Virus record (IMG/VR): IMGVR_UViG_3300010334_006851
Location: 62,001-126,000 of that record
DNA length: 64,000 nucleotides
Direction: 5' to 3' (one strand)
Origin: a virus
In this document: in pieces, positions 1-64,000 of the stretch
Numbering within the stretch: position 1 is the stretch's first letter
Layout: the number at the start of each line of letters is the position of its first letter
Notes under the pieces: generated by a model
The model's input: the letters and a program-made list of their open reading frames with translations, nothing else
The model's database searches: none
What the model was told of the DNA's origin: nothing
Made by a program: the position numbers and the translations under genes

Positions 1-1573
1 ACTTAGCTCCTTTATGATAAAGTGTACAATTAACATCACTTTCGATAAAGAAATTGTTGAACTCATCCATCATACTAGAAACTTTAAAGCCAGCTGATGC
101 CAAGGATGTAGGAACAAATCCTTCGTGGTATCCGTAATAGCCTTCTTCATGAATCCTAAACAAATAATTCAAAGCTCTTTTGGAGAACCTAGTTATAGGG
201 AAAAAGCACCCAAAGTGCCTGTGAACTGATTTGAATTTATCTCCAGGACCAGGACACCAACCCAACCAAGCACCACGGGAACCAAGCATCCTAGAATTAA
301 GAACACTTACCCTAGGAAACTCAGAATATTCCTCTTTCTTAAAAGCTTGTATGGCCATAAAATCGTCATCCAAATAATTATAGGAATCTAAGAAGCCCTT
401 GATATCTCCATCAAAAGAAATATCATCATCTAAGAACCAATAATAATCAAAGTTAGGATGGTTCAAATAGAACATTAGCATTCTATAGTGAGCATAAAAA
501 TACTTCGGGTTTTGATGGCTGCCCCACCTGTGACTTCTATCTATAGGCTTGTCGAAAGAATGCTTAGCAAAATCTTCATCGTTATATGAACAAACATTAG
601 ACTCATACTTCTCTGATACCTCTGTTGGGTCCTTGTTTGTTTGATTGTCAAACAAAACGTAAAAAGATTCGCCAAAATTTTTAGAAAACTTTTTAATTTG
701 ATTGTTACCATCGCCTTCTAACGTCCTATAGTATGAGCTAACAACATAGGTGCTGTTAACAGAGATGGACTTCTTTATTATTTTATCCCATATTGGGATT
801 CTGTTGAATTGGTGAACCAGGTCATATCGTTTGCCATCGGCTGTTAAAACAAGATTATTTTCAATCTTAGGCAAACCATACTTTATATTGTTCTTGTATC
901 CCCAAGCTTCAAAAAAATGGGAGGGACCAGAAACATGGCAATGCATAGCCCAAGCATCGTCTAAATTAAACTTCTTTAACCTGGGTATCTCGTCCTCTCC
1001 CACAAGAACGATAAGAGCCGCTTGGTCTTTTATATTGTGTGCGTCTGTGCTAACGTTTTCACACAAATCAATCATTTTTTCATAAAGGCTTATCATGGGA
1101 AGCCTTTTGCCCGCAATTATGCCAGAGTTTATTATTTCTTTAGGCCGACAGCTATCAACACTATTTGGAAAAAGGACCGAAACATTTTGATGGTTCCATG
1201 GACACTGATTAACGTTAACGCCCTCTCCTGAAACCCAAATATCGTAATTATCTATATCAAGCTTCTCAAAGGGATCGCCTTGAAAGAAGACATCAAAGAC
1301 GTCAGTAGAAAGAACTAAGTCAGTATCAGATTTCTGGAGCCAACATTTAATGTGCTCCAGTCTTTTATGATTTATATGATAAGTGTCTTCTATTGTACAA
1401 GTTTCAAAATCAATTCCCAGCCTATCACACGCTAGCTTGTCCTCCTCGGACATATTTGCGACGAGGAGAACAATGTTCCCATCAGAATGATTTCTAAAGC
1501 TTTTGGACCAAAGCCTTATTTTTTCTTCGTGGTAGAATACGTTATTGCATAAACCTATCAAAGTCTTTTTCAT
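1..1573 (-). CDS. Two-domain glycosyltransferase, 3' end outside the window
   Basis: Open for 524 codons from ATG at 1573 to the window edge, so the C-terminus is missing. The first half (about residues 1-265) looks like a GT-A sugar transferase: LVLSTDVFDVFF holds acidic metal-binding residues, followed by INSGIIAGK and a DQAAL segment, an order reminiscent of procollagen/PLOD-type glycosyltransferases. The second half carries a separate YYWFLDDDISFDGD motif, so it is probably a second GT-A catalytic domain. It is the last gene of the thyX-hldE operon, after a strong hairpin. Substrate unknown. The glycosyltransferase call is fairly secure from the two acidic motifs; the PLOD resemblance is from memory and weak. 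Confidence 0.8.
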   Translation of the reverse strand, partial: MKKTLIGLCNNVFYHEEKIRLWSKSFRNHSDGNIVLLVANMSEEDKLACDRLGIDFETCTIEDTYHINHKRLEHIKCWLQKSDTDLVLSTDVFDVFFQGDPFEKLDIDNYDIWVSGEGVNVNQCPWNHQNVSVLFPNSVDSCRPKEIINSGIIAGKRLPMISLYEKMIDLCENVSTDAHNIKDQAALIVLVGEDEIPRLKKFNLDDAWAMHCHVSGPSHFFEAWGYKNNIKYGLPKIENNLVLTADGKRYDLVHQFNRIPIWDKIIKKSISVNSTYVVSSYYRTLEGDGNNQIKKFSKNFGESFYVLFDNQTNKDPTEVSEKYESNVCSYNDEDFAKHSFDKPIDRSHRWGSHQNPKYFYAHYRMLMFYLNHPNFDYYWFLDDDISFDGDIKGFLDSYNYLDDDFMAIQAFKKEEYSEFPRVSVLNSRMLGSRGAWLGWCPGPGDKFKSVHRHFGCFFPITRFSKRALNYLFRIHEEGYYGYHEGFVPTSLASAGFKVSSMMDEFNNFFIESDVNCTLYHKGAK

Positions 1574-1584
1574 AAAATATATAT

Positions 1585-1626
1585 AGCTTTTATGGCTGTT
1601 GAATTTGATCAACAGCCATAAAAGCT
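1585..1626 (-). terminator. 18-bp perfect inverted repeat, terminator or leader hairpin
   Basis: Arms 1585-1602 and 1609-1626 are perfectly complementary around a 6-nt loop. On the minus strand the stem follows the stop of the 1643-1930 gene and is followed by an AU-rich run and, 11 nt later, the ATG of the glycosyltransferase. There is no clean U tract, so it may be a partial terminator or an element hiding the start of the downstream gene. Confidence 0.6.
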
Positions 1627-1642
1627 AAAGAAAAGGCGAAAA

Positions 1643-1930
1643 TTATATTTGAACGCCCTTATTAGGCAATACAATTCCACTACCAAACTGGCTGTTATAG
1701 CCATTTTTGATATCCGGGTCAGGATCTGCTATCAGCAAAACATGATTAAAGCTAATCGTGTATGTCTCATCATTAGAAAAAGGAACCAAAGGAATTGAAC
1801 CGACTCCCTCTGATGTGACCATAAATCTCTGTGGCTTTTTCATAACAACCACCTTGCCCGAACTTTGATCAATAATCTCTATGTCTGCCACGACATCCTC
1901 GCCGGTAACTAATTTAACAACCTTAATCAT
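1643..1930 (-). CDS. Small beta-rich conserved phage-type protein
   Basis: A 95-residue protein starting MIKVVKLVTGEDVVADI. Alternating hydrophobic residues suggest a small beta-barrel, and the 'KLVTGEDVVADI' opening is of a kind I associate with small Sm-like or SH3-like proteins of marine T4-type phages, but I cannot prove homology. It lies 12 nt after hldE on the same strand and before the 18-bp hairpin. No catalytic motif is visible and the function is unknown. Confidence 0.7.
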   Translation of the reverse strand: MIKVVKLVTGEDVVADIEIIDQSSGKVVVMKKPQRFMVTSEGVGSIPLVPFSNDETYTISFNHVLLIADPDPDIKNGYNSQFGSGIVLPNKGVQI

Positions 1931-1942
1931 ATTCGCTTCCTT

Positions 1943-3304
1943 TCATTTTGAAGAAAAATGTTCTGCTTGCTCCGACTCTATCATCTTCCTTATCAAGTTA
2001 GTGGTAGAACAACCATCAACCATAGGAAAGACGAAAGCTTCTTTTACTATACCATACCCAACGATCTCGTTAAAGAGATATTCATTTCCTTTTACTAAAA
2101 CATCAGGCTCAATAGCATGTATTAAATTAAAAGGATTATCCTCAGAAAAAGAAACCAAAAAGTCCACATCCTCTAAGGCAGAAAGGATCTCAATTCTATC
2201 ATTCAAACACTGGATTGGTCTGTTGGGTTTTAATCTAGCAATGCTCGCGTCATCATTCAAAGCAACAACTAATTTATCGCCCTTAGATTTTGCGAATTTT
2301 AAGTTTTGTACATGGCCTTTATGAATTAAATCAAAACAACCATTTGTAAATACTAATTTAAAGTTTCTATTTCTTAGAAGCGATGGATCAGCAACATATT
2401 TACCACCTAAGAGATCCAAAGGCGTTATTGGGGAATTATATTTATTTTGAACATACAAGGAGCCAGCTTTCCAAGCTCTAGTTGCGGCATCTTTTATATT
2501 CATGCCTTCAAGAAGAGATAAAGTTAAGATAGCAGTAAAACAGTCCCCAGCTCCTATTACAGAGACAGCATCTATTGTGCGGCAGGGCTCAATTACTTCA
2601 ACACCATCCTTGGAAACCACAGTAACGTCCTTGTCTGCGTTCGTGATTACGACATGGTCGCATTTAATTCTACTCTTTATCCAAATGCCAGCGTCTATAG
2701 GACTGCTTTTGCCTGAGACCTCAGAAGCTTCTTTAAGATTAGGCTTAAAAACTGTGCAGCCGTACCACTTGTCTATATCTTTAGATTTAGAATCAACAAC
2801 GGTCATTATACTCTTAGGAGGATAACTTAAGTTTGAAGAAAAAACACCTTTATCATAATCAGAAAATATAACAGCATCAAAATTAGAGAGATTAGAAAAA
2901 AATTTTTTGTACAGCTCCATACTATGATTCTGTACATCGGACCCTAGACCGTAGTTCTCCTTTTCAACATCCCACCTATACGTTGGAAAGCCTTCGCTAT
3001 AAAATCTACGTTTTATAGGAACCCCAGAATCAATTAGCCTACATAGATCCAGATTAATTGAATGGTCAGAAAAGCATCGCCTTGCATTTTCATCTATAAA
3101 AGAAACCAGCCAAGGATTAATGCATGGAAAATAACAAAACTGCCTAATTACGTTTGCTGCTCCACCTGGATAAGATATTGGAACAGCATCATGAGAGTGC
3201 ATAGAAGGAATAGGGAATTCAGGAGATACACCCTTTACCTTTACTGAGTAATATTCGTCAATCATAGCGTCACCAAAGACGCCAACATTAAATGAATGTC
3301 TCAT
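1943..3304 (-). CDS. hldE: Bifunctional heptose-7-phosphate kinase / heptose-1-phosphate adenylyltransferase
   Basis: Both halves of HldE (RfaE) are present in 453 residues, close to the 477 of E. coli. The N-terminal PfkB/ribokinase domain has GGAAN at 47-51 and the anion-hole/catalytic GAGD at 251-254. The C-terminal nucleotidyltransferase has NGCFDLIHKGHV at 321-332 and a VKGNEY segment near the end. In bacteria the enzyme phosphorylates D-glycero-D-manno-heptose-7-P at C1 and later adds AMP, on the way to ADP-heptose for LPS inner core. It starts 2 nt after the thyX stop. GmhA, GmhB and HldD are not in this window, so the phage would need host or other phage genes to finish the pathway. 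Confidence 0.93.
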   Translation of the reverse strand: MRHSFNVGVFGDAMIDEYYSVKVKGVSPEFPIPSMHSHDAVPISYPGGAANVIRQFCYFPCINPWLVSFIDENARRCFSDHSINLDLCRLIDSGVPIKRRFYSEGFPTYRWDVEKENYGLGSDVQNHSMELYKKFFSNLSNFDAVIFSDYDKGVFSSNLSYPPKSIMTVVDSKSKDIDKWYGCTVFKPNLKEASEVSGKSSPIDAGIWIKSRIKCDHVVITNADKDVTVVSKDGVEVIEPCRTIDAVSVIGAGDCFTAILTLSLLEGMNIKDAATRAWKAGSLYVQNKYNSPITPLDLLGGKYVADPSLLRNRNFKLVFTNGCFDLIHKGHVQNLKFAKSKGDKLVVALNDDASIARLKPNRPIQCLNDRIEILSALEDVDFLVSFSEDNPFNLIHAIEPDVLVKGNEYLFNEIVGYGIVKEAFVFPMVDGCSTTNLIRKMIESEQAEHFSSK

Positions 3305-3305
3305 C

Positions 3306-4193
3306 TTAAACTTCTAGCTTTTCGTATAAACCCAACTTAGATGCTTTTGTAAGCCATTCTTGTTGTTCTCTTTTATTTTCACTATTAATCTGTGCTAGGT
3401 CTAGTCCCTTAATATCGGATAGAGTCTTTCTGATAGCTTCTACCTCTAGCTTAGTTAATTTTACACCTCCTCTATTGGGGTGATAGTCTTCCCACGCCTC
3501 AACAGATAAAGGCACAATAGGTCTAATCAAATCCAGCATAGCGTCCGCAAATACTCTTATTTCATATTGAGCATGTGAGTCGCAACGCAACGCCAAAAAA
3601 TGAAACAAGTTATGCAAGTCAATCTTCCAATACCATTCGGTATAAAGGTTGATAGGCAAGGATATTCTAGCAAGCTCTCGACTAACTCCCTTCTCTAAGA
3701 ATTCTTCATATTTAGAGTAAGCAGAGTCACAAGCGGAAGACAAATAATCAGAGAACTGCTGGCTTGTTGTATTGTCAAGCTTAGCATCTCCTCCTTGTTT
3801 GTTAACAGAGGACTGTTGGCGAGCAGTGTCTGGTATAAAGAATTCATCCTTTAAAATAGAATACCTGCCGCTGTACTCGTTAACGTTGGCTGTTCGATGT
3901 CTAATCCATTGACGAGCTATAAATATCGGCATCTTGCAATGAAACTTGAACTCGCACATCTCAAATGGAGTTGTGTGCAAATGACGCATTAAGTACCTAA
4001 TTAACCCTCTATCTTCATTTAGGGTCTTAGTACCATCGCCATAGGAGACTCGTGCCGACTGAACTATGCAATAGTCGGCTGTCTTTTGGTCGTCAGGAAC
4101 TAAACGAGGCATAACGTCAACAAGCGTGACGTGACCATGATCCAAACAATTAATCGTTCTTTGACTTAAATTGTTCATTACATCATATGGCAT
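3306..4193 (-). CDS. thyX: Flavin-dependent thymidylate synthase
   Basis: A 295-residue protein with the ThyX signature RHRx7S: RHR at 98-100 and Ser at 108 inside RHRTANVNEYSGR. ThyX makes dTMP from dUMP using FAD, NAD(P)H and methylenetetrahydrofolate. It is the first gene of the minus-strand operon thyX-hldE and complements dCMP deaminase (19581-20024), dNMP kinase and NrdJ elsewhere in the window. Length and motif are normal for the family. Confidence 0.96.
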   Translation of the reverse strand: MPYDVMNNLSQRTINCLDHGHVTLVDVMPRLVPDDQKTADYCIVQSARVSYGDGTKTLNEDRGLIRYLMRHLHTTPFEMCEFKFHCKMPIFIARQWIRHRTANVNEYSGRYSILKDEFFIPDTARQQSSVNKQGGDAKLDNTTSQQFSDYLSSACDSAYSKYEEFLEKGVSRELARISLPINLYTEWYWKIDLHNLFHFLALRCDSHAQYEIRVFADAMLDLIRPIVPLSVEAWEDYHPNRGGVKLTKLEVEAIRKTLSDIKGLDLAQINSENKREQQEWLTKASKLGLYEKLEV

Positions 4194-4243
4194 ACTTCAC
4201 CTCGTGACGGGGAAATCCAATATAACGTAAAATGAATACTTGT

Positions 4244-4669
4244 TCAAGCAGGTGGACCACTTGCAGCCTGAACAGCTGGAGACCAACCTGTGGTTAAAAA
4301 CTTAGTTAATTCTTCTCTATTTAAATGATACCTTTTTTTATCTTCATAAGACGATTTATTAAGTCTATTGTTTTGAAGATAGCTTCTAGAACCTCTTTGC
4401 TGCTTTAGCCTGATATCTGCTCCATTGGGAGTTAAAGAACCCTTGACAATCTCCCAAGGTGACAATTTATACATAATTTCTTTGTCTGGGGCCCCCAAAC
4501 TAAAGTGGGAAGAAATCCATGGCTCACCTTCCATAGTTTTTACAAGATCGCTCCACTCTATGCCCTCCTCATCGCCTAAAGCAGCAAAATAGTCTTGCTT
4601 GCTACTAGGAGTCTTTGGCTCGGGTTGCTCTTCTTCTAAAAAAGCTCTAAAACTACATAACTTGAACAT
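4244..4669 (-). CDS. Unknown protein with a capsid-targeting-like N-terminus
   Basis: A 141-residue protein of no recognised family. The N-terminus (MFKLCSFRAFLEEEQPEPK) ends in a Leu-x-Glu (FLEE) site followed by a Pro/Glu linker, as seen in proteins cut by T4-type head proteases. The C-terminal half contains a basic stretch with RLKQQRGSRSYLQNNRLNK. It is divergent from the 4711 gene, with an AT-rich TATA-like region between them. A virion role is inferred only from the leader. Confidence 0.65.
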   Translation of the reverse strand: MFKLCSFRAFLEEEQPEPKTPSSKQDYFAALGDEEGIEWSDLVKTMEGEPWISSHFSLGAPDKEIMYKLSPWEIVKGSLTPNGADIRLKQQRGSRSYLQNNRLNKSSYEDKKRYHLNREELTKFLTTGWSPAVQAASGPPA

Positions 4670-4678
4670 AATACTATA

Positions 4679-4686
4679 TATAAATA
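4679..4686 (+). promoter_or_regulatory. TATAAATA, T4-late-type promoter
   Basis: An exact match to the T4 late promoter box TATAAATA. A start site about 6 nt downstream gives a leader of roughly 18 nt to the ATG at 4711, and almost none to the in-frame ATG at 4699, which helps choose the start of that gene. Confidence 0.5.
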
Positions 4687-4710
4687 AAACACATAAAAAT
4701 GCGAGCTAAA

Positions 4711-5001
4711 ATGAAAAAGTGGAATGACTTCTTAAAAGAACAGTTATCAAAAGACCTTGAACAAGAGGGCTTTACAATGTTTTTCAAAAAAGAAGGCCAA
4801 TACTATGCTGTAAAAGAAAAAGATCGAATAATGTTCGCAAAAATAAAGACAAAAGATATAAAAGACATAAACACAGATAAAGAAAACATACAGTTTCTAG
4901 GCCGTAATATAAAAACTGGTGGGGATGAAACATTTACGGCAAAAGATATAAAGGATATTCACGTCTGTGAAAAAGAGGAAATAGACAATGTTCTTTCCTA
5001 A
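4711..5001 (+). CDS. Small protein with a T4 internal-protein-like leader
   Basis: From ATG 4711 the protein (96 aa) begins MKKWNDFLKEQ, close to the T4 capsid-targeting leader (MKTYQEFIAE) and ending in a Leu-x-Glu cleavage-type site. The upstream ATG at 4699 would add only MRAK and leaves no leader after the TATAAATA box. The remainder is charged, Lys/Asp-rich and repeats 'KDIKDI' three times. The last 14 nt overlap the zinc-finger nuclease gene, so the two are probably translationally coupled. Function unknown; packaged head protein is the hypothesis. Confidence 0.7.
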   Translation: MKKWNDFLKEQLSKDLEQEGFTMFFKKEGQYYAVKEKDRIMFAKIKTKDIKDINTDKENIQFLGRNIKTGGDETFTAKDIKDIHVCEKEEIDNVLS

Positions 5002-5635
5002 GAACGACAAAAGACAATTTACTTGCTTTGTATGTGGAGTTGCTTTTGAAGATTTTGGCACCTTTAACAATCATATTGTTGAAAGCCATGACGAAGGAAG
5101 AGAATACGTAAAATGCCCATTGCAACGGTGCGGTGCTTGTGTTAGAGACCTGCGTCAACACTTTAAGAGTAAGCACAGAACAGAACAAGTACCAAAACAA
5201 GGCCAAATGAGAGCAACAATATGGAAAGATCAAGATAAAAAAACAGGACAAGTATCACAGAAGAAAACCAAGTTCAGAGAAGGTTATATGTACTCTGCGA
5301 AGAACGGCAAAGAAGTACATTACAGGTCAGGGATGGAATGTGAAGTATATGAATGCTTAGAGGCAATGCAGGAAGTTATAAGCTACGAAGTAGAACCGTT
5401 TAAGCTGAACTATTCTTTCAATGGAAACGTACATGAATACAACCCAGATCTACAAGTGTTTTTTAGCGACGGTAGGGTAGAGATATGGGAAATTAAGCCA
5501 TCGAACCAAACTACGCTACCTAAAAACAATGCCAAATGGGCGTCTTGCCAATACTTTTGTGAATCCAGAGGATATCAATTCATGGTATTAACAGAGGTGG
5601 GTCTACAGAAATTGAAAAAAGGTATTAAACTTTAA
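4988..5635 (+). CDS. Two C2H2 zinc fingers fused to a TnsA-like PD-(D/E)XK endonuclease
   Basis: In 215 residues there are two N-terminal zinc fingers (C13, C16, H29, H34 and C43, C48, H58, H63), then a nuclease core: HYRSGMECEVYE near 111-122, the Asp of NPDLQVFF at 154 and the E-x-K of EIWEIKP at 168/170. The core resembles the TnsA N-terminal nuclease and T4 head-completion protein gp4-type nucleases; zinc fingers in front are unusual. An RBS GAGG lies 9 nt before the ATG inside the upstream gene. Likely a DNA endonuclease or DNA-end-processing protein; target unknown. Confidence 0.75.
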   Translation: MFFPKNDKRQFTCFVCGVAFEDFGTFNNHIVESHDEGREYVKCPLQRCGACVRDLRQHFKSKHRTEQVPKQGQMRATIWKDQDKKTGQVSQKKTKFREGYMYSAKNGKEVHYRSGMECEVYECLEAMQEVISYEVEPFKLNYSFNGNVHEYNPDLQVFFSDGRVEIWEIKPSNQTTLPKNNAKWASCQYFCESRGYQFMVLTEVGLQKLKKGIKL

Positions 5636-5753
5636 CCAAGTTGACCCTATAGTTGTACACTGTAGGCTTTGGAAACCTAGTCCTAATTCTCCTGTTTCTA
5701 TTTTCAATTTTTTTTTCTGTTTTCTTTCTTTTCAAGAAACCAAATATGTTCAT
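5625..5753 (-). CDS. 42-residue basic protein, coupled to the dNMP kinase
   Basis: The ATG (5753-5751) overlaps the TGA stop of the dNMP kinase gene as ATGA, the arrangement used by many genes here. It encodes 42 residues, begins MNIFGFLKRKKTEKK and has an Arg/Lys-rich middle. Its end overlaps the tail of the convergent nuclease gene by 11 nt. Without it this stretch would have no gene. Small basic protein, function unknown; coupling is the main support. Confidence 0.5.
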   Translation of the reverse strand: MNIFGFLKRKKTEKKIENRNRRIRTRFPKPTVYNYRVNLVKV

Positions 5754-6376
5754 TTCGTTATACCCTGAATAAAAGGAACCAGTAGTTTATCAATTTTTTG
5801 ATAAAGGTCCTGCAGTGTGCCGTCATTATTCAGGAAAAAGTCATAATATTCAATACCGTCTGGTGGGTTTAAATGAGCGATTGATCCCAGATTTGGTATC
5901 TTCCCATCATTAAGCTTATTTAAGCAAAATTCTACTATAGGCCTTATTTGAGCCTCTGAGGGGTTGGGATCATCGTTCAAGAACCCTACTCTGTGCATCA
6001 ATATTGTTATGCCACCCTTGTTCTTAATCGCTTTTGCCTCATTTATGTACCTACAGTCTGAAATTATAATGTTTTTATTTTCATTCTCTCTAAAAACTAT
6101 ATCAATCCAAATATCAGACTTTATTTGCCTAAAGCCATCACCAATGAATTGGAGACCTTTTCTAACATTCATTAACATTCCAGGAGGTGGGTTAGGGTCT
6201 CTTTTCCAGGCCTCAATAAAATCACGATCAACCCCAAAACTCCTCTCATAAACATTTTTAACCGCATTAGCAAAAGCTGATCTTTTCCATTGTTCATTAT
6301 TATTCAATTTATTGAACAAATAATCGCAAAGAACGTCCTTGCCAGAATTAAGCTGTGCAGCTGCTCCGATAATCAT
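5750..6376 (-). CDS. Deoxynucleoside monophosphate kinase (T4 gp1-like)
   Basis: A 208-residue P-loop kinase: GAAAQLNSGKD at 4-14 is the Walker A, RKGLQFIGDGFRQ with following DIW matches the substrate-binding segment of T4-type dNMP kinases, and IISDCRYINEAK is the second acidic strand. It would phosphorylate dNMPs to dNDPs for phage replication, alongside ThyX and NrdJ. The start MIIGAAAQ puts the P-loop right at the N-terminus as expected. Confidence 0.82.
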   Translation of the reverse strand: MIIGAAAQLNSGKDVLCDYLFNKLNNNEQWKRSAFANAVKNVYERSFGVDRDFIEAWKRDPNPPPGMLMNVRKGLQFIGDGFRQIKSDIWIDIVFRENENKNIIISDCRYINEAKAIKNKGGITILMHRVGFLNDDPNPSEAQIRPIVEFCLNKLNDGKIPNLGSIAHLNPPDGIEYYDFFLNNDGTLQDLYQKIDKLLVPFIQGITK

Positions 6377-6431
6377 GTTTATGACCCCAAGGTGATTGTG
6401 TTCATACTATTATAACAGTTGGAGACATGAA

Positions 6432-6695
6432 ATGGAATACAAGAAACCCGTAAAAAAGGTTTGCGGTAACTGCTTGCTTTTTAACAACCTGAAGAACGAG
6501 TGCAAAGTCGCAATCCTTATAGAGGGAAAAGAGTATCACATGCCTGTATTTCAAGAAGACAAGTGTCACATGGATGATTTAGGCATACCCGTAGAGCAGG
6601 TCAGATGGTGGGTAGAAGATGAAGAAGGAAATCCATCAGAAAAAGGGAAAGTAAAAATAGAGTATCCTCGGGGATTTTTCGGAAACGAAAAATGA
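6432..6695 (+). CDS. Small cysteine-containing protein, zinc-ribbon-like
   Basis: 87 residues from the ATG at 6432, which has GGAG 7 nt upstream; an upstream in-frame ATG at 6396 has no RBS. MEYKKPVKKVCGNCLLF is followed by further cysteines (NECK, DKCH), giving a possible C4 metal site of the CxxC...C...C type. It lies 3 nt before the polyproline gene on the same strand, so the two are probably co-expressed. Function unknown. Confidence 0.7.
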   Translation: MEYKKPVKKVCGNCLLFNNLKNECKVAILIEGKEYHMPVFQEDKCHMDDLGIPVEQVRWWVEDEEGNPSEKGKVKIEYPRGFFGNEK

Positions 6696-6698
6696 TTA

Positions 6699-7679
6699 AT
6701 GGAAGAAGAACCATTTTCAACCCCAATACCAACCCCACCATATGAAGAAGGCAAAGTTTTAAAGAAACTAGGAGAGCCCTGTGGGCCTCCGTGGACTTGC
6801 GAAGGAACAGGCGGATGGTGTGGATGTGATTGCCATTGTTGCCCTCCTTGTCCTTGTTTCACAGGGAGTTTTGAAGGATGCATTTTGATAGGAAGTCCTT
6901 GGGTCGAGGAAACTTTTGAGGCAGGATGCAAGTGTGACGATGGGTGCCAGCCACCGCCACCGCCACCGGTTCCACCACCGCCACCGCCACCACCACCACC
7001 ACCACCACCACCACCACCACCACCACCACCACCGCCATCATATACGATTGTGGCTGCTCAGAGTCTCAATGCACAATCGGAATTTAGCTTTAAACTAAAA
7101 GAAGAAAAAGAATGGAACATACCACTTCCAGACTTTAATTACGACCCATCACAAGACTTTAAATTCGATCCAGAGATTAATGAATACGTAGACGAAGAAG
7201 GAAACTTAGTTTATATTTTAAACGACGCATGTTCTATTCCATGTGAAATAGCAGAAGTTAGCGTAGAGTTTGATGGGTGCTGTATGTTGCATCCGGCAGC
7301 TTCTGGTGGAGGAGGGCTAGCATTTAGCTTTTTACCAGCAAAAGCTGGGACTGTTACCGTTAATGCACCTGATGAATCAGGTTGTGCCAAAATAATTGTT
7401 AAAATAAATGGACAAGAGACAAAGAGTCTTTTTGTAGAAGCTTGTGAGCCTGTGGCCATAATAGTAGGAGTAGAGCCAAAAGACCCATCAGAAGGTGGAC
7501 AACCAGAATGTTGTAATGCATGTGCTTTCGTAACAGCCCAACCAAATCAGCTCATACCGGAATGCGAAGGAGCCGTACCTCTGCTCAAGAAGACAGACAA
7601 AAATACGGGTAAAAGTAAAACCTTCCTAAACAAAAAGAAACTAATAAATGAAATTAAGAAACGTCGTCACAACAAATAA
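6699..7679 (+). CDS. Cysteine-rich, polyproline-containing protein, probably virion or surface
   Basis: 326 residues in four parts: a short acidic/proline lead, a cysteine-rich segment (about 28-84, with CGCDCHCCPPCPC), a polyproline run (6 Pro, Val, then 22 Pro), then a beta-rich domain with paired cysteines and a very basic C-terminal tail ending KKRRHNK. Long proline runs stall ribosomes and need EF-P. No signal peptide is seen. The alternation of Cys modules and Pro runs resembles the large protein at 44602-47037. A 2OG oxygenase of the prolyl-hydroxylase type converges on it with a 4-bp gap. Structural role is inferred, not shown. Confidence 0.8.
   Translation: MEEEPFSTPIPTPPYEEGKVLKKLGEPCGPPWTCEGTGGWCGCDCHCCPPCPCFTGSFEGCILIGSPWVEETFEAGCKCDDGCQPPPPPPVPPPPPPPPPPPPPPPPPPPPPPSYTIVAAQSLNAQSEFSFKLKEEKEWNIPLPDFNYDPSQDFKFDPEINEYVDEEGNLVYILNDACSIPCEIAEVSVEFDGCCMLHPAASGGGGLAFSFLPAKAGTVTVNAPDESGCAKIIVKINGQETKSLFVEACEPVAIIVGVEPKDPSEGGQPECCNACAFVTAQPNQLIPECEGAVPLLKKTDKNTGKSKTFLNKKKLINEIKKRRHNK
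6951..7037 (+). repeat. CCA/CCG trinucleotide repeat coding polyproline
   Basis: Twenty-eight proline codons interrupted by one GTT at 6969-6971; the uninterrupted part is 22 codons, mostly CCA. Such runs can change length by slippage. Both strands stay open in other frames (polyHis, polyVal), which are artefacts of the repeat. Confidence 0.95.
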
Positions 7680-7683
7680 AAGA

Positions 7684-8241
7684 TTAAAAAGCATATTCAC
7701 GGCTCTTATCATAAGTTAAAAAAGAAGCAATAGTGTACCTAGTACCTTTGGTAACTTTTGAGACGCCATGAAGATACTCAAGGTTGCCAGGAAAAATCGC
7801 TGAGTATCCAACCTTAGCCTTTATTGTTATATTCTGGTTTGGGAGATAAAGATCACCTCCTTCGAAGTCTTCATTCAAAAAAGTTACAGTGCCGAAATCT
7901 CTCCAGAAAAATTCATGTTTAGAGCCATCAGGGTTTTCTGCATCTGCGTGAGGCATTAATTCATAACCTTCTGTCCAGCGTACCAAATGAAGACTATCGA
8001 TATAGATGTCCCTCTCACAAGCAGTAAGACTCACAAACTCCGAAAGAAGGAATTTTTTATGCTCTTTCAGAATGTCAATTAGCCCATGGTCTTTTATCTG
8101 ACTAGTGTAGATAGTGCGACCTTGCCAATACCCGGGACCCAAGCTGCCAAATTCTTCTTGATGACTGTTTATGTAATCAATGATTTCAGCAGCGTGTTTT
8201 TTAATTACAGGGTTCTCAAAAATTAAAGGCATAGATTTCAT
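7684..8241 (-). CDS. 2-oxoglutarate/Fe(II) oxygenase, prolyl 4-hydroxylase-like
   Basis: 185 residues from ATG 8241, which has GGAG 6 nt upstream (a TTG 12 nt earlier is unlikely). The iron triad is H98-x-D100 (in PHADAE) and H158 (in LEYLHGV), with R168 (TRYTIASF) as the 2-oxoglutarate ligand, in the order typical of the P4H branch. Enzymes of this class hydroxylate protein Pro, Lys or Asp/Asn, or nucleobases. The neighbour is a polyproline protein, an attractive candidate substrate. The enzyme class is secure, the substrate is a guess. Confidence 0.85.
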   Translation of the reverse strand: MKSMPLIFENPVIKKHAAEIIDYINSHQEEFGSLGPGYWQGRTIYTSQIKDHGLIDILKEHKKFLLSEFVSLTACERDIYIDSLHLVRWTEGYELMPHADAENPDGSKHEFFWRDFGTVTFLNEDFEGGDLYLPNQNITIKAKVGYSAIFPGNLEYLHGVSKVTKGTRYTIASFLTYDKSREYAF

Positions 8242-8261
8242 TGTAATCTCCAATTTCTTGA

Positions 8262-9032
8262 TTAGTTTTTATCTAAATGAGTCTGGTGGTCTGCGAACTT
8301 ATTGCCGTAAACATCTTCCCCACGCCAGTATCTTTTGCCGTTTCCATTCTTTTTATGAATATCTTCTTGACTTCTTTCTGTCCCAAAGTCCTTACTGCAC
8401 TTTCTTTCTTCCTCGATAATATCTTTGCTCAAAAAAGAAGTTGCATCTACAACGCTTGAAATGTAAAACTTGTCTATAAAGTGTCTCTGGTACGGTATAA
8501 AGCATCCTATAAAGTCTCCCTTGTTAACTCTAACACAATAGTTAGGCCTAGTGAGCCTTAGGTTATACGTAAAATCTCTTCTAAGATTGTCTGTTTCAAT
8601 AACTCCGCTCATATGATAAATCCCATCAATGTAGTAGTTTGGAGGATTAATGGTAAAAAGATTAACGCCCTGAGGAGTTCTTATTTGGTAAGGCATCTGC
8701 ACCGTGAAAGTTCCCATCCCAAAGTGGGACTGTATGCTTTGCAAGGTCTTTGTTTTTTGATATTCAGAATCATTGGTTAGAATCTTAATAACGACATCTT
8801 GCGGGGTGTTGCCACCGTTCCATGTTGCCTCAAAGTCATACAAAGACTTAACCACAAAACCACATTGGTTGCCGATAACAAGTGGCAAACAGTGGTAAGC
8901 GTGATCTACAAACCAATCTCGTTTGGTATTCCCTTTCAAGGATTCAAAGACGCTATCTATACAATCCTGTTTCTGCCATGTCGGATCGCATGAAATTGCG
9001 TACATCATTCCCTCAGGCACACTTATCCCCAT
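8262..9032 (-). CDS. DUF6065 family protein
   Basis: 256 residues. HCLPLVIGNQCGF, FEATWNGGNTPQDV, SHFGMGTFTVQMPYQIRTPQG and GVIETDNLRRDFTYNLRLTRP follow in the order I know from DUF6065 proteins of bacteria. The fold is probably all-beta; no function is established for the family. Start ATG 9032 has AGG 5 nt upstream. It sits 20 nt before the 2OG oxygenase on the same strand, so the two may act together. Confidence 0.8.
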   Translation of the reverse strand: MGISVPEGMMYAISCDPTWQKQDCIDSVFESLKGNTKRDWFVDHAYHCLPLVIGNQCGFVVKSLYDFEATWNGGNTPQDVVIKILTNDSEYQKTKTLQSIQSHFGMGTFTVQMPYQIRTPQGVNLFTINPPNYYIDGIYHMSGVIETDNLRRDFTYNLRLTRPNYCVRVNKGDFIGCFIPYQRHFIDKFYISSVVDATSFLSKDIIEEERKCSKDFGTERSQEDIHKKNGNGKRYWRGEDVYGNKFADHQTHLDKN

Positions 9033-9044
9033 ATATTCCTCGCA

Positions 9045-11075
9045 TTAAGACAAAGATTTTGACTCTTCTATAATTTTGTCAACAATTTCCAGTTTCAAAT
9101 TCAGGGTCTTCTTCAAAACATTGCGATCACAGTTAGCAATATCATTTGCATTCTTAATCCCTGATTCAAAAAGCTTATTAGCTCTAGCTCTGCCTATGTT
9201 AGGGATCTTGCACAAAGGAATTAAATGAGGCGGAACTCCATGCTTTATCCTTTCTTCTAGTTCCTGTATCCAGGACTTAGAAGCGTAATCCTTAGCAAAG
9301 CTATTCAAAGAGTAAAGAACCTGTGAAAGCCTATTAAAGTCTAGTTGAATGTTTCTCTGGAGTGCGGCAAAAGCAGGATTGTGTTTGCCTTTCAAAAGGT
9401 TGAAATAACAAAATCCGTATTTACAAGACCCATCTGTTAAAAACTTATTTGTTTTATTCGAAAGCACCTTGTTCTTGTAAGAAAACATTTCTTCTTTTTC
9501 AGCCTTCGAAACAATAGGGTTGCTCCTATTAGAATCTAAGTTACCTAAAGCTGTTGAAATATAGAAGTCATCATTCTGCTTGTTGTTGTCGAATAGAAAC
9601 TTTACATTAAAAAATAAATCCGACACATCAAATGGGCTGAAGTAAAACAGAGTGGAAACCTTGCCTATAACCCTAGCAAACCACTCTCCATTTTCCTCCT
9701 GACCTATCGCTCCACACTTAGAAAGAATGCTTAATGTCTCATCAACTATGTTGTCCTTTAAAGGTTTATTTTGAAAGTAGGCAAGTGATCTTTCGTACCA
9801 TTTATGAACATCCTCAGTTGTTTTGACTGATCCATAGTAGATTTCACCCACCAAATGAAAGGCGAGATTCCTATAAGAAGCACCAGTTTTAGATAAAAGC
9901 TGTGATTCTATGTTTGTTGGTTTAGCGAGTCTTTCTTTGTGCCTGAGCTGTTCCGCCTCTGGGACTAGGACATAAGCATCGCCCATGGGGTCTATTCCTA
10001 ATCTACCCGATCTTCCTATCATTTGAGTGACGTCATAGGACTCAACTTCATCCGTGCCACGGTGAACACCTAAAATTATTACTCTTCTTGCCGGAAGGTT
10101 GCACCCCCAGGCCAAGGTGCTAGTCGCCACTACGACTCTTGGAATTTTTTCATTCCTAAAACGATTCTCTAAACCAACTCTATCTTCCTTGTCTAAATCC
10201 GCATTGTGAAACTCTGCAGTTATGTTTGCTTTAAGCAGTTCTTTTTTCATAAGCTCACCCGTCTTTTTTGTGTGAGCAAATATCAAGAATTTATCTTCTG
10301 GGTAATAGGAGACTATCTCCATTGCGTAATTAACTTTTTCTTGCTCATGCATTGAGTATCCACGAACATCATCTGAGTAAACCTCATAATGAATGTTTAA
10401 AGGTACGGGTCTATAAGAAGAATTTAGAATAAATGTTTCTTTTTGAGTAAGTCCATAAGATATCCATCCTGCTACTTCTTCTACGTTCGGCATGGTAGCA
10501 GAAAGAAATATAATTCTGGATTTTCTATTTAGTTGGGTGAATTTCATCAATCCAACTTCTAAATGATCGCCTCTTCCTGGGACCGTTAAAAGATGGGCCT
10601 CGTCAACCACTAAAGTACCAACATCTTTTAAAAAACCACTTTGTTCTGATTTGAAATTTCTACTTCTGTGTGAAAGCATTTCAGAAGTCATAATGATTAG
10701 ATCTGCTTCTTCAAGCTCCTTAGACCTAGCCTTAGTGATTCTATAATCACCTGTACATATAGAAATTTTCAAATCTTTAAAATGATATTTTGGGTCTGTC
10801 CATTGATCTATCTTTTCTTGTGCCAACGCTCGCATAGGAACAAGGAAAAGACCTTTGCCCCCTCTTTGCCTAATTTCTTGTGCGAGGAACTGTTCTGCTA
10901 TTACGGTCTTTCCAGCACTTGTAGATGCTGAAATCAGCCCGTTAACATCTTTATCATAAAACTCCATTATCCTGCTCTGAACAGGATTGAAACTGGAGAA
11001 AGGCCAAGAGGCAAAAGGATAATCAGTGGTAGAAACTAAAGTGTTGTTATCCGTAACTTTTATAAGAGGTGGCAT
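9045..11075 (-). CDS. Ski2/Hel308-like superfamily 2 DNA helicase
   Basis: 676 residues. Motif I SASTSAGKT at 49-57, DEAH at 158-161, motif III SAT at 192-194, ATSTLAWGCNLPA, and motif VI QMIGRSGRLG near 355-365, with a helical region and a C-terminal helix-hairpin-helix part (IPNIGRARANKLFESG). This order matches Hel308/Ski2 helicases, which remodel stalled forks in archaea and eukaryotes and are uncommon in phages. UvsW (27781-29187) is a separate fork-remodelling helicase in the same window. It ends 12 nt before DUF6065 and begins just after a terminator. Confidence 0.88.
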   Translation of the reverse strand: MPPLIKVTDNNTLVSTTDYPFASWPFSSFNPVQSRIMEFYDKDVNGLISASTSAGKTVIAEQFLAQEIRQRGGKGLFLVPMRALAQEKIDQWTDPKYHFKDLKISICTGDYRITKARSKELEEADLIIMTSEMLSHRSRNFKSEQSGFLKDVGTLVVDEAHLLTVPGRGDHLEVGLMKFTQLNRKSRIIFLSATMPNVEEVAGWISYGLTQKETFILNSSYRPVPLNIHYEVYSDDVRGYSMHEQEKVNYAMEIVSYYPEDKFLIFAHTKKTGELMKKELLKANITAEFHNADLDKEDRVGLENRFRNEKIPRVVVATSTLAWGCNLPARRVIILGVHRGTDEVESYDVTQMIGRSGRLGIDPMGDAYVLVPEAEQLRHKERLAKPTNIESQLLSKTGASYRNLAFHLVGEIYYGSVKTTEDVHKWYERSLAYFQNKPLKDNIVDETLSILSKCGAIGQEENGEWFARVIGKVSTLFYFSPFDVSDLFFNVKFLFDNNKQNDDFYISTALGNLDSNRSNPIVSKAEKEEMFSYKNKVLSNKTNKFLTDGSCKYGFCYFNLLKGKHNPAFAALQRNIQLDFNRLSQVLYSLNSFAKDYASKSWIQELEERIKHGVPPHLIPLCKIPNIGRARANKLFESGIKNANDIANCDRNVLKKTLNLKLEIVDKIIEESKSLS

Positions 11076-11095
11076 ATTTTCTTCTCAAAAAGAAA

Positions 11096-11130
11096 AATAA
11101 GGCCCCATAAGCCTTTTATGGGACCTTATT
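11096..11130 (-). terminator. Intrinsic terminator
   Basis: A 15-bp stem (11096-11110 with 11116-11130, one G-U wobble in minus-strand RNA), a 5-nt loop, then a U-rich run. It follows the 11144-11398 gene and separates it from the helicase. Confidence 0.8.
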
Positions 11131-11143
11131 TGAATAGATTCAA

Positions 11144-11398
11144 TTAAGCAGCAGACTGCCTGTTTTCATCTTCTTTTTCAACAATAAGCTGGAATGAGTC
11201 CAGCATATCATAAAAGTCCTCACAAGACGAGGCAGAAGAAAACCATCTATCTATTTCTTTTGTAGAACTAAGGAAATCAATAACTTCGGCGGTATCGCCT
11301 AGCAGTCTTTGAGTTAGTCTTTGGGTCAGAAACTTTAGATTCTCATCGGAAAGACGCTGGCAATACTCTTTCAAGTATGTGTCTATAGGCTTTTTCAT
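11144..11398 (-). CDS. Unknown small helical protein
   Basis: 84 residues, predicted mostly helical, acidic C-terminus. It starts with MKKPIDTYLKEYCQRL; the opening MKKPIDTYLKEY is faintly like the head-protein leaders seen elsewhere but has no Leu/Ile-x-Glu followed by a linker, so I do not count it. It is divergent from the 11410 gene and ends at an intrinsic terminator. RBS AGGAG is just upstream. Function unknown. Confidence 0.65.
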   Translation of the reverse strand: MKKPIDTYLKEYCQRLSDENLKFLTQRLTQRLLGDTAEVIDFLSSTKEIDRWFSSASSCEDFYDMLDSFQLIVEKEDENRQSAA

Positions 11399-11409
11399 AC
11401 TTTGCTCCT

Positions 11410-11739
11410 ATGATCATTAACGAAGAAAACTTAGAAAAAATACTTGTCGCAAATTGGACTCAATTTATCGACTCAAAGCTGCTAAGGGATTTTGTACAAA
11501 ACGAAGTACCTAAAAACCTAAACAGCCTTATTAATATACCTGTAAAAAAGTTGTCGATCAATACCAATCGTGTTTCTTTATCAAGATTTTCTCCACACCA
11601 AAATGGGTATATTTTATGGATAGAATTTGTCCTAAAGGTTAAAGATAAAATAGCAGAGGGAACCATAGAGGGGTTTACCTCGGCTAAAGAAAAAACAATA
11701 AAGCTTATTGAAGTTAATGGTTGTCTACACGAAGCCTAG
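11410..11739 (+). CDS. Unknown 109-residue protein
   Basis: Begins MIINEENLEKILVANWTQFI and ends in a beta-rich half (GYILWIEFVLKVKDK). No known motif. Divergent from 11144-11398 with an 11-bp gap that must hold both start regions, and 4 bp overlap at the end with the convergent 11736-12038 gene. Confidence 0.6.
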   Translation: MIINEENLEKILVANWTQFIDSKLLRDFVQNEVPKNLNSLINIPVKKLSINTNRVSLSRFSPHQNGYILWIEFVLKVKDKIAEGTIEGFTSAKEKTIKLIEVNGCLHEA

Positions 11740-12038
11740 ACAACATCAACACGTCTGACCTCTACTCCCTGATGGTCTACGAACTTGTCCTCTAAGACAA
11801 AATTCTTTCCATCGTCAGAGAACTTTAGGCCTAAGTTATAGGGATCTATTGCAGCGGAACGATCTTTATGAGTTGCGATCACCCAGCAGTAATCGTCTTT
11901 TACAATAAAGCCACCAGTTTCATCCTCTTGGGTGACGCCTATTTCAAGGACCACTCCATCGGGAAGAAGTAACTCGATCTGGCCGTGCTTTAGAAGGTAA
12001 TCAATGAGAAGATGCTGAATTTTACCCTTAGAAGACAT
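11736..12038 (-). CDS. Unknown 100-residue protein
   Basis: MSSKGKIQHLLIDYLLKHGQ then a beta-rich domain with an acidic loop (TQEDETGG). A strong AGGAGG lies before the ATG and an AT-rich TATATAAT element 30-40 nt upstream may serve as promoter. No family recognised. Confidence 0.7.
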   Translation of the reverse strand: MSSKGKIQHLLIDYLLKHGQIELLLPDGVVLEIGVTQEDETGGFIVKDDYCWVIATHKDRSAAIDPYNLGLKFSDDGKNFVLEDKFVDHQGVEVRRVDVV

Positions 12039-12105
12039 GTAACATCCTCCTACGTAAATGTCAAATTATATATGATAGAAACAAGTATCTTTTGAAAATA
12101 AAAAC

Positions 12106-12141
12106 AAAAAAGGCTACCCCGAATTTCAGGATAGCCTTTTT
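12106..12141 (-). terminator. Intrinsic terminator, symmetric
   Basis: An AAAAAGGCTA / TAGCCTTTTT stem of about 10 bp with a 15-nt loop. A and T runs on both sides allow termination in either direction; it lies 18 nt past the stop of the 12160-12384 gene. Confidence 0.8.
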
Positions 12142-12159
12142 AAACCAAACATATCAGAA

Positions 12160-12384
12160 TCAGGCTTCAACTAAGAAACCGAGATCGCCAAGGCCTTGGA
12201 CTGCATCGCTGAATGAACCACCATCAACAACGTTTCCAACCATTTTACGATCTGATCCGTCAACAACCAAAACCATATTGACTGTTCTCTGGATTGAGTG
12301 GCCGTTTACGACGGCTGTGTCTAGCCCACCCTCTGTTGTATAATTTCTCAATGAGGGAGTAAGCTTTGCTGTATAACTTGCCAT
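12160..12384 (-). CDS. Unknown 74-residue protein
   Basis: MASYTAKLTPSLRNYTTEGG, then NGHSIQRTVNMVLVVDGSDRKMVGNV. Ordinary amino-acid composition, GGAG 6 nt before the ATG, and its own terminator make it a real gene. A TATATATAA-like promoter candidate lies about 35 nt upstream. No motif recognised. Confidence 0.7.
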   Translation of the reverse strand: MASYTAKLTPSLRNYTTEGGLDTAVVNGHSIQRTVNMVLVVDGSDRKMVGNVVDGGSFSDAVQGLGDLGFLVEA

Positions 12385-12447
12385 ATTATCTCCTTTTGCA
12401 AAAAGTAGAATTCTACTAATTATATATATGTTGATTTTCTATATTTT

Positions 12448-12912
12448 TCAATAAAAATTAACATAAGATGGGTTTATGTAGAAATACGGAGTTCCCTCAA
12501 AAACACAATTTTCACCATCTGCGTAGTATGGTAATTCCATGGGATTGCCAGAATGATCCTTGGCCAAAGACCAGCAATAAATCTTTCTATTGCTTTTAAA
12601 TATTTCTACCAAAGAAAGATTTTCACTACCCAAGAAGGTTTTACCAACTTTTAGAACAATACAAAAAGGTAAGAATGGTCCCACCTTGTTGTAAACCTGA
12701 AGCGTTTCTAAGAGGTAATCACCATAATCTGACTTTTGGTAATAAACTATTAGGGAGTATCCATCAACGTATATTTCCCTCTCCCTGAATATGTCCAAAT
12801 CCCCATCAAATAAAGAAGTAACGCTTTGAGGGTAAGTATAAGACAACAAAAGATTGCCCAAAGACCTCATGTTTGCAGCTACGTCGTTAAGGTTTTTTTC
12901 TTTTCCTACCAT
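12448..12912 (-). CDS. Unknown 154-residue protein
   Basis: MVGKEKNLNDVAANMRSLGNL followed by a mixed alpha/beta domain rich in Tyr and Phe (e.g. EIYVDGYSLIVYYQKSDYG). Same strand as the amidoligase and 14 nt after its stop, so probably co-transcribed. No recognised domain. Confidence 0.7.
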   Translation of the reverse strand: MVGKEKNLNDVAANMRSLGNLLLSYTYPQSVTSLFDGDLDIFREREIYVDGYSLIVYYQKSDYGDYLLETLQVYNKVGPFLPFCIVLKVGKTFLGSENLSLVEIFKSNRKIYCWSLAKDHSGNPMELPYYADGENCVFEGTPYFYINPSYVNFY

Positions 12913-12926
12913 ACAGTATATACGAA

Positions 12927-13898
12927 TTAAATTTTCTGAAATATTTTTTCTAGCTTAAAGACCTCTGCGTATGAACGACTTTTAAAAGAACGACTAAAAA
13001 TCCCAAACTCTAAATAGTCTTTTCCATACTTTAAGAGCCGTTTAAGCAGCCAACTCCTAAGAATACTAAGCCTAGGAGACAAAACCTCGAAATCAAAGTT
13101 CAAGAACTTAAATGCATCTAAAGGATCAAGCCAACAGTATCCAGAAAAAGGGTCCCTGTTTAAAAATGCAGGAGGTCCAGAAGAAATAGAGCAGTTAATA
13201 AAATGATGCAACAAAGAAATCCAACATAGAGAATCGTCAGGGTTAAGACAACAAGAGTTATCCATAATCCTAAATTCTAAAGATTTTCTTCTTGCATGAT
13301 GATAATGAAAAGTATTAAGAGTGTAATATTTTGTAGTACCAAGCTTTTCGATAAAATAAGAAATATCATGAGGAGAAAATACAGAGTCTATGATGTTAGC
13401 TTGTGCTATAAGCCTACAGTAAGGATTAACCTTTCTTTTAATTGGCATTGCATCCATAAAAAAACTCTCAAGTTTAATCCACCATGATATAATCGACAAC
13501 AGATCTTCTGAAGAAAGAGAAGACACATCAAAGTGGACATGATAGGAACACCTTGAGTCACTTCTTATTCTGCTATCTTTTCTTAGGGATTCTATTACTT
13601 GAGAAATTGTTTTAGCACCAAACAGCCCTCTTAAAACAGGAGAGCAAACTTCAAGGCCGCAACTAGAGTCAGGCTTAACAACCCAATAATTATTGTCATG
13701 GTTGTTGCACCATTTAGAAACAAAAACACGCTCGCCTGAAAACTTGTTGACCAAAAAAGCAACATCATAAGTCCCTAGAGGAAGCGAACCACTAAGGTTG
13801 CCATCTGGTCTACTTTTAAGATCAAAAGAATTGAGCTCTATCTCAACGCCAAAAGGAACACTAAACTTCAAGTCTTTTGTAATATTTTCTGGCTGCAT
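12927..13898 (-). CDS. Putative amidoligase (Amidoligase_2-type COOH-NH2 ligase)
   Basis: 323 residues. FGVEIELN at 16-23, WVVKPDSSCGLEVCSPVL, CSYHVHFDVS and KSLEFRIMD follow in the order of the amidoligase family, which shares the glutamine-synthetase fold; the Glu and His residues are the expected metal/ATP ligands. Family members are thought to join amino groups to carboxylates in peptide tagging or cell-wall modification; no phage substrate is known to me. A class II glutamine amidotransferase lies at 54056-55162 but not next to it. Confidence 0.78.
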   Translation of the reverse strand: MQPENITKDLKFSVPFGVEIELNSFDLKSRPDGNLSGSLPLGTYDVAFLVNKFSGERVFVSKWCNNHDNNYWVVKPDSSCGLEVCSPVLRGLFGAKTISQVIESLRKDSRIRSDSRCSYHVHFDVSSLSSEDLLSIISWWIKLESFFMDAMPIKRKVNPYCRLIAQANIIDSVFSPHDISYFIEKLGTTKYYTLNTFHYHHARRKSLEFRIMDNSCCLNPDDSLCWISLLHHFINCSISSGPPAFLNRDPFSGYCWLDPLDAFKFLNFDFEVLSPRLSILRSWLLKRLLKYGKDYLEFGIFSRSFKSRSYAEVFKLEKIFQKI

Positions 13899-13939
13899 AT
13901 TACTAAGGTACTAAAAAATCAAAAGAAGATCAATCCTCA

Positions 13940-13967
13940 TTGATTAATAAAAACTTACATCTATAAT
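13940..13967 (+). promoter_or_regulatory. Sigma70-like promoter
   Basis: TTGATT at 13940, 16-nt spacer, TATAAT at 13962-13967, then GGAGG and the ATG at 13985. In such AT-rich DNA chance matches are possible. Confidence 0.45.
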
Positions 13968-13984
13968 TAGTTGGAGGACAAAAT

Positions 13985-14431
13985 ATGAAATGTTTAATGA
14001 TAGAAACCAAGGATAAAAGAAGATTTTTTACGAGCAAGAGTAATTTCTTACAACTAAATGAATTTATCAAAGTATTTAAGCCAAACGTATTCATAGTAGA
14101 AATGAAAAAAGGCGAACTTCTAGATATAGAAGACTTAGCAAACCTGCTATGCGACACTGAGTACAAAAAAGATCATGATATTTTATATGAAGTAGTAAAA
14201 GAAGTGAAAATAGATCAAAACAAAAACAGTAAGATAGACACACAAAAGATCAGAGACTTCATTAAGAAGGAACTGATAAATAAAAAGACCATTTCACTCA
14301 AAAGAGTGAAAGAAAGATTTAAAAAGTATGACCTATCAGACTCCACCTACTACAACCAAATAAAGGCTGTAAAGACAGAGCTGAGTAGCAGAGGATTCAA
14401 GTTTGTAAAGATGAAAAACAGAAAAAATTGA
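13985..14431 (+). CDS. Unknown 148-residue basic protein, possible DNA-binding C-terminus
   Basis: The N-terminal half has alternating strands (MKCLMIETKDKRRFF, NVFIVEMKKGELLDIED). The C-terminal half is Lys-rich and helical (TISLKRVKERFKKYDLSDSTYYNQIKAVKTEL), with spacing like a winged-helix or HTH unit. GGAGG 7 nt before ATG. Divergent from the amidoligase, and its stop lies in the terminator shared with uvsX. Regulator is possible but unproven. Confidence 0.65.
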   Translation: MKCLMIETKDKRRFFTSKSNFLQLNEFIKVFKPNVFIVEMKKGELLDIEDLANLLCDTEYKKDHDILYEVVKEVKIDQNKNSKIDTQKIRDFIKKELINKKTISLKRVKERFKKYDLSDSTYYNQIKAVKTELSSRGFKFVKMKNRKN

Positions 14432-14456
14432 TGAATCACGAAAGATCTTCATCAAT
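14427..14456. terminator. Bidirectional terminator overlapping two stop codons
   Basis: A 9-bp perfect stem (ATTGATGAA / TTCATCAAT) with A/T tracts outside. It includes the end of the 13985 gene and of uvsX, so one hairpin serves both convergent genes. Confidence 0.7.
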
Positions 14457-15671
14457 TTCACTGTCGTCGAAGTCGCCCGCGACCTCATTAACCTCTACGT
14501 CACCCTCACTCTCGGGGTCAAAGTTTATAGCCAGCATGAAGGGCTCAAGGTAGTCTTTTACCTCTTGCTCATTTGAAGCATCAATCAGGGCGGGGCACTT
14601 AATTAGAACCTCCATAGGAACATCGTTCCTATCTAAACTAGCCCTAAACTTAAATTCTACATTGTCTTGAGTGAATGGAGCCTTAACAATAAAGTTACCA
14701 GCACTTTTTGCCTCAATTCTTTCTGCATCTAGCAGGCAAGAAAGAAGGCCGCTTAGAGGGTTAACCCCACGTTCAAACAAAAGCTGAACGTTGTCCGACT
14801 CTATGAAAGGTCTATGAGTCTTGTTCTTTACATTCTTAATTTTTACATTTATACCAAGGATCTTTTTCTTAGTAGCAGTGATCTTTTTCTCAATCTTCAT
14901 CTGAGTTTTGGTTTCTAGCCTGCATGAGGCGTAGAAAGGCAGTGCGTTTCCACCACCAGCAGTGGTTTTAGGCTGAAGTCCCATTGGGGCAAAACCACCT
15001 ATTTTGTCACGAGTTTGATTGAGAATAACAACAGTAGCGTTATGCTTTTCCATAACGGTATTCAGCTTCCTGAACTCTCTTGAGCAAATTTTTGCTCTCT
15101 CGCCGGGCTGCTCATGACCACCAACAATCTTCTTGAAGTCGGCCTTGGTGTAATCTTCTGGCAATTGTACTTCTTTTAGTTCACGGGCTGATGGTGAGAC
15201 TCCGATAGAGTCGTAAACTATAACAATAGGAACTTCATTGCTCTTCTTTTCTCTAATAAATTCTATTGTTTTGTACATCTTGGAAAAGACATCTTCCAAG
15301 CTTTCAGGAGTGTATCTAGCAACACGCTTAAGATTACAATGAGATGCCTTTGTTATAAACTCTTTGTTGGCAGAGTTTTCACAATCTAAAAGTACAGGAA
15401 CACCATTCATTCTTTGGCAACCATAAAGAACGTTTGTTCCAATCAAGCTTTTAGAAGAAGAACTCGGACCATATATTTCAGTAAGCTTACCACCTGGAAC
15501 GCCGCCCCCTATGAATTTACCTGAGCAAACGTAATTCAGAGCCAGCGACCCAGTATCAATAAAATACTTAATGCTATCTATCTTGTCTAATACATCGCCG
15601 CCAGTTTTTTCTGCAAGCTCTTCAAAAAAATTATCAAAATCATCTACTTCGTTGTTTTTTCTCTTAGCCAT
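14436..15671 (-). CDS. uvsX: RecA/UvsX-family recombinase
   Basis: 411 residues. Walker A GPSSSSKS at 68-75, VIVYDSIGVSPS as Walker B region, VVILNQTRDK and a GGGNALPFYASCRLE segment typical of RecA core. It forms the strand-exchange filament in recombination-dependent phage replication, together with the gp32-like protein, UvsW and gp46/47. The acidic C-tail ends the protein. AGGAG is 8 nt before the ATG. A terminator separates it from the gp32-like gene just upstream. Confidence 0.93.
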   Translation of the reverse strand: MAKRKNNEVDDFDNFFEELAEKTGGDVLDKIDSIKYFIDTGSLALNYVCSGKFIGGGVPGGKLTEIYGPSSSSKSLIGTNVLYGCQRMNGVPVLLDCENSANKEFITKASHCNLKRVARYTPESLEDVFSKMYKTIEFIREKKSNEVPIVIVYDSIGVSPSARELKEVQLPEDYTKADFKKIVGGHEQPGERAKICSREFRKLNTVMEKHNATVVILNQTRDKIGGFAPMGLQPKTTAGGGNALPFYASCRLETKTQMKIEKKITATKKKILGINVKIKNVKNKTHRPFIESDNVQLLFERGVNPLSGLLSCLLDAERIEAKSAGNFIVKAPFTQDNVEFKFRASLDRNDVPMEVLIKCPALIDASNEQEVKDYLEPFMLAINFDPESEGDVEVNEVAGDFDDSEIDEDLS

Positions 15672-15716
15672 TTTTGGACTCCTTTTGATTTGATTTACGA
15701 TTTAGAAAAAATTAAT

Positions 15717-15754
15717 GAGTGGGGGTAGCAGCCCGATTGCTACTACCCCCACTC
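15717..15754 (-). terminator. GC-rich hairpin between the gp32-like gene and uvsX
   Basis: GAGTGGGGG pairs with CCCCCACTC, with an inner TAGCA/TGCTA stem; minus-strand RNA continues AUUAAUUUUUU. This fits partial termination after the abundant ssDNA-binding protein before the recombinase. Confidence 0.7.
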
Positions 15755-15769
15755 GCCGTTCCCCACACC

Positions 15770-16765
15770 CTACATAGCACCCAATTCACGCATGAATTCA
15801 TCGTCCGCTAGGAGATCATTCTCATCACCACCAGAATCTTTTGACTCTGTGGTAGAAGAAACAATAACCTCTTCCTTTATCTTGGTAGATGCGGAAGCCG
15901 CTGGTTGCGGAGCCTGACCGACTGTTCGGAACTCTTCTAAATCATCATCATCTTTAGAGTCATCTTCTTTGATCATTCCAAGATGAACTCTTAGAGCCTG
16001 CTTAAGCTCTTCAGGTGCCTTTACAGCCCTAAGAGCCTGAAGGTCATTGGCGGATTCAAGCCATTTAGAAATTTCTTCTTTGGTTCCAAGTGGCGAGGAA
16101 TCCTCAAACTTTGAATCGTCATAGTTTGGATACTCCATACCACCGCCGCCCTTTACAATCTTCTTTACAACCTTGAAGTCTCTTCCGGTTACAGGATGAG
16201 TAATATCGCCAAGAGGCTTATCGCCTGCAACCTCATCTCCAACGATAGCCCTAGTGATTTTAGCGTGCTGGTTTTTGCCGCAGCTATAAATCTTAGGTCC
16301 TACGTTGTTTTCTACGGCACCATCTTTGTTCTTCTGCTGTCTAACGATTACATTGTAGTAATAACGCTCAACAGGCTTAATAGCTCTTGCTTGATTCTGC
16401 AATTCTTCTTGCTGCTTGCCTGAGAGACCTTCTGACTTCTGCCATAAGTCGGAGTAGTATTTGCAAATTATGCAATCACCCATCCACTTTGGACCACGGT
16501 CGGTCTGAACAAGCTCTCTTCGGCAATGGTAAGCCCTCTTCCTCTTTGTTGAAGGGTTGGTGAGGGTGTGTACTCTTGTTACACAAAAGAATTTCTGTCC
16601 CTTCTTGATGGGGAGAAATCTTAAAACAACGTTGCCCTGTTTTTCGGGCAATTTAACAAACTTTTCTAAGTAGTCATCACTTGAGTTTGAGTTAGATTCT
16701 GCACTAACTCTTTCATACTCCGTGAGCATTTGGGCCAAATCTAGTGCTTCGTATTCAGTGGACAT
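15770..16765 (-). CDS. 32: T4 gp32-like single-stranded DNA-binding protein
   Basis: 331 residues from ATG 16765 with AGGAG 8 nt upstream (a GTG 9 nt earlier overlaps the RBS and is unlikely). The core has a zinc site pattern of gp32 (H80, C81 ... C98-x2-C101), VVLRFLPIKKGQKF as an OB-fold strand, and a long acidic, Ser/Asp-rich C-tail ending DDEFMRELGAM, the protein-interaction tail of this family. It coats ssDNA and recruits UvsX and helicase. A promoter and a leader hairpin lie upstream. Confidence 0.9.
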   Translation of the reverse strand: MSTEYEALDLAQMLTEYERVSAESNSNSSDDYLEKFVKLPEKQGNVVLRFLPIKKGQKFFCVTRVHTLTNPSTKRKRAYHCRRELVQTDRGPKWMGDCIICKYYSDLWQKSEGLSGKQQEELQNQARAIKPVERYYYNVIVRQQKNKDGAVENNVGPKIYSCGKNQHAKITRAIVGDEVAGDKPLGDITHPVTGRDFKVVKKIVKGGGGMEYPNYDDSKFEDSSPLGTKEEISKWLESANDLQALRAVKAPEELKQALRVHLGMIKEDDSKDDDDLEEFRTVGQAPQPAASASTKIKEEVIVSSTTESKDSGGDENDLLADDEFMRELGAM

Positions 16766-16792
16766 TGTAGTCACTCCTATAGTTAAAGAAAC

Positions 16793-16811
16793 AGTTCAAT
16801 CACAGTGAACT
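16793..16811 (-). promoter_or_regulatory. Leader hairpin of the gp32-like mRNA
   Basis: AGTTCA / TGAACT with a 7-nt loop, 28-46 nt before the ATG. The 5' part (AGUUCACU) could alternatively pair with AGUGACU overlapping the RBS. T4 gene 32 is autoregulated through a leader pseudoknot, so this is a candidate analogue. Confidence 0.4.
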
Positions 16812-16818
16812 TGTAGTT

Positions 16819-16847
16819 ACTATAAGATATATCGGCCAGTAAAGCAA
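16819..16847 (-). promoter_or_regulatory. Sigma70-like promoter of the gp32-like gene
   Basis: On the minus strand TTGCTT, 17-nt spacer, TATAGT. The start site would give a 45-50 nt leader containing the hairpin. Confidence 0.45.
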
Positions 16848-16879
16848 GAACTTTAAAAAAAATTTTTTGGGGCTTGAAT

Positions 16880-17626
16880 TTAGGATCCACGACCCACAAA
16901 TTTGAATAGTTTGATATTCCTCTTATTCGCGGCTGAGAGGAATCTCTTCCAATTAGCAGAAAAAGAATGGAAGATTGTTGTATTTGAAAAATCGTTTAAG
17001 TCCGAGTTTGATTTAGGATGGCGACAATGCAAACCATCAAAGAAACGGCAGTTAAAGCCTTCGGCCAAAGAAGAAAAAGCAAACTCTTCTTTATTGTACA
17101 TGTTCTTATCTACAGTTAGCAGCCATTCGCAAACCTTAGGGTATTTCATTTGTTCAAAATCAGCTATTCTGCTCTCTATGTTCTGACAAAAATAGTTTAA
17201 GAAGTCTTTCTTGCCGTAAAAAACGCCAGAATTAAAAACCCTCTTTACTTCACAGTCAGGATAGCTTCTACGACGCACCCAATCATTTTCAACTGCCACC
17301 ATGTCAAAATCGCTATAGAATGAAAATATGTTCTCAACGTCCACGAAAATAAAGGTATCACAATCTAAGACAAGATACTCAAGGCAATCTACTTTTGAAA
17401 AAAACTTTTTGTTATTTTGGAAGTAAGAATAATCAGAATCTATCTTCACAGATTCAACATTATTCTTAGCCAAGAAATCAACAAAAAAAGTGTCTGGTTC
17501 GAACCTCACCAACAAAACAAAAACTTTAATGGTTTTGTTGTGTCTTCTTAACATAGATATACTGTTGAGTAACATCTTCTTGTATAGAAGCTTATTATCA
17601 AAAGCATATATTACGCACTTATTCAT
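16880..17626 (-). CDS. GT8-like glycosyltransferase
   Basis: 248 residues. MNKCVIYAFDNKLLYKKML is a nucleotide-sugar strand, LEYLVLDCDTFIF carries the D-x-D metal motif at about 88, and FNSGVFYGKKDF is the acceptor-side motif of GT8-type enzymes, with a late HSF segment near TTIFHSFSANWKRF. It transfers a sugar from a nucleotide sugar; acceptor unknown. It stands between coiled-coil protein 17631-18155 and the gp32-like gene, 4 nt after the former. Confidence 0.75.
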   Translation of the reverse strand: MNKCVIYAFDNKLLYKKMLLNSISMLRRHNKTIKVFVLLVRFEPDTFFVDFLAKNNVESVKIDSDYSYFQNNKKFFSKVDCLEYLVLDCDTFIFVDVENIFSFYSDFDMVAVENDWVRRRSYPDCEVKRVFNSGVFYGKKDFLNYFCQNIESRIADFEQMKYPKVCEWLLTVDKNMYNKEEFAFSSLAEGFNCRFFDGLHCRHPKSNSDLNDFSNTTIFHSFSANWKRFLSAANKRNIKLFKFVGRGS

Positions 17627-17630
17627 TCTA

Positions 17631-18155
17631 TCAGGTAGTACTATTATCGCTTAAATTTTGAATATCCTGAACTACCTCTGCGTCAACAATAGATCCATCA
17701 TTCTGCTCATCAAATTCCTTTTGTGCCTGTTCCATCTGCCCTGCTATGCCTTCAAGTTCAAGGGCCTTTTGATGAAGAGCATCCATCTTTTCTTTCATGG
17801 TCATGTGCCCTTCATTCTCAAGCTTCTGGTTTATCTCTTTTCTCGTCTCACTTTCCCTATCATATTCTTCCTCAAGAGCCTCAAGAATCTTCAAATTATG
17901 TTCTAGCTTTGAGTTTAGTTCCTCGGCACGCTTTTCCTTTTCGACGGATACAACCTCATTTAAGGCAGAGGCATCGTTTTTGACAAATGGCTTCTGCTTG
18001 CCGAAAGCATTTTCTTCTGCCTGTAGTTCATTGAGTTTTTCTTCCATAGCTTGTTTCCTTTGCTTTCTAAGTGTCTCTCTTCTTCTAAGAACTCTATCCT
18101 TTGCTATTTTCTCTCTATTCTTTTTCTTTCTTTCTTTTTGCTTTTTTGAAGTCAT
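17631..18155 (-). CDS. Coiled-coil protein, basic N-terminus
   Basis: 174 residues. The first 45 are strongly Lys/Arg-rich (MTSKKQKERKKKNREK), and the rest is acidic with heptads (EELNSKLEHNLKILEALEEEY), so probably a long coiled coil. It starts directly at the stop of 18156-18908 (AGGAG inside it), so the pair is coupled. A DNA- or core-associated structural protein is possible. No homology recognised. Confidence 0.7.
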   Translation of the reverse strand: MTSKKQKERKKKNREKIAKDRVLRRRETLRKQRKQAMEEKLNELQAEENAFGKQKPFVKNDASALNEVVSVEKEKRAEELNSKLEHNLKILEALEEEYDRESETRKEINQKLENEGHMTMKEKMDALHQKALELEGIAGQMEQAQKEFDEQNDGSIVDAEVVQDIQNLSDNSTT

Positions 18156-18908
18156 TTATCTTCTCCTAATATCTGGCATTGAAGGGTCGATTGAGGCATT
18201 GCCCCATAAAAGATTTGGCTCGTCTCTCTGCTCCGACTCAGAGAAGCCAAGCTCTTTGTCGCCAAATAAGTTAACAGAACCAGGAATAAAATACAAATCT
18301 GGCACGGTTTGCTCATTTCCTTTGTCGTCCTTTAAAACATACAACTCCCCAATACCAGTCGGGGAAAGCTTTTTTTCAAGAACTTCATACTTTTTGTCCA
18401 CAGTAAAACTTAGATTTTTTCTTTTTAATTCAGGTATCTGCTGTGGTTCGGGAGCGAAGACAACTAAGTCTACAGGTCTCCTAGGTCTAGAAGCACTTAA
18501 AGACTCGTGGGGATGTAATTGTTGTAGGTTTTCATTCCGTGCAGAACATTTAGGATGTGAAACAGCTGTTGGTTGTGGAGGAGGTAATCCTTCCTCCTCT
18601 TCCTCCATTTCGAGTTCAATACAAGTCACAGAAGCATCAGTCGAATCAAATAAAAACTTTTTGTTTTTAATGACTATTCCACCTTTTGTTTCTTTGAAAG
18701 AGACTTTTTTCCTAGAAAGTTCGTAGACTTCGACATCAGAAATAAATATATCCCTTCTCGCAAGCTGTGCCGTTATTGATGCGGCAAGCTTTTCTAAAGG
18801 AACGTCTTCAAAAGGATCACCAACCTTCTTTTTAAAGGTTTTTGACTCTCCCTTATTGTAATCGCCATCTAATTTTTCATTAAAGTGGTAGCAAACTTCA
18901 AATCCCAT
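18156..18908 (-). CDS. Unknown 250-residue protein, beta-rich N-terminal domain
   Basis: Residues 1-100 (MGFEVCYHFNEKLDGDY ... VSFKETKGGIVIKNKKF) look like a compact alpha/beta domain; residues 100-170 are a low-complexity linker with poly-Glu (EMEEEEEGLPPPQPT); the rest ends in MPDIRRR. The domain seems conserved in form but I do not recognise it. Translationally coupled with the coiled-coil gene. It is divergent from the 18946 gene, with a 37-bp space holding both start regions. Confidence 0.7.
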   Translation of the reverse strand: MGFEVCYHFNEKLDGDYNKGESKTFKKKVGDPFEDVPLEKLAASITAQLARRDIFISDVEVYELSRKKVSFKETKGGIVIKNKKFLFDSTDASVTCIELEMEEEEEGLPPPQPTAVSHPKCSARNENLQQLHPHESLSASRPRRPVDLVVFAPEPQQIPELKRKNLSFTVDKKYEVLEKKLSPTGIGELYVLKDDKGNEQTVPDLYFIPGSVNLFGDKELGFSESEQRDEPNLLWGNASIDPSMPDIRRR

Positions 18909-18945
18909 ATTTTACCATATAAAAAAGGCTTTACTCTATTATAGT

Positions 18946-19584
18946 ATGGAAGAAACATCCCTTGAAACGCTAAAAGAAGAAATTGACCCCCAGCTAAAAA
19001 AACAGGCTATTAGCGGGAGATATTTACTTGATAGATTCTGTATGATTGACGAAACATCGAGAAAGTCGCCTGCTTACGTGGACCCAACTTACGCACCATT
19101 CTATTATCATTTAGGCAAGATTATAAAACCACAAAATATGATAGAAATAGGTTTTAACTTAGGGCTACTGTCGTCCAGCTTTATGCTTTCCTGCCGTACG
19201 GTTGAACTATTTTTTGGGTTTAAAGAAGGAAAAAAAGAGGATTTTCATTCAGAAAGAATTGGGAAATTAAATCTTAAGAAGGTGTTTAAGAAAAAGAGAA
19301 TATTTTATAACGGAAATATGTTTGATAAAGAATTTGAAAACATCATGAAGAGCAACGCATGGGACATGGTGATGATAAATGAAGAAAAGGACTATGACAA
19401 ACAACTTCAGTACATGGAGACTGCTTGGGAAAAACTAAATAAGAATGGGATTCTTGTGATAGAATATATAGATTCACATAGACCTTCAAGGGAAGCTTTT
19501 AAAAGCTTCTCAGACAACAAAGAAGTTGAAAGATTAGAATTTAAAACAAGATATGGAACAGGTATTGTTTTAAAAGCAAACTAA
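18946..19584 (+). CDS. Class I SAM-methyltransferase-like protein
   Basis: 212 residues. MIEIGFNLGLLSSSFM is motif I of a Rossmann methyltransferase (E-x-G-x-x-x-G), AWDMVMINEEKDYDKQL and NGILVIEYIDS are later strands. The glycine motif is weak (G-F-N-L-G), so either a variant or an inactive relative. Ends 4 bp inside the convergent dCMP deaminase gene. Substrate unknown. Confidence 0.6.
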   Translation: MEETSLETLKEEIDPQLKKQAISGRYLLDRFCMIDETSRKSPAYVDPTYAPFYYHLGKIIKPQNMIEIGFNLGLLSSSFMLSCRTVELFFGFKEGKKEDFHSERIGKLNLKKVFKKKRIFYNGNMFDKEFENIMKSNAWDMVMINEEKDYDKQLQYMETAWEKLNKNGILVIEYIDSHRPSREAFKSFSDNKEVERLEFKTRYGTGIVLKAN

Positions 19585-20024
19585 CCGTAAAGCGTTAAGC
19601 CAACAGAAGCTTCTTTAAAAAGGCTAGTAGACAAGTTAAAATCTTCAACCCATCTAGGGTTTTGGCTGTTTAAAGAAACAACTCTAGTAATTCCAGATTG
19701 TATGATAAGGGAGGCACAAGAAGAACAAGGCATAAAAGGCCAAGTGTAAATAGTGCAACCTTCAACTTTAGAGTTGGAAAACATCAGAGCATTACGCTCG
19801 GCATGAACCACCAACTTATACTTTAGCTCACGATTAAAAAGTCTCTCTTCTGTGTCTTCTATCCCAGCAGGAAAACCGTTATACCCTAAGGACACGATTC
19901 TTCTTCTTGGATCAACTATAACAGAACCAACCTTTGTAGAAGGATCCTTAGAAGCAGAAGAAACGTATTCCGCAAGACCAAGAAACCAGTTATCCCACCA
20001 AGAATCAGGTCTAGACTCACTCAC
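19581..20024 (-). CDS. dCMP deaminase (zinc cytidine deaminase fold)
   Basis: The zinc motif is HAERNAL with PCSSCA, the H-A-E ... P-C-x-x-C of dCMP deaminases, and SKDPSTKVGSVIVD with YNGFPAG are typical flanks. It makes dUMP for ThyX. I place the start at GTG 20024 with GGAGG 7 nt upstream (147 aa), rather than the upstream ATG at 20042 that overlaps the GNAT gene; this GTG follows the GNAT stop directly. Confidence 0.92.
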   Translation of the reverse strand: MSESRPDSWWDNWFLGLAEYVSSASKDPSTKVGSVIVDPRRRIVSLGYNGFPAGIEDTEERLFNRELKYKLVVHAERNALMFSNSKVEGCTIYTWPFMPCSSCASLIIQSGITRVVSLNSQNPRWVEDFNLSTSLFKEASVGLTLYG

Positions 20025-20632
20025 TTTACCGCCTCCATGCATTTCTGGGTAATGTTATTTTTAGAAGGAAAACTTTCATAAACCATAATATAACCATCGT
20101 GATCTTGACCAAAAGCGTTCCTGAACACACTTGTGCCTTTGAATTCTAACTTCTTAAAAAAAAGATGGCAACCCAAGTCTTTTTCGCTGCATACCGTGTA
20201 TAAGACAAAAGGTCGCGGACAAAGATCTTTTAAAGAAAGTTCTATAACACCCGAAAACCTACTTACGACCGAGTTGATTATATATGAGCCAACGCCTTGT
20301 CGCCTATAAGGCTCATCAACGCAAAAAGCAACTATCTCCCCAGACATTGGAAGACTTTTTTTATAATCCAACATATAGTCGGAATGAATCCTCTTATTAA
20401 ACTCTAAAAGACTTACCTTATAAACAATATATCCAACTACTTTTTTGTTTAGTTCACAAACATAAGATATAAAAGAATTAAAACCTTCAAACCCAAAACT
20501 TGGATCTTTTCTAGAAGATACGACTGAGGACATGAAATCTTTGTCAAACTTGGAGGAGTTAAAAGAAGACTTCTGTATCCGCAGCACAGATCGGATATCT
20601 TTTTTTGCCATCCAACGCATGTTGAGATTCAT
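20021..20632 (-). CDS. GNAT-family N-acetyltransferase
   Basis: 203 residues with GNAT motif A FCVDEPYRRQGVGSYII (R-R-Q-G-V-G binds acetyl-CoA pyrophosphate), preceded by KKVVGYIVYKVS. It should acetylate an amino group on protein or small molecule. Coupled with dCMP deaminase downstream and 14 nt after the DNA glycosylase. Substrate unknown. Confidence 0.82.
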   Translation of the reverse strand: MNLNMRWMAKKDIRSVLRIQKSSFNSSKFDKDFMSSVVSSRKDPSFGFEGFNSFISYVCELNKKVVGYIVYKVSLLEFNKRIHSDYMLDYKKSLPMSGEIVAFCVDEPYRRQGVGSYIINSVVSRFSGVIELSLKDLCPRPFVLYTVCSEKDLGCHLFFKKLEFKGTSVFRNAFGQDHDGYIMVYESFPSKNNITQKCMEAVK

Positions 20633-20646
20633 ATGTCACCTATTTT

Positions 20647-21285
20647 TTATAGCACCGATGTCGTATTAACACCTATCGATGCGAGCAAGTCCGCCATGTC
20701 CTCTTTGCTATTCATAGCCTTAGAGTTCTTTGAATAGTAGTTCCAAACAATTAAATCAAATTGAGCCACAGTTTTTCCCGAAGCTCTAACTAAATCGAGA
20801 AACTCTTTTTCAAGATAAACGTATTTCTTTTTTGAAGGAGTGGATTTGGGAGCATCATAGCCAACCATCCTTAAAAACTTCAAGAGGTGTGTATCCAAAC
20901 CAGCATATCTTTGGTTCTTTCTGCTATGTATAAGGAAACATCTAGCAGTTTTAGGGCCTATCCCGGGAATTGATTCTAAATCTTCTAAAGAGCAAGCTCT
21001 AAGATTTATTCCACTACTTACAAGATGCCTCCAAGACTTGGCCTTATTATTAAAACAACCTATTCCGCACTTCCTCATTGCCAACGCAAGAGATGTTTTA
21101 GAATCTACTCTACGAACAGTTTCAAATGGAGACTCACCACCCTCAACCCAAGAAGACAAAAATAGATCAAGACACTTTGCTGCTGTTGCACCGTTTTTAC
21201 CAGCAGCAAGTATCCACCAAAGAATAACCTCTTCAAGGCCATTCTTATCCAAAGTATAATTTGTGATGTTGCTAGGATCTATCAT
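20647..21285 (-). CDS. HhH-GPD DNA glycosylase / endonuclease III-like
   Basis: 212 residues. LESIPGIGPKTARC at 103-116 is the helix-hairpin-helix with K112 in the place of the catalytic lysine of Nth, and LDTHLL holds D131 as the catalytic aspartate. There is no 4Fe-4S cluster loop at the C-terminus. It would cut damaged or modified bases in base excision repair. It ends 14 nt before the GNAT gene and overlaps 21282-21764 by 4 nt (ATG overlap). Confidence 0.85.
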   Translation of the reverse strand: MIDPSNITNYTLDKNGLEEVILWWILAAGKNGATAAKCLDLFLSSWVEGGESPFETVRRVDSKTSLALAMRKCGIGCFNNKAKSWRHLVSSGINLRACSLEDLESIPGIGPKTARCFLIHSRKNQRYAGLDTHLLKFLRMVGYDAPKSTPSKKKYVYLEKEFLDLVRASGKTVAQFDLIVWNYYSKNSKAMNSKEDMADLLASIGVNTTSVL

Positions 21286-21764
21286 TCTATTGTGCCTAAA
21301 ACATTCTCTATGGATTGGTCTACATAAACATCTCTGCTGAGAACATCCATCTCTTTTCTTAAAGTATGACCTCTATTCTGGACGTTATCGTGGTTCTTGT
21401 CCCAAGCTCTAAGATGAGCCTTTAAGTGCCCGACAGCTTCTTTTCTTTCAACAATCTTTTTCTTTGCAGCAACAAAGTCGTCATGAGAACTTGCATAAGC
21501 TTTTGAACAAGAATCAGTCTTGCCTAGATCCTTAGCTTCTAAAAACTTTTTGCTAAACACCGTCTCAGCGTCTATTTCGGACAAAAGAAGTTCTTTTTGA
21601 GCAAACTCCAATTGCTTACCCAAGTAATCAATCCAACCATACTCCCTGTTCATGTATTCACCAAGATTAGCCTCGGTATACTTCATGTTGTCAGGGTCTA
21701 AAATAACCTCTGTGCCTGCTACTTCTATTTTGACTTTTAATACCGGTGCGTCTTTGGCATTCAT
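21282..21764 (-). CDS. Unknown helical protein, possible UvsY-like mediator
   Basis: 160 residues: a beta start (LKVKIEVAGTEVILD), then helices (YMNREYGWIDYLGKQLEFAQKE) and a C-terminal amphipathic segment HLKAHLRAWDKNHDNVQNRGHTLRKEM. The two-helix basic shape, position next to repair genes and the absence of any other mediator make a UvsY-type recombination mediator plausible, but this is inference without clear motif. A promoter with GGAGG before the ATG starts this operon. Confidence 0.6.
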   Translation of the reverse strand: MNAKDAPVLKVKIEVAGTEVILDPDNMKYTEANLGEYMNREYGWIDYLGKQLEFAQKELLLSEIDAETVFSKKFLEAKDLGKTDSCSKAYASSHDDFVAAKKKIVERKEAVGHLKAHLRAWDKNHDNVQNRGHTLRKEMDVLSRDVYVDQSIENVLGTIE

Positions 21765-21787
21765 ATTACTTCCTCCAAATTTAACGT

Positions 21788-21815
21788 ATTATACTTAAAA
21801 AAAGTCTTTGATCAA
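21788..21815 (-). promoter_or_regulatory. Sigma70-like promoter
   Basis: Minus strand TTGATC, 16-nt spacer, TATAAT, about 30 nt before the ATG at 21764. It would drive the operon from 21764 to 19581. Confidence 0.5.
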
Positions 21816-21828
21816 GCCTAAATAAAAT

Positions 21829-22017
21829 ATGAAGACTTTTTCCCAATGGCTGACAGAGAGAATAACAGGAATATATCCTTTAGGATATGGTGGTTTAGGA
21901 CTATATCCTAAACAAGCACTACAGCCAGGCAACCCTTATGTAGACGCATCACTAAAAATAGCAAAGAAAAAGAATAAAAAGAAAGGCAAGAAGAAGAAAA
22001 AGAAGAAAAGAAGTTAG
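21829..22017 (+). CDS. 62-residue basic protein with a capsid-targeting-like leader
   Basis: MKTFSQWLTERITG aligns residue for residue with the T4 internal-protein leader MKTYQEFIAE and ends in a Leu-x-Glu site (WLTE). A Gly/Tyr/Leu-rich middle (GIYPLGYGGLGLYPKQ) is followed by a C-terminal run of Lys (about 20 in the last 25 residues). After cleavage this would be a small DNA-neutralising peptide like the T4 internal proteins. TAAATA precedes the ATG by only 4 nt, too close for a late promoter of this gene. Confidence 0.75.
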   Translation: MKTFSQWLTERITGIYPLGYGGLGLYPKQALQPGNPYVDASLKIAKKKNKKKGKKKKKKKRS

Positions 22018-22049
22018 AACAATAAAATCAACAACAACAAGGAGGTTAA

Positions 22050-22604
22050 TTGAGTATTCACAAAAATGGATTTTGGTTGGATATGAGTTCAGATGGCCAT
22101 TACTTCGACAAAAGCCTTAATATAGAAATAGTCAGACTCTTAAAAGAAGAAAAAATAAATTCTGTGGTGGACCTAGGCTGTGGTACAGGAGACTACGCTA
22201 AAGAGTTTAAAAAAGAAGAATTTTCGTGCGATTGCTACGATGGAAACCCTAACACAGAAAAGCTTACGAACGGGCTCTGCTCAGAAATTAATCTTGCAGA
22301 AGACGTTGATTTAAACAAAAAATATGACTGTGTCGTGTCCTTGGAAGTCGGAGAGCACATACCAAAAGAATTTGAATCAACCTTTATAAACAATCTAATA
22401 AAGCATTCAAATAGATTAATAGTTCTCTCGTGGGCGGTTGTTGGTCAAGGAGGAAGAGGGCATGTAAATGAAAGAAACAACGATTACATAGAAAAAGTAT
22501 TTGTAGAAAAAGGATGGAAGAGAAGCAAAGAAAAAGAAAATTGTCTAAGAATGAAAAGCAGTTTAATATATTTTAGAAACACCATTATGGTGTATGAACT
22601 TTAA
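22050..22604 (+). CDS. Class I SAM-dependent methyltransferase, TTG start
   Basis: 184 residues. VVDLGCGTGDYAKEF is motif I, YDGNP the post-strand acidic residue, and YDCVVSLEVGEHIP a motif typical of small-molecule or peptide methyltransferases. Start is TTG at 22050 with AGGAGG 5 nt upstream, giving MSIHKNGFW. Ends at a terminator shared with dnaB. Substrate unknown. Confidence 0.82.
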   Translation: MSIHKNGFWLDMSSDGHYFDKSLNIEIVRLLKEEKINSVVDLGCGTGDYAKEFKKEEFSCDCYDGNPNTEKLTNGLCSEINLAEDVDLNKKYDCVVSLEVGEHIPKEFESTFINNLIKHSNRLIVLSWAVVGQGGRGHVNERNNDYIEKVFVEKGWKRSKEKENCLRMKSSLIYFRNTIMVYEL

Positions 22605-22610
22605 AAATTA

Positions 22611-22649
22611 GGCACTTTGTGATCAAATTAGCTTCGGTCACAAAGTGCC
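22611..22649. terminator. Hairpin terminator between methyltransferase and dnaB
   Basis: A perfect 12-bp stem GGCACTTTGTGA / TCACAAAGTGCC around a 15-nt loop, starting 2 nt past the dnaB stop; minus-strand RNA ends UAAUUUUU, so termination is strongest for dnaB. Confidence 0.8.
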
Positions 22650-22650
22650 A

Positions 22651-24243
22651 CTAGGCTTCAAATTCGCCAACATCGGAAGCTCTTATGTTCCCACTTGAAT
22701 CTGAGTCCTCTACTGGCTGAATGTAATCCTCTATATTTGCCGCTGGTGCCGTTGTTTCTTTGGGTTTAAATCCTTTTTTCTTATTAGAAGATCCATCTAT
22801 CATCACATCACTAGACTTCTTTTGCTGTATGCAATTCATTCTAGATCTATAAGTATCATCAGATATTTGGAACATATCCAAAGTACCCAAAGAATAGTCA
22901 AATCCTATTTTGAAAGGAAATCTAGACCTACCGTTTCTGTGCTTTATAACGAAGCCTCTTCCAACCTCACCATCTTTTTCTATAGTTTGTTGATTGATCG
23001 ACCAAAACGCATCTAAAGGTTTGAATTGGTCGAATGAGGTGCCGATATTCGATTCATCAATATAATGACCTATTTCAAGTTTAGAAGCACTTTGGTTAGG
23101 CTGTACGCATGTAAAGGTACAGTGCTGCTTTTCAACCCCGAAGCCTCTTAGATCTCTAAGAATTCTATAGGCAGATTCATACTTTTTGACCGTTGGATCA
23201 TCTTTCATCTCTCCAACGTAGTCAACAATAAGCAAGTTTGGTCGCCAGCCTCTAAGTTCTAGCTGGGCCATAAAAGCACGAATACCATTAACATCCATCG
23301 TGCCGCCGGGAAACTGTTTGATGTGCAGTAAGTTTGTTTCTTCTTTTCCAGACTTAAAAGCTTCTATAGTTTGTTCAATTTTCTCTCTAGATTCTCTTAA
23401 AGAATTAATATCAACCTTTGCAAACTGTGAAGTAAATCTTTGAGCTATTCCAAGCTCGTCCATTTCCATCGTAAGATAAAGAACTTTATGACCCAGCAAA
23501 ACGTTTTGGACTGCTGCTTTTACAAGAGCCAAGGATTTTCCAGTACCGGGAAGACCGATCCATGAGGCAATCTGTCCTGCAAACAAACCGCCGCCTGTGA
23601 GTGCTGAGTCTATGCTTTCAAAACCACTTGTAAATCTATCTTTGCCTACAAAGACGTTCTCCATTCTCTTAAACATTTCATCTATCTGACTAAAATATTC
23701 AAGACCAGGTTCATACGACCTGTCTATCATCATGGACTCTCTCATCTTTTCATAGATAAAGTTCCATGTCTTTTCGTCCTCTGGGGACTCTTGCATCTTC
23801 TCTAAAGAGGCATGGAAAGCAATCTTAACAGACTGTACTTTTGCAAAGTATGTAATCTTATCAATTAAGTATTCACGAGCCTCTAACCCTGGAACATAGT
23901 AATCGTAGACACAGTTCAACTCTGTGATGAAGTGAAGTTGAACGCTCTTTTCTGATTCTTTTAGATGGGTTTTAATCTCATGTTCTATAATCCACTTCTC
24001 AGGAACATGTTTCTCTTTTTGAAAGAAATTAAGAAGAATCTTACAAATTAAAACATGAGCATCATTAGAAAAATACTCCGGCTTAACCTTATCAACAGCC
24101 TGAACCAACATGTATTGGTCAGTGAGCAGAAGACCCAACAGTTTCCTTTGAAATGTATCATCCCAAGAAAACTTTGGAGCAACAGCCTCATCGCTAGAAA
24201 AAGACTCTAGCTGAGCCTGTTCCTCAGGGGTTAAGTCTCGCAA
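22651..24243 (-). CDS. dnaB: DnaB-family replicative helicase
   Basis: 530 residues: N-terminal DnaB helical domain (DTFQRKLLGLLLTDQYM, DKVKPEYFSNDAHVLICK), Walker A GLPGTGKS at 230-237, YLTMEMDELGIAQRF, Walker B LLIVDYVGEM and later SASKLEIGHYIDESNIGTS. It unwinds the fork, corresponding to T4 gp41. Third gene of the operon PolA - 24261 protein - DnaB. The Ser/Asp/Lys-rich C-tail is a loader/primase contact region in related proteins. Confidence 0.92.
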   Translation of the reverse strand: MRDLTPEEQAQLESFSSDEAVAPKFSWDDTFQRKLLGLLLTDQYMLVQAVDKVKPEYFSNDAHVLICKILLNFFQKEKHVPEKWIIEHEIKTHLKESEKSVQLHFITELNCVYDYYVPGLEAREYLIDKITYFAKVQSVKIAFHASLEKMQESPEDEKTWNFIYEKMRESMMIDRSYEPGLEYFSQIDEMFKRMENVFVGKDRFTSGFESIDSALTGGGLFAGQIASWIGLPGTGKSLALVKAAVQNVLLGHKVLYLTMEMDELGIAQRFTSQFAKVDINSLRESREKIEQTIEAFKSGKEETNLLHIKQFPGGTMDVNGIRAFMAQLELRGWRPNLLIVDYVGEMKDDPTVKKYESAYRILRDLRGFGVEKQHCTFTCVQPNQSASKLEIGHYIDESNIGTSFDQFKPLDAFWSINQQTIEKDGEVGRGFVIKHRNGRSRFPFKIGFDYSLGTLDMFQISDDTYRSRMNCIQQKKSSDVMIDGSSNKKKGFKPKETTAPAANIEDYIQPVEDSDSSGNIRASDVGEFEA

Positions 24244-24260
24244 GTTAAAACCTCTAAATT

Positions 24261-24821
24261 CTAGTTGTTGTTCGCTAGGTAATCATACTCAGAAATCGAG
24301 ACCATGCCAGACCTAATCCCTTTTTCTCTTGTGATCTTTTTACCCATACTTTTCTGGCCGTTCCAAACTATTGCTTTGCAGTATGTTGTAAACTTAGAGT
24401 CTATTTTCAAATTCTGTTTTTTATCGGGTCTCTCTACTAGAGGTACACATTCTCGAACAACTTTGTCCAAGATTATTTCTTGGTACTTACCAAACTTTTG
24501 TCTGTTGGCACCGTGTCTGGTTCTGTTCTTCCATAAATTTTCTAGCTCTTTAAGAATGCGAGACATAAAATAATCATAGCAATGTTTCTTAGCAGCACTT
24601 AAACATCTTTCTATGTAAACTTGCCTTTTGTAGTAGCTTCCAGCCCTAAGCATACTCATCTGCAGTTCTTGTTTAATATCCTCTGGGTCGTCCGTGTAGT
24701 TGTTTTTAGAGTTTTTCTTTTTAAGCTCATGGGCAGCGTGCCAACAAAGCTTACCGAATTTTTTGTCTAGTTCATAAAACTCTTGATCATTAATTTTAAA
24801 GTTGTTGCAAATCTCCAGCAT
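24261..24821 (-). CDS. Unknown 186-residue basic protein, possibly sigma-factor-like
   Basis: Lies between PolA and DnaB, overlapping PolA by 26 nt. DPEDIKQELQMSML, then a basic helical stretch with NLWKNRTRHGANRQ, then SKFTTYCKAIVWNGQKSMGK followed by KITREKG. The order D-x-x-Q-E ... F-T-T-Y-x ... W recalls sigma region 2 and would suit a late sigma such as T4 gp55 (185 aa). The similarity is by eye only and could be chance; a primase-type or DNA-binding role also fits. Confidence 0.5.
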   Translation of the reverse strand: MLEICNNFKINDQEFYELDKKFGKLCWHAAHELKKKNSKNNYTDDPEDIKQELQMSMLRAGSYYKRQVYIERCLSAAKKHCYDYFMSRILKELENLWKNRTRHGANRQKFGKYQEIILDKVVRECVPLVERPDKKQNLKIDSKFTTYCKAIVWNGQKSMGKKITREKGIRSGMVSISEYDYLANNN

Positions 24822-26142
24822 TTAAACTCTCCCTTGGTTTAAAAAGTTTTAGTTCATTAAGGTTCTTGCCGACTCGACAAGAGAACTTTAATTTCAGATT
24901 AGAACAGAACGAACTTTCACCAAGGAGTATTTGTTCGGATATGTTGTATACTTCTTTCCAATTTTCTTTGTTAAAGTAAACGGTGTAGCTATCATGAACC
25001 ATGAAAGATATACTTGTTTTACCTTTTAAAGCGAACGAAAGATTACATAACTTTTCTAAACACACAACTGCCGCTGGCGATTGTACGCAAAAGTTTCTAA
25101 CTAAATATTCTTTGCCTTCATCGAAATAGCGACGTTTACCAAAATGGTCTATGGAAAAGCCGTTATTTTTTAGCTGTTGTTCTTGGCTACAAACCCAGCC
25201 AACAGCAACTGAAAACAAAGAGTTGATACGATTGACTATTGAATCTGCGGATTCTTTTGGGATTCCACATCGTTGCCCTAAGGAATAGGGCGACTGTCCG
25301 TATATAACCGGCAAGAAGCATTTTTTCATAAAATCCCTATCGGATTTTTTTTCGGGCTTCTTCCCAAGTATTTTCTCATAGAGAGAACAGTATACGTCTT
25401 TAGAAGAACAAAGATCCTCTAAAATAGGGTCTTTTGAGAGCCAAGCAAGCATATAAACTTCCATAGCTCTAAAATCAAAGCTCATAAAGTTTTCATCAAG
25501 ACCAATGGGTCTCAGGGTAGAGCGTGCCTGTGGGCTCATGGCGTGAGGTATAAAGCTATTTTTAAAAGAACCCGAACAAAGAAGCCTACCGTTCTCTTGA
25601 CCGTTTATATCGTAATTAGCAAAGACTCTGCAGCCTTTTGAAGTATCGATGGCACCAGAATTTTCTAAATGCGGAATAGTTGTAGTCATCAAAGGAACAT
25701 GAAGGTTTTTATAAATTCCCTCAATAGACTTCCAAGACCCATCAGAAACAATACACTTTAATCTAGTTAAGGCTTCCTTGAGATCTTTTGGAGCCTTAGA
25801 TCTTTTTCCCAAATAAGACTCTATGACCTTTAAATCTATTACAGAACCACCAACAAGATAATCACTACCAGTTTTATTGAGAACATAGCTACAAAAGCTC
25901 TTCCAGTTCCAACAAAGTATCTTCATGCCTTTAGCAAACAAAGATACCTTTAACATTGATATTAGAAAAAACAAATCTTGATCTTTTAATGGGATGCTTA
26001 TGAATTTATTGTTCTGAAGGTATATGGATACTTCCTTAGATGATTCTTTATCTGTGAAATCAAGAATCTCAGGGTCAAAACGAACAAAAACAGTTTGATC
26101 CTGAATTTCTGAGATAGCGTTTACAAGATCTTGAAAAGACAT
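24796..26142 (-). CDS. polA: Family A DNA polymerase, short, variant motif C
   Basis: 448 residues. Motif A is MSFDFRAMEVYML (D223), motif B RDFMKKCFLPVIYGQSPYS (269-287), and motif C VHDS (382-385), where most family members have HDE. A DxE (FDPE, residues 23-25) near the N-terminus and NWKSFC resemble exonuclease motifs I and II, but the motif II aspartate is missing, so proofreading may be lost. Only this polymerase is seen in the window. The protein is smaller than Pol I or T7 Pol, mainly a polymerase domain. Confidence 0.88.
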   Translation of the reverse strand: MSFQDLVNAISEIQDQTVFVRFDPEILDFTDKESSKEVSIYLQNNKFISIPLKDQDLFFLISMLKVSLFAKGMKILCWNWKSFCSYVLNKTGSDYLVGGSVIDLKVIESYLGKRSKAPKDLKEALTRLKCIVSDGSWKSIEGIYKNLHVPLMTTTIPHLENSGAIDTSKGCRVFANYDINGQENGRLLCSGSFKNSFIPHAMSPQARSTLRPIGLDENFMSFDFRAMEVYMLAWLSKDPILEDLCSSKDVYCSLYEKILGKKPEKKSDRDFMKKCFLPVIYGQSPYSLGQRCGIPKESADSIVNRINSLFSVAVGWVCSQEQQLKNNGFSIDHFGKRRYFDEGKEYLVRNFCVQSPAAVVCLEKLCNLSFALKGKTSISFMVHDSYTVYFNKENWKEVYNISEQILLGESSFCSNLKLKFSCRVGKNLNELKLFKPRESLNAGDLQQL

Positions 26143-26209
26143 GAATCACCTTCAAATCTAATATACAGAAAAAAGAAAAAAATGCAAATACAAACACTAT
26201 AGAAATAAT

Positions 26210-26323
26210 ATGCAAGAAATAACTGTATATTCATTTTTGACAATAATAACCATAGCGGTGGTAATGACACCAATCTGCTGGATTGCCTTTTTGTCAATAT
26301 TTTTCACAAATAGAAAAAAGTAG
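26210..26323 (+). CDS. 37-residue single-pass membrane protein
   Basis: ATG 26210 to TAG 26323: MQEITVYSFLTIITIAV, a hydrophobic span with MTPICWIAFLSIFF, ending FTNRKK (positive-inside tail). The TM composition is convincing, but there is no RBS and no neighbouring gene in the same direction. Unknown function, possibly a small inner-membrane effector. Confidence 0.35.
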   Translation: MQEITVYSFLTIITIAVVMTPICWIAFLSIFFTNRKK

Positions 26324-26375
26324 TAATTATTGATTTATGATTTTAAAATCACAAAAACGATTATACTAAACCAAG

Positions 26376-26457
26376 CAGAATGGTTCTTATATGTTTCTAA
26401 AAAAATAACTAAAGGATTTAGTTAAGTCTTTTGAAATTGTTAATAAGAGCCATTCTG
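26376..26457. repeat. 15-bp inverted repeat spaced by about 50 bp
   Basis: Arms 26376-26390 and 26443-26457 differ at one base, pairing as G-U in plus-strand RNA. The right arm lies in the end of the 26418-26696 gene, the left beyond its terminator. A perfect palindrome TGATTTTAAAATCA lies just to the left. Confidence 0.6.
26399..26424 (-). terminator. AT-rich intrinsic terminator
   Basis: Stem TAACTAAA / TTTAGTTA with a 3-nt loop, followed on the minus strand by seven Us; the stop codon of the 26418 gene is inside the stem. Confidence 0.75.
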
Positions 26458-26696
26458 GTATTCATTCTTTGAATGTATCTATTCAACCTTTTAAATCCAA
26501 ACACTTTGTTCCATCGCAAGAACAAAAACCCTATCTTATGTTTTGGATATAACTCAAGTTGCGGTTGGAGATCGAATGCTGCTTGTAACGCATTAACGAA
26601 GGTTCGACCTGTGTCCAGGCTCTCCAAAAGTTTTTTCGTGAAAACAAAAAAGGGGATACTGCCGATCTCGTTTTCAGGGAGTGAGAGAGCACTCAT
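26418..26696 (-). CDS. Unknown 92-residue protein
   Basis: MSALSLPENEIGSIPFFVFTKK, TFVNALQAAFDLQPQ, then a basic aromatic C-terminal part (LFLRWNKVFGFKRLNRYIQ). Codon use is a little richer in G+C than its neighbours. A terminator follows. The ATG overlaps the stop of a 15-codon upstream reading frame (ATGA), which I do not annotate. No family recognised. Confidence 0.6.
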   Translation of the reverse strand: MSALSLPENEIGSIPFFVFTKKLLESLDTGRTFVNALQAAFDLQPQLELYPKHKIGFLFLRWNKVFGFKRLNRYIQRMNTRMALINNFKRLN

Positions 26697-26754
26697 CTCA
26701 GTTTTCTTTGAAGTGAAGCGATTTGGCTCACGTTTTCCATGAGTAATGTTGATT

Positions 26755-27000
26755 TTAGTCTAAGAGAGTCTCTGGATCAACGTTTTGTTTTAGAAATATT
26801 TCTTTTATTATTTCTTTGTTCTTTTCTCTAATCATTTCTTCTGTTTTAAGAGTGTTGTATTCCATTATGTTCTTATTAGGTTTGTTATTTTCTTCATACA
26901 AACTTTCATAAGAAATACTTTCTGCATACTTGTTCCTCTCTTTTGGTAGTTCAAACTTTGTTTTTGACACCATCAAAATTATTTCATTTAGTTGTATCAT
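26755..27000 (-). CDS. Unknown 81-residue charged protein
   Basis: MIQLNEIILMVSKTKFELPK, then a Glu/Asn/Lys-rich, helix-prone second half with KNKEIIKEIFLKQNVDPETLLD. No motif. It is divergent from the UvsW operon, sharing a 97-bp AT-rich promoter region. Confidence 0.55.
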   Translation of the reverse strand: MIQLNEIILMVSKTKFELPKERNKYAESISYESLYEENNKPNKNIMEYNTLKTEEMIREKNKEIIKEIFLKQNVDPETLLD

Positions 27001-27039
27001 TTTTTCCTATCGAATAAATCTCTTTTTTATATAGATACA

Positions 27040-27068
27040 TTGACTAACATTAAAGAAAAGGGTATACT
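27040..27068 (+). promoter_or_regulatory. Sigma70-like promoter of the UvsW operon
   Basis: TTGACT at 27040-27045, 17-nt spacer, TATACT at 27063-27068. A start site near 27075 makes the TTG codon at 27068 impossible as start and supports ATG 27098. Confidence 0.55.
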
Positions 27069-27097
27069 TGTCCAAAAAGAAGCCGAACCTAGACATT

Positions 27098-27784
27098 ATG
27101 TCTACTTTAGTAGAAAAATACAAGATGACCGAAGAAGAAGTTCTTTCGTTTAAAATATCTCAGGTTTGGATAGAATTGTGCAATAAATATTTTCCTGATT
27201 ACAATCATACCCATAAAAAAGGTTGGAATCTAAAGTCTAATCCGAAAAAATCTATTGTTTTCAAAATGTGTTATAAGCTTCAACGAGAAACGAAGGGCCT
27301 TGTTGAAGAGCTTGAATATCCTCTTTACGTAAGAGCACAATTAGAAGTTTTGAAAATACAATCAAAAAACAATCCTTTAGTTTTAATTCATCCTGGGTGC
27401 CTAGTAGGCGATAAAGCTTGGAAAAGGTGGAAGCTCTGGAAGAAAAAATATGATGCTAAAATGAAAGCCCCTGCTGGCACCCAAATTGATAGACTTAGCT
27501 ACTTAAAAGCAAAAGATGGAATAATAAAAACTAGAAAATTCATAGACTCAGTTTTAGGGAAAAAACCTAGTTTTGAAGATTATAATTCTAATAAAGTCAA
27601 CTTGATTAACTGGCTAAACTTTGGTAATATTAGCCCATATTACGCTGTAATATCGCCATACATGCAAAAAATCTTCAAGCAAGAAGACTACAAAAGAATG
27701 AACTTTGACGTTAGTCTTTATTTTGACTGCATAAATGATGAGGTTAGAAGCGTATTCAATCAATTGTTTCAATACGAGAAATGA
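27098..27784 (+). CDS. Unknown 228-residue basic protein in the UvsW operon
   Basis: The reading frame opens at TTG 27068 (with AAGGG upstream) but the promoter just before it favours ATG 27098, MSTLVEKYKMTEEEVLSFKI. The middle is basic with Trp (GDKAWKRWKLWKKKYDAKMK), the end is YYAVISPYMQKIF and a helical tail. Its TGA overlaps the uvsW ATG (ATGA), so the two are coupled. No family recognised. Confidence 0.7.
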   Translation: MSTLVEKYKMTEEEVLSFKISQVWIELCNKYFPDYNHTHKKGWNLKSNPKKSIVFKMCYKLQRETKGLVEELEYPLYVRAQLEVLKIQSKNNPLVLIHPGCLVGDKAWKRWKLWKKKYDAKMKAPAGTQIDRLSYLKAKDGIIKTRKFIDSVLGKKPSFEDYNSNKVNLINWLNFGNISPYYAVISPYMQKIFKQEDYKRMNFDVSLYFDCINDEVRSVFNQLFQYEK

Positions 27785-29187
27785 ACGCACTTAAAATATC
27801 TAACGACTTCTCTTACTTCTTGTCTTCTAACGAAGAAATTAGACAAGAGCTTTGGGATAGATTGAGGTTTAGAGAAAAAAATTATTTTCACAACCGTGCC
27901 TACAAGATGAGAAAATGGGACGGTTACATAGAATTCTTTGATAAAAATACAGGAAAGTTTTTAACTGGCTTGCTCCCAGAAGTTAGTGCTTTTCTCCGAC
28001 ATAAAAATGTAGAATATACTGTAGAAGACCTTAGACAATTAACAGAGTTCAACATCAAAGAAGTTAATGAGTCTTTTCTCAATGAAGGAGAGACTCCTGT
28101 AGAACTTAGAGACTATCAAGTTGAGTTAATTAATCAAGTAATCAAGCACAGAAGAGGGATTATATTTGCACCAACCTCAGCTGGCAAGAGCTTGATAATG
28201 ATTGGCATTATAAAGACTTTGAAACCCGATACGCCGGTGCTGGTGCTTCAAAATAGGCTTTCGCTTGCACAACAGAATTATGATGAATTAGTAAGGTTGA
28301 AGTTTCCAAATGTTGGTAATGTGTGGGGAGGAAGCGTAAAACCAAACATTATCACTGTAGCCAGTGTGCAGTCTGTTGCTAAAATTGAGAAACTTTTGCC
28401 TAAAATAAAAGTTTTGATAGTAGATGAAATTCACGACATGATGAGTAGACTACCAAAAGCAGTTTATAGAAGATTAAAGGCTGCGGATGTTAGGGTTGCT
28501 GTGAGTGCCACGCCTTTTAAGTTTGGTGGTAAGGATAATGTACAAAAGTTTAGTGTTAGAGGATACTTTGGTCCAATATTTAAGGTTAAGTCTGCCGCCG
28601 AAGGTATACTGACAACCTCTGAGTTACAATCTAGAGGTATACTTTCTAGTTCTAAATGTATATTCTATCCAATTAGAGAACCTCAAATACCCCATGATAT
28701 TTACATAGACGCCGTTACAAGAGGCATAGCTGAGAACTTTCACTTCCATAAAATTGTTAGCGGTCTTGCTAAGAGACAAAAAGGAAGAACGCTAATTTTG
28801 GTTGATCGAATAGCACATGGAGACGTTCTTAACAATCTTATTCCTAACAGTTTGTGGATCCAAGGAAAAGATGATGCGGATACTCGAAAGAGTGTTATTA
28901 AAGAGCTTCAAAAATCAGAACAATGTATAGCAATAGCCACTCAGCAAATATTCAACACAGGTATCAACGTATACATACACAATTTGATTAATGCTGCGGG
29001 CGGCCAGGCAGACCATCAGATAATTCAGAGAATGGGTCGAGGACTAAGAACTGCCGATGATAAGGAGATACTGAATTACTATGACTTCTTGTTCGAGATT
29101 AATGAATATTTAGAAAAGCATTCTAGGAAAAGAATAAAGATATTAAAACAGCAAGGGCATGAAGTTTCCGTTGAGGAGCTAGAATGA
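27781..29187 (+). CDS. uvsW: UvsW-like recombination helicase
   Basis: 468 residues. An N-terminal domain (about 1-105, HNRAYKMRKWDGYIEFFD) as in UvsW, RDYQVELINQVIKHRRGII as Q-motif region, Walker A APTSAGKS, DEIH, VSATPFK, and motif VI QRMGRGLRT. It drives branch migration and reverses R-loops in T4-type phages. Second of four genes with ATGA overlaps. Confidence 0.92.
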   Translation: MNALKISNDFSYFLSSNEEIRQELWDRLRFREKNYFHNRAYKMRKWDGYIEFFDKNTGKFLTGLLPEVSAFLRHKNVEYTVEDLRQLTEFNIKEVNESFLNEGETPVELRDYQVELINQVIKHRRGIIFAPTSAGKSLIMIGIIKTLKPDTPVLVLQNRLSLAQQNYDELVRLKFPNVGNVWGGSVKPNIITVASVQSVAKIEKLLPKIKVLIVDEIHDMMSRLPKAVYRRLKAADVRVAVSATPFKFGGKDNVQKFSVRGYFGPIFKVKSAAEGILTTSELQSRGILSSSKCIFYPIREPQIPHDIYIDAVTRGIAENFHFHKIVSGLAKRQKGRTLILVDRIAHGDVLNNLIPNSLWIQGKDDADTRKSVIKELQKSEQCIAIATQQIFNTGINVYIHNLINAAGGQADHQIIQRMGRGLRTADDKEILNYYDFLFEINEYLEKHSRKRIKILKQQGHEVSVEELE

Positions 29188-29513
29188 ATCTGCACACATA
29201 CGACCCGGACCAAGACATTGAGTTTTATATACAGCAAAATAACGTGATGACGCAGAGATACTCTGCTTTATTTAACAAGAGAAAAATATCTTGGAAAAAC
29301 TACATAGATGTTGCTAACAAAAAACTTGGTAACAACATCTATTTTATATGGATATTTTTATGTGGTTTAGACACTTTTTTAAAGGCCAATAACAACTTAG
29401 ACTTTGAAAACAAAAAAACACTTATGAAATCTTTGTATAAGGACGCAGAAGAAAGAATTTATCGAATAATAGGCGACAGTAGAAAGAATGAAGAATACAT
29501 AAGGTCTTTATGA
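29184..29513 (+). CDS. Unknown 109-residue protein in the UvsW operon
   Basis: MNLHTYDPDQDIEFYIQQNN, a helical protein with a hydrophobic stretch NIYFIWIFLCGLD. Its ATG overlaps the uvsW stop and its stop overlaps the next ATG, both ATGA, so expression is tied to UvsW. No recognised family. Confidence 0.7.
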   Translation: MNLHTYDPDQDIEFYIQQNNVMTQRYSALFNKRKISWKNYIDVANKKLGNNIYFIWIFLCGLDTFLKANNNLDFENKKTLMKSLYKDAEERIYRIIGDSRKNEEYIRSL

Positions 29514-29653
29514 AAAATATAACATCCTACTTTTTGGTAATAACGTTATCTTTGATTTACTTTTTTTCTGGTTATGTGCTGGGTTTTTATCAGGGCACTA
29601 TATCTGCTTATAAAGAGAGAACCAAGCAAATAAACGAAGTATTTGAAAAGTGA
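29510..29653 (+). CDS. 47-residue membrane protein closing the UvsW operon
   Basis: ATG 29510 overlaps the previous stop (ATGA); MKNITSYFLVITLSLIYFF is a single transmembrane or signal-anchor segment, followed by GYVLGFYQGTIS and a charged tail ending NEVFEK. The coupling and composition support it as a real gene. Function unknown. Confidence 0.65.
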   Translation: MKNITSYFLVITLSLIYFFSGYVLGFYQGTISAYKERTKQINEVFEK

Positions 29654-29911
29654 TTAGATCATTAACTTTGCGATATCGTTTATAGTTCCTAACTTGCTTC
29701 TTATCTGGTTTTCTATTCTTTTTCTTTTTTCTTGATTTAAGCTTTTATACTCACCTAGCTCACTTAGTTTATTTACAAAACGCTCGGGATCTACTGTGTT
29801 TAAACTTTGATTTAGACTTTGATTGTCTGGTCCTATTTTAGATAAAATTAGGTTTTGATAGTACTTTAAGTCTTTTATTTCTTCCAGATAGAGCCACTTT
29901 TTGTAGTTCAT
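29654..29911 (-). CDS. Unknown 85-residue protein, possible head-protein leader
   Basis: Starting at ATG 29911: MNYKKWLYLEEIKDLKYYQN, with Trp-Leu followed by Leu-x-Glu-type residues, loosely like the capsid-targeting leaders. The rest is helical and basic at the C-terminus (NQEKRKRIENQIRSKLG). A TATATATC palindrome lies upstream. An ATG 36 nt earlier is in frame but lies in this AT-rich promoter-like stretch. Confidence 0.55.
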   Translation of the reverse strand: MNYKKWLYLEEIKDLKYYQNLILSKIGPDNQSLNQSLNTVDPERFVNKLSELGEYKSLNQEKRKRIENQIRSKLGTINDIAKLMI

Positions 29912-29956
29912 AATAGATATATATCTAATAGCAAAGATATTATTCAAGGAGGTATT

Positions 29957-30328
29957 ATGAAATACTTTGTGCTATTAGTGTGCTTTTTTTTATCTAGTGT
30001 CTGCTTATCTGCGGACCTTACCTACGATGAGGCTATAAAGCTAGCCGACAAAACAGACAAAAAAGTTTTCTTGTACTTCGGAGCAGAATGGTGTGGGTAT
30101 TGTGGAAAGATGAAACAGGTTTTTGGCGATGATGAAGTTGCTAAAAAGCTAGACGATCATATAATAATATTTGTAGACACAGATAAAAACCCACAGCTTA
30201 AAAAGAAACTTTCTGTAAAAACTATACCAGACTATATGCTAATTGATGGCAAAGAAGATGTTTTGAAGAGAAATAAAGGCTACATGTCTAAGGAAACATT
30301 TATCAGGTGGTTGGATAACACTCAATGA
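29957..30328 (+). CDS. Exported thioredoxin-fold protein
   Basis: 123 residues. Residues 1-19 form a signal peptide (MKYFVLLVCFFLSSVCLSA), then a thioredoxin domain with WCGYC at 45-49 and cis-Pro in VKTIPDYMLID. The cell location should be the host periplasm, where it could reduce or form disulfides. AGGAGG precedes the ATG. Stop overlaps the next gene (ATGA), pairing it with UDP-galactopyranose mutase. It cannot reduce the cytoplasmic NrdJ. Confidence 0.85.
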   Translation: MKYFVLLVCFFLSSVCLSADLTYDEAIKLADKTDKKVFLYFGAEWCGYCGKMKQVFGDDEVAKKLDDHIIIFVDTDKNPQLKKKLSVKTIPDYMLIDGKEDVLKRNKGYMSKETFIRWLDNTQ

Positions 30329-31419
30329 TTTTTGATTATTTAATAGTTGGATCTGGTTTTTTTGGTCTTACTTTTGCAAGACTAGTAGCAGAGTTAGGAA
30401 AGAGTGTTTTAGTTGTAGACAAGAGAGACCATATTGGTGGTAACTGCTACACCGAAAAAATAGAAGGAATAGATGTACACAAATATGGTCCTCATGTTTT
30501 CCACACCAATGATTTAGAAGTTTGGAGATTTGTAAATAGATTCTCAATCTTTAACAACTACCAGCATAGAGTTAAAGTTAACTTTAAAGAAAAGATATAC
30601 TCATTTCCTATAAATTTAATGACCCTATATCAACTTTGGGGGGTCACAACACCGGAACAAGCAAAATGTAAATTAGATTCTGTTAAAATTACATCTAATA
30701 ATTTAGATAACATTGAGAGCTGGGTTTTATCACAGGTTGGAAAAGACATATATGAAATTTTTATACAAGGTTATACCGCCAAGCAATGGGGCAAAGATCC
30801 TAAAGTTCTACCTTCATTTATAATTAAGAGACTGCCAATTAGATTGAACTACAATGACAATTACTTTAATGATACTTATCAAGGTATACCTAGTGACGGC
30901 TATACGAGTTTGTTTGAGAACATGATGGACCATAAAAATATTCAAATAAACTTAAACGTTGATTTTTTTGAAAACAAAAATTACCTAATGGGCCTGGCCA
31001 AACAAGTTGTTTACACTGGTAAGATAGATGAATTTTATGACTATCAATTTGGTAGATTAGAATATAGATCTTTAGAGTTTAATTCCAAGATTATGAATGG
31101 AACTTATCAAGGTTGTTCAATAATAAACTATACGGACAAAGAAGTACCGTTTACTAGAGTTGTAGAACATAAACACTTCAGCCAGAAAAACAATGATAAA
31201 ACTGTTGTTACCTGGGAGACTCCTAAACAATATTCACAGGGTGTTACACCCTATTACCCTGTGAACGATGACAAAAACAATGAGGTATATTCTAAGTACA
31301 AGAAATTAAGTTTAGATAGTAATGTTATTTTTGGAGGAAGGCTAGGCAGCTACAGGTACATGGATATGCATCAAGTAATAGCATCAGCAATGAAGATGTC
31401 TAGCATTTCAATTAAATAA
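30325..31419 (+). CDS. glf: UDP-galactopyranose mutase
   Basis: 364 residues. FAD-binding IVGSGFFGLTFARLVAE at the N-terminus, RDHIGGNCYTE, KYGPHVFHTND, GYTAKQWGKDP and late GRLGSYRYMDMHQVI are all Glf signatures. It interconverts UDP-galactopyranose and UDP-galactofuranose, the donor for Galf in surface polysaccharides. Full length for the family. A Galf transferase is expected among the glycosyltransferases that follow. Confidence 0.95.
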   Translation: MIFDYLIVGSGFFGLTFARLVAELGKSVLVVDKRDHIGGNCYTEKIEGIDVHKYGPHVFHTNDLEVWRFVNRFSIFNNYQHRVKVNFKEKIYSFPINLMTLYQLWGVTTPEQAKCKLDSVKITSNNLDNIESWVLSQVGKDIYEIFIQGYTAKQWGKDPKVLPSFIIKRLPIRLNYNDNYFNDTYQGIPSDGYTSLFENMMDHKNIQINLNVDFFENKNYLMGLAKQVVYTGKIDEFYDYQFGRLEYRSLEFNSKIMNGTYQGCSIINYTDKEVPFTRVVEHKHFSQKNNDKTVVTWETPKQYSQGVTPYYPVNDDKNNEVYSKYKKLSLDSNVIFGGRLGSYRYMDMHQVIASAMKMSSISIK

Positions 31420-32386
31420 ACTGCTTCACAACAGTTTCGCCTTTCCATAAACTTATTCTTTTAAGTGCTTCTTTTTTTGCATCTTCAAACCATTCTTTGG
31501 TCTTTTCAAAGTATTTGGGGCTATACATCTTAGCTGCAGTATAGCTCCTAAAGTGATCTATGTTTTCATCTAAAGTTCTTGCTTGATTTTCTTCTTTGCC
31601 TATTAAATATGGGACTATTTTATTTTCTCTTAGGATATAGTTTCCAAGTATTTCTGTGTCGGGCCAATTTGGTCTCATTGGGTCTGGCTGGTAGTCTACT
31701 AGGTTATACTTATTACAAAGTTTCCTTAAGCTCCAAGCAAAATTTATTTTATCCATAACCTTCATGTCATACATGGAAGCAGTGTGACTTACCATCCCAA
31801 CCCAATCTTCGTGAGCTCTGGGGCTAAGTTCATAACCTACTGCTGGAGACTTTGTCTTACAGAGATCCAGCAGTTCTTCTATTAGCGTTCTTTTTCTTAG
31901 AAAGCAGTCCGCATGTGTGGCGAATAGATATGGAGTTCTACACAATGTAAATGCCAAATCCATAGCCATTGCTGGATAATCCGATGGATGCCTCACTCCA
32001 TTTAAAGATATTGTGTGAACTTCTACATCTATATTTTTTAATTCTAATACTTTTTTAATTTCATCTTTAAGGCTACCTGTATCAATTATCATGATAAACG
32101 GATTTAAAGTTTGTAGCCTGAGAATCTCTATGCAGATCTCTAAAGTTTCAAAAGTGTTTAAGCATGGTATGACTGCTGTTACCTCATAATCCCAGGGTTT
32201 TTTTATAACGTTGCCCTCCCATGGCTTGTTAATTGTCAATTCTCCATATATTGGGGATGTCTCAACATCACCAATTATAATCTCTACCCATTCTTTTGTG
32301 GTTTTAAGAAATATGTAATTTTTGTTTCCTTCTACTCTTTTAAATTTATCACAAGTTTTCGCCCAGCGTTGTTTTGATATAATCAT
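31412..32386 (-). CDS. GT2-like glycosyltransferase
   Basis: 324 residues. YEVTAVIPCLNTFETLEICI is the GT-A nucleotide-binding strand, FIMIIDTGS follows, and YLFATHADCFLRKRTL is the acidic motif region, in which an His-Ala-Asp stands in for the usual D-x-D. Sits on the opposite strand in the sugar cluster, overlapping glf by 8 nt. Donor unknown. Confidence 0.72.
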   Translation of the reverse strand: MIISKQRWAKTCDKFKRVEGNKNYIFLKTTKEWVEIIIGDVETSPIYGELTINKPWEGNVIKKPWDYEVTAVIPCLNTFETLEICIEILRLQTLNPFIMIIDTGSLKDEIKKVLELKNIDVEVHTISLNGVRHPSDYPAMAMDLAFTLCRTPYLFATHADCFLRKRTLIEELLDLCKTKSPAVGYELSPRAHEDWVGMVSHTASMYDMKVMDKINFAWSLRKLCNKYNLVDYQPDPMRPNWPDTEILGNYILRENKIVPYLIGKEENQARTLDENIDHFRSYTAAKMYSPKYFEKTKEWFEDAKKEALKRISLWKGETVVKQFI

Positions 32387-32428
32387 TGTTGCTTCTTTTT
32401 AAATTAATATAGTGTTTATTTTCTAATT

Positions 32429-33289
32429 ATGTCTCAAACGTCAAGATTTTTTATTTTAGGTAGTCAACGTAGTGGAACTAATTTAATGCGTTTAATTTTA
32501 GACTCTCATCCTAATTCATGGGTTTTTGGAGAGCCTACTGCTCATTGGTTGCTTGATAACAACCATTTAGACGATGTTGACAAAGCCGTGGAAAGATGGT
32601 GTAGTAAAATAAATGTTGTTAGAAGAGAAAAAATTTTAGAAGAGGTAAAAGAGCTGAAAAAAAAGAATTTACTTTATTTTGGCTATACAACACCCGGTTG
32701 GACGGAGCTGTTCTTAGAGTATGATTGCATAAAAAATAAGCTTAAAGAAATACCTAAAATCATATTCATGATTAGGAATCCTTTCGATGTAGTTTCTTCT
32801 ATAATTAAGTTAAACGATTTTGCTGTGACAACTATCAAGACTATGGAGTTATGGATGACGGACAGCAACAGAATTTTTAAGAAACGTTATTTTAAGTTTC
32901 TTCATAAAGATGATAATTTTTGGAAGGTGCGGTGGTTCGCTGTTTACTGGAATTATAAAACCCAAGCATACTTTGACATGCAGAAAGATCCCTACTATAA
33001 TGCATTAGGTGTTAGGTATGAAGAACTATGCACTCAGCCTAAAAACACAGTAAGCAAAATTTGTGAATTTTTAGGAATGAGTTGGCATGATGATCTTTTA
33101 AATCACGAGTGCAAGAAACACTTCGAGACGATAAACAATGTTACGAATGGAGGGACAGTGGCAAGTCGAGGTATAGACCTATCATCTTTAAATAAAAACG
33201 AAATAACACAAGCAGAGCGTGAAGTGATACTAGAAGTCAATGAAGAATTAATATCTCAAATAGGAAGTTGTAATGATTTTAGAGGATAA
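32429..33289 (+). CDS. PAPS-dependent sulfotransferase
   Basis: 286 residues. GSQRSGTNLMRLILDSHP at the N-terminus is the 5'-phosphosulfate loop, and IFMIRNPFDVVSSI with later RYEELC is the 3'-phosphate region of sulfotransferases. It should transfer sulfate from PAPS to a hydroxyl or amine of a glycan or protein. Overlaps the following GT gene by 17 nt. Confidence 0.85.
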   Translation: MSQTSRFFILGSQRSGTNLMRLILDSHPNSWVFGEPTAHWLLDNNHLDDVDKAVERWCSKINVVRREKILEEVKELKKKNLLYFGYTTPGWTELFLEYDCIKNKLKEIPKIIFMIRNPFDVVSSIIKLNDFAVTTIKTMELWMTDSNRIFKKRYFKFLHKDDNFWKVRWFAVYWNYKTQAYFDMQKDPYYNALGVRYEELCTQPKNTVSKICEFLGMSWHDDLLNHECKKHFETINNVTNGGTVASRGIDLSSLNKNEITQAEREVILEVNEELISQIGSCNDFRG

Positions 33290-34229
33290 TGGATTTTTAG
33301 ATATAAAGTATTGCGAAGATAATTCAGCTTTAAGCAAAAAAATCACTTCCATTATTGCGACTTCCCAATGTCCCATTAATGTGATGATGTGTTCTGTATT
33401 TTCTTTATTAATTAGGAGTAACCCTGAATTTTTAGAACATGTTATAGTTTCAATTAATGGACCAGATAAAAGAACTGGGTCTACACAGGTTCAAGATAAA
33501 AAACAAAGTTTTTTTGAGGAACTAAGGAGCTTAACCTGGCATGGAAAAGATATGCCACTTACAGTAATCCGTGCATGGAGCCGTTTAGGACATGCTCAAG
33601 CTATTGAAATGGGCATACCTTGGGTGCATACGCAGTTTTATCATTTAATGCATGACGATGTTATTGTTCTTAAAGATTGGACCGATCTTAGTGCTTTTGA
33701 TCAAGATCCAAAGTTGTGTATCGTGGGTCCATATCCTTTATTTAATGTATTTCTAGACAGTGGAGTCTACAAAGGAGAAAATAAGTTGGGTTTTGCTAAC
33801 CTTAACACATCTTTTTTGTTATGTAATAAAAGCATTCTTAACAAATTGGGAACAAGATGGATAGGTTATCACTTACAAGATAAGTTTGAAATTTCTGATC
33901 AGAAGTCATTCGTAGAGTATCATGCTTCTAAAAACAATATAGCCCAAGAAAAAGGAGTTCAAGTTATAAACCATACTCTAGATCAGACTGTGTCTAAGCA
34001 ATTTAGCTATGTTAATGTTGACATAGGCGGTGCTGTGTTTTATAGGTTAATTGATGCTGGGTATTCGTTGGGTTTAATGCAACCAGATGTATCATTGCAC
34101 ATTGGTGGTCAAAGTTGGAACAAGAATGATAGATTTATTAAAAGCATAGGGCTTGTCAGACAACTAGAGAAGGATCTTTTTAGGTACCCTGATTATTGGC
34201 ATCTTTACAAAAAGTATTACGAATCTTAA
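33273..34229 (+). CDS. Glycosyltransferase-like protein
   Basis: 318 residues. INVMMCSVFSLLIRSNP and LEHVIVSINGPD are consistent with a GT-A fold, and YHLMHDDVIVLKDW carries the H-D-D metal motif. Late SLHIGGQSW may bind the acceptor. Shares overlaps with both neighbours. Donor and acceptor unknown. Confidence 0.65.
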   Translation: MILEDNGFLDIKYCEDNSALSKKITSIIATSQCPINVMMCSVFSLLIRSNPEFLEHVIVSINGPDKRTGSTQVQDKKQSFFEELRSLTWHGKDMPLTVIRAWSRLGHAQAIEMGIPWVHTQFYHLMHDDVIVLKDWTDLSAFDQDPKLCIVGPYPLFNVFLDSGVYKGENKLGFANLNTSFLLCNKSILNKLGTRWIGYHLQDKFEISDQKSFVEYHASKNNIAQEKGVQVINHTLDQTVSKQFSYVNVDIGGAVFYRLIDAGYSLGLMQPDVSLHIGGQSWNKNDRFIKSIGLVRQLEKDLFRYPDYWHLYKKYYES

Positions 34230-34234
34230 TATGT

Positions 34235-35146
34235 ATGAATGACAAAAACTTTTATGGTGATTTAAAAACTGATGTACTCGATCAAGCAGAAGTGTACCCT
34301 TATATTGAAGGTAAATATGGAGTATATTTTAATGGGTCTATTTTAAGCGATAGTCTTACAAAAAGACATGGTACACAAAGCACCTTTAATGAAGTAGTTA
34401 GTAATAAAAAAACTAATTTACATTTAGATAAAGCCATTTATGGTGGATTGCTTCTTACTCATTATGGTCATTTTGTTTTCGAATCTTTATCTAGACTGTG
34501 GTACACTAGAATAGATAAAGATTCCCCAATAATATTTTGTTCAAAGCAAAAAGAGATTAAAAAATATCAAAAAGAAATTTTTGATATTTTAGGTATAAAG
34601 AACCATGTAATAATAGCAAAAGAGCCAATCGCCGTTAATGAACTCACAATGCCCACACCAGGGGCAAGAATAAGAGACTACTTATCAGAACATCACGAGA
34701 GCTTTTTAGCTTGCTGCCCGTATGTAGAAGAAAATGCAACAAGATGTATTTGGCTATCTAGATCTAGCTTAAAAAGATTTGTTCACAAAGTAAACAATGA
34801 AGATGAACTAGAAAAAGCACTTAAAAAAATTGGCTGGGAAATATTTAACCCACAAGATTTTTCTGTCGCTGAACAGGTCCAGATTTTGTCTGAGTCAAAG
34901 AGGATAGCTGGTTTTGTTGGATCCGCATTTCACACTTTATTATTGATCAAAAACTTCTCTGGACAAGTCATTATATTTCAACGCAATCCGCATAATGGCA
35001 ATAAAAGAAAAATAAGCGAAACATACCATACAATAGCAAATACTAAGAAAATAAACCAAACAGTTATAAGACCAGATATAGAGTTTATAAATCAAAAACA
35101 AAGTTTTATAAGAGACATTTCAACAATTATAAATGTATTAAAATAG
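34235..35146 (+). CDS. GT61-family (DUF563) glycosyltransferase
   Basis: 303 residues from ATG 34235 (MNDKNFYGD), 6 nt after the preceding stop; an earlier ATG at 34196 lies within the upstream gene. LLLTHYGHFVFESLSRLWY is the N-terminal family signature, ending with AGFVGSAFHTLLLI, a late GT61 motif. Such enzymes transfer xylose, arabinose or GlcNAc, and are used by bacteria for capsule. Substrate here unknown. Confidence 0.75.
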   Translation: MNDKNFYGDLKTDVLDQAEVYPYIEGKYGVYFNGSILSDSLTKRHGTQSTFNEVVSNKKTNLHLDKAIYGGLLLTHYGHFVFESLSRLWYTRIDKDSPIIFCSKQKEIKKYQKEIFDILGIKNHVIIAKEPIAVNELTMPTPGARIRDYLSEHHESFLACCPYVEENATRCIWLSRSSLKRFVHKVNNEDELEKALKKIGWEIFNPQDFSVAEQVQILSESKRIAGFVGSAFHTLLLIKNFSGQVIIFQRNPHNGNKRKISETYHTIANTKKINQTVIRPDIEFINQKQSFIRDISTIINVLK

Positions 35147-35155
35147 AAAAAAATA

Positions 35156-36376
35156 ATGATTAATATAAACCTAGTAAAAGAAAATGAATTAGAAAGGCTT
35201 GTTGACAATAAAGGGAATGTCACAAATAGGATATCTTTAAACAATAACAATCACAACAAAATAATTAAGATATCTCCTTGGCATCCTGAGCACTACTCTT
35301 CTATTATATTATACAAAGTAAAACTCTGGGCGGAAAAAAACAACGTAAGAGTTGTAGCTGAGGCTAATTCAAACTATTTGCCGGCCATTAGTCAGATAGC
35401 AGATGAGATTTACTTACAGGAGGTTGTTGGAAATAGGTATTTTGTAGACGCAACATGCAAAAAATGCAAGAATCCTATAAAACTGAAGAGCTTATTTTAT
35501 TGTAAACAGTGCAACTTTGTTTATGACTATCCTAGTTGTCCTGTACATCAATCTAACTGCAAAAACTTTCGAGTAGGCTATTGCTCCTGTTGCAATGACT
35601 TTATAGATACAAATGGAATTTGTCCTGCTGCTACTAGCAATTGTGTTCGAAAGTGTTCTTTTTTTAAAAATGCTCCCGGTAAATTTGAGAATGTGCTTGT
35701 AGATTATACAAATCCCAACCTAGATAGATCTCTTGGTAATTCAAAAGGTGACTTTTTGAATGTGGTAGCCGAACAAATATCTGACCAGGAGGTGGTTGAA
35801 AGGTTTGCATTCTCAAAAATTTATATATTAGAATCTGCTTACAAAAAGTTTTTGATTCATAAGGATAGTTTAAGAAACAACGTAATAATGTTGCATACTA
35901 AAGCTGTTCATTACTCTATGTCTAGTTTCTTAGATAGTCACATCGTTTTGCCAACTGTAGATGTAGACTATCAAAAAGAGTTGATAGAAAAAGCTGGCTC
36001 TGATTATATGACTTTTCAACTTCTTGGTTCAATGTTTCTTAACTGGTTTTTTATTTGTCAAAGAGGGGCATCAAACATTCTTTGTATGTTACCTTTAAAT
36101 AATATAGTTTTATGGGATGTGGTAAGTTATCCATACTCTAAAATAATAAGAGGACTAAATGTAGCTAGGTTTGGTAGCGTTGCTGATAATGTTCCTCTAT
36201 TAGAAAATTGTTACTTAATAAATGGAAAAAGAGTTGAACTATATGAGTATATAATAGAAAACAAAGAGCATATAAATAACTTTATAAAAGAGGTTTTAAT
36301 TATAAATCAAGCTCGTATTAATCAAGGTAGTTGTAATTTTTATGAGAATTGTAATAAATCACAACAACTACTATAA
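35156..36376 (+). CDS. Unknown 406-residue protein with a zinc-cluster insertion
   Basis: N-terminal third looks like a Rossmann half (KIIKISPWHPEHYSSIILYKVK, VRVVAEANS), then about 100 residues hold many paired cysteines (CKKCKNPIK, FYCKQC, YCSCCND, NCVRKC), suggesting two or three zinc sites. The last half resembles the second domain of a GT-B fold (FGSVADNVPLL). It overlaps the next gene by 35 nt. Position in the cluster suggests glycosylation; no firm family. Confidence 0.6.
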   Translation: MININLVKENELERLVDNKGNVTNRISLNNNNHNKIIKISPWHPEHYSSIILYKVKLWAEKNNVRVVAEANSNYLPAISQIADEIYLQEVVGNRYFVDATCKKCKNPIKLKSLFYCKQCNFVYDYPSCPVHQSNCKNFRVGYCSCCNDFIDTNGICPAATSNCVRKCSFFKNAPGKFENVLVDYTNPNLDRSLGNSKGDFLNVVAEQISDQEVVERFAFSKIYILESAYKKFLIHKDSLRNNVIMLHTKAVHYSMSSFLDSHIVLPTVDVDYQKELIEKAGSDYMTFQLLGSMFLNWFFICQRGASNILCMLPLNNIVLWDVVSYPYSKIIRGLNVARFGSVADNVPLLENCYLINGKRVELYEYIIENKEHINNFIKEVLIINQARINQGSCNFYENCNKSQQLL

Positions 36377-37088
36377 AGGTGCTTTAAGAATTCTTTTTGA
36401 GTCTTTGCTAAAAACAGGATTTTCAGATTTTGATAAAATAATATTGGTGCAAGCTAACAGCAACCAAGAAGAGCCACCTATAAAGAAGAACCTAAGTGAA
36501 ATTTTACCTGGTTTAAAAGAAGACATAATCTTCATCCAGACGAAAATGAATAACTTTGATTATAATGGATATCATGCCTTGTACAAATATAGAAGCAATT
36601 CTTTAGTCGAAGACATAGGCTACTTATATTTGTTAGACACTGTGACCTTCTGCAGGGATTTTAAAGAAAGATACAAAACAATATGTGACGTTTCTGTAAA
36701 ACCGGATCAAATAATAAGTTGCCCTTTGCCTAACTCCAACATATGTATTTTTGGTAGAGAAGTAATTAGCAACTACAAAGATAACTTTTTAAGACCCATT
36801 TCAAAGTCCCAAGCTATTTCTTTAGAACATAATAACCCCGTTTTTTTTGGTGATGGATTTAAAATGATGGGTTTGCCTAGTTTTGGCAACTTGTTTATAA
36901 GCGGTTATAGAAGATATCAAGGAGAAGAAGAAATATATAAAAAGGGTTTTTCAAGATACAAGGTCTATTACCCTTACATAGGAATTTTTAAGTGGATTGG
37001 TAAAAGCCCAAGAGAGTCTTTAATAAATGATAAATCATCATCATATATAGAATATGGCGAACAGTACACAGACAAAAAATGGTTTTAG
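36342..37088 (+). CDS. Glycosyltransferase-like protein, GT-A
   Basis: 248 residues. MRIVINHNNYYKGALRILFE, KIILVQANS and YLYLLDTVTFCRDF fit the layout of GT-A domains, though the usual D-x-D is reduced to LLD-T. Later GDGFKMMGLP and GYRRYQGEEE. The weak catalytic motif means it may be a variant. AGGAGG after the stop starts the next gene. Confidence 0.55.
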   Translation: MRIVINHNNYYKGALRILFESLLKTGFSDFDKIILVQANSNQEEPPIKKNLSEILPGLKEDIIFIQTKMNNFDYNGYHALYKYRSNSLVEDIGYLYLLDTVTFCRDFKERYKTICDVSVKPDQIISCPLPNSNICIFGREVISNYKDNFLRPISKSQAISLEHNNPVFFGDGFKMMGLPSFGNLFISGYRRYQGEEEIYKKGFSRYKVYYPYIGIFKWIGKSPRESLINDKSSSYIEYGEQYTDKKWF

Positions 37089-37096
37089 GAGGTTTA

Positions 37097-37339
37097 ATGT
37101 ATAGCTTAGAACAATTAACTGCTATTAAGGACAAAATATTAGCCGACAGGGTATCAATTAAAGAGTCGATTAAATTTGTTGTTCCTGATTTTGATTTGTT
37201 AGATCAAGAAGAGTACAAAAATATTTGTAGAGACTTGTTTGCTAACTTCAAAGAGCTCAGAAAAGAAGTTAAAATTATAGACCTTGAAATAAAGATAAAG
37301 AATTTGAATGATAAAATCGAAAAGATGAAAAACTCTTAA
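37097..37339 (+). CDS. 80-residue coiled-coil protein
   Basis: Starts at ATG 37097 (MYSLEQLTAIKDKI) with AGGAGG 4 nt upstream; an upstream frame start at 37079 lacks an RBS. The C-terminal 45 residues are heptad-rich (LRKEVKIIDLEIKIKNLND). Same strand as the sugar block. Function unknown. Confidence 0.65.
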   Translation: MYSLEQLTAIKDKILADRVSIKESIKFVVPDFDLLDQEEYKNICRDLFANFKELRKEVKIIDLEIKIKNLNDKIEKMKNS

Positions 37340-37659
37340 TTTTCTTTAAAATATAATTCTAAAGCAGAAGCATAAAATTTTTGATTCTGCTTACAAAATT
37401 TGATTCTAACTTGACAATAGTCTTTGCTTCTATATTCTATCCAAGAAGATTTTTCCTCTATTCTCCACTTTAAATGATGGGGAATAAAAAGATTTTCTAA
37501 AGCAATGTTTTTTTTTAAGAACTCTATAGTAGGAATTTTCAATAACAATGCTTTGCTATAACCTTTTGCGATTTTAAGCCTTCCTTTGGTAAAAAAAATT
37601 GTTTTTTCATCTCCAGCAATTGGCAACAAAATTCTATTGTTATATCTCAACTTACTCAT
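37336..37659 (-). CDS. Unknown 107-residue basic protein
   Basis: MSKLRYNNRILLPIAGDEKT, a beta-rich, Lys/Tyr-rich protein ending SALELYFKEN. Convergent with 37097-37339 by 4 nt. No motif. Confidence 0.55.
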   Translation of the reverse strand: MSKLRYNNRILLPIAGDEKTIFFTKGRLKIAKGYSKALLLKIPTIEFLKKNIALENLFIPHHLKWRIEEKSSWIEYRSKDYCQVRIKFCKQNQKFYASALELYFKEN

Positions 37660-37686
37660 TTTAAACTTTTTTCTCTAAATACATCT

Positions 37687-38040
37687 ATGGACAAACCTAT
37701 ACCAATACCAAAAAGAGCGTGCACTGGTACTCAAAGGATAACAAAGAATTATTTTTTGTCAATTCTGCCAAGCAGGCCAGATCCAACATATGTTATCGAA
37801 GTATCCACTGGACAGAAGATAAGAATTGACTCCATAAACAGTGTACGCGAACCTTTAAACTTAAAGAATGGCCTATACAAGTACAAATATATGCCTATAG
37901 AAACTTATGAACCAAGAAAAATGCTTCTATCTCTAAAAGACAACGACTGGAGAATTTATAGCTTTAATCCTCTCACAAGAGAGATATGCTTTTCTATAAA
38001 AGATCGTAAACTATCCTACACAGTCCCAGATTATTTCTGA
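37687..38040 (+). CDS. Unknown 117-residue protein
   Basis: MDKPIPIPKRACTGTQRITK, basic and beta-rich, ending YTVPDYF. Convergent overlap of 10 nt with the glutamate dehydrogenase gene. The CTCTAAATACAT sequence before the ATG looks promoter-like. No family recognised. Confidence 0.6.
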   Translation: MDKPIPIPKRACTGTQRITKNYFLSILPSRPDPTYVIEVSTGQKIRIDSINSVREPLNLKNGLYKYKYMPIETYEPRKMLLSLKDNDWRIYSFNPLTREICFSIKDRKLSYTVPDYF

Positions 38041-39284
38041 AAGTATCCTTTACTTCCCAGACAAACATTTGCATCATTGATTCTTTTTAGAGCAAGAACA
38101 TAAGCAGCCGTCCTCGCAGGTACATTGTGTTTTGTGTAAAGCCCAAGGACTCTATCTGTAGCATAGTCCATCATATCCTTTAGATCGCTTTCTACTTTGT
38201 CTAAAGATCTAGATATTGCTGTTCTGTTTTGTAGCCATTCAAAATAGCTTACAACAACACCTCCACCATTTGCAAGTATGTCTGGTACGACTAGAATATT
38301 TTTGTCATTTAATATCGAGTCTCCTTCGTTCGTTGTTGGACCATTAGCCATTTCTAAAACTATTTTAGAGTTTATCTTGTTTGCTGTTTCTTTATTCAAA
38401 ACATTCTCTATAGCCGCAGGAGCTAAAACATCAACGTCAAGTTCCCAAAGTTCTTCGTTGGTTATCTTTTCTCCTTCCCCCCAATCTTGACCTTGGCTTT
38501 GGTCTAGGGACTTCTTGCAAGACATTATATTAAGTCCATGTTTGTTATAAGCACCACCATATTCATTCGTTATTGCAACCACCTTCATCCCAGATCTAAA
38601 ACACTTCTCAGCAAGCCAATATCCAACTTTACCAAATCCTTGTATTGCAATTTTTATGTCTTCTGGGTTAGATGGAACTTCTTTTATTCCACTCTTTAGT
38701 ATCTTTTCTAGAACATAGTATCCACCGTGCCCCGTGGCAGAGCTTCTGCCTTCTATTCCTCCTAAAGCAACAGGCTTTCCAGTTATGATGTCTTTTGGAT
38801 GTCCGCCCTTTATCATCTTGTATTCTGAATACATCCATCCCATTATTCTTTCGTCTGTGTAAAGATCAGGTGCAGGAATATCAGAGTCGGGGCCTATGAA
38901 GTCGGCCATTGAAGCGATGTACTCTTTACTTATTCTTTCTAGCTCTCTGTTGGAGAGTTTTGTTGCATCAACACTTATTCCTCCTTTTGCCCCTCCATAA
39001 GGAAGTTTTAAACAGGCACACTTAAAGGTCATCCAAAAAGCAAGAGCTTCACAATGGTCTTGATTTACTGATGGATGATACCTTATGCCGCCTTTTGCTG
39101 GCCCTAAAGTAGTGTCATATTGGCACCTATAAGCTTTATACATTTTTAATGATCCGTCATCGTGTCTCACCGGCAAAGAGACCGATAGGGTTTTTTGCGG
39201 ATACTGCAACCTAAGCCAGCTTTCATCGTCTATTTGTGCGAATTTATAAGCTGCTTCTAGCTGTTTTTTTGCTTCTTCTAGCAT
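38031..39284 (-). CDS. gdhA: Glutamate dehydrogenase (Glu/Leu/Phe/Val family)
   Basis: 417 residues, full family length. GPAKGGIRYH, PYGGAKGGI with catalytic K100, GPDSDIPAPD with D140, and the NAD(P) loop IQGFGKVGYW (about 214-223). It converts glutamate and 2-oxoglutarate plus ammonia. With the lysine aminotransferase at 40964-42235, which uses 2-oxoglutarate and yields glutamate, it could regenerate 2-oxoglutarate. Rare in phages as far as I know. Whether it prefers NAD or NADP cannot be told by eye. Confidence 0.95.
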   Translation of the reverse strand: MLEEAKKQLEAAYKFAQIDDESWLRLQYPQKTLSVSLPVRHDDGSLKMYKAYRCQYDTTLGPAKGGIRYHPSVNQDHCEALAFWMTFKCACLKLPYGGAKGGISVDATKLSNRELERISKEYIASMADFIGPDSDIPAPDLYTDERIMGWMYSEYKMIKGGHPKDIITGKPVALGGIEGRSSATGHGGYYVLEKILKSGIKEVPSNPEDIKIAIQGFGKVGYWLAEKCFRSGMKVVAITNEYGGAYNKHGLNIMSCKKSLDQSQGQDWGEGEKITNEELWELDVDVLAPAAIENVLNKETANKINSKIVLEMANGPTTNEGDSILNDKNILVVPDILANGGGVVVSYFEWLQNRTAISRSLDKVESDLKDMMDYATDRVLGLYTKHNVPARTAAYVLALKRINDANVCLGSKGYFQK

Positions 39285-39332
39285 AAATAAAGTACCCCTT
39301 GTTAAATTTATTAGAGTTATTTGGAGATAATA

Positions 39333-40700
39333 ATGAAAACATTCCTTGAAAGCTTGAACATAACCAAGAACACTAGACTATTAGAACAATTGATTTTAAA
39401 ATTAGAGTACTTAGGAATAGACTCTAACGAATTCTTGGATTGGTACATAGAAGAAGGCATCAATCTACAGAAAAAAGGTTTATTGATAGAAGGTTTTGAT
39501 GATTGGGCCTTAAGAGAAGGTATTTGGGATAGTTTCAAAAGTAGATGGTTTGGAGGCAAAAGTTCAGGCCAGGGTCAAGACCACACAGACTCTTCAACAG
39601 TGCAAAGAATTAAAAACGCAGGAGAGAGGGCAGGCCAATTCGTCCACAACCAAGGTAACCGCGTGGGAAAAGCACTTGGGTGGGCTAGAGACGCTTATAA
39701 TAGTTTTAACAAAGGCGTACAAGGCGATAATTCAAATAACGTAGATAAGCATACTTCTAATCCTTCTGTTGTAGAAAAAGCTAAAGAAGCTTTGTCTAAT
39801 TTATCTAAAAGAATACAATATTCTAAACAGCTTCAGTCGATTCTAGGTCGTGACAATGAAAGTATTATACAGCTTTTAAATGCACTCCAAAGCGTCAAAG
39901 AATCTTTTGATATAAGAAATAAACTCATTTTTTTGAAGTCTAACGGTTTGGATGTAGAGCAACTGGTAGAGCTGTTTATACAAGAAAAATCGAATATCAA
40001 CGAGGGAATAGAAGACTGGTTTGGAAAGGTTGGTGATTGGTTCAAGGGTCAATGGGCAAATGTAAAACATGCTTGGAACACTTGGGGCGATGGCCAAGAG
40101 GGAGAAGCAGTAAGAAGAGACAAACAAGCTGTGGATAACGCTATGAATGCACTACAAGACTTACAGCAAAATAGTAGCAACAATGAAGCCATTTCAAAAT
40201 TTAAAGATACAATAAACCAAATAATTGATAAAATAAATTCGGCAAAGCAGGCTCTAAATCAAACAGGAAGTGAGCCGCAAAACAAACCACAGTCTGCACC
40301 ACAGCCTGCACAAAACCCAGGTCCAGCTTCAGCAGCTCCTGGAGTTACTGGAGTTACTGTTTCTTCCACAGCAGGAACGCCTTCCAATCAGGACGGTTCT
40401 TCTCAAAGTGGTTGGCTTGGTAGTGGCTCAAATCAAGACGGTTCTTCTCAAAGTGGTTGGCTTGGTAACAACTCCGGAGATGTACAACAAAATTATTTAG
40501 GAAAAACTCAAATGTACGGTCGCCAACCTAAGCCGGGAGTTAAAAAGCCTGCTGGGGGATGGCCAAACCCAGGAACTGGTACTACAGATGTGGGCTCAGG
40601 AGTTCAAAATAGCTCAACAAACTATGACTCCGATGAAAACAAAAAGTTTCTAGAGTCTTTGCTACCAAAATCAAACAAGTTCTCTTGGTTTGGATATTAG
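39333..40700 (+). CDS. 455-residue Gly/Gln/Asn-rich virion-like protein
   Basis: The start is ATG 39333 with GGAG 6 nt upstream, giving MKTFLESLNITKN, a leader like the head-targeting sequences. Two modules of similar plan follow: EGFDDWALREGIWDSFKSRW (about 51-70) and EGIEDWFGKVGDWFKGQW (about 226-243), each followed by a polar low-complexity linker. The last part has two copies of DGSSQSGWLG. The shape suggests a duplicated aromatic, helical unit in a flexible virion protein. It is not a known family. Terminates at a hairpin-rich region. Confidence 0.7.
   Translation: MKTFLESLNITKNTRLLEQLILKLEYLGIDSNEFLDWYIEEGINLQKKGLLIEGFDDWALREGIWDSFKSRWFGGKSSGQGQDHTDSSTVQRIKNAGERAGQFVHNQGNRVGKALGWARDAYNSFNKGVQGDNSNNVDKHTSNPSVVEKAKEALSNLSKRIQYSKQLQSILGRDNESIIQLLNALQSVKESFDIRNKLIFLKSNGLDVEQLVELFIQEKSNINEGIEDWFGKVGDWFKGQWANVKHAWNTWGDGQEGEAVRRDKQAVDNAMNALQDLQQNSSNNEAISKFKDTINQIIDKINSAKQALNQTGSEPQNKPQSAPQPAQNPGPASAAPGVTGVTVSSTAGTPSNQDGSSQSGWLGSGSNQDGSSQSGWLGNNSGDVQQNYLGKTQMYGRQPKPGVKKPAGGWPNPGTGTTDVGSGVQNSSTNYDSDENKKFLESLLPKSNKFSWFGY
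40385..40468 (+). repeat. Tandem coding repeat, two near-identical units
   Basis: Two 37-bp nearly identical units (about 40385-40421 and 40432-40468) encode NQDGSSQSGWLG, spaced by a short linker. Confidence 0.85.
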
Positions 40701-40705
40701 TGAAT

Positions 40706-40776
40706 GCTCCCACCCCCTAAAGGGAGTGGGCTTCTAAGACATTGCTGTCTAAAGAGTTCATCTCTTATAATGAACT
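40706..40776. other. Three stacked hairpins between convergent genes
   Basis: From left: a GC-rich stem about 40709-40730 with a short loop, a 5-bp stem AGACA/TGTCT with a 4-nt loop at 40737-40750, and AGTTCAT/ATGAACT at 40755-40776. They fill the space between the ends of two converging genes. No U tract follows on either strand, so a simple intrinsic terminator is not the whole story. The GC-rich one recalls IS605-type ends, which I rejected for want of any transposase. Confidence 0.6.
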
Positions 40777-40948
40777 AAGACTTAAGCGTTTCTTTTAAGC
40801 CTAAAATTAAATAGTGCACGCAAATTGCAACAAGACATAAACAAGATAAAGCTTCTGTAACTTTTAGTGAGTTGAATAGAAGAACACTTAAGTAAGCACA
40901 AGACAATATTGGCTGTATTGCGAATAAGAATAGCAATATTTTTGACAT
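40775..40948 (-). CDS. 57-residue two-span membrane protein
   Basis: ATG 40948 to TAG at 40775: MSKILLFLFAIQPILSCAYL begins a very hydrophobic N-terminus, a second hydrophobic segment (ALSCLCLVAICVHYLILG) follows, and the tail is KETLKS. The hydrophobic pattern is far better in this frame than in the alternative overlapping frame from a TTG at 40967. Lies 16 nt after the lysine aminotransferase on the same strand. A transporter accessory or holin-like role cannot be assigned. Confidence 0.55.
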   Translation of the reverse strand: MSKILLFLFAIQPILSCAYLSVLLFNSLKVTEALSCLCLVAICVHYLILGLKETLKS

Positions 40949-40963
40949 AAAGTATGTATGTCT

Positions 40964-42235
40964 TCAAATACTGTTTTTAATATATTCTATAGCTTCATCT
41001 ACATTTTGCTTTGTAAATATAAGGTGAGGTCTTAGTCTAATAGACTTTTTACCGCAGGGTAAAACAAGCATTTTTTCTCTTAGCTTCTTTAGAACTTCAT
41101 CTCTTCTAGACGGAGTTTCTAAGTCGAAAGCAAGCATTAAACCTCTTCCCCTAACATTGTTAATCTCATCAACACCATTCAGCTTGTCTAGAAAGTAGCT
41201 GCCTACTGTGGAAGCGTTTTCTACTAGATTAAGTTCTTTAATTACACGTATTATCTTAGTAAATCTTAGCATGTCCACAACATTTCCACCCCATGTGGAG
41301 CTTATTCTGCTGGATTCATTGAACACATTATTATCTATATCTTCAATCCTGTTGGTAGAGGCAAAGCCGCAAACTTGTGTCTTTTTTCCGAATGATATCA
41401 TGTCTGGAATAATTCCATAATGCTCATAGGCCCAAGTTGCACCAGTCAGACCAACTCCTGTCTGTACTTCGTCCAAAATTAGCAGACACTCATAGTCATC
41501 TGCCAATTTTCTGATAGCTTTAAAATATTCTGTTCTAAAGTGATTGTCACCTCCTTCACCTTGAATTGTTTCCAGAACAATTGCTGCTACTAAGTTTGAT
41601 TTAAGGGCTCTCTCTGTTTGAAGAAGACTGAGCTCCTCAACCAAGGATGCTTTGCTTTCTACCACAGGAAATTCTATCTTTGGATTTTTCACTCTTGTCC
41701 AATTAAACTTTGGAAAAAGAGCAGTCTTGTTTAGTACCGTGTTCGTTAAAGAGAGGCAGTATCCACTTCTTCCATGAAAGGCTTCCTCTAAGTGCACAAC
41801 ATCCATTTTATTTACTAGAAATTCTTTTGCACTATAATTTAGCCCCAGCTTTTTAGCTTTCCAGTCAAACGCACATTTAATTGCATTTTCTACTGCTAAT
41901 GTTCCTCCGTCTATAAAGAACAGATGGTTAAAGTCAGGTGTAATTTTAGAAAACTCTTCTATAAAATTAGCATAAGTTTCTGTGTAAAAGTCACAATTAG
42001 CTATTTTGTTTAAGCAACAGAACTCTAACTCATCTGGACTTGCAAACATTAATTCCTTAAGTCTTGGATGATTCCAACCAAGAGGCATACTGGCATATTG
42101 TGATGCACAATCTAGATAAGAGGTTCCTGAAATTTTATCTACCAGATAAACGCCAGCACTCCTTTTGGGGTCGATTACAACCTTTTCTCCATCACCTACT
42201 GTGTATTTGCAAATTATTTCGTGGACTCTATCCAT
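40964..42235 (-). CDS. lat: L-lysine 6-aminotransferase (class III aminotransferase)
   Basis: 423 residues. The N-terminal GVYLVDKISGTSYLDCASQY, LGWNHPRL, ILDEVQTG (253-260) and FGKKTQVCGF (282-291, PLP lysine is one of K284/K285) follow the pattern of lysine epsilon-aminotransferases. It would move the epsilon amino group of lysine to 2-oxoglutarate, giving aminoadipate semialdehyde and glutamate. Substrate by motif similarity; ornithine or another omega-amino acid is possible. ATG overlaps the stop of 42235-42546 (TAATG). Confidence 0.85.
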   Translation of the reverse strand: MDRVHEIICKYTVGDGEKVVIDPKRSAGVYLVDKISGTSYLDCASQYASMPLGWNHPRLKELMFASPDELEFCCLNKIANCDFYTETYANFIEEFSKITPDFNHLFFIDGGTLAVENAIKCAFDWKAKKLGLNYSAKEFLVNKMDVVHLEEAFHGRSGYCLSLTNTVLNKTALFPKFNWTRVKNPKIEFPVVESKASLVEELSLLQTERALKSNLVAAIVLETIQGEGGDNHFRTEYFKAIRKLADDYECLLILDEVQTGVGLTGATWAYEHYGIIPDMISFGKKTQVCGFASTNRIEDIDNNVFNESSRISSTWGGNVVDMLRFTKIIRVIKELNLVENASTVGSYFLDKLNGVDEINNVRGRGLMLAFDLETPSRRDEVLKKLREKMLVLPCGKKSIRLRPHLIFTKQNVDEAIEYIKNSI

Positions 42236-42546
42236 TAGATATAACCGTCCTTTATAGCCTTTTTAATATCATCTGCAGTTACTTTTCTACCAACAAAATC
42301 AGATACAGACTCTACAAAGTGCTTTTCAATATCTTTTTGTACTGCTTTCATATACATCGGTCCCATTCTCATTGCTTCTACCAAAGAGTTTATATCGACT
42401 TGCCAATCTAAGAGTTCTCCTCCTATGAATATGGCCTTTTCTATTCCCCCGCCTTTGGCTGGTCTTATTTTAACTTCAAAACTTTTTCTGCCCTCGAACT
42501 TTATTGTGTCTTCGTATTCGCTGGAATCTTTTTGTTCTTCTGTCAT
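42235..42546 (-). CDS. Conserved-looking 103-residue phage protein
   Basis: MTEEQKDSSEYEDTIKFEG leads to FEVKIRPAKGGGIEKAIFIG and LDWQVDINSLVEAMRMG, a tidy beta-hairpin plus helix, with a C-terminal helical pair EKHFVESVSDFVGRKV. Forms of this I believe exist in marine T4-type phages; function unknown. Its stop overlaps the lat ATG. Confidence 0.65.
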   Translation of the reverse strand: MTEEQKDSSEYEDTIKFEGRKSFEVKIRPAKGGGIEKAIFIGGELLDWQVDINSLVEAMRMGPMYMKAVQKDIEKHFVESVSDFVGRKVTADDIKKAIKDGYI

Positions 42547-42602
42547 TTATCCTCCAATCTTAATATAGTTATTTTTTTGAATGTTGAAATGGTAAATATA
42601 TC

Positions 42603-43115
42603 ATGAATAAATTCCTAGAAAGTAGTTTTAAAGACTTGTATTCAAGTACTGTAAACGCTTTTCCGAAAACAACTAGAAGGCAACACGCTATAGACCCTAT
42701 AAAAATTGTTAGGCTGGAATGGGTTCCATATGTTGGTCTCAAAACGTTGTTTATAAAAGGTTTAGCACAAAATACTGAAAACTCAAAGGAATATAACCCT
42801 ATTCTGCTCTTTAAGAAAATAAACTATTCAAGCGTAAAGGGTAATAATTATATTGAAATAAGAGACAACAATGGAAAGAACTACTTACTGGAAAAAATAT
42901 CAGAAAACGACGTGCTAGTAAGGTGCAGTTGCAAGGACTTCCTTTGGAGAGGAAATTACGCAGATCACCTTGATCACTCCCTATACGGCAGAAAAAGGAC
43001 TGAGTACGCTTCTCAAACCAACAGACCTCCGGTGAATCCCAACAATGACCCTATGGTCTGCAAGCACGTTATCAAACTTTATAAGGTGATAGAACAATCT
43101 GGAATTATAAATTAA
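42603..43115 (+). CDS. SWIM zinc-finger protein with head-type leader
   Basis: 170 residues. MNKFLESSFKDLYSS is a leader like that of the 39333 protein. A SWIM-type site is C108-x-C110 ... C153-x-H155 (VRCSCKDF and MVCKHVIKLY), with a basic, Pro/Asn-rich stretch between (RPPVNPNNDP). SWIM domains bind DNA or protein. Upstream GGTAAATATATC may be a late promoter. Virion or DNA-binding role is inferred. Confidence 0.7.
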   Translation: MNKFLESSFKDLYSSTVNAFPKTTRRQHAIDPIKIVRLEWVPYVGLKTLFIKGLAQNTENSKEYNPILLFKKINYSSVKGNNYIEIRDNNGKNYLLEKISENDVLVRCSCKDFLWRGNYADHLDHSLYGRKRTEYASQTNRPPVNPNNDPMVCKHVIKLYKVIEQSGIIN

Positions 43116-43127
43116 TCAAGGAGGTTT

Positions 43128-43658
43128 ATGAGTTTTGATGAATTCTTAAATGTTTTTAAGAGGATAGAGGGTATCAAGATAATTGAATCTAAAGATGGTC
43201 CATATTTTATTAGCTATTCTGTTTTATTAGATAATACACAAAAAGAAATAGAATTTATAGTAAATGAACTAAAAAACACTTTTGCTTGCGACATATCACT
43301 TCATAATATAGATGACAATTCATTTAAGTTTGTTTTAGGGTCTATAGACTTAGAGTCAAACCTAAAATCCATCTCAGAAAAGATATTGGAATTAGTCAGC
43401 AAACAAGAAGATAACAGAAAAAGCAAGTACAAAGAGTTTGGTTTACCTGATTTATCCTTGGTTACCATAAAGCAAATGGTAGAAGAACTAAAAAAGCGTA
43501 AAAACTTAGTATTTTCTTTAGTTTGGATAGAGAATAACGAGAGAGATAACATAGCAATAGAAGGCTCAGGAAACCCTACGCAACTAGTAGGATTGCTTGC
43601 TAGGGGCGTTCACATGGCTATCGAATGGGCAGACCGCAGTATAAGATTCAATAAATAA
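43128..43658 (+). CDS. Unknown 176-residue protein
   Basis: MSFDEFLNVFKRIEGIKIIE, AAGGAGG just before ATG. Acidic and helical with strands, C-terminal GLLARGVHMAIEWADRSIRF. No family recognised. Co-directional with the SWIM gene, 12 nt after it. Confidence 0.65.
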   Translation: MSFDEFLNVFKRIEGIKIIESKDGPYFISYSVLLDNTQKEIEFIVNELKNTFACDISLHNIDDNSFKFVLGSIDLESNLKSISEKILELVSKQEDNRKSKYKEFGLPDLSLVTIKQMVEELKKRKNLVFSLVWIENNERDNIAIEGSGNPTQLVGLLARGVHMAIEWADRSIRFNK

Positions 43659-43680
43659 TTTCTATATATTGTGGAGAAAA

Positions 43681-44238
43681 ATGACATATCAATCTAGCCC
43701 AATAATAACCGAGAAGCAAAAACAAGTAATATATGGAACTATATTGGGGGGGTCCTCTATAATTATGCCAAGCAAGGGAAAGAACTTTTATTTGGCCATG
43801 AGGGACAAAGATCAAACATGGCTTTCTTACAAGGTTAACTTACTTAGCAATCTTTTTAAAACAGAAGAGTCTATAAAAAAGGATGGAACAACTTATAGAG
43901 CTTACAGTGTATCCTACCCAGTTTTTAAGGATATACATTCTCTTTTTTACAAAGGTAAAGACAAAATAATCAATAGAAACGTTTTGGATCTTTTGACGGA
44001 CCAGGCTTGGATGATCTGGTTTATAGACGCAGGTAGAAGAAGTAAGAGAAAGTGCTATTTGAGGACTAATAAATTTAAAGAAGATGGAACTAAAAGTATT
44101 GTTAAATACTTTAATTCTTTAGATTGTGATTGTGAAATGCACAAATGTCGCAACAGATACGAAGTCGTTTTTACAAACAAAGGTTCTGCTGAGTTTTTAA
44201 GTATAATCAATCCTTGTAAGCCAAGCTTCTTACCTTAG
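43681..44238 (+). CDS. LAGLIDADG-like homing-endonuclease-fold protein, possibly inactive
   Basis: 185 residues from ATG 43681 (GGAG 6 nt upstream). ITEKQKQVIYGTILGGSSI matches the first LAGLIDADG helix and loop, and DQAWMIWFIDAGRRSKRKCYL the second, with YKVNLLSNLFK between. The first catalytic Asp position is GGSS and the second is DAGR, so one acidic residue is missing. Free-standing, not inside an intron that I can see. Either a degenerate homing endonuclease or a repurposed DNA-binding protein. Confidence 0.65.
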   Translation: MTYQSSPIITEKQKQVIYGTILGGSSIIMPSKGKNFYLAMRDKDQTWLSYKVNLLSNLFKTEESIKKDGTTYRAYSVSYPVFKDIHSLFYKGKDKIINRNVLDLLTDQAWMIWFIDAGRRSKRKCYLRTNKFKEDGTKSIVKYFNSLDCDCEMHKCRNRYEVVFTNKGSAEFLSIINPCKPSFLP

Positions 44239-44570
44239 ATGCTATTCTTTATTGCTTTTTTAGACATAGAAACAGCACGCTTTACAAGCAATCTACCCGC
44301 TGTTCTTAAAAATGGCAAGTTTCTTTTTTTTGCTTCTTCTTCTAACCAATCAACTATGGTCTCAACGTTTTGCTCACACCATTCATTGCCATTGATATTC
44401 ATTGTCGTGGCTTTTCTTTTACAACCACAGTTAGGAGCAGCCTTGATTCCTACACTCTCAAGTATTTGAGATAACATGGTGCCTGGCCCATAGGGATACG
44501 ATAGAGAAGCAGGTGCTGGTCTAGGTTTTGGGTTTTTATATGACTGTTTTTCTAATATAGCTGTTTTCAT
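44235..44570 (-). CDS. Small Cys-containing protein, unknown
   Basis: 111 residues. MKTAILEKQSYKNPKPRP, then MLSQILESVGIKAAPNCGCK with RKATTMNINGNEWCEQN and a helical C-terminal segment RTAGRLLVKRAV. The C-x-C ... C pattern suggests a metal site. Convergent overlap with the LAGLIDADG gene by 4 nt. Similar small proteins occur in phages, function unknown. Confidence 0.6.
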   Translation of the reverse strand: MKTAILEKQSYKNPKPRPAPASLSYPYGPGTMLSQILESVGIKAAPNCGCKRKATTMNINGNEWCEQNVETIVDWLEEEAKKRNLPFLRTAGRLLVKRAVSMSKKAIKNSI

Positions 44571-44601
44571 ACATTTATTATAGTTTGTTTAGAAATATTT
44601 T

Positions 44602-47037
44602 TTAAGGTACGCATGGAGCATAGAACGGTGCCCCGCAAACTCTTTCTCCGTTAGCATTTGTCATGTCGGGATGACAATTGTCTGTGCAGGATCCAAGAGA
44701 ATATTCATAATACCCTGGGCATTTCCCACCAGGAGCGTTTATACAATCGTCACCAGCCTCAGAATTATAGCACTGCCATATAAAAACTACTTCCCCATCA
44801 CACCACGGTGGGGGGGGTGGAGTTTGGGGGGGTGGAGTTTGGTAAGTTGGTGGGGGTGTAGGCACAGGTATACATGTATAGTTTTCACATGTATAACCTG
44901 AAGGGCATCCGCAGAATCCACCGCACTCATCGCTTAAACCACAGCCATTTTCTAGACACTTAGGAACACATTTGGTAGGAGTCGGATAAGGAGTCGGATA
45001 AGGAGTCGGATAAGGAGTGTAAGTAGGTGGATATGTTGGTGGCACCGTAGGTGTAGGTGTTTCACAGTAGCTACACGGCAAGCACATGCCACGGCAGTAG
45101 CACCAATCGCATGGACAACATGTAATTCCGGTGTCCGTTGTAAACGGACACAGCAGTATGATTTTACATGGATCTGGATATGTTGGCGTAGGTGGAACAG
45201 TTGGCGTTGGCTCCGGTGTAGGCGTAGGCTCGTCCGTGGGCGTAGGCGTTGGTGGTTTTGTTGGTGTAGGCGTTGGTGGTTTTGTTGGTGTAGGTTCTGG
45301 GGTTTTTGTTGGCGTGCTTGTTGGTGTGCCTGTTGGTGTGCCTGTTGGAGTTCCTGTTGGAGTCTCTGTTGGAGTCTCTGTTGGAGTCTCTGTTGGAGTC
45401 TCTGTTGGAGTCTCTGTTGGAGTCTCTGTTGGAGTCTCTGTTGGAGTTTCTGTTGGAGTCTCTGTTGGAGTTTCTGTTGGAGTTTCTGTTGGAGTTTCTG
45501 TTGGAGTTTCTGTTGGTGTTTCTGTTGGTGTTTCTGTTGGTGTTTCTGTTGGTGTTTCTGTTGGTGTTTCTGTTGGTGTTTCTGTTGGTGTTTCTGTTGG
45601 CTTTCCCGTAGTCGTTACCGTAGGCGTTGGCGTGGGCGACGGCGTTGGTGTTGGCGTTGGTGTTGATTCAACGCATGTCCCAGAGCCACTTCCGTCCTCC
45701 TGACACACGTATCCATCTGGACATCCACAGAAGGTTTCAATGCAATTATTAATGTTGCATCCTGGATCACCCCCGCAAATATAACCTGTACCACACCTTG
45801 GGGCTGATCCTTCTGGGCCTTGCAACACCGGGATGTAATCATAGCCACCGTATGGGTTAGCAGTCTTAACCATTACAAATTCATTCTGTGGGCAACCTGG
45901 GCAGGTCACTACTGGTGTTGGAGTGGGTGGTTCTGTAGGCGTTGGAGTAGGTGGAGTTGTTGTTGGAGTTGTTGTTGGTGTTTCTGTTGGTGTTTCTGTT
46001 GGTGTTTCTGTTGGTGTTTCTGTTGGTGTTTCTGTTGGTGTTTCTGTTGGAGTTTCTGTTGGAGTTTCTGTTGGTGTACTTGTTGGAGTTAGAGTGTTAG
46101 TGTTAGTTGGTGTAGGAGTAGGAGTGTTAGTTGGTGTAGGAGTAGGAGTACAACCTAAATCACAATCTTTTTTACTCTTATAACATCCATCACAGGGAGA
46201 TCCATTGTCTACACAGTTTCCATCAATACACATCCAATTACAGTCACTACACTGACACTCACATGTACCACAACCAGGCAAGCTAGGATCGTACACCCAA
46301 ACGCCAGGCAATCCACCTGGGCACGGTGATTTTTCACGACATAACTTTTGTAATTCTTCAATATTAGTACATTCTGGTGTTGTTGTTGGTGTTGTTGTTG
46401 GTGTTTCTGTTGGTGTTTCTGTTGGTGTTTCTGTTGGAGTTTCTGTTGGAGTTTCTGTTGGAGTTTCTGTTGGAGTTGTTGTTGGAGTTGTTGTTGGTGT
46501 TGTTGTTGGTGTTTCTGTTGGTGTTTCTGTTGGTGTTTCTGTTGGTGTTTCTGTTGGTGTGTATGTTGGTGTTTCTGTTGGTGTGTATGTTGGTGTTTCT
46601 GTTGGTGTGTATGTTGGTGTGTATGTTGGTGTTTCTGTAATAGTTGGAGTTGGGGTAGCTGTAGGACAAACAGGTATTGAACTATAGTATTCTTCTCCAA
46701 AATCTGAACAATACTGCGGTTTGCAGTTTTGATTTATTACGCCTATGTAAACTTTTTTGGTAACAGACTCATAGGTTCCGTCTAGATTACAGTAATAACA
46801 TGTTGTGTCTTCGTATTTTACACAATTATACGTTAACATTTCTTCGCATGTTTTTGCACATGCACAAAGGCAATCTGTTTGTCCTTTGTAACATGGGTCC
46901 TGCGTGCATTTTCCGAAAGTGCAGTTGCTAGCACAGTCATATCCTTCACAACCAGAAGTACATGGTTTAGCAAGGGAAAATACTACGTTTCCTAAGTCAT
47001 TTAAGAAACCTTTTAATCTATCCCTTATTTTTACCAT
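44602..47037 (-). CDS. Giant Thr/Pro-repeat, cysteine-rich mucin-like protein
   Basis: 811 residues: an N-terminal cysteine-rich part, then three TPTE-type Thr/Pro/Glu repeat blocks (about 132-219, 319-359 and 479-559) separated by Cys-rich modules (e.g. [24 protein letters not shown]), then a Pro/Tyr-rich C-terminal part with further Cys modules. No signal peptide, so if surface exposed it is probably virion-borne. Threonine-rich runs would be ideal O-glycosylation sites, and a CapK-like gene and a GT2 are the two genes directly upstream. Starts 20 nt inside the CapK-like gene. Fibre or adhesin is inferred. Confidence 0.85.
45306..45611 (-). repeat. 12-bp minisatellite, longest Thr/Pro/Glu block
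   Basis: About 20 consecutive 12-bp units of the form GTTTCTGTTGGT or GTTGGAGTCTCT (plus strand) at 45360-45600, with related units at the edge. Each unit encodes the four residues TPTE. All frames stay open through it. Confidence 0.95.
45960..46080 (-). repeat. 12-bp minisatellite, second block
   Basis: About ten units of the same 12-bp repeat; encodes residues about 319-359 of the mucin-like protein. Confidence 0.9.
46380..46640 (-). repeat. 12-bp minisatellite, first block
   Basis: About twenty units, some as TPTY or TPTT variants (GTTGTTGTTGGT, GTGTATGTTGGT in the DNA); encodes residues about 132-219. Confidence 0.9.
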
Positions 47038-48280
47038 AATTTTCTACCAAAAAGCTGATTTTTATTAGATCTATTTCGTTTTTTTCTCCATAGTTCAATA
47101 AATTATTTATGTTATCTATGATCGTTTTTTGGTCATCAGAATTTAACTGAGAGGAGGAAACTATTTCTAAATAGTTTCCTGAGCACCTTACTTCTTTTAT
47201 TTCTTTAAAAAATGATAGTTTCTCTCTTACCTTTAGGATGCTTTTACCTTTTATTAGGAATGGTCTATTATCTAAAAACTCAAATTCTCTGTACAATCTA
47301 CCGCAATCACATCTTTGATAATTTTTATTGTCTATTTTACATAAATCTCCGTTCCAATAGTTAACAAAAGGACTCGCTAAGGAGAAATAATCTGTTGATA
47401 TTAGTTTATTGTCTTTCTCCACGCACCACGATATATTGTCCATTAAATGGTAGTTTTCTTCTTTACATGTAAAGAATGTCGCACCACCATCCCAGCATCT
47501 CATGTGATCGCAAATACTATCAAAAAGATTGTTATCTTTTACATATTTGATTGTCTTTGCCATGAGCTTTTCATTTGTATTGCTGAGAAGTGTAGAAATT
47601 TTTACATTTAAGTTTTTTCTTTGTAGGTAATTACACAGAGCACTTAAGTTGGGACCAGTAGTAAATGTCACATCTATTTTATTATTTTTAATGTGGTTCA
47701 CTAGATAGTGAAAAAAAGCATCACTGTTTTGCCTAAAAGCTTCAAAGTTTGTGTAATGAATTGTTCCATTTCTCTTTCTTCCATGATGCTCCATAAAGTT
47801 TTTAGAGTCGCTTCTTACTTCTATGACTTCTTTAATTGGCAACTTTAGGTCAAAAAAGAATAAAATATTGGGTTGCTCTTTGATGTTGAATTCATCCAAA
47901 ATAAGATCATAATGATTATCGCACTCTATAAAGTGCAAAAAGTCTTCCCATCTTCGATAGGAGAAAGAATAACCAGTGGTGCTACCACTTGTAGCCATAG
48001 GGCATGAGTTTATCTCTTCAACATACCACTTATCTTTGTTTATAAGATCCGCCTTTTCAGCGAATTCCTTTCGTTCTAGATAAGAAAATATAGGGCTTTT
48101 TTCTTGTGCCCAAAGATGTATGTTTAGTATAAGAAGCTTTATAGTATCTCTTACTAGGTCTTCATCTTCATATAAGAGATTAGTGCATATCTTTTTGTAG
48201 TCAAAAAGCATTTGCTTGCTTGGAAGCTCTTTGTTGCTCCATTTTTTAATGAAGCTTATTACTTCCTGTGTATTCCGCAT
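47018..48280 (-). CDS. CapK/PaaK-like adenylate-forming enzyme
   Basis: 420 residues from ATG 48280 (an ATG at 48328 overlaps the GT2 gene more; both are possible). [14 protein letters not shown] holds the SGSTTG phosphate-binding loop (98-103), with [12 protein letters not shown] and [15 protein letters not shown] as the late motifs of CapK/phenylacetate-CoA-ligase-like proteins. These activate a carboxylate as acyl-AMP. In capsule clusters CapK is linked to surface polymer. Substrate unknown; probably decorates something made by the neighbours. Confidence 0.75.
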
Positions 48281-48930
48281 CCCTCTCTTAGAAAAAAGTT
48301 CAAAGTTATCTTGTTTGTATGAGCCCATTTAAAGTCTTTCCATCTAGAAACAAGGTCCCAATCGTTACATTTTTTTACATATCTCCAACCACCAAACTTA
48401 TTTATTAACCATCTTTTGTGCATTATCTCTGAGCTATCTATGTAGCCTTGTTTTGGGGCATTATTATGAATTCTTTGCCCAACAACTTTGAGATTATTAT
48501 CTATAAGTCTAGTACCAGTGTATGCCATATCTGAATCATTATCTTTGATAACTTTGTATAGGCTTTCAATGTGATCTTTTTCAAACCAGTTATCGTCGTC
48601 AAGATAACAGATTATGTTATTGTCACTATTCATTATTGCAAAGTTTCTCGGACCCCAACCTGCTCCGCTACAATGCATCGGAAGATTGAAGTATTTGAAC
48701 CTACAGTCTTTTTTTGCAACACTTTTGCAGAAAACATCTGCTTCTTTGCATAAGTCACATTCAATGCAATTTAGTTCAGACTTAGAGCATGAGTCTTTGA
48801 TTAGGAAACAGTCAAAGTGAGGATATGTTTGCTCTATTACAGAGTTAGTGGATCTTTCAATCCATTCTATTGGTGAGTGATATGTGGGTAAGCAAACCAA
48901 TATTTTTTCGGGTTGTTTGTACCGTAGCAT
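48259..48930 (-). CDS. GT2-family glycosyltransferase
   Basis: 223 residues from ATG 48930 with AGGAGG 4 nt upstream. KILVCLPTYHSPIEWIERS is the nucleotide-binding strand and IICYLDDDNWFEKDHI the D-x-D region (DDD). A Cys-rich insertion (LNCIECDLCKEADVFC) is unusual and may bind zinc. First gene of the block GT2 - CapK - mucin-like protein. Sugar unknown. Confidence 0.82.
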   Translation of the reverse strand: MLRYKQPEKILVCLPTYHSPIEWIERSTNSVIEQTYPHFDCFLIKDSCSKSELNCIECDLCKEADVFCKSVAKKDCRFKYFNLPMHCSGAGWGPRNFAIMNSDNNIICYLDDDNWFEKDHIESLYKVIKDNDSDMAYTGTRLIDNNLKVVGQRIHNNAPKQGYIDSSEIMHKRWLINKFGGWRYVKKCNDWDLVSRWKDFKWAHTNKITLNFFLREGCGIHRK

Positions 48931-48950
48931 CCACCTCCTTGCGGCCAAAA

Positions 48951-48967
48951 GCTAATTTCGAATTAGC
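48951..48967. promoter_or_regulatory. Palindrome next to the ParB-like promoter
   Basis: GCTAATT-TCG-AATTAGC, 10 nt before the -35 box: possible operator. Confidence 0.4.
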
Positions 48968-48976
48968 CAGCATTCC

Positions 48977-49004
48977 TTGACAAAACTTTCAGCTGTGGTA
49001 TATA
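48977..49004 (+). promoter_or_regulatory. Strong sigma70-type promoter
   Basis: Consensus TTGACA at 48977-48982, 16-nt spacer, TATATA at 48999-49004, upstream of a gene with GAGG before its ATG. Best host-type promoter in the window, suggesting early expression. Confidence 0.7.
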
Positions 49005-49116
49005 GGATTTTTGTCTTCGATTTTACAATGGGGTTTTCCGTGCTAAACTCATACTAACGGTCCATTTCGAACGCTTCGATTTGGAGTGCCGTGCTACATC
49101 AGTTACGAGGTGATTA

Positions 49117-50160
49117 ATGAGCGGATCTGTTGGATCTATAGCGGACCTTATGCTCGCGAAGCAAAAAAGGCTGCCGATACCTGATCTTGAAGTTAAACGA
49201 ACCATTGTTTCGGATTCATCTGCCGAGCAGATAGAGGCGATTCAGCGTGAGGCTGTGATCAACCGAGATCATTACCTTTCTGAGTCTCGACGTTCTGGTC
49301 TGCCTTGGTTCAAATGCATTCGTAAGCCCATCCAATATAGTGAGTTTGTCATGCTTACTAGAGAGATGGCAGAAGAAATTAAAAAAGACATCTGGTCGGT
49401 TGCCGAAGGCAACAGAAACATCAAAAGGCTCCACGTTGAAGCCTTGCAGCGTGACATTGAAGCAGGAAGATGGCTTCCAACTCATGAATCGATTGCAATC
49501 GATGTCAACGGCCAGACAAACGACGGCCAGCATCGCTTGACTGCTTTTTTGAATTCCTCAAAGTCTGAGGTTTGCTTCTACATCACTTTTAACGTCCTGC
49601 CGGAAGCCAAATTCGCTGTAGACAGTGGATCTAAGCGAAATACTGGTGAAAAGCTCTCCATGATCATTGATAGAAAGTGGGGATCTAAGGTCACTGGCTT
49701 CTGTCGGGCTATAATGCGTGGAGTTAATGCAAAAGCCCGATATACAGATTCCGAGATCGCAGAATTTGCAACCACTTGGGAACCTGTGGTGGAATGGGTC
49801 ATGGATCATTGCCCCAAAGCCGCTGCGGAGATTCAAGCTGCTATTGCCAAGATGTACATTTTTTATGGTCCCGATCTTATCGCTGATTTTTGCGATAGAT
49901 TCAGGAATGTACGCTTTATTGAAGAGGGTGATCCTGCGAAGGCCTTGTATGTTCAAGTGGACCGTATAAAGGGCTGTCCGGACCTTAAGAAATATCGGTT
50001 GACACTTAGTGCATTGAATGCACTAGTGAACAACAGAAAGGTTAAGGTCTTAAGAGAGATCGATGGAGACATCTTTGATTGGGAAAAAGGTCGCTCTAAT
50101 AGAGAGTGGAATGCTCCCAAGGATTCTTGGTGGGCAAGGGTTGGATCGAAGCAAGTTTGA
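49117..50160 (+). CDS. ParB-domain-like protein in its own transcription unit
   Basis: 347 residues. IKRLHVEALQRDIEAGRWLP and ESIAIDVNGQTNDGQHRLTAF are a clear ParB/Srx-like domain (DGQHR phosphoryl/nucleotide loop) of the kind seen in many phages. The C-terminal half is helical and ends in Trp-rich NREWNAPKDSWWARVG. G+C and codon use look higher than in its neighbours. It has its own consensus promoter and strong terminator, so I infer an early, perhaps horizontally acquired gene. Confidence 0.75.
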   Translation: MSGSVGSIADLMLAKQKRLPIPDLEVKRTIVSDSSAEQIEAIQREAVINRDHYLSESRRSGLPWFKCIRKPIQYSEFVMLTREMAEEIKKDIWSVAEGNRNIKRLHVEALQRDIEAGRWLPTHESIAIDVNGQTNDGQHRLTAFLNSSKSEVCFYITFNVLPEAKFAVDSGSKRNTGEKLSMIIDRKWGSKVTGFCRAIMRGVNAKARYTDSEIAEFATTWEPVVEWVMDHCPKAAAEIQAAIAKMYIFYGPDLIADFCDRFRNVRFIEEGDPAKALYVQVDRIKGCPDLKKYRLTLSALNALVNNRKVKVLREIDGDIFDWEKGRSNREWNAPKDSWWARVGSKQV

Positions 50161-50182
50161 CCCTACAATGTGACCTAAGGAG

Positions 50183-50216
50183 GGGCTCTACGTGAAATAC
50201 CGTAGAGCCCTTTTTT
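50183..50216 (+). terminator. Strong intrinsic terminator
   Basis: Ten-bp stem GGGCTCTACG / CGTAGAGCCC with an 8-nt loop and six Ts, 23 nt past the ParB-like stop. Confidence 0.95.
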
Positions 50217-50241
50217 ATAACTATGACAAAAGGTTGAGGCT

Positions 50242-51837
50242 ATGAATCAAATTAAGATAGATTTCTGGATAAGCAACAATCAAAATGTTTTGTTTTCCGG
50301 CAAGCATGGTGTTGGTAAAACAGCTATCGTAAAAGATTCATTTGAGCGTCATGGTCTTAACTACAGGTACTTTTCCGCATCTACTATGGATCCTTGGGTG
50401 GACTTCATAGGAGTTCCTAAAGAAAAGTCCTTAGGGGCATCATCCGAACAAATGCTTTTAGTCAAAGATCTAATCCGTCTTGATCAAAAAATTGCTGTTG
50501 ATTGGGTCATGAAAAACTGGGGCATGAGCAAAGAGTCCTCTGAGAAGATAGTCTCTAGCTTATCTCTTGGAAATGATACCTATTTAGAACTTGTTAGACC
50601 GGAAGTCTTTGCAACTGGTGAGATAGAAGCATTGTTCTTTGATGAATTCAACAGAAGTCCCAAGAAGGTTAGAAACGCAGTCATGGAGCTGCTGCAGTTT
50701 AAGTCAATCAATGGACATGTTTTTCCTAAATTAAGGCTAATATGGGCAGCTATCAACCCAGAAGATGATTCATTGAATTCTTATGATGTTGAAAAAATGG
50801 ATCCGGCCCAAAAGGACAGATTTCATGTATTTGTATCTGTGCCCTACAAACCTAATGTTGAATGGTTTAGGGATAAGTACGGAAAAAAGATTGCAGATGC
50901 TTCTGTGTGTTGGTGGAATGAGTTAGAGAACAAGGATGAGGTTTCTCCTAGAAGGCTTCAATATGCCTTAGACACTTACTTAAAAAAGGGCGATCTTAGA
51001 GACGTTCTTCCTCCATCTAGCAATGTCTCAAAGCTATACAACGCACTCAGCAGCGGACCTGTTTTAGAAAAACTTCATGAATTTATGTCTAGCGGACGGC
51101 AAGAGGAAGCCATAGTATTTCTCTCAAATGAGAACAATTTTGCTTCTGCAATAAAGTACATAGTTAAATCAAACGATTTAATGGCATACTTTCTTCCTCT
51201 GATACCAAAGGAAAAAATATCTGCAATTCTCTCACAAAACGATAGCACTTCTTCGTTCATAATTTCCAACTCTCTTCGTGTGCCAGTTTTTAAAGAGATT
51301 TGTGGCGAAGTAATAAAGGCATCAACAAACAGTTCCTTAGTAAAAAAAATACGTAGACATTTTACAGAATCTCAGTTTGTTATGAACGAAGGAGTTGGGA
51401 AGTGTAAATTCTTCTGCAATAAGAATGTAGACCAAAACGTCTGGGTGGACCTGTTGAAGGCGATGTCAACTCTGGATACAAGAAAAGATAGGCTCAATAT
51501 AATGTCCAACATAGCCTCAAATATACCGGAAAATATTTATTTGCCACAGATAAAAACTTGTCTTGACCTTATTTCTAAGCTAGACCCTGAGCCGTCAGAG
51601 ATTGTTGAAGGAACGATAAAAGCTACTCCTTGGTCGAATTTTGTTGAGATCGTCAACCATTTAATTCGTGAGGGTATTTCTTTATCATCTTTGGACAAAG
51701 AATTTCTTCCTGTGCCTCGTGATCAAGCTTTGATATCGTTTAAAGAATCCAACATTCAATCCTTATCAAAGATCTATGCGGCTATAAAGTTGGCTGGTTT
51801 TGAGGAATCAGTAATTAGATCGTGCGAGCAATTATGA
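50242..51837 (+). CDS. MoxR-type AAA+ ATPase
   Basis: 531 residues. Walker A GKHGVGKT (20-27), Walker B EALFFDEFNRSPKKVRNAV, sensor segment RLIWAAINPEDDS and PAQKDRFHVFVSVP are MoxR hallmarks. The C-terminal 250 residues are an extra helical region of unknown role. MoxR ATPases act with a VWA protein to remodel a target, as in RavA-ViaA. Here the VWA partner is the next gene, coupled by ATGA. Confidence 0.88.
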   Translation: MNQIKIDFWISNNQNVLFSGKHGVGKTAIVKDSFERHGLNYRYFSASTMDPWVDFIGVPKEKSLGASSEQMLLVKDLIRLDQKIAVDWVMKNWGMSKESSEKIVSSLSLGNDTYLELVRPEVFATGEIEALFFDEFNRSPKKVRNAVMELLQFKSINGHVFPKLRLIWAAINPEDDSLNSYDVEKMDPAQKDRFHVFVSVPYKPNVEWFRDKYGKKIADASVCWWNELENKDEVSPRRLQYALDTYLKKGDLRDVLPPSSNVSKLYNALSSGPVLEKLHEFMSSGRQEEAIVFLSNENNFASAIKYIVKSNDLMAYFLPLIPKEKISAILSQNDSTSSFIISNSLRVPVFKEICGEVIKASTNSSLVKKIRRHFTESQFVMNEGVGKCKFFCNKNVDQNVWVDLLKAMSTLDTRKDRLNIMSNIASNIPENIYLPQIKTCLDLISKLDPEPSEIVEGTIKATPWSNFVEIVNHLIREGISLSSLDKEFLPVPRDQALISFKESNIQSLSKIYAAIKLAGFEESVIRSCEQL

Positions 51838-53045
51838 GCATCAAGATTGAAAATGATGAATGGATGGATTTATTGTTCTCTTTGGAGAACCACCATGCGG
51901 TGTTTTACAAACTTTGGCAGATAGGCAAGCCTCTATTCACAGAAGAGATAGAGACCGCAGCCTGCCAGTTTGATAAGTCCGGTAACTTTGTTGTGTTTCT
52001 TTTTAACCCTGAATTTTGGAATAGCTTAGATCAGTATAACAGGCTGTTCGTAATATGTCATGAATGCTTGCACTTGATGCTTAACCATGGAGTTCGTATT
52101 AAGGATTCTAAGTTTTCAAACAGACAAGCTTGTAATCAATGCTTAGATGTCGTTGTCAATCACTTATTGGTTGAAAGCTTTAATTTCGATAGAAATAAGC
52201 TTTTTGATGGAGAAAGCTACTGTTGGGTTGACACAGTGTTCCCTGATACTAATGTTTCTACAAAGGAGACTTTTGAGTATTACTATCAGCTTTTCGAAAA
52301 GTCTTATGGAGACGGATCACCTATAGCAGACACACATACTGTTGATGACCACAAAGCCATGCAGTGTGATTCTTTCAACCCGATAGATGTTGTCTCGCAA
52401 ATGTCTGACTTTGAAAAAGGCACACTCTCTGTTCTGTCAAAGCATATCGGACAGGAAAAAGGAAAAGATTGGGCGATAATTACTGGGCGACCAAAAATTA
52501 AGCAGAAGTGGGAAAGCGTGATCAAAAATTGGTCAATTAGAAGAAAAAAAGATATTACCAAAGAGTTGGAACAATGGGCTAGATTGAACAGAAGATTGTC
52601 TCCAATGCGATCAGACTTAATGCTCCCATCGGAGATGGAAGTTGATGACTGCTTATTTGAGAAATCCAAGATAAGAGTTTGCTTTTTTCTTGACTCCTCT
52701 GGCTCCTGTTGGCATCTAAAAGACAGGTTTTTTCAAGCGGCCTTGTCGCTTGACCCTAAAATGTTTAGTGTAGACCTTTTCTGTTTCGATGTGGCTGTCC
52801 ACAAGGTGGACCAACGGGAATTGAAGGTTTTTGGAGGTGGTGGAACTTCATTTGCCATAATAGAGAGCCACCTCCAAGACTCTGGCGAAAACTATCCGGA
52901 TGGCGTATTCGTAATTACAGACGGGTTCGGAGACAAGGTTCTACCTAAGTTTCCAAATAGATGGAATTGGTTTCTTACGGAGGATGGAAGAGACTCTCTC
53001 TTGCCAAAAAACAGCAACGTTTATCAACTTTCAGACTTTGAATGA
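51834..53045 (+). CDS. VWA protein with HExxH metallopeptidase-like domain (DUF2201-like)
   Basis: 403 residues from ATG 51834, which overlaps the MoxR stop as ATGA. HECLH at 76-80 is the HExxH zinc motif, and VCFFLDSSGS contains the MIDAS DxSxS at 287-291; a GGGGTSF segment follows. Zinc peptidase and VWA form the DUF2201-type architecture. In MoxR-VWA pairs the VWA protein is the adaptor. Protease activity is not proven. Confidence 0.82.
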   Translation: MSIKIENDEWMDLLFSLENHHAVFYKLWQIGKPLFTEEIETAACQFDKSGNFVVFLFNPEFWNSLDQYNRLFVICHECLHLMLNHGVRIKDSKFSNRQACNQCLDVVVNHLLVESFNFDRNKLFDGESYCWVDTVFPDTNVSTKETFEYYYQLFEKSYGDGSPIADTHTVDDHKAMQCDSFNPIDVVSQMSDFEKGTLSVLSKHIGQEKGKDWAIITGRPKIKQKWESVIKNWSIRRKKDITKELEQWARLNRRLSPMRSDLMLPSEMEVDDCLFEKSKIRVCFFLDSSGSCWHLKDRFFQAALSLDPKMFSVDLFCFDVAVHKVDQRELKVFGGGGTSFAIIESHLQDSGENYPDGVFVITDGFGDKVLPKFPNRWNWFLTEDGRDSLLPKNSNVYQLSDFE

Positions 53046-53060
53046 AATAGGAGAATGATT

Positions 53061-53486
53061 ATGAATCGAACAGCACAAATCAATAGCGTAGTTAACCAAA
53101 TGGTCCGCTGCGGAAGAGAGAATGTGAAGATATCTGCAGAAAAGAAAGAGCATTATGCTTGTGAATATGAGCAAGAGATATTTCTTGCTCTGGACTTGAT
53201 ACCGCAAGCACAAGCCACCTTCCAAGCTGTTGTTGCAAAAAAACTTAAGTCTGATGAACGAGAAAAAGTCATTAAGTTTTGCATTGACTTTAAAAACAGG
53301 AATTTTTCTGGTCCTAATGATCCTATTTTTTTGCTTTGGAGATTTTTGAAGACCGCAAATAGAAAGCCTAGCAATCTCTATCCTAGTGTTTCTTATGCTT
53401 TGAGGTCTTATTTGGACGGCAAAAAGATTAGATCTATTAGAAATGATAGGTCTTTTAAAGACATTATGGAGAAGGAGATGGTGTAG
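53061..53486 (+). CDS. Unknown 141-residue helical protein of the MoxR operon
   Basis: ATG 53061 (MNRTAQINSVVNQMV) with AGGAG 8 nt before; an in-frame ATG at 53055 is too near the RBS. Basic, helix-rich (SSYALRS region near SYALRSYLDGKKIRS). Convergent with the nuclease gene, overlapping 23 nt. Probably the third component of the MoxR set, by position only. Confidence 0.6.
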   Translation: MNRTAQINSVVNQMVRCGRENVKISAEKKEHYACEYEQEIFLALDLIPQAQATFQAVVAKKLKSDEREKVIKFCIDFKNRNFSGPNDPIFLLWRFLKTANRKPSNLYPSVSYALRSYLDGKKIRSIRNDRSFKDIMEKEMV

Positions 53487-54024
53487 TATCTATAAAAAAG
53501 TCATCTTCCAACTTCAATAGCTCTTCTAATGCTATTATGGACCAAGGTCCATAATTAAGTTGATACTTAAATTCTTGAGGAAGGTCTTTGGTTAAGACAA
53601 CACAAAACCAGGGTCTTCTTTTTTTCTTCCAACAAAGCATTGGTTTTCTGCTACATCTTTTTGCATCCTTAGAAACCTGGCTTAGGAATCCGTCTAATTC
53701 TGTGCTTCCTTTGATGAAAACCGAGTTTAAATCTATGCCTTCATATCCGCCTTTGCTCTCAAGAACAAATTTGAATCCTTGCGGCACCACCAGATCACCA
53801 GAAAAAACCTCTCTAGCATGTTGAGGTAGGTTGTTAACTTGTGACCATCTATTCCCAGAGCCAACGGATCTGCTAAAGCCAGTACCAAATCTTTTATTCA
53901 AGATTTTTGAAAGCTCTAGCTCTACTCTATTTCCTTTTTTCTTTCCGTTGATTCTTTTTTTCTTTTTTTCGAATATTCCTTCGTCCGTGATGAAATCTTC
54001 TGAATCTTCAAATTCATAACTCAT
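53464..54024 (-). CDS. PD-(D/E)XK nuclease, Holliday-junction-resolvase-like
   Basis: 186 residues. KGNRVELELSKILNKRFG is the Glu-bearing helix, SGDLVVPQGFKFVLESKGG is the D ... E-x-K site, as in Hjc-type resolvases and related phage endonucleases. C-terminal Ser/Pro tail. It could resolve branched DNA during recombination-dependent replication. The CATATATAATTG sequence before the ATG may be a promoter. Confidence 0.7.
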   Translation of the reverse strand: MSYEFEDSEDFITDEGIFEKKKKRINGKKKGNRVELELSKILNKRFGTGFSRSVGSGNRWSQVNNLPQHAREVFSGDLVVPQGFKFVLESKGGYEGIDLNSVFIKGSTELDGFLSQVSKDAKRCSRKPMLCWKKKRRPWFCVVLTKDLPQEFKYQLNYGPWSIIALEELLKLEDDFFIDTTPSPSP

Positions 54025-54055
54025 ACAATTATATATGAGTTTTTATTATAACATT

Positions 54056-55162
54056 CTAAAAGAAATGTGATAATAATTTGGCAATAGAGTTATCTATTTC
54101 TTTGAGTTGGTTAATGGTTTCTTCAAAAAGTTCTTTTTCCATGGTCTCTTTGTTGACCGCATAACGTAGTTCTAACTCTACATTTTTTGCCTTTTCTATT
54201 ATTCTAGCAACATACTCTTCGGCCGAATTTAGATCATATTCGCTCCATAAAGAACTTCTTTCTTTTCTAATAATCTGATCGTTTTCATCTAGTTTCGATA
54301 TTAAGTTGAAATGAGGCGTTCCACTTGGTATCGTAAAAAATTCTTCCCCCACCTCCTCAGACTCGTCCCCAAGTGTAAGTCTGTATCTGTTAGAGCTTAA
54401 TGTATTGTCTACTAAACTTAAATGCCAAATTTCTTTTGGATGTACTTCAATTAGTTTGTAGCACATAGATAGAAGCCTACTATCACACTCATTACACGCT
54501 TCTTCCCATATGCTAGGTTCTGATACAAAAAATACTTGTCCTAATTCTTCCCTTAAGTCCGATATCCACAGTGGCCTGTACTCGTTTCTAAATAGAAGTA
54601 GTGATCTTTGTCCGCTTTCTTGTCTTATTCCTGTTGCTACGGCCATATGGCCAAATTGTATTAAGCTAAATATTCTTTTAACTGATTCTAGCTCTCTATC
54701 AACTATTGTTTTGTTTGATTTTATGGTGGACTCAAAAATACGAAGAAGAATTTCAGAATCGCATTGGGTAGAAACTTCATAGTTTTTTCTTAACTCATAA
54801 TATTCATCGTCTTCTATTCTTCCATTGTGTGCTAAAGCTATTGTTTTGTCGTTCGACGTAAAGGGGTGGTTGTTTTCATTAAAAAATGGTTCCCCTACAC
54901 CTTTCGAGGCTCCTCTGGCATGAGCTATAACTAAATCAACTTCAAAGTTAGACAAACCAGACCAGAATCTACTTTTTACGAAGCTACTAGACCTTGTTGG
55001 TTCTTTGTGATAGATCACGCTGCCGTTGAAACCACACTCGGCAGCCCAAAAGCCAGCAGCGTCTGTACCTCTAGACTCACTCTTTTCAAATAGTTTTGTT
55101 AAAAGCTGATAGCTTAAGTTCTTATCTTTTGATTTACCAATAAAGCCAGTTATGCCACACAT
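54056..55162 (-). CDS. Class II glutamine amidotransferase
   Basis: 368 residues. MCGITGFIGK puts the nucleophile Cys at position 2 after Met removal, and SRGTDAAGFW, DLVIAHARGAS and IALAHNGRIEDDEYYELR are Ntn amidotransferase motifs. The C-terminal 130 residues are helical and unassigned. It would release ammonia from glutamine for a partner synthetase, which is not adjacent; the amidoligase at 12927-13898 is the only obvious candidate in the window. ATG overlaps the preceding stop. Confidence 0.85.
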   Translation of the reverse strand: MCGITGFIGKSKDKNLSYQLLTKLFEKSESRGTDAAGFWAAECGFNGSVIYHKEPTRSSSFVKSRFWSGLSNFEVDLVIAHARGASKGVGEPFFNENNHPFTSNDKTIALAHNGRIEDDEYYELRKNYEVSTQCDSEILLRIFESTIKSNKTIVDRELESVKRIFSLIQFGHMAVATGIRQESGQRSLLLFRNEYRPLWISDLREELGQVFFVSEPSIWEEACNECDSRLLSMCYKLIEVHPKEIWHLSLVDNTLSSNRYRLTLGDESEEVGEEFFTIPSGTPHFNLISKLDENDQIIRKERSSLWSEYDLNSAEEYVARIIEKAKNVELELRYAVNKETMEKELFEETINQLKEIDNSIAKLLSHFF

Positions 55163-55356
55163 TAATTTTCTTCTTCCTTTTGGGCTTTATTGCCGCCCTG
55201 GAAAAGTCTCCATCCGTGTGCTGCTATTGCACAAAGTTCTTCAAAAGAATATTCGGATAGAGGAATGCCAAAGAATGTAGCATTCTCTGCTTCTTTGAAC
55301 CATTCCCGAGGCAGGTTGCTGTGAATGGTTAAATCGTAACCTTTTTTATCTAGCAT
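55162..55356 (-). CDS. Unknown 64-residue protein
   Basis: MLDKKGYDLTIHSNLPREWF, helical with a Lys/Glu tail. Its stop overlaps the amidotransferase ATG (TAATG), and it starts 3 nt after guaC. Small subunit or regulator is possible. Confidence 0.6.
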   Translation of the reverse strand: MLDKKGYDLTIHSNLPREWFKEAENATFFGIPLSEYSFEELCAIAAHGWRLFQGGNKAQKEEEN

Positions 55357-55358
55357 AA

Positions 55359-56414
55359 TTAGTGGTTGTTAGAAACTCTTACAAATTTTGCACACTTGTT
55401 AAAGTCTTTTAGTTTTCCTGCTCCTATGTAGGCACCGCAACTTCTTAACCCCCCTAAAATTTCCTGTACAATACTAGAAACTGGACCCTTGTACGGTACT
55501 TTAGAAACCTTACCTTCGGATGCTCTGTATTCTTTCTTTCCTGCTCCGTGTTTTTCTTGAGCATAGTGGCTGCTCATTCCATAGAAAGTAAGAGATTTCT
55601 TCGCACTCGAAACAACTCCACCATTGTTTTCGTACTCCCAGTCTCCCTCACACTCATCTGCCCCAGCAAACATGCCCCCTATCATCACCCAGTCCGCACC
55701 AGAGCATATGGCCTTACAGATATCACCAACGGTCTTGCATCCTCCATCGCTCATTACCAATCCTAGCTTTCCATCGCCAGAACTTAATCCATGAGCTGCG
55801 TGGGAGCACTCTACGTTACATGAAAAGGTGCCATATCCTACACCAGTCATTTTTCTAGTTTCACATTGTGATCCGGGCCCTATTTGGATTTTACATATGT
55901 CTACTTTTCCATGGATAATTAGCTCTTGGCATATTTCTGGTGTTGTGACGTTTCCTGCACAAATTATACTTTCTGGAAATTCCTTTCTTACAGTAGCACA
56001 AAAATGTACAAAGCTTTCCATATATCCGTTTGGAACATCTATTACAATGTTTGTTGGCTCTCCCAATAGTTTGCTCACAGCTTTAATTTTTTCTAGATCA
56101 TCATCAGATTTGCCTATAGTTGTCCAAGCGTATGCTATGCCTGCTTCCTCTATAATCCCTGCTAGTTCTTCTGCACTGTAATACTTGTGCAACGCAGTTG
56201 CGATCTTATAAGAGGACAACTTAATAGCCATCTTTTTTGATGTAAGGGGGACCATGTTGGAACACATTAGAGGAATTCCAGTCCACACTCTTGGGCTGTA
56301 GTAAAACTTAAAATTTCTTTCTAAAGCAACTTGCTTTCTGCTTTCTAGGGTGGTTCTTTGAGGAACAATTAGAACATCATCATAATTTAATTTTACTTCT
56401 GGAGCTAAAAACAT
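55359..56414 (-). CDS. guaC: GMP reductase
   Basis: 351 residues from ATG 56414 with AGGAG 7 nt upstream; E. coli GuaC has 347. KIQIGPGSQCETR places the catalytic Cys at 184, GADWVMIGGMFAGADE binds the ribose phosphate, and FYGMSSHYAQEKHGAG plus YRASEGKVSKVPYKG is the GMP-reductase type of the IMPDH/GMPR family. It converts GMP to IMP and ammonia with NADPH. No CBS domain, which also separates it from IMPDH. Confidence 0.92.
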   Translation of the reverse strand: MFLAPEVKLNYDDVLIVPQRTTLESRKQVALERNFKFYYSPRVWTGIPLMCSNMVPLTSKKMAIKLSSYKIATALHKYYSAEELAGIIEEAGIAYAWTTIGKSDDDLEKIKAVSKLLGEPTNIVIDVPNGYMESFVHFCATVRKEFPESIICAGNVTTPEICQELIIHGKVDICKIQIGPGSQCETRKMTGVGYGTFSCNVECSHAAHGLSSGDGKLGLVMSDGGCKTVGDICKAICSGADWVMIGGMFAGADECEGDWEYENNGGVVSSAKKSLTFYGMSSHYAQEKHGAGKKEYRASEGKVSKVPYKGPVSSIVQEILGGLRSCGAYIGAGKLKDFNKCAKFVRVSNNH

Positions 56415-56515
56415 TGTAAATCTCCTAGTTTTTGAAAGAACCAAGCAAGTTAGATTTTATTGTTTTTATGATCAAAGTCAAGGATAATTTACTTTTTAAA
56501 AGGAAGAAGCTTGGG

Positions 56516-56523
56516 CATAAATA
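56516..56523 (+). promoter_or_regulatory. CATAAATA, late-type promoter
   Basis: One base from TATAAATA, with the ATG at 56545 and an AGGA 6 nt before it; leader about 15 nt. Confidence 0.45.
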
Positions 56524-56544
56524 GTTTAAAAGGGAAAGGAAAAA

Positions 56545-56814
56545 ATGAATTTCTTCGAATTAGACCAACAAGTATCACAGCAGACTAGCTTAACCCCTGC
56601 GTCGAATGACGAGACAGGCATTGATAAAAATGGCTACATAAGAATAGCTGGTAAAATTGCACAAAAGCTAGGAGAAAAGTCAAATACCTATACTCCTTTG
56701 GTTAGATATGTTGCAAGAAACCCCAAAATGTTGCAATTACTAGAGAAGTTAATAGAAGAAACAAGTCTAGCTCAATCTGGTAAGTTGAAAGCTGTTGTTT
56801 CAAGCTACAAGTAG
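56545..56814 (+). CDS. Unknown 89-residue, late-type gene
   Basis: MNFFELDQQVSQQTSLTPAS, a polar N-terminus then a helical basic domain (GYIRIAGKIAQKLGEKS, KMLQLLEKLIEETS). Preceded by CATAAATA, pointing to late expression. It is convergent with the 56816 gene. The N-terminus is only weakly like the leader family. Confidence 0.6.
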   Translation: MNFFELDQQVSQQTSLTPASNDETGIDKNGYIRIAGKIAQKLGEKSNTYTPLVRYVARNPKMLQLLEKLIEETSLAQSGKLKAVVSSYK

Positions 56815-56815
56815 T

Positions 56816-57370
56816 TCACATAGCACTTAGTTGCTGCCCAGACTGTCCTGCTAATGAGGGTTGATCTGTTAGTTGGGGATCTTTATTTACTGGTGCTCCC
56901 GGCATTGGGTCTTTTTCTATATCCTTTTTCTCTTGAGGCGGTTTATATTGATCCCGAACAGGCTTGACTGTGTTTGACGTGCCTCTTGAGTCCGATGCAC
57001 TTTCAATACCTTCTGTTCCTTCTGGCGAAGCAATTTTATTTATTGGGGAACCTATTTTCTTTACTAGGTTATTCAAGGCATCCGCAGACCCAGAAACAGT
57101 CTTTTCTAAATCGCCTTTTTCTTTTACGGCTTTTATGATCGCTACACCAATTTTTTGCAAATCTTTTAGATAAACTTGGTTCTCTTTTGACCAATAACTG
57201 TGTAAGACTCTCCTTATTTGATTGACTATTCTTTCTGAAAATCTGGAGAGGTCCCTTGACCCCATCCTTCCAGACTCGCCCTTTAGTTCTTCGGCCGCAG
57301 CTAGAATGTCTCCTATCTTTTGGCCAAGATACTGTTTCTGCTCGTTTATTATAAATTCTTTAAATTTCAT
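56816..57370 (-). CDS. 184-residue protein with strong capsid-targeting-like leader
   Basis: MKFKEFIINEQKQYLGQK matches the leader pattern (Ile-x-x-Glu at FIINE). Residues 20-110 are helical and basic with SGRMGSRDLSRFSERI; the tail from 110 is Pro/Gln/Asp-rich (KPPQEKKDIEKDPMPG), probably disordered. Its ATG overlaps the nrdJ stop (ATGA), so it is translated after the reductase. Virion role inferred from the leader. Confidence 0.7.
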   Translation of the reverse strand: MKFKEFIINEQKQYLGQKIGDILAAAEELKGESGRMGSRDLSRFSERIVNQIRRVLHSYWSKENQVYLKDLQKIGVAIIKAVKEKGDLEKTVSGSADALNNLVKKIGSPINKIASPEGTEGIESASDSRGTSNTVKPVRDQYKPPQEKKDIEKDPMPGAPVNKDPQLTDQPSLAGQSGQQLSAM

Positions 57371-59637
57371 GCTTCTTTCTTAAAGTCTATTGGGCAAGCT
57401 CCACCATCACATCTTACATGATCTTGATCAACGTCCTCTTTAAGGGAGGATGTTATTGTTCTTATGACGTTTTCGTACTCTGCTTTAGTGACAGCCTCTT
57501 CAGGTAGATATTCATAACTGCTACGATCTTCTTGAGGCATCACAGAACAGCACTTAATTCTACTCTGATTTTCTTTAAGAGTTTCTGAAAATTGCTTGAA
57601 ATCAACCTTGTTTGGGTTATATTTCAATGTATAGCTTATTTGGTTTCCTGTATCTTTTTCTAGGAGGTTACCTTTTTCATCTACACCTCTTATCCAATAC
57701 TTTTCCCCTAGCATAAGCCATTTATACTGATCCTCTGGGCTGGCCTCAGAGGCAGTAACTAGTCTATCTTCCATTCCAAGCTCTGTTATTACTGGTGTGG
57801 TTGGGAACCCAACTATTACCGTGTTCTGGTAGCTAGTTAGCTCTCTTACCGGATAACCAGATTTTTCGTACTTCTTGACCAAGGGATCAGATTTGCTGAA
57901 CTGAACCCATCTTAGATACCACCTCATAGAAGGAAGGTGCCAACCCTCAGTCAACCCAAACAACTTGCTTGTTGTACCAGCGGGTTTAATAGTTGTATCT
58001 GAGTGTGGAACTGTGACGCCTAATTTCTTTGAATAGGCTTTTGCCTCATCTTGGACAGCTCTTTTGAATCGTGACATTGTCATCCAAAAATCTTTAGACT
58101 TTTCTTCGTCTACAAGATCACTAAAACCAAGTTTAAAGAATTTCCATGCAAACTCATGGATGCCCGTAATACCAACTCCAATTCTGTTCGTTCTTTTTAC
58201 TTCCTTTTTATAAACACTATCCATTGTGTTTACTCTAATTAATGCCCTAGTAACAGATCTGAAGGCTTCCTCTGCTTCGTCTAGAGTCTCTGCGTGATAC
58301 GGCACAACGTCAGCGATTGTGCAGAACGCTCCCCATACTGCAATTGATATTTCGCCACACGGATTAGTTATCATGAAGTTCTGCTTTTTAACAGCCTTCT
58401 TTAACAGTCTGTTTATGTACAAATGTGTATCATCATTCAAAGAATACTTTTTGCTACCGATGAGACATTCTGTACTGATCAGTTTTTCTGTGCCGGACTT
58501 ATCTTGATTTAGTTTGTCAACGTTGATAAACCCTGGCTCTCCTGTTCCGTCTCCATACGAAGCAGAAACAGCTAGCTTATAAACACTTCTTGCGTGTTTT
58601 GCGATTTCTGAATTATATTCATCTGAACCTTTTTTGACATTCAAGAGTCGCCAGAACTCTTGGTCAACAGTGATGCTATTGTTTGATGACCATAAGAAGC
58701 CCATGGGGCTCATGTTCTTTCTTATTTCTGTTATTTCTTCTACATTTTTTCCTGTAAATTCAATTGGTCTTTTTATTGTTATAAACTCTAGGACGCTTTC
58801 ATCTTCCCAGGTCTTTGTTGACATTCGAGCTGCTCTTCTTGCTCCTCCAACAAGAACACACTCTGCAAAATAGTGGTCAATATAGATGGTTTGCATCCAT
58901 CGCGGCAGTCCCGTGTTCTTCATGGTTGCTGCTTTGTTAAACGCGTTCATCAATGGCACAGGACCGCTTGCTGGCCTTTTTTGCATACCATTTATCGGGG
59001 CACCCTTAGGCCTAATTGCTGAAAAATCTAAGATAAACAGCTTGTCTTTGTGTATCTTTTCGAAGGCGGCGTTTTCCCATATTTCTAACGCTTTGGCCCA
59101 TCCTTCTCTTGTGTCGTCTACTAAGTGCCAAAGTACATCCTTCCCACTTCCGTACTTGTGCTTTGCATCTCTTACTGACTCATGTGCCGAAAAATCAAAG
59201 TTGGGATGGTTCTCATCTAACACACAACGTAAAGCTGGTGCATTGTCCCAATCTACAAGCATCATGTCGTCATCGTAGCTTCTTCCTACGCCTGAGCCAT
59301 TCATCAATAAATAAAATAGCATGAAGCTAGTGCTTGATGTCGAGCAATTAGTAAAAACCTCCATGTTCCTCTCAGCCTGTAATTCATCACCATGCTGGAG
59401 ATGCCTACCGCTCATTAATGTCGTAGCATTTAGTAAATGCCTGTATAGAACCTCGTATTCTTTTTCTTGTTCTTCTTTGTCTTTGCAAAGCTTTGCATTT
59501 CCTAAAGCAACACGATGGGCAACATCATTCCATGTTTCCCACCTTCCATCTTCTTTTTTTCTTAGTATTGTTCTCTCGGCAACAGCTTGTCCCATACCGG
59601 CATGAAAGGTTCTAGTCTTCTTATTCTGCTTTGACAT
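57367..59637 (-). CDS. nrdJ: Class II (B12-dependent) ribonucleotide reductase
   Basis: 756 residues. TNCSTSSTSF and MNGSGVGRSY near the start, MITNPCGEI in the middle (NPCGEI loop), TIKPAGTTSKLFGLTEGWH and a C-terminal C-x5-C shuttle pair (RCDGGACPID) are signatures of the single-chain adenosylcobalamin reductase. It makes dNTPs from NTPs without oxygen or a second subunit but depends on host cobalamin. Same-strand neighbours are gp46 upstream and the 56816 gene downstream. Confidence 0.95.
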   Translation of the reverse strand: MSKQNKKTRTFHAGMGQAVAERTILRKKEDGRWETWNDVAHRVALGNAKLCKDKEEQEKEYEVLYRHLLNATTLMSGRHLQHGDELQAERNMEVFTNCSTSSTSFMLFYLLMNGSGVGRSYDDDMMLVDWDNAPALRCVLDENHPNFDFSAHESVRDAKHKYGSGKDVLWHLVDDTREGWAKALEIWENAAFEKIHKDKLFILDFSAIRPKGAPINGMQKRPASGPVPLMNAFNKAATMKNTGLPRWMQTIYIDHYFAECVLVGGARRAARMSTKTWEDESVLEFITIKRPIEFTGKNVEEITEIRKNMSPMGFLWSSNNSITVDQEFWRLLNVKKGSDEYNSEIAKHARSVYKLAVSASYGDGTGEPGFINVDKLNQDKSGTEKLISTECLIGSKKYSLNDDTHLYINRLLKKAVKKQNFMITNPCGEISIAVWGAFCTIADVVPYHAETLDEAEEAFRSVTRALIRVNTMDSVYKKEVKRTNRIGVGITGIHEFAWKFFKLGFSDLVDEEKSKDFWMTMSRFKRAVQDEAKAYSKKLGVTVPHSDTTIKPAGTTSKLFGLTEGWHLPSMRWYLRWVQFSKSDPLVKKYEKSGYPVRELTSYQNTVIVGFPTTPVITELGMEDRLVTASEASPEDQYKWLMLGEKYWIRGVDEKGNLLEKDTGNQISYTLKYNPNKVDFKQFSETLKENQSRIKCCSVMPQEDRSSYEYLPEEAVTKAEYENVIRTITSSLKEDVDQDHVRCDGGACPIDFKKEA

Positions 59638-59688
59638 TTTTTCTCCTTGGTTCTTTAGATTTTATTTAAGGTTCACGCCGCTTTTTTT

Positions 59689-61722
59689 TCAAAACTTTTT
59701 TGTAAATCCATTTTCATGTATTAATCTAAGCTTTGATTCTGTTTCGAGCATCTTGATGAGGTCCTGGTCGTGTGTGGTTACAAAAACCTGTTTACTCTCA
59801 GCCAGTTCTTTTATCATTTTATAAATCCCGATAACTCCGCTTGGGTCCACATTTGTAGTAACTTCATCGAGGAAGATCAAGCTGGGGACAGAGTCGGAAC
59901 TTAATTCTGTTATATAAGCAAACGAGTGTCCCACGGCCAGATTTAATCTTCTTCTTTGTCCAGTACTCATTGCATAATAGATATAAGGATCTCCATCTGG
60001 AGGGTTCCTTTCTATTTTTTCTTGCAACTCATTGTCAAAGTTTAAAGTTATAACATTGTCAATTAAAAACTGCAACCAGTAATTTATTCTCTTGTTTAAA
60101 TCTGGTATTATTCCCTCTATAATCCATTTTCTAATTCCTTGTTCTCCAAAACCTGATATCCAATAGTCGTAGTAGGGAATTTTTTCTTCTAATGACTTTA
60201 TCTTTTTCTTTTTTTCTTCAACTAGATTTTTAATTTTATCAAGTTCCTGCTTATCGTTCAGCAGTATTTCCTTAAAAGGCGAGTCTTCTTCCTTTTCATT
60301 TTTTTTAATTTGCTCAATGAGCTCTTCTATTTTTTGCTTTATAGCTATTTCGTTCTCGTTTGCACGGGGTTCCTTAATTTTTCCTAGCTCTAGAAACTCT
60401 CTTCTTAGTGTTTCTGATTTAGAGTCTAAAGAAGCTATTTTTTCCTCTACCTGTGCCTTCATTGTTTTTAGCTTTTCTTGCTTAATTTTTAGCTGTTTTG
60501 TTTCTTCCTCCATTCCCTTCAGAGTTGGAATTTCTTCCTTTATAACCCCGTCAATACGTGATATTTCTTTATCTAGTTCAAGAATATATTCATCAATATT
60601 CTTGATGTCCACAGTGCCTTTGCACTTTATGCACTTTTTCCCCGGCTCCTCTTTTTTAAGGTCGTCTATTTCTTTCTGAACCTTCTTTTTCTCCTCCATT
60701 TTATATTTTATTTCTCTTGACAAATCGTTAAACTTTTCTAAGAAGCTCTGGGCATATTCTCTCTGATCTTTTTCTTTTTGCTCAATTAATGAAATTTTTT
60801 CTTGTAATTCTTTTTTCTGCTGACCAATCTTCGGTATTTCTTCGTTTACCTTTTGTATTTTTTCTTGTGCTTCTTGGTATAAGGTGAGAGCAGCCCCAAC
60901 ATCCGACTTCTTCTTCAGCTCTTCCTTTTTTTCCAGCAGTTTATTTTTTAGATCTTCAATTTCTTTTAGCCGTTGCGTGTTCCACTGGTCTTCTTTACTG
61001 GTTGTAAGCCGCAACCTCTTCTCAGAATCCTCCTGATTACTTAGAAGCATGGCAAATTCTTTTGTCTCAGAATCTATCTGCCCTTTAATTTCCTTCTTTG
61101 CTTCTTTAGAACTTTCAAACCATTCTCTGTATGAGCCCAGAGATAGGAGGTTTTCAACTATTTCTCTTTTTGTGTTCTTATCGCACTCTAAGAAGCACGA
61201 TCTTTGGTCATCTGTAAAAATACAGATATTTATAAAGCTTTCATATGACAGGCCTACTATTTCATCTATTTTTTTCTGCGTGGTAGACATGCTCCCCAGT
61301 GTTATTTCTGTGGAGTCGTTCCAAACACCTTCTTCGCTCTCCCACAAACGCAAGCTATTTTTATTTTTCTTTCCGTTCTCGGCTCGTGTTCTAACCACTC
61401 TGTATTTATCAAATTCGACTACGCACTTACAATCTTGACCAACTTTGTTGTGGATTACATCATCTATATTAATTTTTTCTGGTCTTTTTATAGTTTTACC
61501 ATATATTGCATATACGATAATTTCTTGGATGCTGCTCTTCCCTGTGCCGTTGCTGTTAGACCTCATGTCCAACTCTGAGTATTGCTCAATAATCTTTGAG
61601 TCTTTGTTGATTCCCTCTACAAGAACTATGTTTCCATAGTCTTTAAAGTTGATTTCAACACCATCAGGACCAAACGGCAAGAAGTTCCATGCCGCTGCAT
61701 ACTTGAAACTAAGATTTCTCAT
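59689..61722 (-). CDS. 46: gp46-like SbcC/Rad50-family ATPase
   Basis: 677 residues. An N-terminal P-loop end NSNGTGKSS preceded by an insertion after VEGIN, a long coiled coil with a CIKC zinc hook at about 357-362, ABC signature STGQRRRLNLAVG and Walker B/D-loop LIFLDEVTTNVDP. With gp47 it processes DNA ends for recombination-dependent replication. The glycosyltransferase gene 61730-62437 stands between it and gp47. Confidence 0.92.
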   Translation of the reverse strand: MRNLSFKYAAAWNFLPFGPDGVEINFKDYGNIVLVEGINKDSKIIEQYSELDMRSNSNGTGKSSIQEIIVYAIYGKTIKRPEKINIDDVIHNKVGQDCKCVVEFDKYRVVRTRAENGKKNKNSLRLWESEEGVWNDSTEITLGSMSTTQKKIDEIVGLSYESFINICIFTDDQRSCFLECDKNTKREIVENLLSLGSYREWFESSKEAKKEIKGQIDSETKEFAMLLSNQEDSEKRLRLTTSKEDQWNTQRLKEIEDLKNKLLEKKEELKKKSDVGAALTLYQEAQEKIQKVNEEIPKIGQQKKELQEKISLIEQKEKDQREYAQSFLEKFNDLSREIKYKMEEKKKVQKEIDDLKKEEPGKKCIKCKGTVDIKNIDEYILELDKEISRIDGVIKEEIPTLKGMEEETKQLKIKQEKLKTMKAQVEEKIASLDSKSETLRREFLELGKIKEPRANENEIAIKQKIEELIEQIKKNEKEEDSPFKEILLNDKQELDKIKNLVEEKKKKIKSLEEKIPYYDYWISGFGEQGIRKWIIEGIIPDLNKRINYWLQFLIDNVITLNFDNELQEKIERNPPDGDPYIYYAMSTGQRRRLNLAVGHSFAYITELSSDSVPSLIFLDEVTTNVDPSGVIGIYKMIKELAESKQVFVTTHDQDLIKMLETESKLRLIHENGFTKKF

Positions 61723-61729
61723 GGCACCT

Positions 61730-62437
61730 TCAAACGCTTTTTTTGATTAGTTTTCTCAACGTCACAGTTTTGCCATCTATAAACTTAAGATATCCATCGT
61801 TTTTTCTGTCATGAAATAAAAACCCCTTACCTTCTAACAGAGGTTTTAGGCTTCCTGTTGGGTGTATTACCTTAGGCTTCTCTCCCTCTATCTCTAACTT
61901 TTTAGATTCTATTTGGGATAGACCTGTAAAATTCCAAGTATTACTGATATGTCTTATAAATTTTTCAAAATGATCAATTAAGCATTTAAATACTGCTGGA
62001 GAAGTGATGGGTTGCTTTGCGGTCTGCATGAAATTCATTATATCTTCTACAAAGGCCCATTGATAGTGGGGTCCGGCTATAAAACCCGGGTTTCCATTCT
62101 CGGTCAATAGTATTTTTTCATTTATTTCTTCAAATATTTTGTCTATGTTCTCTTCAAAGAATACGTCGGCGTCCCAATACACAAATTTGCCTTTGTTCTC
62201 TTTTGCGTACTTTGATACTTGTTTTATTGTTTCTATTCTTATGTCGTTAGCCTCTGACCCCGTTATTATTTTGGCCCCTTTTTCTAAGATTTTCTTCTTA
62301 GATAAGCCATGTAATCCACAATCAACTACTATAATTTCTCCTTGGTATTTTGCCACTTCTCTTAAGGTGTATATCCAAGAAGATCCAAAGTGGTCCCAAT
62401 ATTTTTCGTTGAGTCCAGTGAATACGTGATTACTCAT
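61730..62437 (-). CDS. Glycosyltransferase-like protein between gp46 and gp47
   Basis: 235 residues. KFVYWDADVFFEENID carries a D-A-D metal motif, and GEIIVVDCGLHGLSKKKI a Rossmann-like strand. The overall pattern is GT-A. ATG overlaps the gp47 stop (ATGA) and it ends 7 nt before gp46, so the three genes form one transcript. A sugar enzyme inside the recombination nuclease operon is unexpected. Target unknown. Confidence 0.65.
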   Translation of the reverse strand: MSNHVFTGLNEKYWDHFGSSWIYTLREVAKYQGEIIVVDCGLHGLSKKKILEKGAKIITGSEANDIRIETIKQVSKYAKENKGKFVYWDADVFFEENIDKIFEEINEKILLTENGNPGFIAGPHYQWAFVEDIMNFMQTAKQPITSPAVFKCLIDHFEKFIRHISNTWNFTGLSQIESKKLEIEGEKPKVIHPTGSLKPLLEGKGFLFHDRKNDGYLKFIDGKTVTLRKLIKKSV

Positions 62438-63489
62438 TTAGTTCCTCTGCATATTTCTTTGCCTATAGATATAAGAGCCTCTTTATCTAAATTCCCAAAT
62501 CCTACTTCTTCAACATATTTTTCAAGCATTTCGTCCCCCTTTAATAGGATAGACTTTGCATTTTGTATTATATGTTGCTCTATTTCGTGCTTCTTCTGTT
62601 TTATTTCTAGGCTGAATGGTTTGCACTCTTGAAGTATTTCCTTCTTCAATGCAAGCAAGTCAGCAGATCCTGCTTCTTCTACTTTTATTTGTACAAAGTT
62701 GTTGTTAAGCTCATAGTTTTTGCATTCTTTTAGGTCCAATATCAAATGCTTTGGAGAAAAATCATTCTCAATATATTGCAATTCATTTTTATCCCCATCA
62801 AATATTATTATGTGTTTTTTTTGAAATGCTTCCCCAAAACTTAGTTCTAATGGAGAGCCAACATATTCAACTTTTTTATTTACTTTCTGTTCTGCATGAT
62901 AATGCCCCAGAAACGTACGTTTGTATCCATCGAATATTGATGGACTTATGGTTACCATTTCTCCATCATGCTCAACACTAACATCGGAGTATTGGTTATT
63001 GTGTAGAATTGCCCCGTCTATTGCTAAGTGCCCTAGAGAGTACTCTTCTTCTCCCTCTTTGCTCTTGAGCTTGTTGATTGATTCTATTGGGTTGTGCGTG
63101 AACGGTATAAAGTCCCAATTATGGTCCTCAATCTTTATCCTTTGAGGATCTTTTATCACCGTAACGCCCGGAAGAGCAGATAAGGGCAAAACACTGCTAA
63201 CATCAGTGTTGTCATTGAACCATATGTCATGGTTTCCCAAAAGTAGAAATAGCTCTATTCCTGATTGGTCTAATTCATCTCTTAATATTTCAAAAGTTTT
63301 TTGGTAGGTATATATTTCAATTTTTTGTCTATCATGAAAAAAGTCACCACCAAAAAGTATTGTCTTTATCTTTTCTTTTTTTGCTGTTTTAAAAACCCAT
63401 TGAAGAACTTTTAAACAGTCTTCGAGCCTTTCATTTTTCCTCTTATGGGGGAAAATATGAATATCTGAAAATATCAGGACTTTTCCCAC
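62434..63489 (-). CDS. 47: gp47-like SbcD/Mre11-family nuclease
   Basis: 351 residues, GTG start with GGAG 7 nt upstream. Metallophosphoesterase motifs FSDIHIF, GGDFFHDR, LGNHDIW and LGHYHAEQ bind two metals. Partner of gp46 in end resection and replication fork repair. Stop overlaps the glycosyltransferase start (ATGA). Confidence 0.93.
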   Translation of the reverse strand: MGKVLIFSDIHIFPHKRKNERLEDCLKVLQWVFKTAKKEKIKTILFGGDFFHDRQKIEIYTYQKTFEILRDELDQSGIELFLLLGNHDIWFNDNTDVSSVLPLSALPGVTVIKDPQRIKIEDHNWDFIPFTHNPIESINKLKSKEGEEEYSLGHLAIDGAILHNNQYSDVSVEHDGEMVTISPSIFDGYKRTFLGHYHAEQKVNKKVEYVGSPLELSFGEAFQKKHIIIFDGDKNELQYIENDFSPKHLILDLKECKNYELNNNFVQIKVEEAGSADLLALKKEILQECKPFSLEIKQKKHEIEQHIIQNAKSILLKGDEMLEKYVEEVGFGNLDKEALISIGKEICRGTK

Positions 63490-63539
63490 TTGATGACTCC
63501 GTAAATGGAGCTTATATTATGCACAACTTTTATTTTAAA

Positions 63540-63875
63540 TCAAGTTCCAAGTACTTTTTCTAATACGTCCCAAACGTTATAGGCTTTAAGTTTCATCGAA
63601 GGAGCATTTCCCGATGGGCTTCCTCCGCCTGCTCCGCCCATTGGATCTCCCATAGGGCCTCCTAAAGATGGTGGTGGACCTCCTCCACCTCCTCCCGGCA
63701 TAGGTGCAGATATTCCTCCTGGTGGCCCTCCTGGTGCTCCTCCTGGTCCTGGTGGTGGCCCTCCTGGTGCTCCTCCTGGTCCTGGTGGTGGTCCTCCTGG
63801 CGGTCCTCCTGGTGGCGGTGGGGCATCAGCCTCCAGCAAGCTTTTAAATTCGATGTATTCCATGAAGCTTTTCAT
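63540..63875 (-). CDS. Gly/Pro-rich collagen-like protein with capsid-targeting-like leader
   Basis: 111 residues from ATG 63875, MKSFMEYIEFKSLLEADA, which aligns with the T4 leader (MK-S-F-x-E-Y-I) and has a Leu-x-Glu site (LLEA). An upstream ATG at 63899 lies only 6 nt after the late box and would leave no leader. Residues 20-90 are a Gly/Pro tract (PPGGPPGGPPPGPGG), resembling but not strictly Gly-X-Y collagen, then a short hydrophobic-basic tail (AYNVWDVLEKVLGT). Flexible virion protein is inferred. Confidence 0.7.
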   Translation of the reverse strand: MKSFMEYIEFKSLLEADAPPPPGGPPGGPPPGPGGAPGGPPPGPGGAPGGPPGGISAPMPGGGGGGPPPSLGGPMGDPMGGAGGGSPSGNAPSMKLKAYNVWDVLEKVLGT

Positions 63876-63899
63876 GATACTATCTAGTATTTTCACCAT

Positions 63900-63907
63900 T
63901 ATTTATT
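63900..63907 (-). promoter_or_regulatory. AATAAATA, late-type promoter
   Basis: One base from TATAAATA on the minus strand. The start site, about 6 nt downstream, gives a leader of about 18 nt to ATG 63875, as at 4679-4711. Confidence 0.45.
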
Positions 63908-63937
63908 CTATTTTTGTTCTGAATCCAATAGATACCT

Positions 63938-64000
63938 ATGAAAAGAAAAGAGAGAGAAGAGACGGACACTCAAAAGAAACTAGCGGTTTTTTTGACGTTA
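63938..64000 (+). CDS. Possible start of a further gene, cut by window edge
   Basis: ATG 63938 opens a frame of 21 codons (MKRKEREETDTQKKLAVFLT) to the edge, very basic at the start with a hydrophobic turn. No RBS is clear. Too short to judge. Confidence 0.25.
   Translation, partial: MKRKEREETDTQKKLAVFLTL

Follow-up and report, generated by a model that had tools for sequence, protein, structure and literature searches.

The question raised by this locus was whether two metabolic genes in viral DNA, one for a lysine 6-aminotransferase-like enzyme (LAT) and the other for a glutamate dehydrogenase (GDH), belong to the phage and act together, and if so on which substrate and to what end. The stretch analysed (the window, 64,000 nucleotides) corresponds to G000:C1:62001-126000 of an IMG/VR virus record of 126,562 bases. 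Among the metabolic genes of phages, those for photosynthesis and for nucleotide and sulfur metabolism are the most familiar.

Organization of the locus

The features of the locus are listed in Table 1. An earlier note on the same DNA had placed LAT and GDH in one region; both are indeed on the minus strand, and that description is refined here in that they are separated by a gap of 1.7 kb with a 459-aa ORF of the opposite strand in between. Read along the minus strand, the order is the small ORF, LAT, the opposite-strand ORF and GDH, the last with its own AAGGGG site. The stop codon of the small ORF and the start codon of the co-directional LAT share one base at 42235 (TAATG). Around the locus, neither promoters and terminators nor late promoters of the T4 type were more frequent than by chance. 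The AF2 model of the 103-aa small ORF (pLDDT 82) gave no fold match in the PDB or among viral structures.

Table 1. Features of the LAT/GDH locus and of the ALDH gene on the same contig (window positions unless otherwise indicated)
Feature	Position	Strand	Basis or remark
GDH, glutamate dehydrogenase, 417 aa, intact	38031..39284	-	ORF, Pfam and structure matches
RBS-like AAGGGG 5' of the GDH start	39295..39300	-	sequence
Variable ORF between LAT and GDH, 459 aa, fast-diverging	39321..40700	+	positional homologues in close relatives
LAT, lysine 6-aminotransferase-like class III PLP aminotransferase, 423 aa, intact	40964..42235	-	ORF, profile and structure matches
Small ORF, conserved phage protein, 103 aa	42235..42546	-	overlaps LAT; recurs across phage relatives
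GGAGG ribosome-binding site of the small ORF	42551-42555	-	sequence
Divergent flanking ORF, SWIM-like CxC...CxH (by eye)	42603..43115	+	syntenic marker in phages with or without LAT/GDH
ALDH, aldehyde dehydrogenase, 492 aa, intact-looking, outside the window	G000:C1:18829-20307	-	same contig

Assignment of LAT and GDH

Both genes had been described as full length with intact active-site motifs, and this was confirmed by the complete ORFs of Table 1 and by the presence of the catalytic residues. The assignments proposed at the same time, lysine 6-aminotransferase-like and glutamate dehydrogenase, are supported by the profile and structure matches.

The window LAT matched Pfam Aminotran_3 (E=3e-86), and its top NCBIfam model was TIGR03251 (L-lysine 6-transaminase) with 491.4 bits, the runner-up model reaching 227. 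This score lies below the curated cut-off of TIGR03251 (520.8 bits); the LATs of LR756511 (510.6 bits) and L014 (507.0 bits) also fall just short of it, and the window enzyme is therefore called LAT-family. The closest solved structures were those of M. tuberculosis LAT (2cin/2jjf, E=9e-106). Equivalents of R156, E222, D255, K284/K285, T314 and R402 are kept in an alignment of 48 LATs from phages and 80 from cells, except for a gap at R402 in a single phage sequence. The PLP and substrate residues of the M. tuberculosis enzyme (R170, E243, the PLP lysine, T330 and R422) are all matched in the window protein. Ser312 of the window LAT aligns with M. tuberculosis N328; the position is Ser in the window clade and Asn in 42 of the 48 phage and 79 of the 80 cellular LATs. 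The 2jjf sequence departs from 2cin at N328, which indicates that this residue has already been studied by mutation. As far as the sequence can tell, lysine is the most likely substrate of the window LAT.

For the window GDH, the ELFV N domain (E=3e-54; PF02812, 182.6 bits with a cut-off of 25.3) and the C domain (E=1e-60; PF00208, 205.5 bits with a cut-off of 23.4) were both above the gathering score, and the closest solved structures were 2tmg and 1gtm (E about 1e-104). The motifs KGG, GGxKGG, PAPD and SYFEW are intact in the phage alignment, and the catalytic Lys and Asp are present. Since the score for the archaeal GdhA equivalog NF040817 (425.2 bits) is under the curated cut-off of 750, the protein is filed just as an ELFV-family GDH.

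Aldehyde dehydrogenase and its partners

The earlier note had also hinted at an aminoadipate-type metabolite, and this appears better founded with an aldehyde dehydrogenase (ALDH) gene on the same contig, ~83 kb away from LAT. The catalytic N149, E248 and C282 are present in this ALDH, and its C-terminal tail resembles those of the ALDH7-type enzymes adjoining cellular LATs (an ALDH was found near 28 of the 80 cellular LATs). Its score for the piperideine-6-carboxylate dehydrogenase model NF050084 (245.3 bits) is far under the cut-off of 730, and NF050084 is outscored by several other ALDH models. The gene is flanked by an IF-3 gene and, by eye, by GroES-like and DnaJ-like genes, in a neighbourhood that is much alike in G008, L291 and L341.

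Among the 19 records of the first-round set, ALDH was found in G000, G008, LR756511 and G014, and the first three of these carry LAT as well; in the second-round set (49 records) it was found in 15 LAT contigs and in zero LAT-free contigs. ALDH was not found in any of the 10 searched contigs with the small ORF and without LAT, nor in some long contigs with both LAT and GDH (G007, 532 kb; G009, 343 kb).

In 15 marine LAT contigs the genes form an operon of the order (VOC)-ALDH-arginine-dihydrolase-like-LAT (e.g. L054:5275-12740), without GDH. Some marine operons add genes for a saccharopine-dehydrogenase-fold protein, an ornithine-cyclodeaminase-family protein or a class I aldolase; the VOC protein is glyoxalase-like. 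Of the 80 viral ALDH loci, LAT is present in 17 and a saccharopine-dehydrogenase-fold gene in 53, 5 loci being counted in both groups, so that at least one of the two partners is present in 65/80. Nine of the remaining 15 end near ALDH, and five are large phages with the IF-3/DnaJ-type locus. ALDH together with the saccharopine-dehydrogenase-fold gene, often with VOC and without LAT, was seen in about 48 viral contigs.

The best solved match of the saccharopine-dehydrogenase-fold protein was 3abi, which is L-lysine 6-dehydrogenase (PMC10413350). Caution is called for in that the phage proteins matched no NCBIfam lysine-6-dehydrogenase model and that carboxyspermidine dehydrogenase and homospermidine synthase share the fold (PMC10413350). 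LAT and lysine 6-dehydrogenase, two unrelated enzymes, would arrive at one and the same product; no other finding points as strongly to aminoadipate semialdehyde as what the ALDH acts on, and to lysine as the substrate. With such a pathway, the phage-specific ALDH clade, without a named function, would gain a likely role. No GDH was found in any of the 80 ALDH loci, which span up to 13.5 kb on fragmentary contigs. That these loci, mostly of the 2-oxoglutarate-independent dehydrogenase form, are without GDH fits a GDH that recycles the 2-oxoglutarate consumed by LAT; it is suggestive only, since the marine LAT operons are without GDH as well.

Proposed pathway and substrate

The locus is probably a phage auxiliary cassette for the catabolism of a basic amino acid, with lysine as the most likely substrate, as judged from the sequences. 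From lysine, LAT would transfer the epsilon-amino group to 2-oxoglutarate, so that glutamate and 2-aminoadipate-6-semialdehyde are formed, and the latter would cyclise to piperideine-6-carboxylate. GDH would oxidatively deaminate the glutamate to 2-oxoglutarate with release of ammonium and NAD(P)H, the reaction of glutamate and NAD(P)+ to these products being established enzymology. The semialdehyde would be oxidised with NAD(P)+ by ALDH to 2-aminoadipate, yielding NAD(P)H as a second reduced cofactor. In sum, host lysine would be converted during infection to ammonium, reducing power and aminoadipate, and the phage might profit from the nitrogen, from the reducing power, from having lysine removed or from the product as such. 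Conversion of lysine and 2-oxoglutarate to aminoadipate semialdehyde and glutamate is the described reaction of LAT (PMC4726150), and LAT followed by piperideine-6-carboxylate dehydrogenase is a known bacterial route to aminoadipate (PMC9854754). Weighing against the proposed pathway are the sub-cut-off score and Ser312 of the window LAT, the low piperideine-6-carboxylate dehydrogenase score of the ALDH, its distance from LAT and its absence from some long contigs with LAT and GDH, and LR756511, which has LAT and ALDH but lacks GDH. On a wider proposal, for which the balance is about even, large phages would have evolved a modular oxidation of basic amino acids with a swappable first enzyme (LAT or lysine-6-dehydrogenase-like), one phage-specific ALDH clade and, in one branch, GDH for the recycling of 2-oxoglutarate, by which host lysine or arginine would be burned for nitrogen and reducing power.

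The best-placed alternative, though an unlikely one, is that LAT acts mainly on ornithine derived from arginine, with glutamate semialdehyde oxidised to glutamate by ALDH and the glutamate converted to 2-oxoglutarate by GDH. In 15-16 marine contigs ALDH and LAT are separated by the arginine-dihydrolase-like gene, whose product has Sll1336 as its best solved match (E=1e-57; NCBIfam Arg_dihydro, 225 bits), and an ornithine-cyclodeaminase-family gene lies near some of the marine operons. This marine gene, together with the use of ornithine by a fungal LAT (PMC9854754), keeps ornithine among the possible substrates. However, identity between the fungal and the bacterial LAT is just 26% (PMC9854754), the window LAT scored 158 bits for the ornithine aminotransferase model against 491 for the LAT model, and the majority of ALDH loci have a lysine-6-dehydrogenase-like neighbour instead; in the window contig, neither the arginine-dihydrolase-like gene nor the VOC partner was found.

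Linkage of LAT and GDH in phage contigs

That a transaminase and a GDH would work as a coupled pair, as had been suggested together with a search of other phage genomes, is supported by 16 viral contigs, the window included and the largest of 532 kb, that share the order small ORF-LAT-variable gene-GDH. LAT lies within 5 kb of GDH in 16 of the 26 viral contigs carrying this GDH, with order and orientation constant; among the other 10, 3 stop too near upstream for LAT to be judged. In the nearest independent contig (3300007214_001769) the order is identical, and LAT and GDH are 91% and 96% identical to those of the window, respectively. No small ORF and no GDH were found in the fetched flanks of the 80 cellular LAT loci.

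It is doubtful, and rather improbable, that the two genes are independent cargo of an insertion hotspot, with GDH, for example, assimilating ammonium and LAT making piperideine-6-carboxylate for pipecolate or another use. Such a reading would account for about 12 contigs in which both genes are missing from the syntenic slot, for LAT without GDH in the marine phages and in LR756511 (small ORF, LAT and ALDH), and for GDH without LAT in L018 (which keeps the small ORF), L251, L255, L256, L258 and L259. Against it stands the fixed order and orientation of the 16 linked contigs, despite the free divergence of the sequence separating LAT and GDH. The small ORF occurs without LAT in about 12 contigs outside the set of 16, so that it is best taken as a phage gene with LAT placed behind it, and a role as a LAT subunit is unsupported. 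In most of the inspected LAT-free contigs the SWIM-like ORF adjoins the small ORF, as in the window, along with a LAGLIDADG-like gene. Since these neighbours persist without LAT, this phage neighbourhood seems to be ancestral, and LAT and GDH to have been gained in it (or lost from it).

Selection on the cassette was estimated from the window and its nearest relative, and dN/dS values of 0.048, 0.015 and 0.056 were obtained for LAT, GDH and the small ORF, respectively; the remaining pairs gave 0.03-0.13 where computable. The cassette genes are under strong purifying selection and have thus been maintained by it.

Several departures from the intact arrangement were recorded. G105, a second assembly of the G000 phage (100% identical over the stretch compared), stops near 69 kb of G000; its lack of LAT and GDH has no other cause, and it is hence neutral. 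In contig 3300032462_000002 the LAT ORF spans residues 252-423 only. LAT is shortened to the C-terminal 177 aa in L010:6674-7207 and lies in two overlapping frames in L065:7962-8994, by gene decay or assembly error. The LAT ORF of L019:6686-8398 has a 168-residue N-terminal extension, by eye a phage endonuclease-type domain, which is possibly an upstream in-frame ORF, so that the fusion is possibly not real.

Phage residence and phylogeny

A terminase gene is found on one contig with LAT and/or GDH in eight large IMG/VR relatives (G006, G007, G008, G009, G011, G014, G022 and G046), and LR756511 and the marine contig G054 carry a terminase alongside LAT and ALDH. The large relatives include G007 (532 kb), G008 (381 kb), G009 (343 kb) and LR756511 (595 kb). 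The window contig itself has a T4-like replication set (UvsX-, gp32-, DnaB-, SbcCD- and UvsW-type genes). By residence on phage contigs with hallmark genes, LAT and GDH are phage auxiliary metabolic genes, and the phage origin assumed at the outset is upheld by these contigs and by the 16 carrying the pair. With the pair recurring in other large phage contigs and ALDH present in some, the genes look like a phage-maintained module, not stray host DNA.

In the tree with 48 phage LATs, 44 fall on one side of a branch (support 99) separating the cellular LATs, and four (L080, L082, L083 and L085) fall on the cellular side. The 17 phage GDHs form one clade (support 98) and are at most 46% identical to the GDHs of the LAT-bearing genomes searched; the phage ALDHs likewise form one clade (support 100).

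It is very improbable that the enzyme modifies an amino sugar of a surface glycan or a DNA base in place of a free amino acid. Upstream, at about 30-37 kb, there are glycosyltransferase genes, a sulfotransferase gene and a UDP-galactopyranose mutase gene, but the LAT residues are conserved, the conserved partners are amino-acid enzymes, and sugar aminotransferases belong to a different family, DegT/DnrJ/EryC1. Host contamination or an assembly chimera, to which the cell-like character of both metabolic enzymes could point, is excluded by the terminase-bearing relatives, the independent contig of the same order and the phage-only clades of the LAT and GDH trees, together with the gene order shared across many metagenomes and the replication genes of the window contig.

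Comparison with known systems

The bacterial route of LAT and Pcd (lat/pcd of cephamycin producers, Flavobacterium lutescens; Rv3290c of M. tuberculosis) shares with the phage cassette the LAT-family sequence, the active-site residues, the ALDH partner and the expected chemistry. In contrast, the phage LAT is in a separate clade and under the curated cut-off, the phage ALDH is far under the Pcd model, GDH is added beside LAT, and no beta-lactam context was seen around the phage genes. The N-terminal arginine-dihydrolase domain of cyanobacterial ArgZ/AgrE (arginine dihydrolase/ornithine cyclodeaminase) has its homologue in the marine phage LAT operons, where it is a single-domain protein; this homologue was not found in the window contig. 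Nor was the saccharopine-dehydrogenase-fold gene found there, whose best solved match near the ALDH of many marine phages is L-lysine 6-dehydrogenase of P. horikoshii (PH1688).

The earlier note knew of no phage reported with this pair. PMC searches agree to the extent that no description of a phage LAT/GDH pair was found in the full texts, with partial coverage, so that the novelty is provisional; LAT/GDH-type enzymes are not mentioned in the main text of the huge-phage survey. Lysine degradation is nevertheless a known category of auxiliary metabolic genes, reported for large marine phages of the Bay of Bengal (PMC10732071). Host-like genes of amino-acid metabolism in large phages are common to both studies; a category is given there, and a defined cassette with clades, linkage and selection is given here. 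If the conserved amino-acid-burning module is real, some large phages would actively mobilise host lysine nitrogen, and aminoadipate or piperideine-6-carboxylate is predicted to appear in infection.

Other genes of the phage and its relatives

Outside the window, a cluster of a PrkA (YeaG-type) kinase, DUF444 (YeaH-like) and SpoVR was recognised by Pfam in L004:10497-15652 (G000:C1 about 50.5-55.7 kb); PrkA and SpoVR also come up in the RsoM2USA jumbo phage paper (PMC8504454). In L025:2801-4905 (G000:C1 about 21.3-23.4 kb) the IF-3 gene adjoins a gene whose product, a thiamine-diphosphate enzyme, is similar to indolepyruvate/phenylpyruvate decarboxylase but scored 262.6 bits where the cut-off is 554.5. 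Within the window, 44602-47037 encodes a Cys-rich protein of 811 aa in which the repeats, of TPTETPTE type, are very long, with long spurious ORFs on the opposite strand. The protein encoded at 55359-56444 is GMP reductase-like, its score of 384.5 bits lying just below the cut-off of 397, and that encoded at 57367-59637 resembles adenosylcobalamin-dependent ribonucleoside-triphosphate reductase.

Follow-up and report, generated by a model that had tools for sequence, protein, structure and literature searches.

A MoxR ATPase and VWA-metallopeptidase pair nested between a ParB-like gene and a copy of its C-terminal domain in a virus locus

In NorQ/NorD, CbbQ/CbbO and RavA/ViaA, the clients of the ATPase and its partner are respiratory or Rubisco enzymes, and we know of no HExxH domain in the partners NorD, CbbO and ViaA. 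MoxR-VWA pairs are also widespread in phages, being core genes of N4-like phages and present in several jumbo phages, and the combination of MoxR with an HExxH/VWA protein has already been published (Iyer et al. 2021, PMC7824862). No report of a phage client of such a pair was found. Here we analysed a stretch of 64,000 nt (the window), which covers positions 62,001 to 126,000 of IMGVR_UViG_3300010334_006851, an IMG/VR virus contig of 126,562 bases in which end repeats are absent. A preliminary description of this DNA had proposed a three-gene remodelling module; our analysis resolves this ‘trio’ into one pair of genes nested inside another: the inner one is an old ATPase-protease core, and the outer one, ParB/small, is optional.

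The locus and its ATPase-metallopeptidase core

Three ORFs lie on one strand, at 50242-51837 (531 aa), 51822-53045 (407 aa) and 53055-53486 (143 aa), and a ParB-like gene, which lies beyond the interval of the preliminary description, sits just upstream of them. The features of the locus are as follows.

49117-50160 (+): ParB/sulfiredoxin-fold protein, 347 aa, phrog_5931-like (ORFs, profiles and structure model)
49522-49536 (+): DGQHR motif, residues 136-140 of the ParB-like protein
49678-50109 (+): helical domain at the C-terminus of the ParB-like protein (about residues 188-331), with homology to the small gene (hhalign)
50176-50217 (+): intrinsic-terminator-like hairpin and U tract between ParB-like and MoxR genes (RNA fold)
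50242-51837 (+): MoxR-type AAA+ ATPase, 531 aa, with a long C-terminal extension
50299-50322 (+): Walker A GKHGVGKT, MoxR residues 20-27
50632-50646 (+): Walker B LFFDE, MoxR residues 131-135
51834-53045 (+): zincin-like metallopeptidase and VWA protein, 403 aa; the ORF reaches GTG 51822
52059-52073 (+): HExxH, VWA-protein residues 80-84 (numbered from 51822)
52146-52148 (+): candidate third metal ligand D109 of the VWA protein
52692-52706 (+): MIDAS DSSGS, VWA-protein residues 291-295
52845-52847 and 52920-52922 (+): MIDAS T342 and D367 of the VWA protein
53061-53486 (+): small protein, stand-alone copy of the ParB-like C-terminal domain; ORF from 53055
53464-54024 (-): PDDEXK-fold nuclease (Pfam PDDEXK_15), a neighbour that we treat as context rather than as a part of the machine

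The VWA gene most likely begins at ATG 51834, so that its start and the MoxR stop codon share an ATGA, and the small gene most likely begins at ATG 53061, with GGAG shortly before it. Pairwise dN/dS was 0.04-0.10 for the ParB-like, MoxR and VWA genes and 0.07-0.22 for the small gene, and because of these low values we regard the genes as being under selection and not in decay. The MoxR, VWA and small genes are real and intact, as judged by their ORFs, conserved active sites and low dN/dS, and gene decay in relatives, a possibility raised in the preliminary description, was not seen (dN/dS 0.04-0.22, metal sites kept). On one 146 kb contig (L115:3650-7542) every gene of the module is split into overlapping frames, a pattern that suggests indels from sequencing more than decay of the genes.

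By its sequence motifs, gene 1 is classified as a MoxR-type AAA+ ATPase. Walker A (G20-T27), D134/E135 of Walker B and the sensor-1 residue N172, together with R193 of the DRF motif and R237/R238 of the SPRR motif (Arg finger, sensor 2), are invariant or nearly so among 11 sequences. The protein matches PHROG 1297 (E 1e-17), and its alignment finds 2r44 as the best match among PDB profiles (E 1.3e-5) followed by CobS, while the Pfam AAA_3/AAA_5 matches are weak and under the curated cut-off. Two MoxR paralogues occur near one VWA gene on a 494 kb contig (L118, 5237-6859 and 13186-14715).

Gene 2 combines a zincin-like HExxH domain with a VWA domain whose MIDAS is intact. Its Pfam DUF2201_N match scores 29.4 bits against a cut-off of 23.2, and all 63 cluster representatives, AR9 and the N4-like phages among them, share H80-E81-H84, R92, N105, D109 and N113. 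The MIDAS residues D291, S293, S295 and D367 are present in all of the 63 representatives but one, which has a gap, and T342 in 61/63. The predicted C-terminal domain matches VWA domains, with VWF A2 at Z 11.9; the VIA search for gene 2 covers residues 279-407 only, and neither the VWA nor the ParB-like profile found a useful match among PDB sequences. In most huge-phage members the C-terminus of the VWA protein reads LxD(F/Y)E, which is absent in the AR9 or N4-like ones. Public records (phrog_1314, RefSeq) label this family ‘HNH endonuclease’; the label was rejected, as no HNH family was found in Pfam or NCBIfam scans, and our analysis thus corrects a widespread annotation of the VWA-metallopeptidase.

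The ParB-like protein and the copy of its C-terminal domain

The sequence of the ParB-like protein has no Pfam match at E<=1, and the PHROG ParB-like match is at E 0.34 only. In comparisons of its structure model, the best 11 rows were all Srx/ParB/Noc with modest Z scores (4.3-4.8), and in Foldseek the best 9 rows were all ParB/Noc. DGQHR is the NTP-pocket signature of the DndB/GmrS/Srx group (PMC4619093), and NTP binding, in some cases of ATP, has been demonstrated for phage members of the ParB/Srx fold (PMC12704722). Judged by this motif, the ParB-like protein probably binds an NTP.

The product of the small gene is mainly helical and matches residues 190-331 of the ParB-like protein in hhalign (99.6%, E 7.5e-25). 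Direct comparison with the ParB-like C-terminal domain gave E 2e-12 between the two proteins of LR756511, a 595 kb uncultured phage, and only 0.017 within the window. At the level of sequence profiles, the small gene is thereby identified as a stand-alone copy of the ParB-like C-terminal helical domain, and the reading of gene 3 as an unknown small helical protein was rejected. The preliminary description of a third small helical protein therefore holds as to its helical nature, but the gene is not an orphan. When 23 ParB C-terminal domains and 14 small proteins were placed in one tree, the two groups split cleanly (100/100), and did so in every bootstrap tree; the small copies thus form one clade apart from the parent domains, which points to one old duplication followed by parallel descent.

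Two further observations concern this pair. DGQHR reads NGRHR or NGQHR in most of the loci that carry the additional genes X and Y described below (e.g. L011, L044, L053), and is kept in most loci without them (e.g. the window, L017, L032), L058 and L104 being exceptions. In L083 (10445-10909 and 11679-12629) the small gene has a degenerate ParB N-terminal domain in its vicinity, possibly the remnant of a duplicated full-length ParB-like copy.

Distribution, neighbourhood and transcription layout

The VWA proteins from scans of IMG/VR formed 63 clusters (95% identity), and 56 of these are of huge-phage type; single window proteins gave no matches, and the clusters were found with alignment-based scans. 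In all 56 huge-phage clusters the gene immediately before VWA is MoxR, and the preliminary description was right on the coupling of MoxR with a DUF2201/VWA protein. The order ParB-like, MoxR, VWA, small, PDDEXK is identical in LR756511, and the gene set is repeated on the MAG contig L150. A bacterial origin was rejected, since only three loci were found in 84,980 species genomes, all of them in MAGs and one clearly with a phage neighbourhood; the window module looks like a phage family.

Among 44 clusters with enough flanking sequence, 12 carry both the ParB-like and the small gene, 2 the ParB-like gene only, 30 neither and 0 the small gene alone. The small gene is therefore present in 12/14 ParB-like loci versus 0/30 loci without ParB-like (Fisher p 4e-9, not corrected for kinship), and these counts are not phylogenetically independent because all carriers belong to one 28-member clade (support 90/82). 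In 7 of the 12 loci the small gene lies <=300 bases after VWA, and in the other 5 it is 3.4-5.6 kb downstream, where the gap mostly holds two recurrent genes, X and Y. Gene X belongs to no family and has no cultured-phage match; gene Y is PHROG 4776, a family with no assigned function that also occurs in over 100 mycobacteriophage records. Within our survey both are found only in ParB-like-bearing loci, and in a sister lineage (L078:8304-9758 and L078:9813-10964, and equivalents) they lie inside the ParB/small bookends. X and Y were rejected as missing members of the module, since single-protein searches, which distant copies could escape, did not turn up either gene in the window genome, in L024, in LR756511 or in three further records. 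Conversely, L027/L028 (ParB-like, small) and L058 (ParB-like, Y, X, small) have no MoxR or VWA on their contigs of 85, 47 and 37 kb. The locus thus has the ParB-like and small genes at its ends and variable content between them, and with the core standing independently of ParB/small in 30/44 clusters and the converse in L027/L028 and L058, neither pair needs the other. Thus, of the three-gene module first proposed, the MoxR-VWA core stands; the small gene is adjacent to it in only 7/44 clusters, and descends with the ParB-like gene, which had been omitted.

The whole neighbourhood of the pair is syntenic, so that adjacency alone is weak evidence. A PDDEXK nuclease is conserved near the pair in 43/56 huge-phage clusters, and a T4-type baseplate gene (PF12322) in 40/56, nearly always just upstream; another conserved gene adjoins it in 42/56. 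The window contig also encodes a UvsW-like helicase, a RecA-like recombinase, a family-A DNA polymerase, a DnaB-like helicase and a ribonucleotide reductase, and no structural gene was found among its scanned ORFs. At 44602-47037 (-) the window encodes an 811-aa protein with long TPTE/PTTTPT repeats broken by cysteine-rich modules and no Pfam match, possibly a fibre or surface protein. Metabolic genes occupy 38031-42235 and 54056-59637 (glutamate dehydrogenase, class-III aminotransferase, class-II glutamine amidotransferase, B12-type ribonucleotide reductase and what we take to be an IMP-dehydrogenase-like protein).

The hairpin at 50176-50217 has a predicted folding energy of -25.6 kcal/mol (z -6.8), and the consensus terminator scan of the tool itself did not list it. 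Perfect-stem hairpins with T-rich stretches after them are present between ParB-like and MoxR in most scanned relatives. With the intergenic stretch alone, 8/9 of those tested outscored every one of 500 shuffles, and the one that did not was L024, whose gap is very short. No comparable terminator-like element was found in the window at either junction within MoxR-VWA-small. From a hairpin after the ParB-like gene and none inside MoxR-VWA-small, we infer that the latter three genes probably form one transcription unit and the ParB-like gene a separate one. Some relatives of the X/Y type have a hairpin between MoxR and VWA as well.

Proposed function and comparison with known systems

By family analogy with NorQ/NorD, MoxR would assemble into an AAA+ ring with the VWA protein bound to it, and we consider this pairing very likely. 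In favour of it, the C-terminus of NorD contacts the NorQ ring (PMC13036017), and most huge-phage VWA proteins have the conserved C-terminal LxD(F/Y)E. On the same analogy we propose ATP-driven client remodelling, in which the VWA domain would grip the client through the MIDAS metal, ATP hydrolysis would twist or pull it, and the zincin-like domain may cut the gripped client; active proteolysis by gene 2 seems somewhat more likely than not. In a mirror-tree comparison of 11 genomes, MoxR and VWA diverge together (r 0.97, and 0.89 after control for the neighbouring nuclease). The small protein, having the helical domain only, could pair with or mimic the ParB-like protein, and we lean towards the view that it pairs with, caps or competes with it. 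It is a tentative suggestion that the ParB-like complex would be the client or targeting platform of MoxR-VWA, with the small protein as adaptor. In the most specific version, unlikely in our judgement, the small protein, derived from the tail domain of the client, would mimic the substrate and act as an adaptor, bringing the MoxR-VWA protease to a ParB-like protein that sits on phage DNA and is switched by NTP; if it were true, this would be a phage-made ATP-driven device for the release or destruction of a DNA-bound protein. Taken as a whole, the explanation that we favour has the MoxR-VWA core acting on a phage complex by remodelling or cleavage; that complex may be the ParB-like one, and the small protein would serve as partner or adaptor. 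Its probability falls somewhat short of an even chance: families, active sites, gene order, duplication, co-occurrence and transcription layout are observed, and from these we infer the contacts and the client.

Two pairs that are merely neighbours would be about as likely as this proposal. Here the ParB-like and small proteins form a separate system, e.g. an NTP-controlled DNA-binding protein with a regulatory copy of its domain, kept beside the core through conserved gene order only. The loci with ParB-like and small genes and no MoxR or VWA (L027/L028, L058), the presence of X and Y inside the bookends in many relatives, and the terminator between ParB-like and MoxR all speak for such a separation, whereas the ParB-like gene is almost always directly upstream of MoxR in the window lineage, the compact form has the small gene in the MoxR-VWA unit, and the small protein tracks VWA and MoxR in its divergence no less closely than it tracks the ParB-like protein (partial r 0.75 and 0.72 versus 0.60). 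The mirror-tree comparison fails to separate this reading from the proposed one.

That MoxR-VWA serves as a tail or baseplate assembly chaperone which also processes structural proteins, with ParB/small as passengers, we consider less likely than not. The frequent closeness of the PF12322 baseplate gene is in its favour, as are the use of a MoxR-VWA pair for tails by the archaeal virus ATV, the like proposal of Iyer et al. for group 2.2 jumbo phages (PMC7824862), and a single ATPase peptide in particles of Staphylococcus phage DC4, which the authors themselves treat as weak evidence (PMC10638138). However, a baseplate homologue was not detected near the pair or on the contig in the window and in L024 (381 kb), and the timing of expression also gives reasons to doubt that the pair serves virion assembly only. 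In AR9 the pair gp028/gp029 follows an annotated early promoter, while 41/43 virion proteins are late (PMC5312081), and the N4 homologues are middle genes (PMC4193335); such early or middle expression speaks against a role in virion assembly only. The preliminary description also raised superinfection immunity. In favour of an immunity or conflict system of the bacterial VMAP ternary kind is the shared MoxR and VWA core plus a third gene (PMC7159879), but PADLOC gave no defence-system match, the locus has no effector domains, the third component looks different, and the pair is retained steadily through a large phage clade instead of patchily. Immunity is hence without support and very improbable.

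Among known systems, the jumbo-phage pair of Iyer et al. (PMC7824862), with AR9 gp028/gp029, N4 gp24/gp25 and Schitoviridae homologues (PHROGs 1297 and 1314), has the same adjacent MoxR and DUF2201-type HExxH/VWA genes. HExxH, D109 and the MIDAS residues are identical, although the window VWA protein is only about 23-25% identical to those of cultured phages. With NorQ/NorD, CbbQ/CbbO and RavA/ViaA the window pair shares an AAA+ MoxR protein and a VWA partner with a conserved C-terminus. Acidianus two-tailed virus p618/p892 is likewise a virus-encoded MoxR-VWA pair, but without a peptidase domain (PMC7824862). In comparison with the VMAP systems (PMC7159879), the locus has an extra metallopeptidase domain, its third gene is a copy of a domain of the ParB-fold protein encoded upstream, and the PADLOC scan gave no VMAP match. 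ParB, Noc, Srx, DndB and GmrS share the N-terminal fold and the DGQHR/NGRHR motif with the ParB-like protein, which differs from them in carrying a helical C-terminal domain of its own that has also been copied into a gene by itself; no ParA gene was noticed adjoining it. In the literature searched we found neither the bookend layout nor a derivation of the small gene from a duplicated domain nor the repeated co-occurrence, and PMC7824862 makes no mention of ‘ParB’. What the window lineage adds to the published pair is thus the ParB-like gene and the copy of its C-terminal domain; this suggests that ParB/small bookends around MoxR-VWA are a new arrangement, and the duplicated domain flanking the pair points to a concrete candidate for the client and one for the adaptor.
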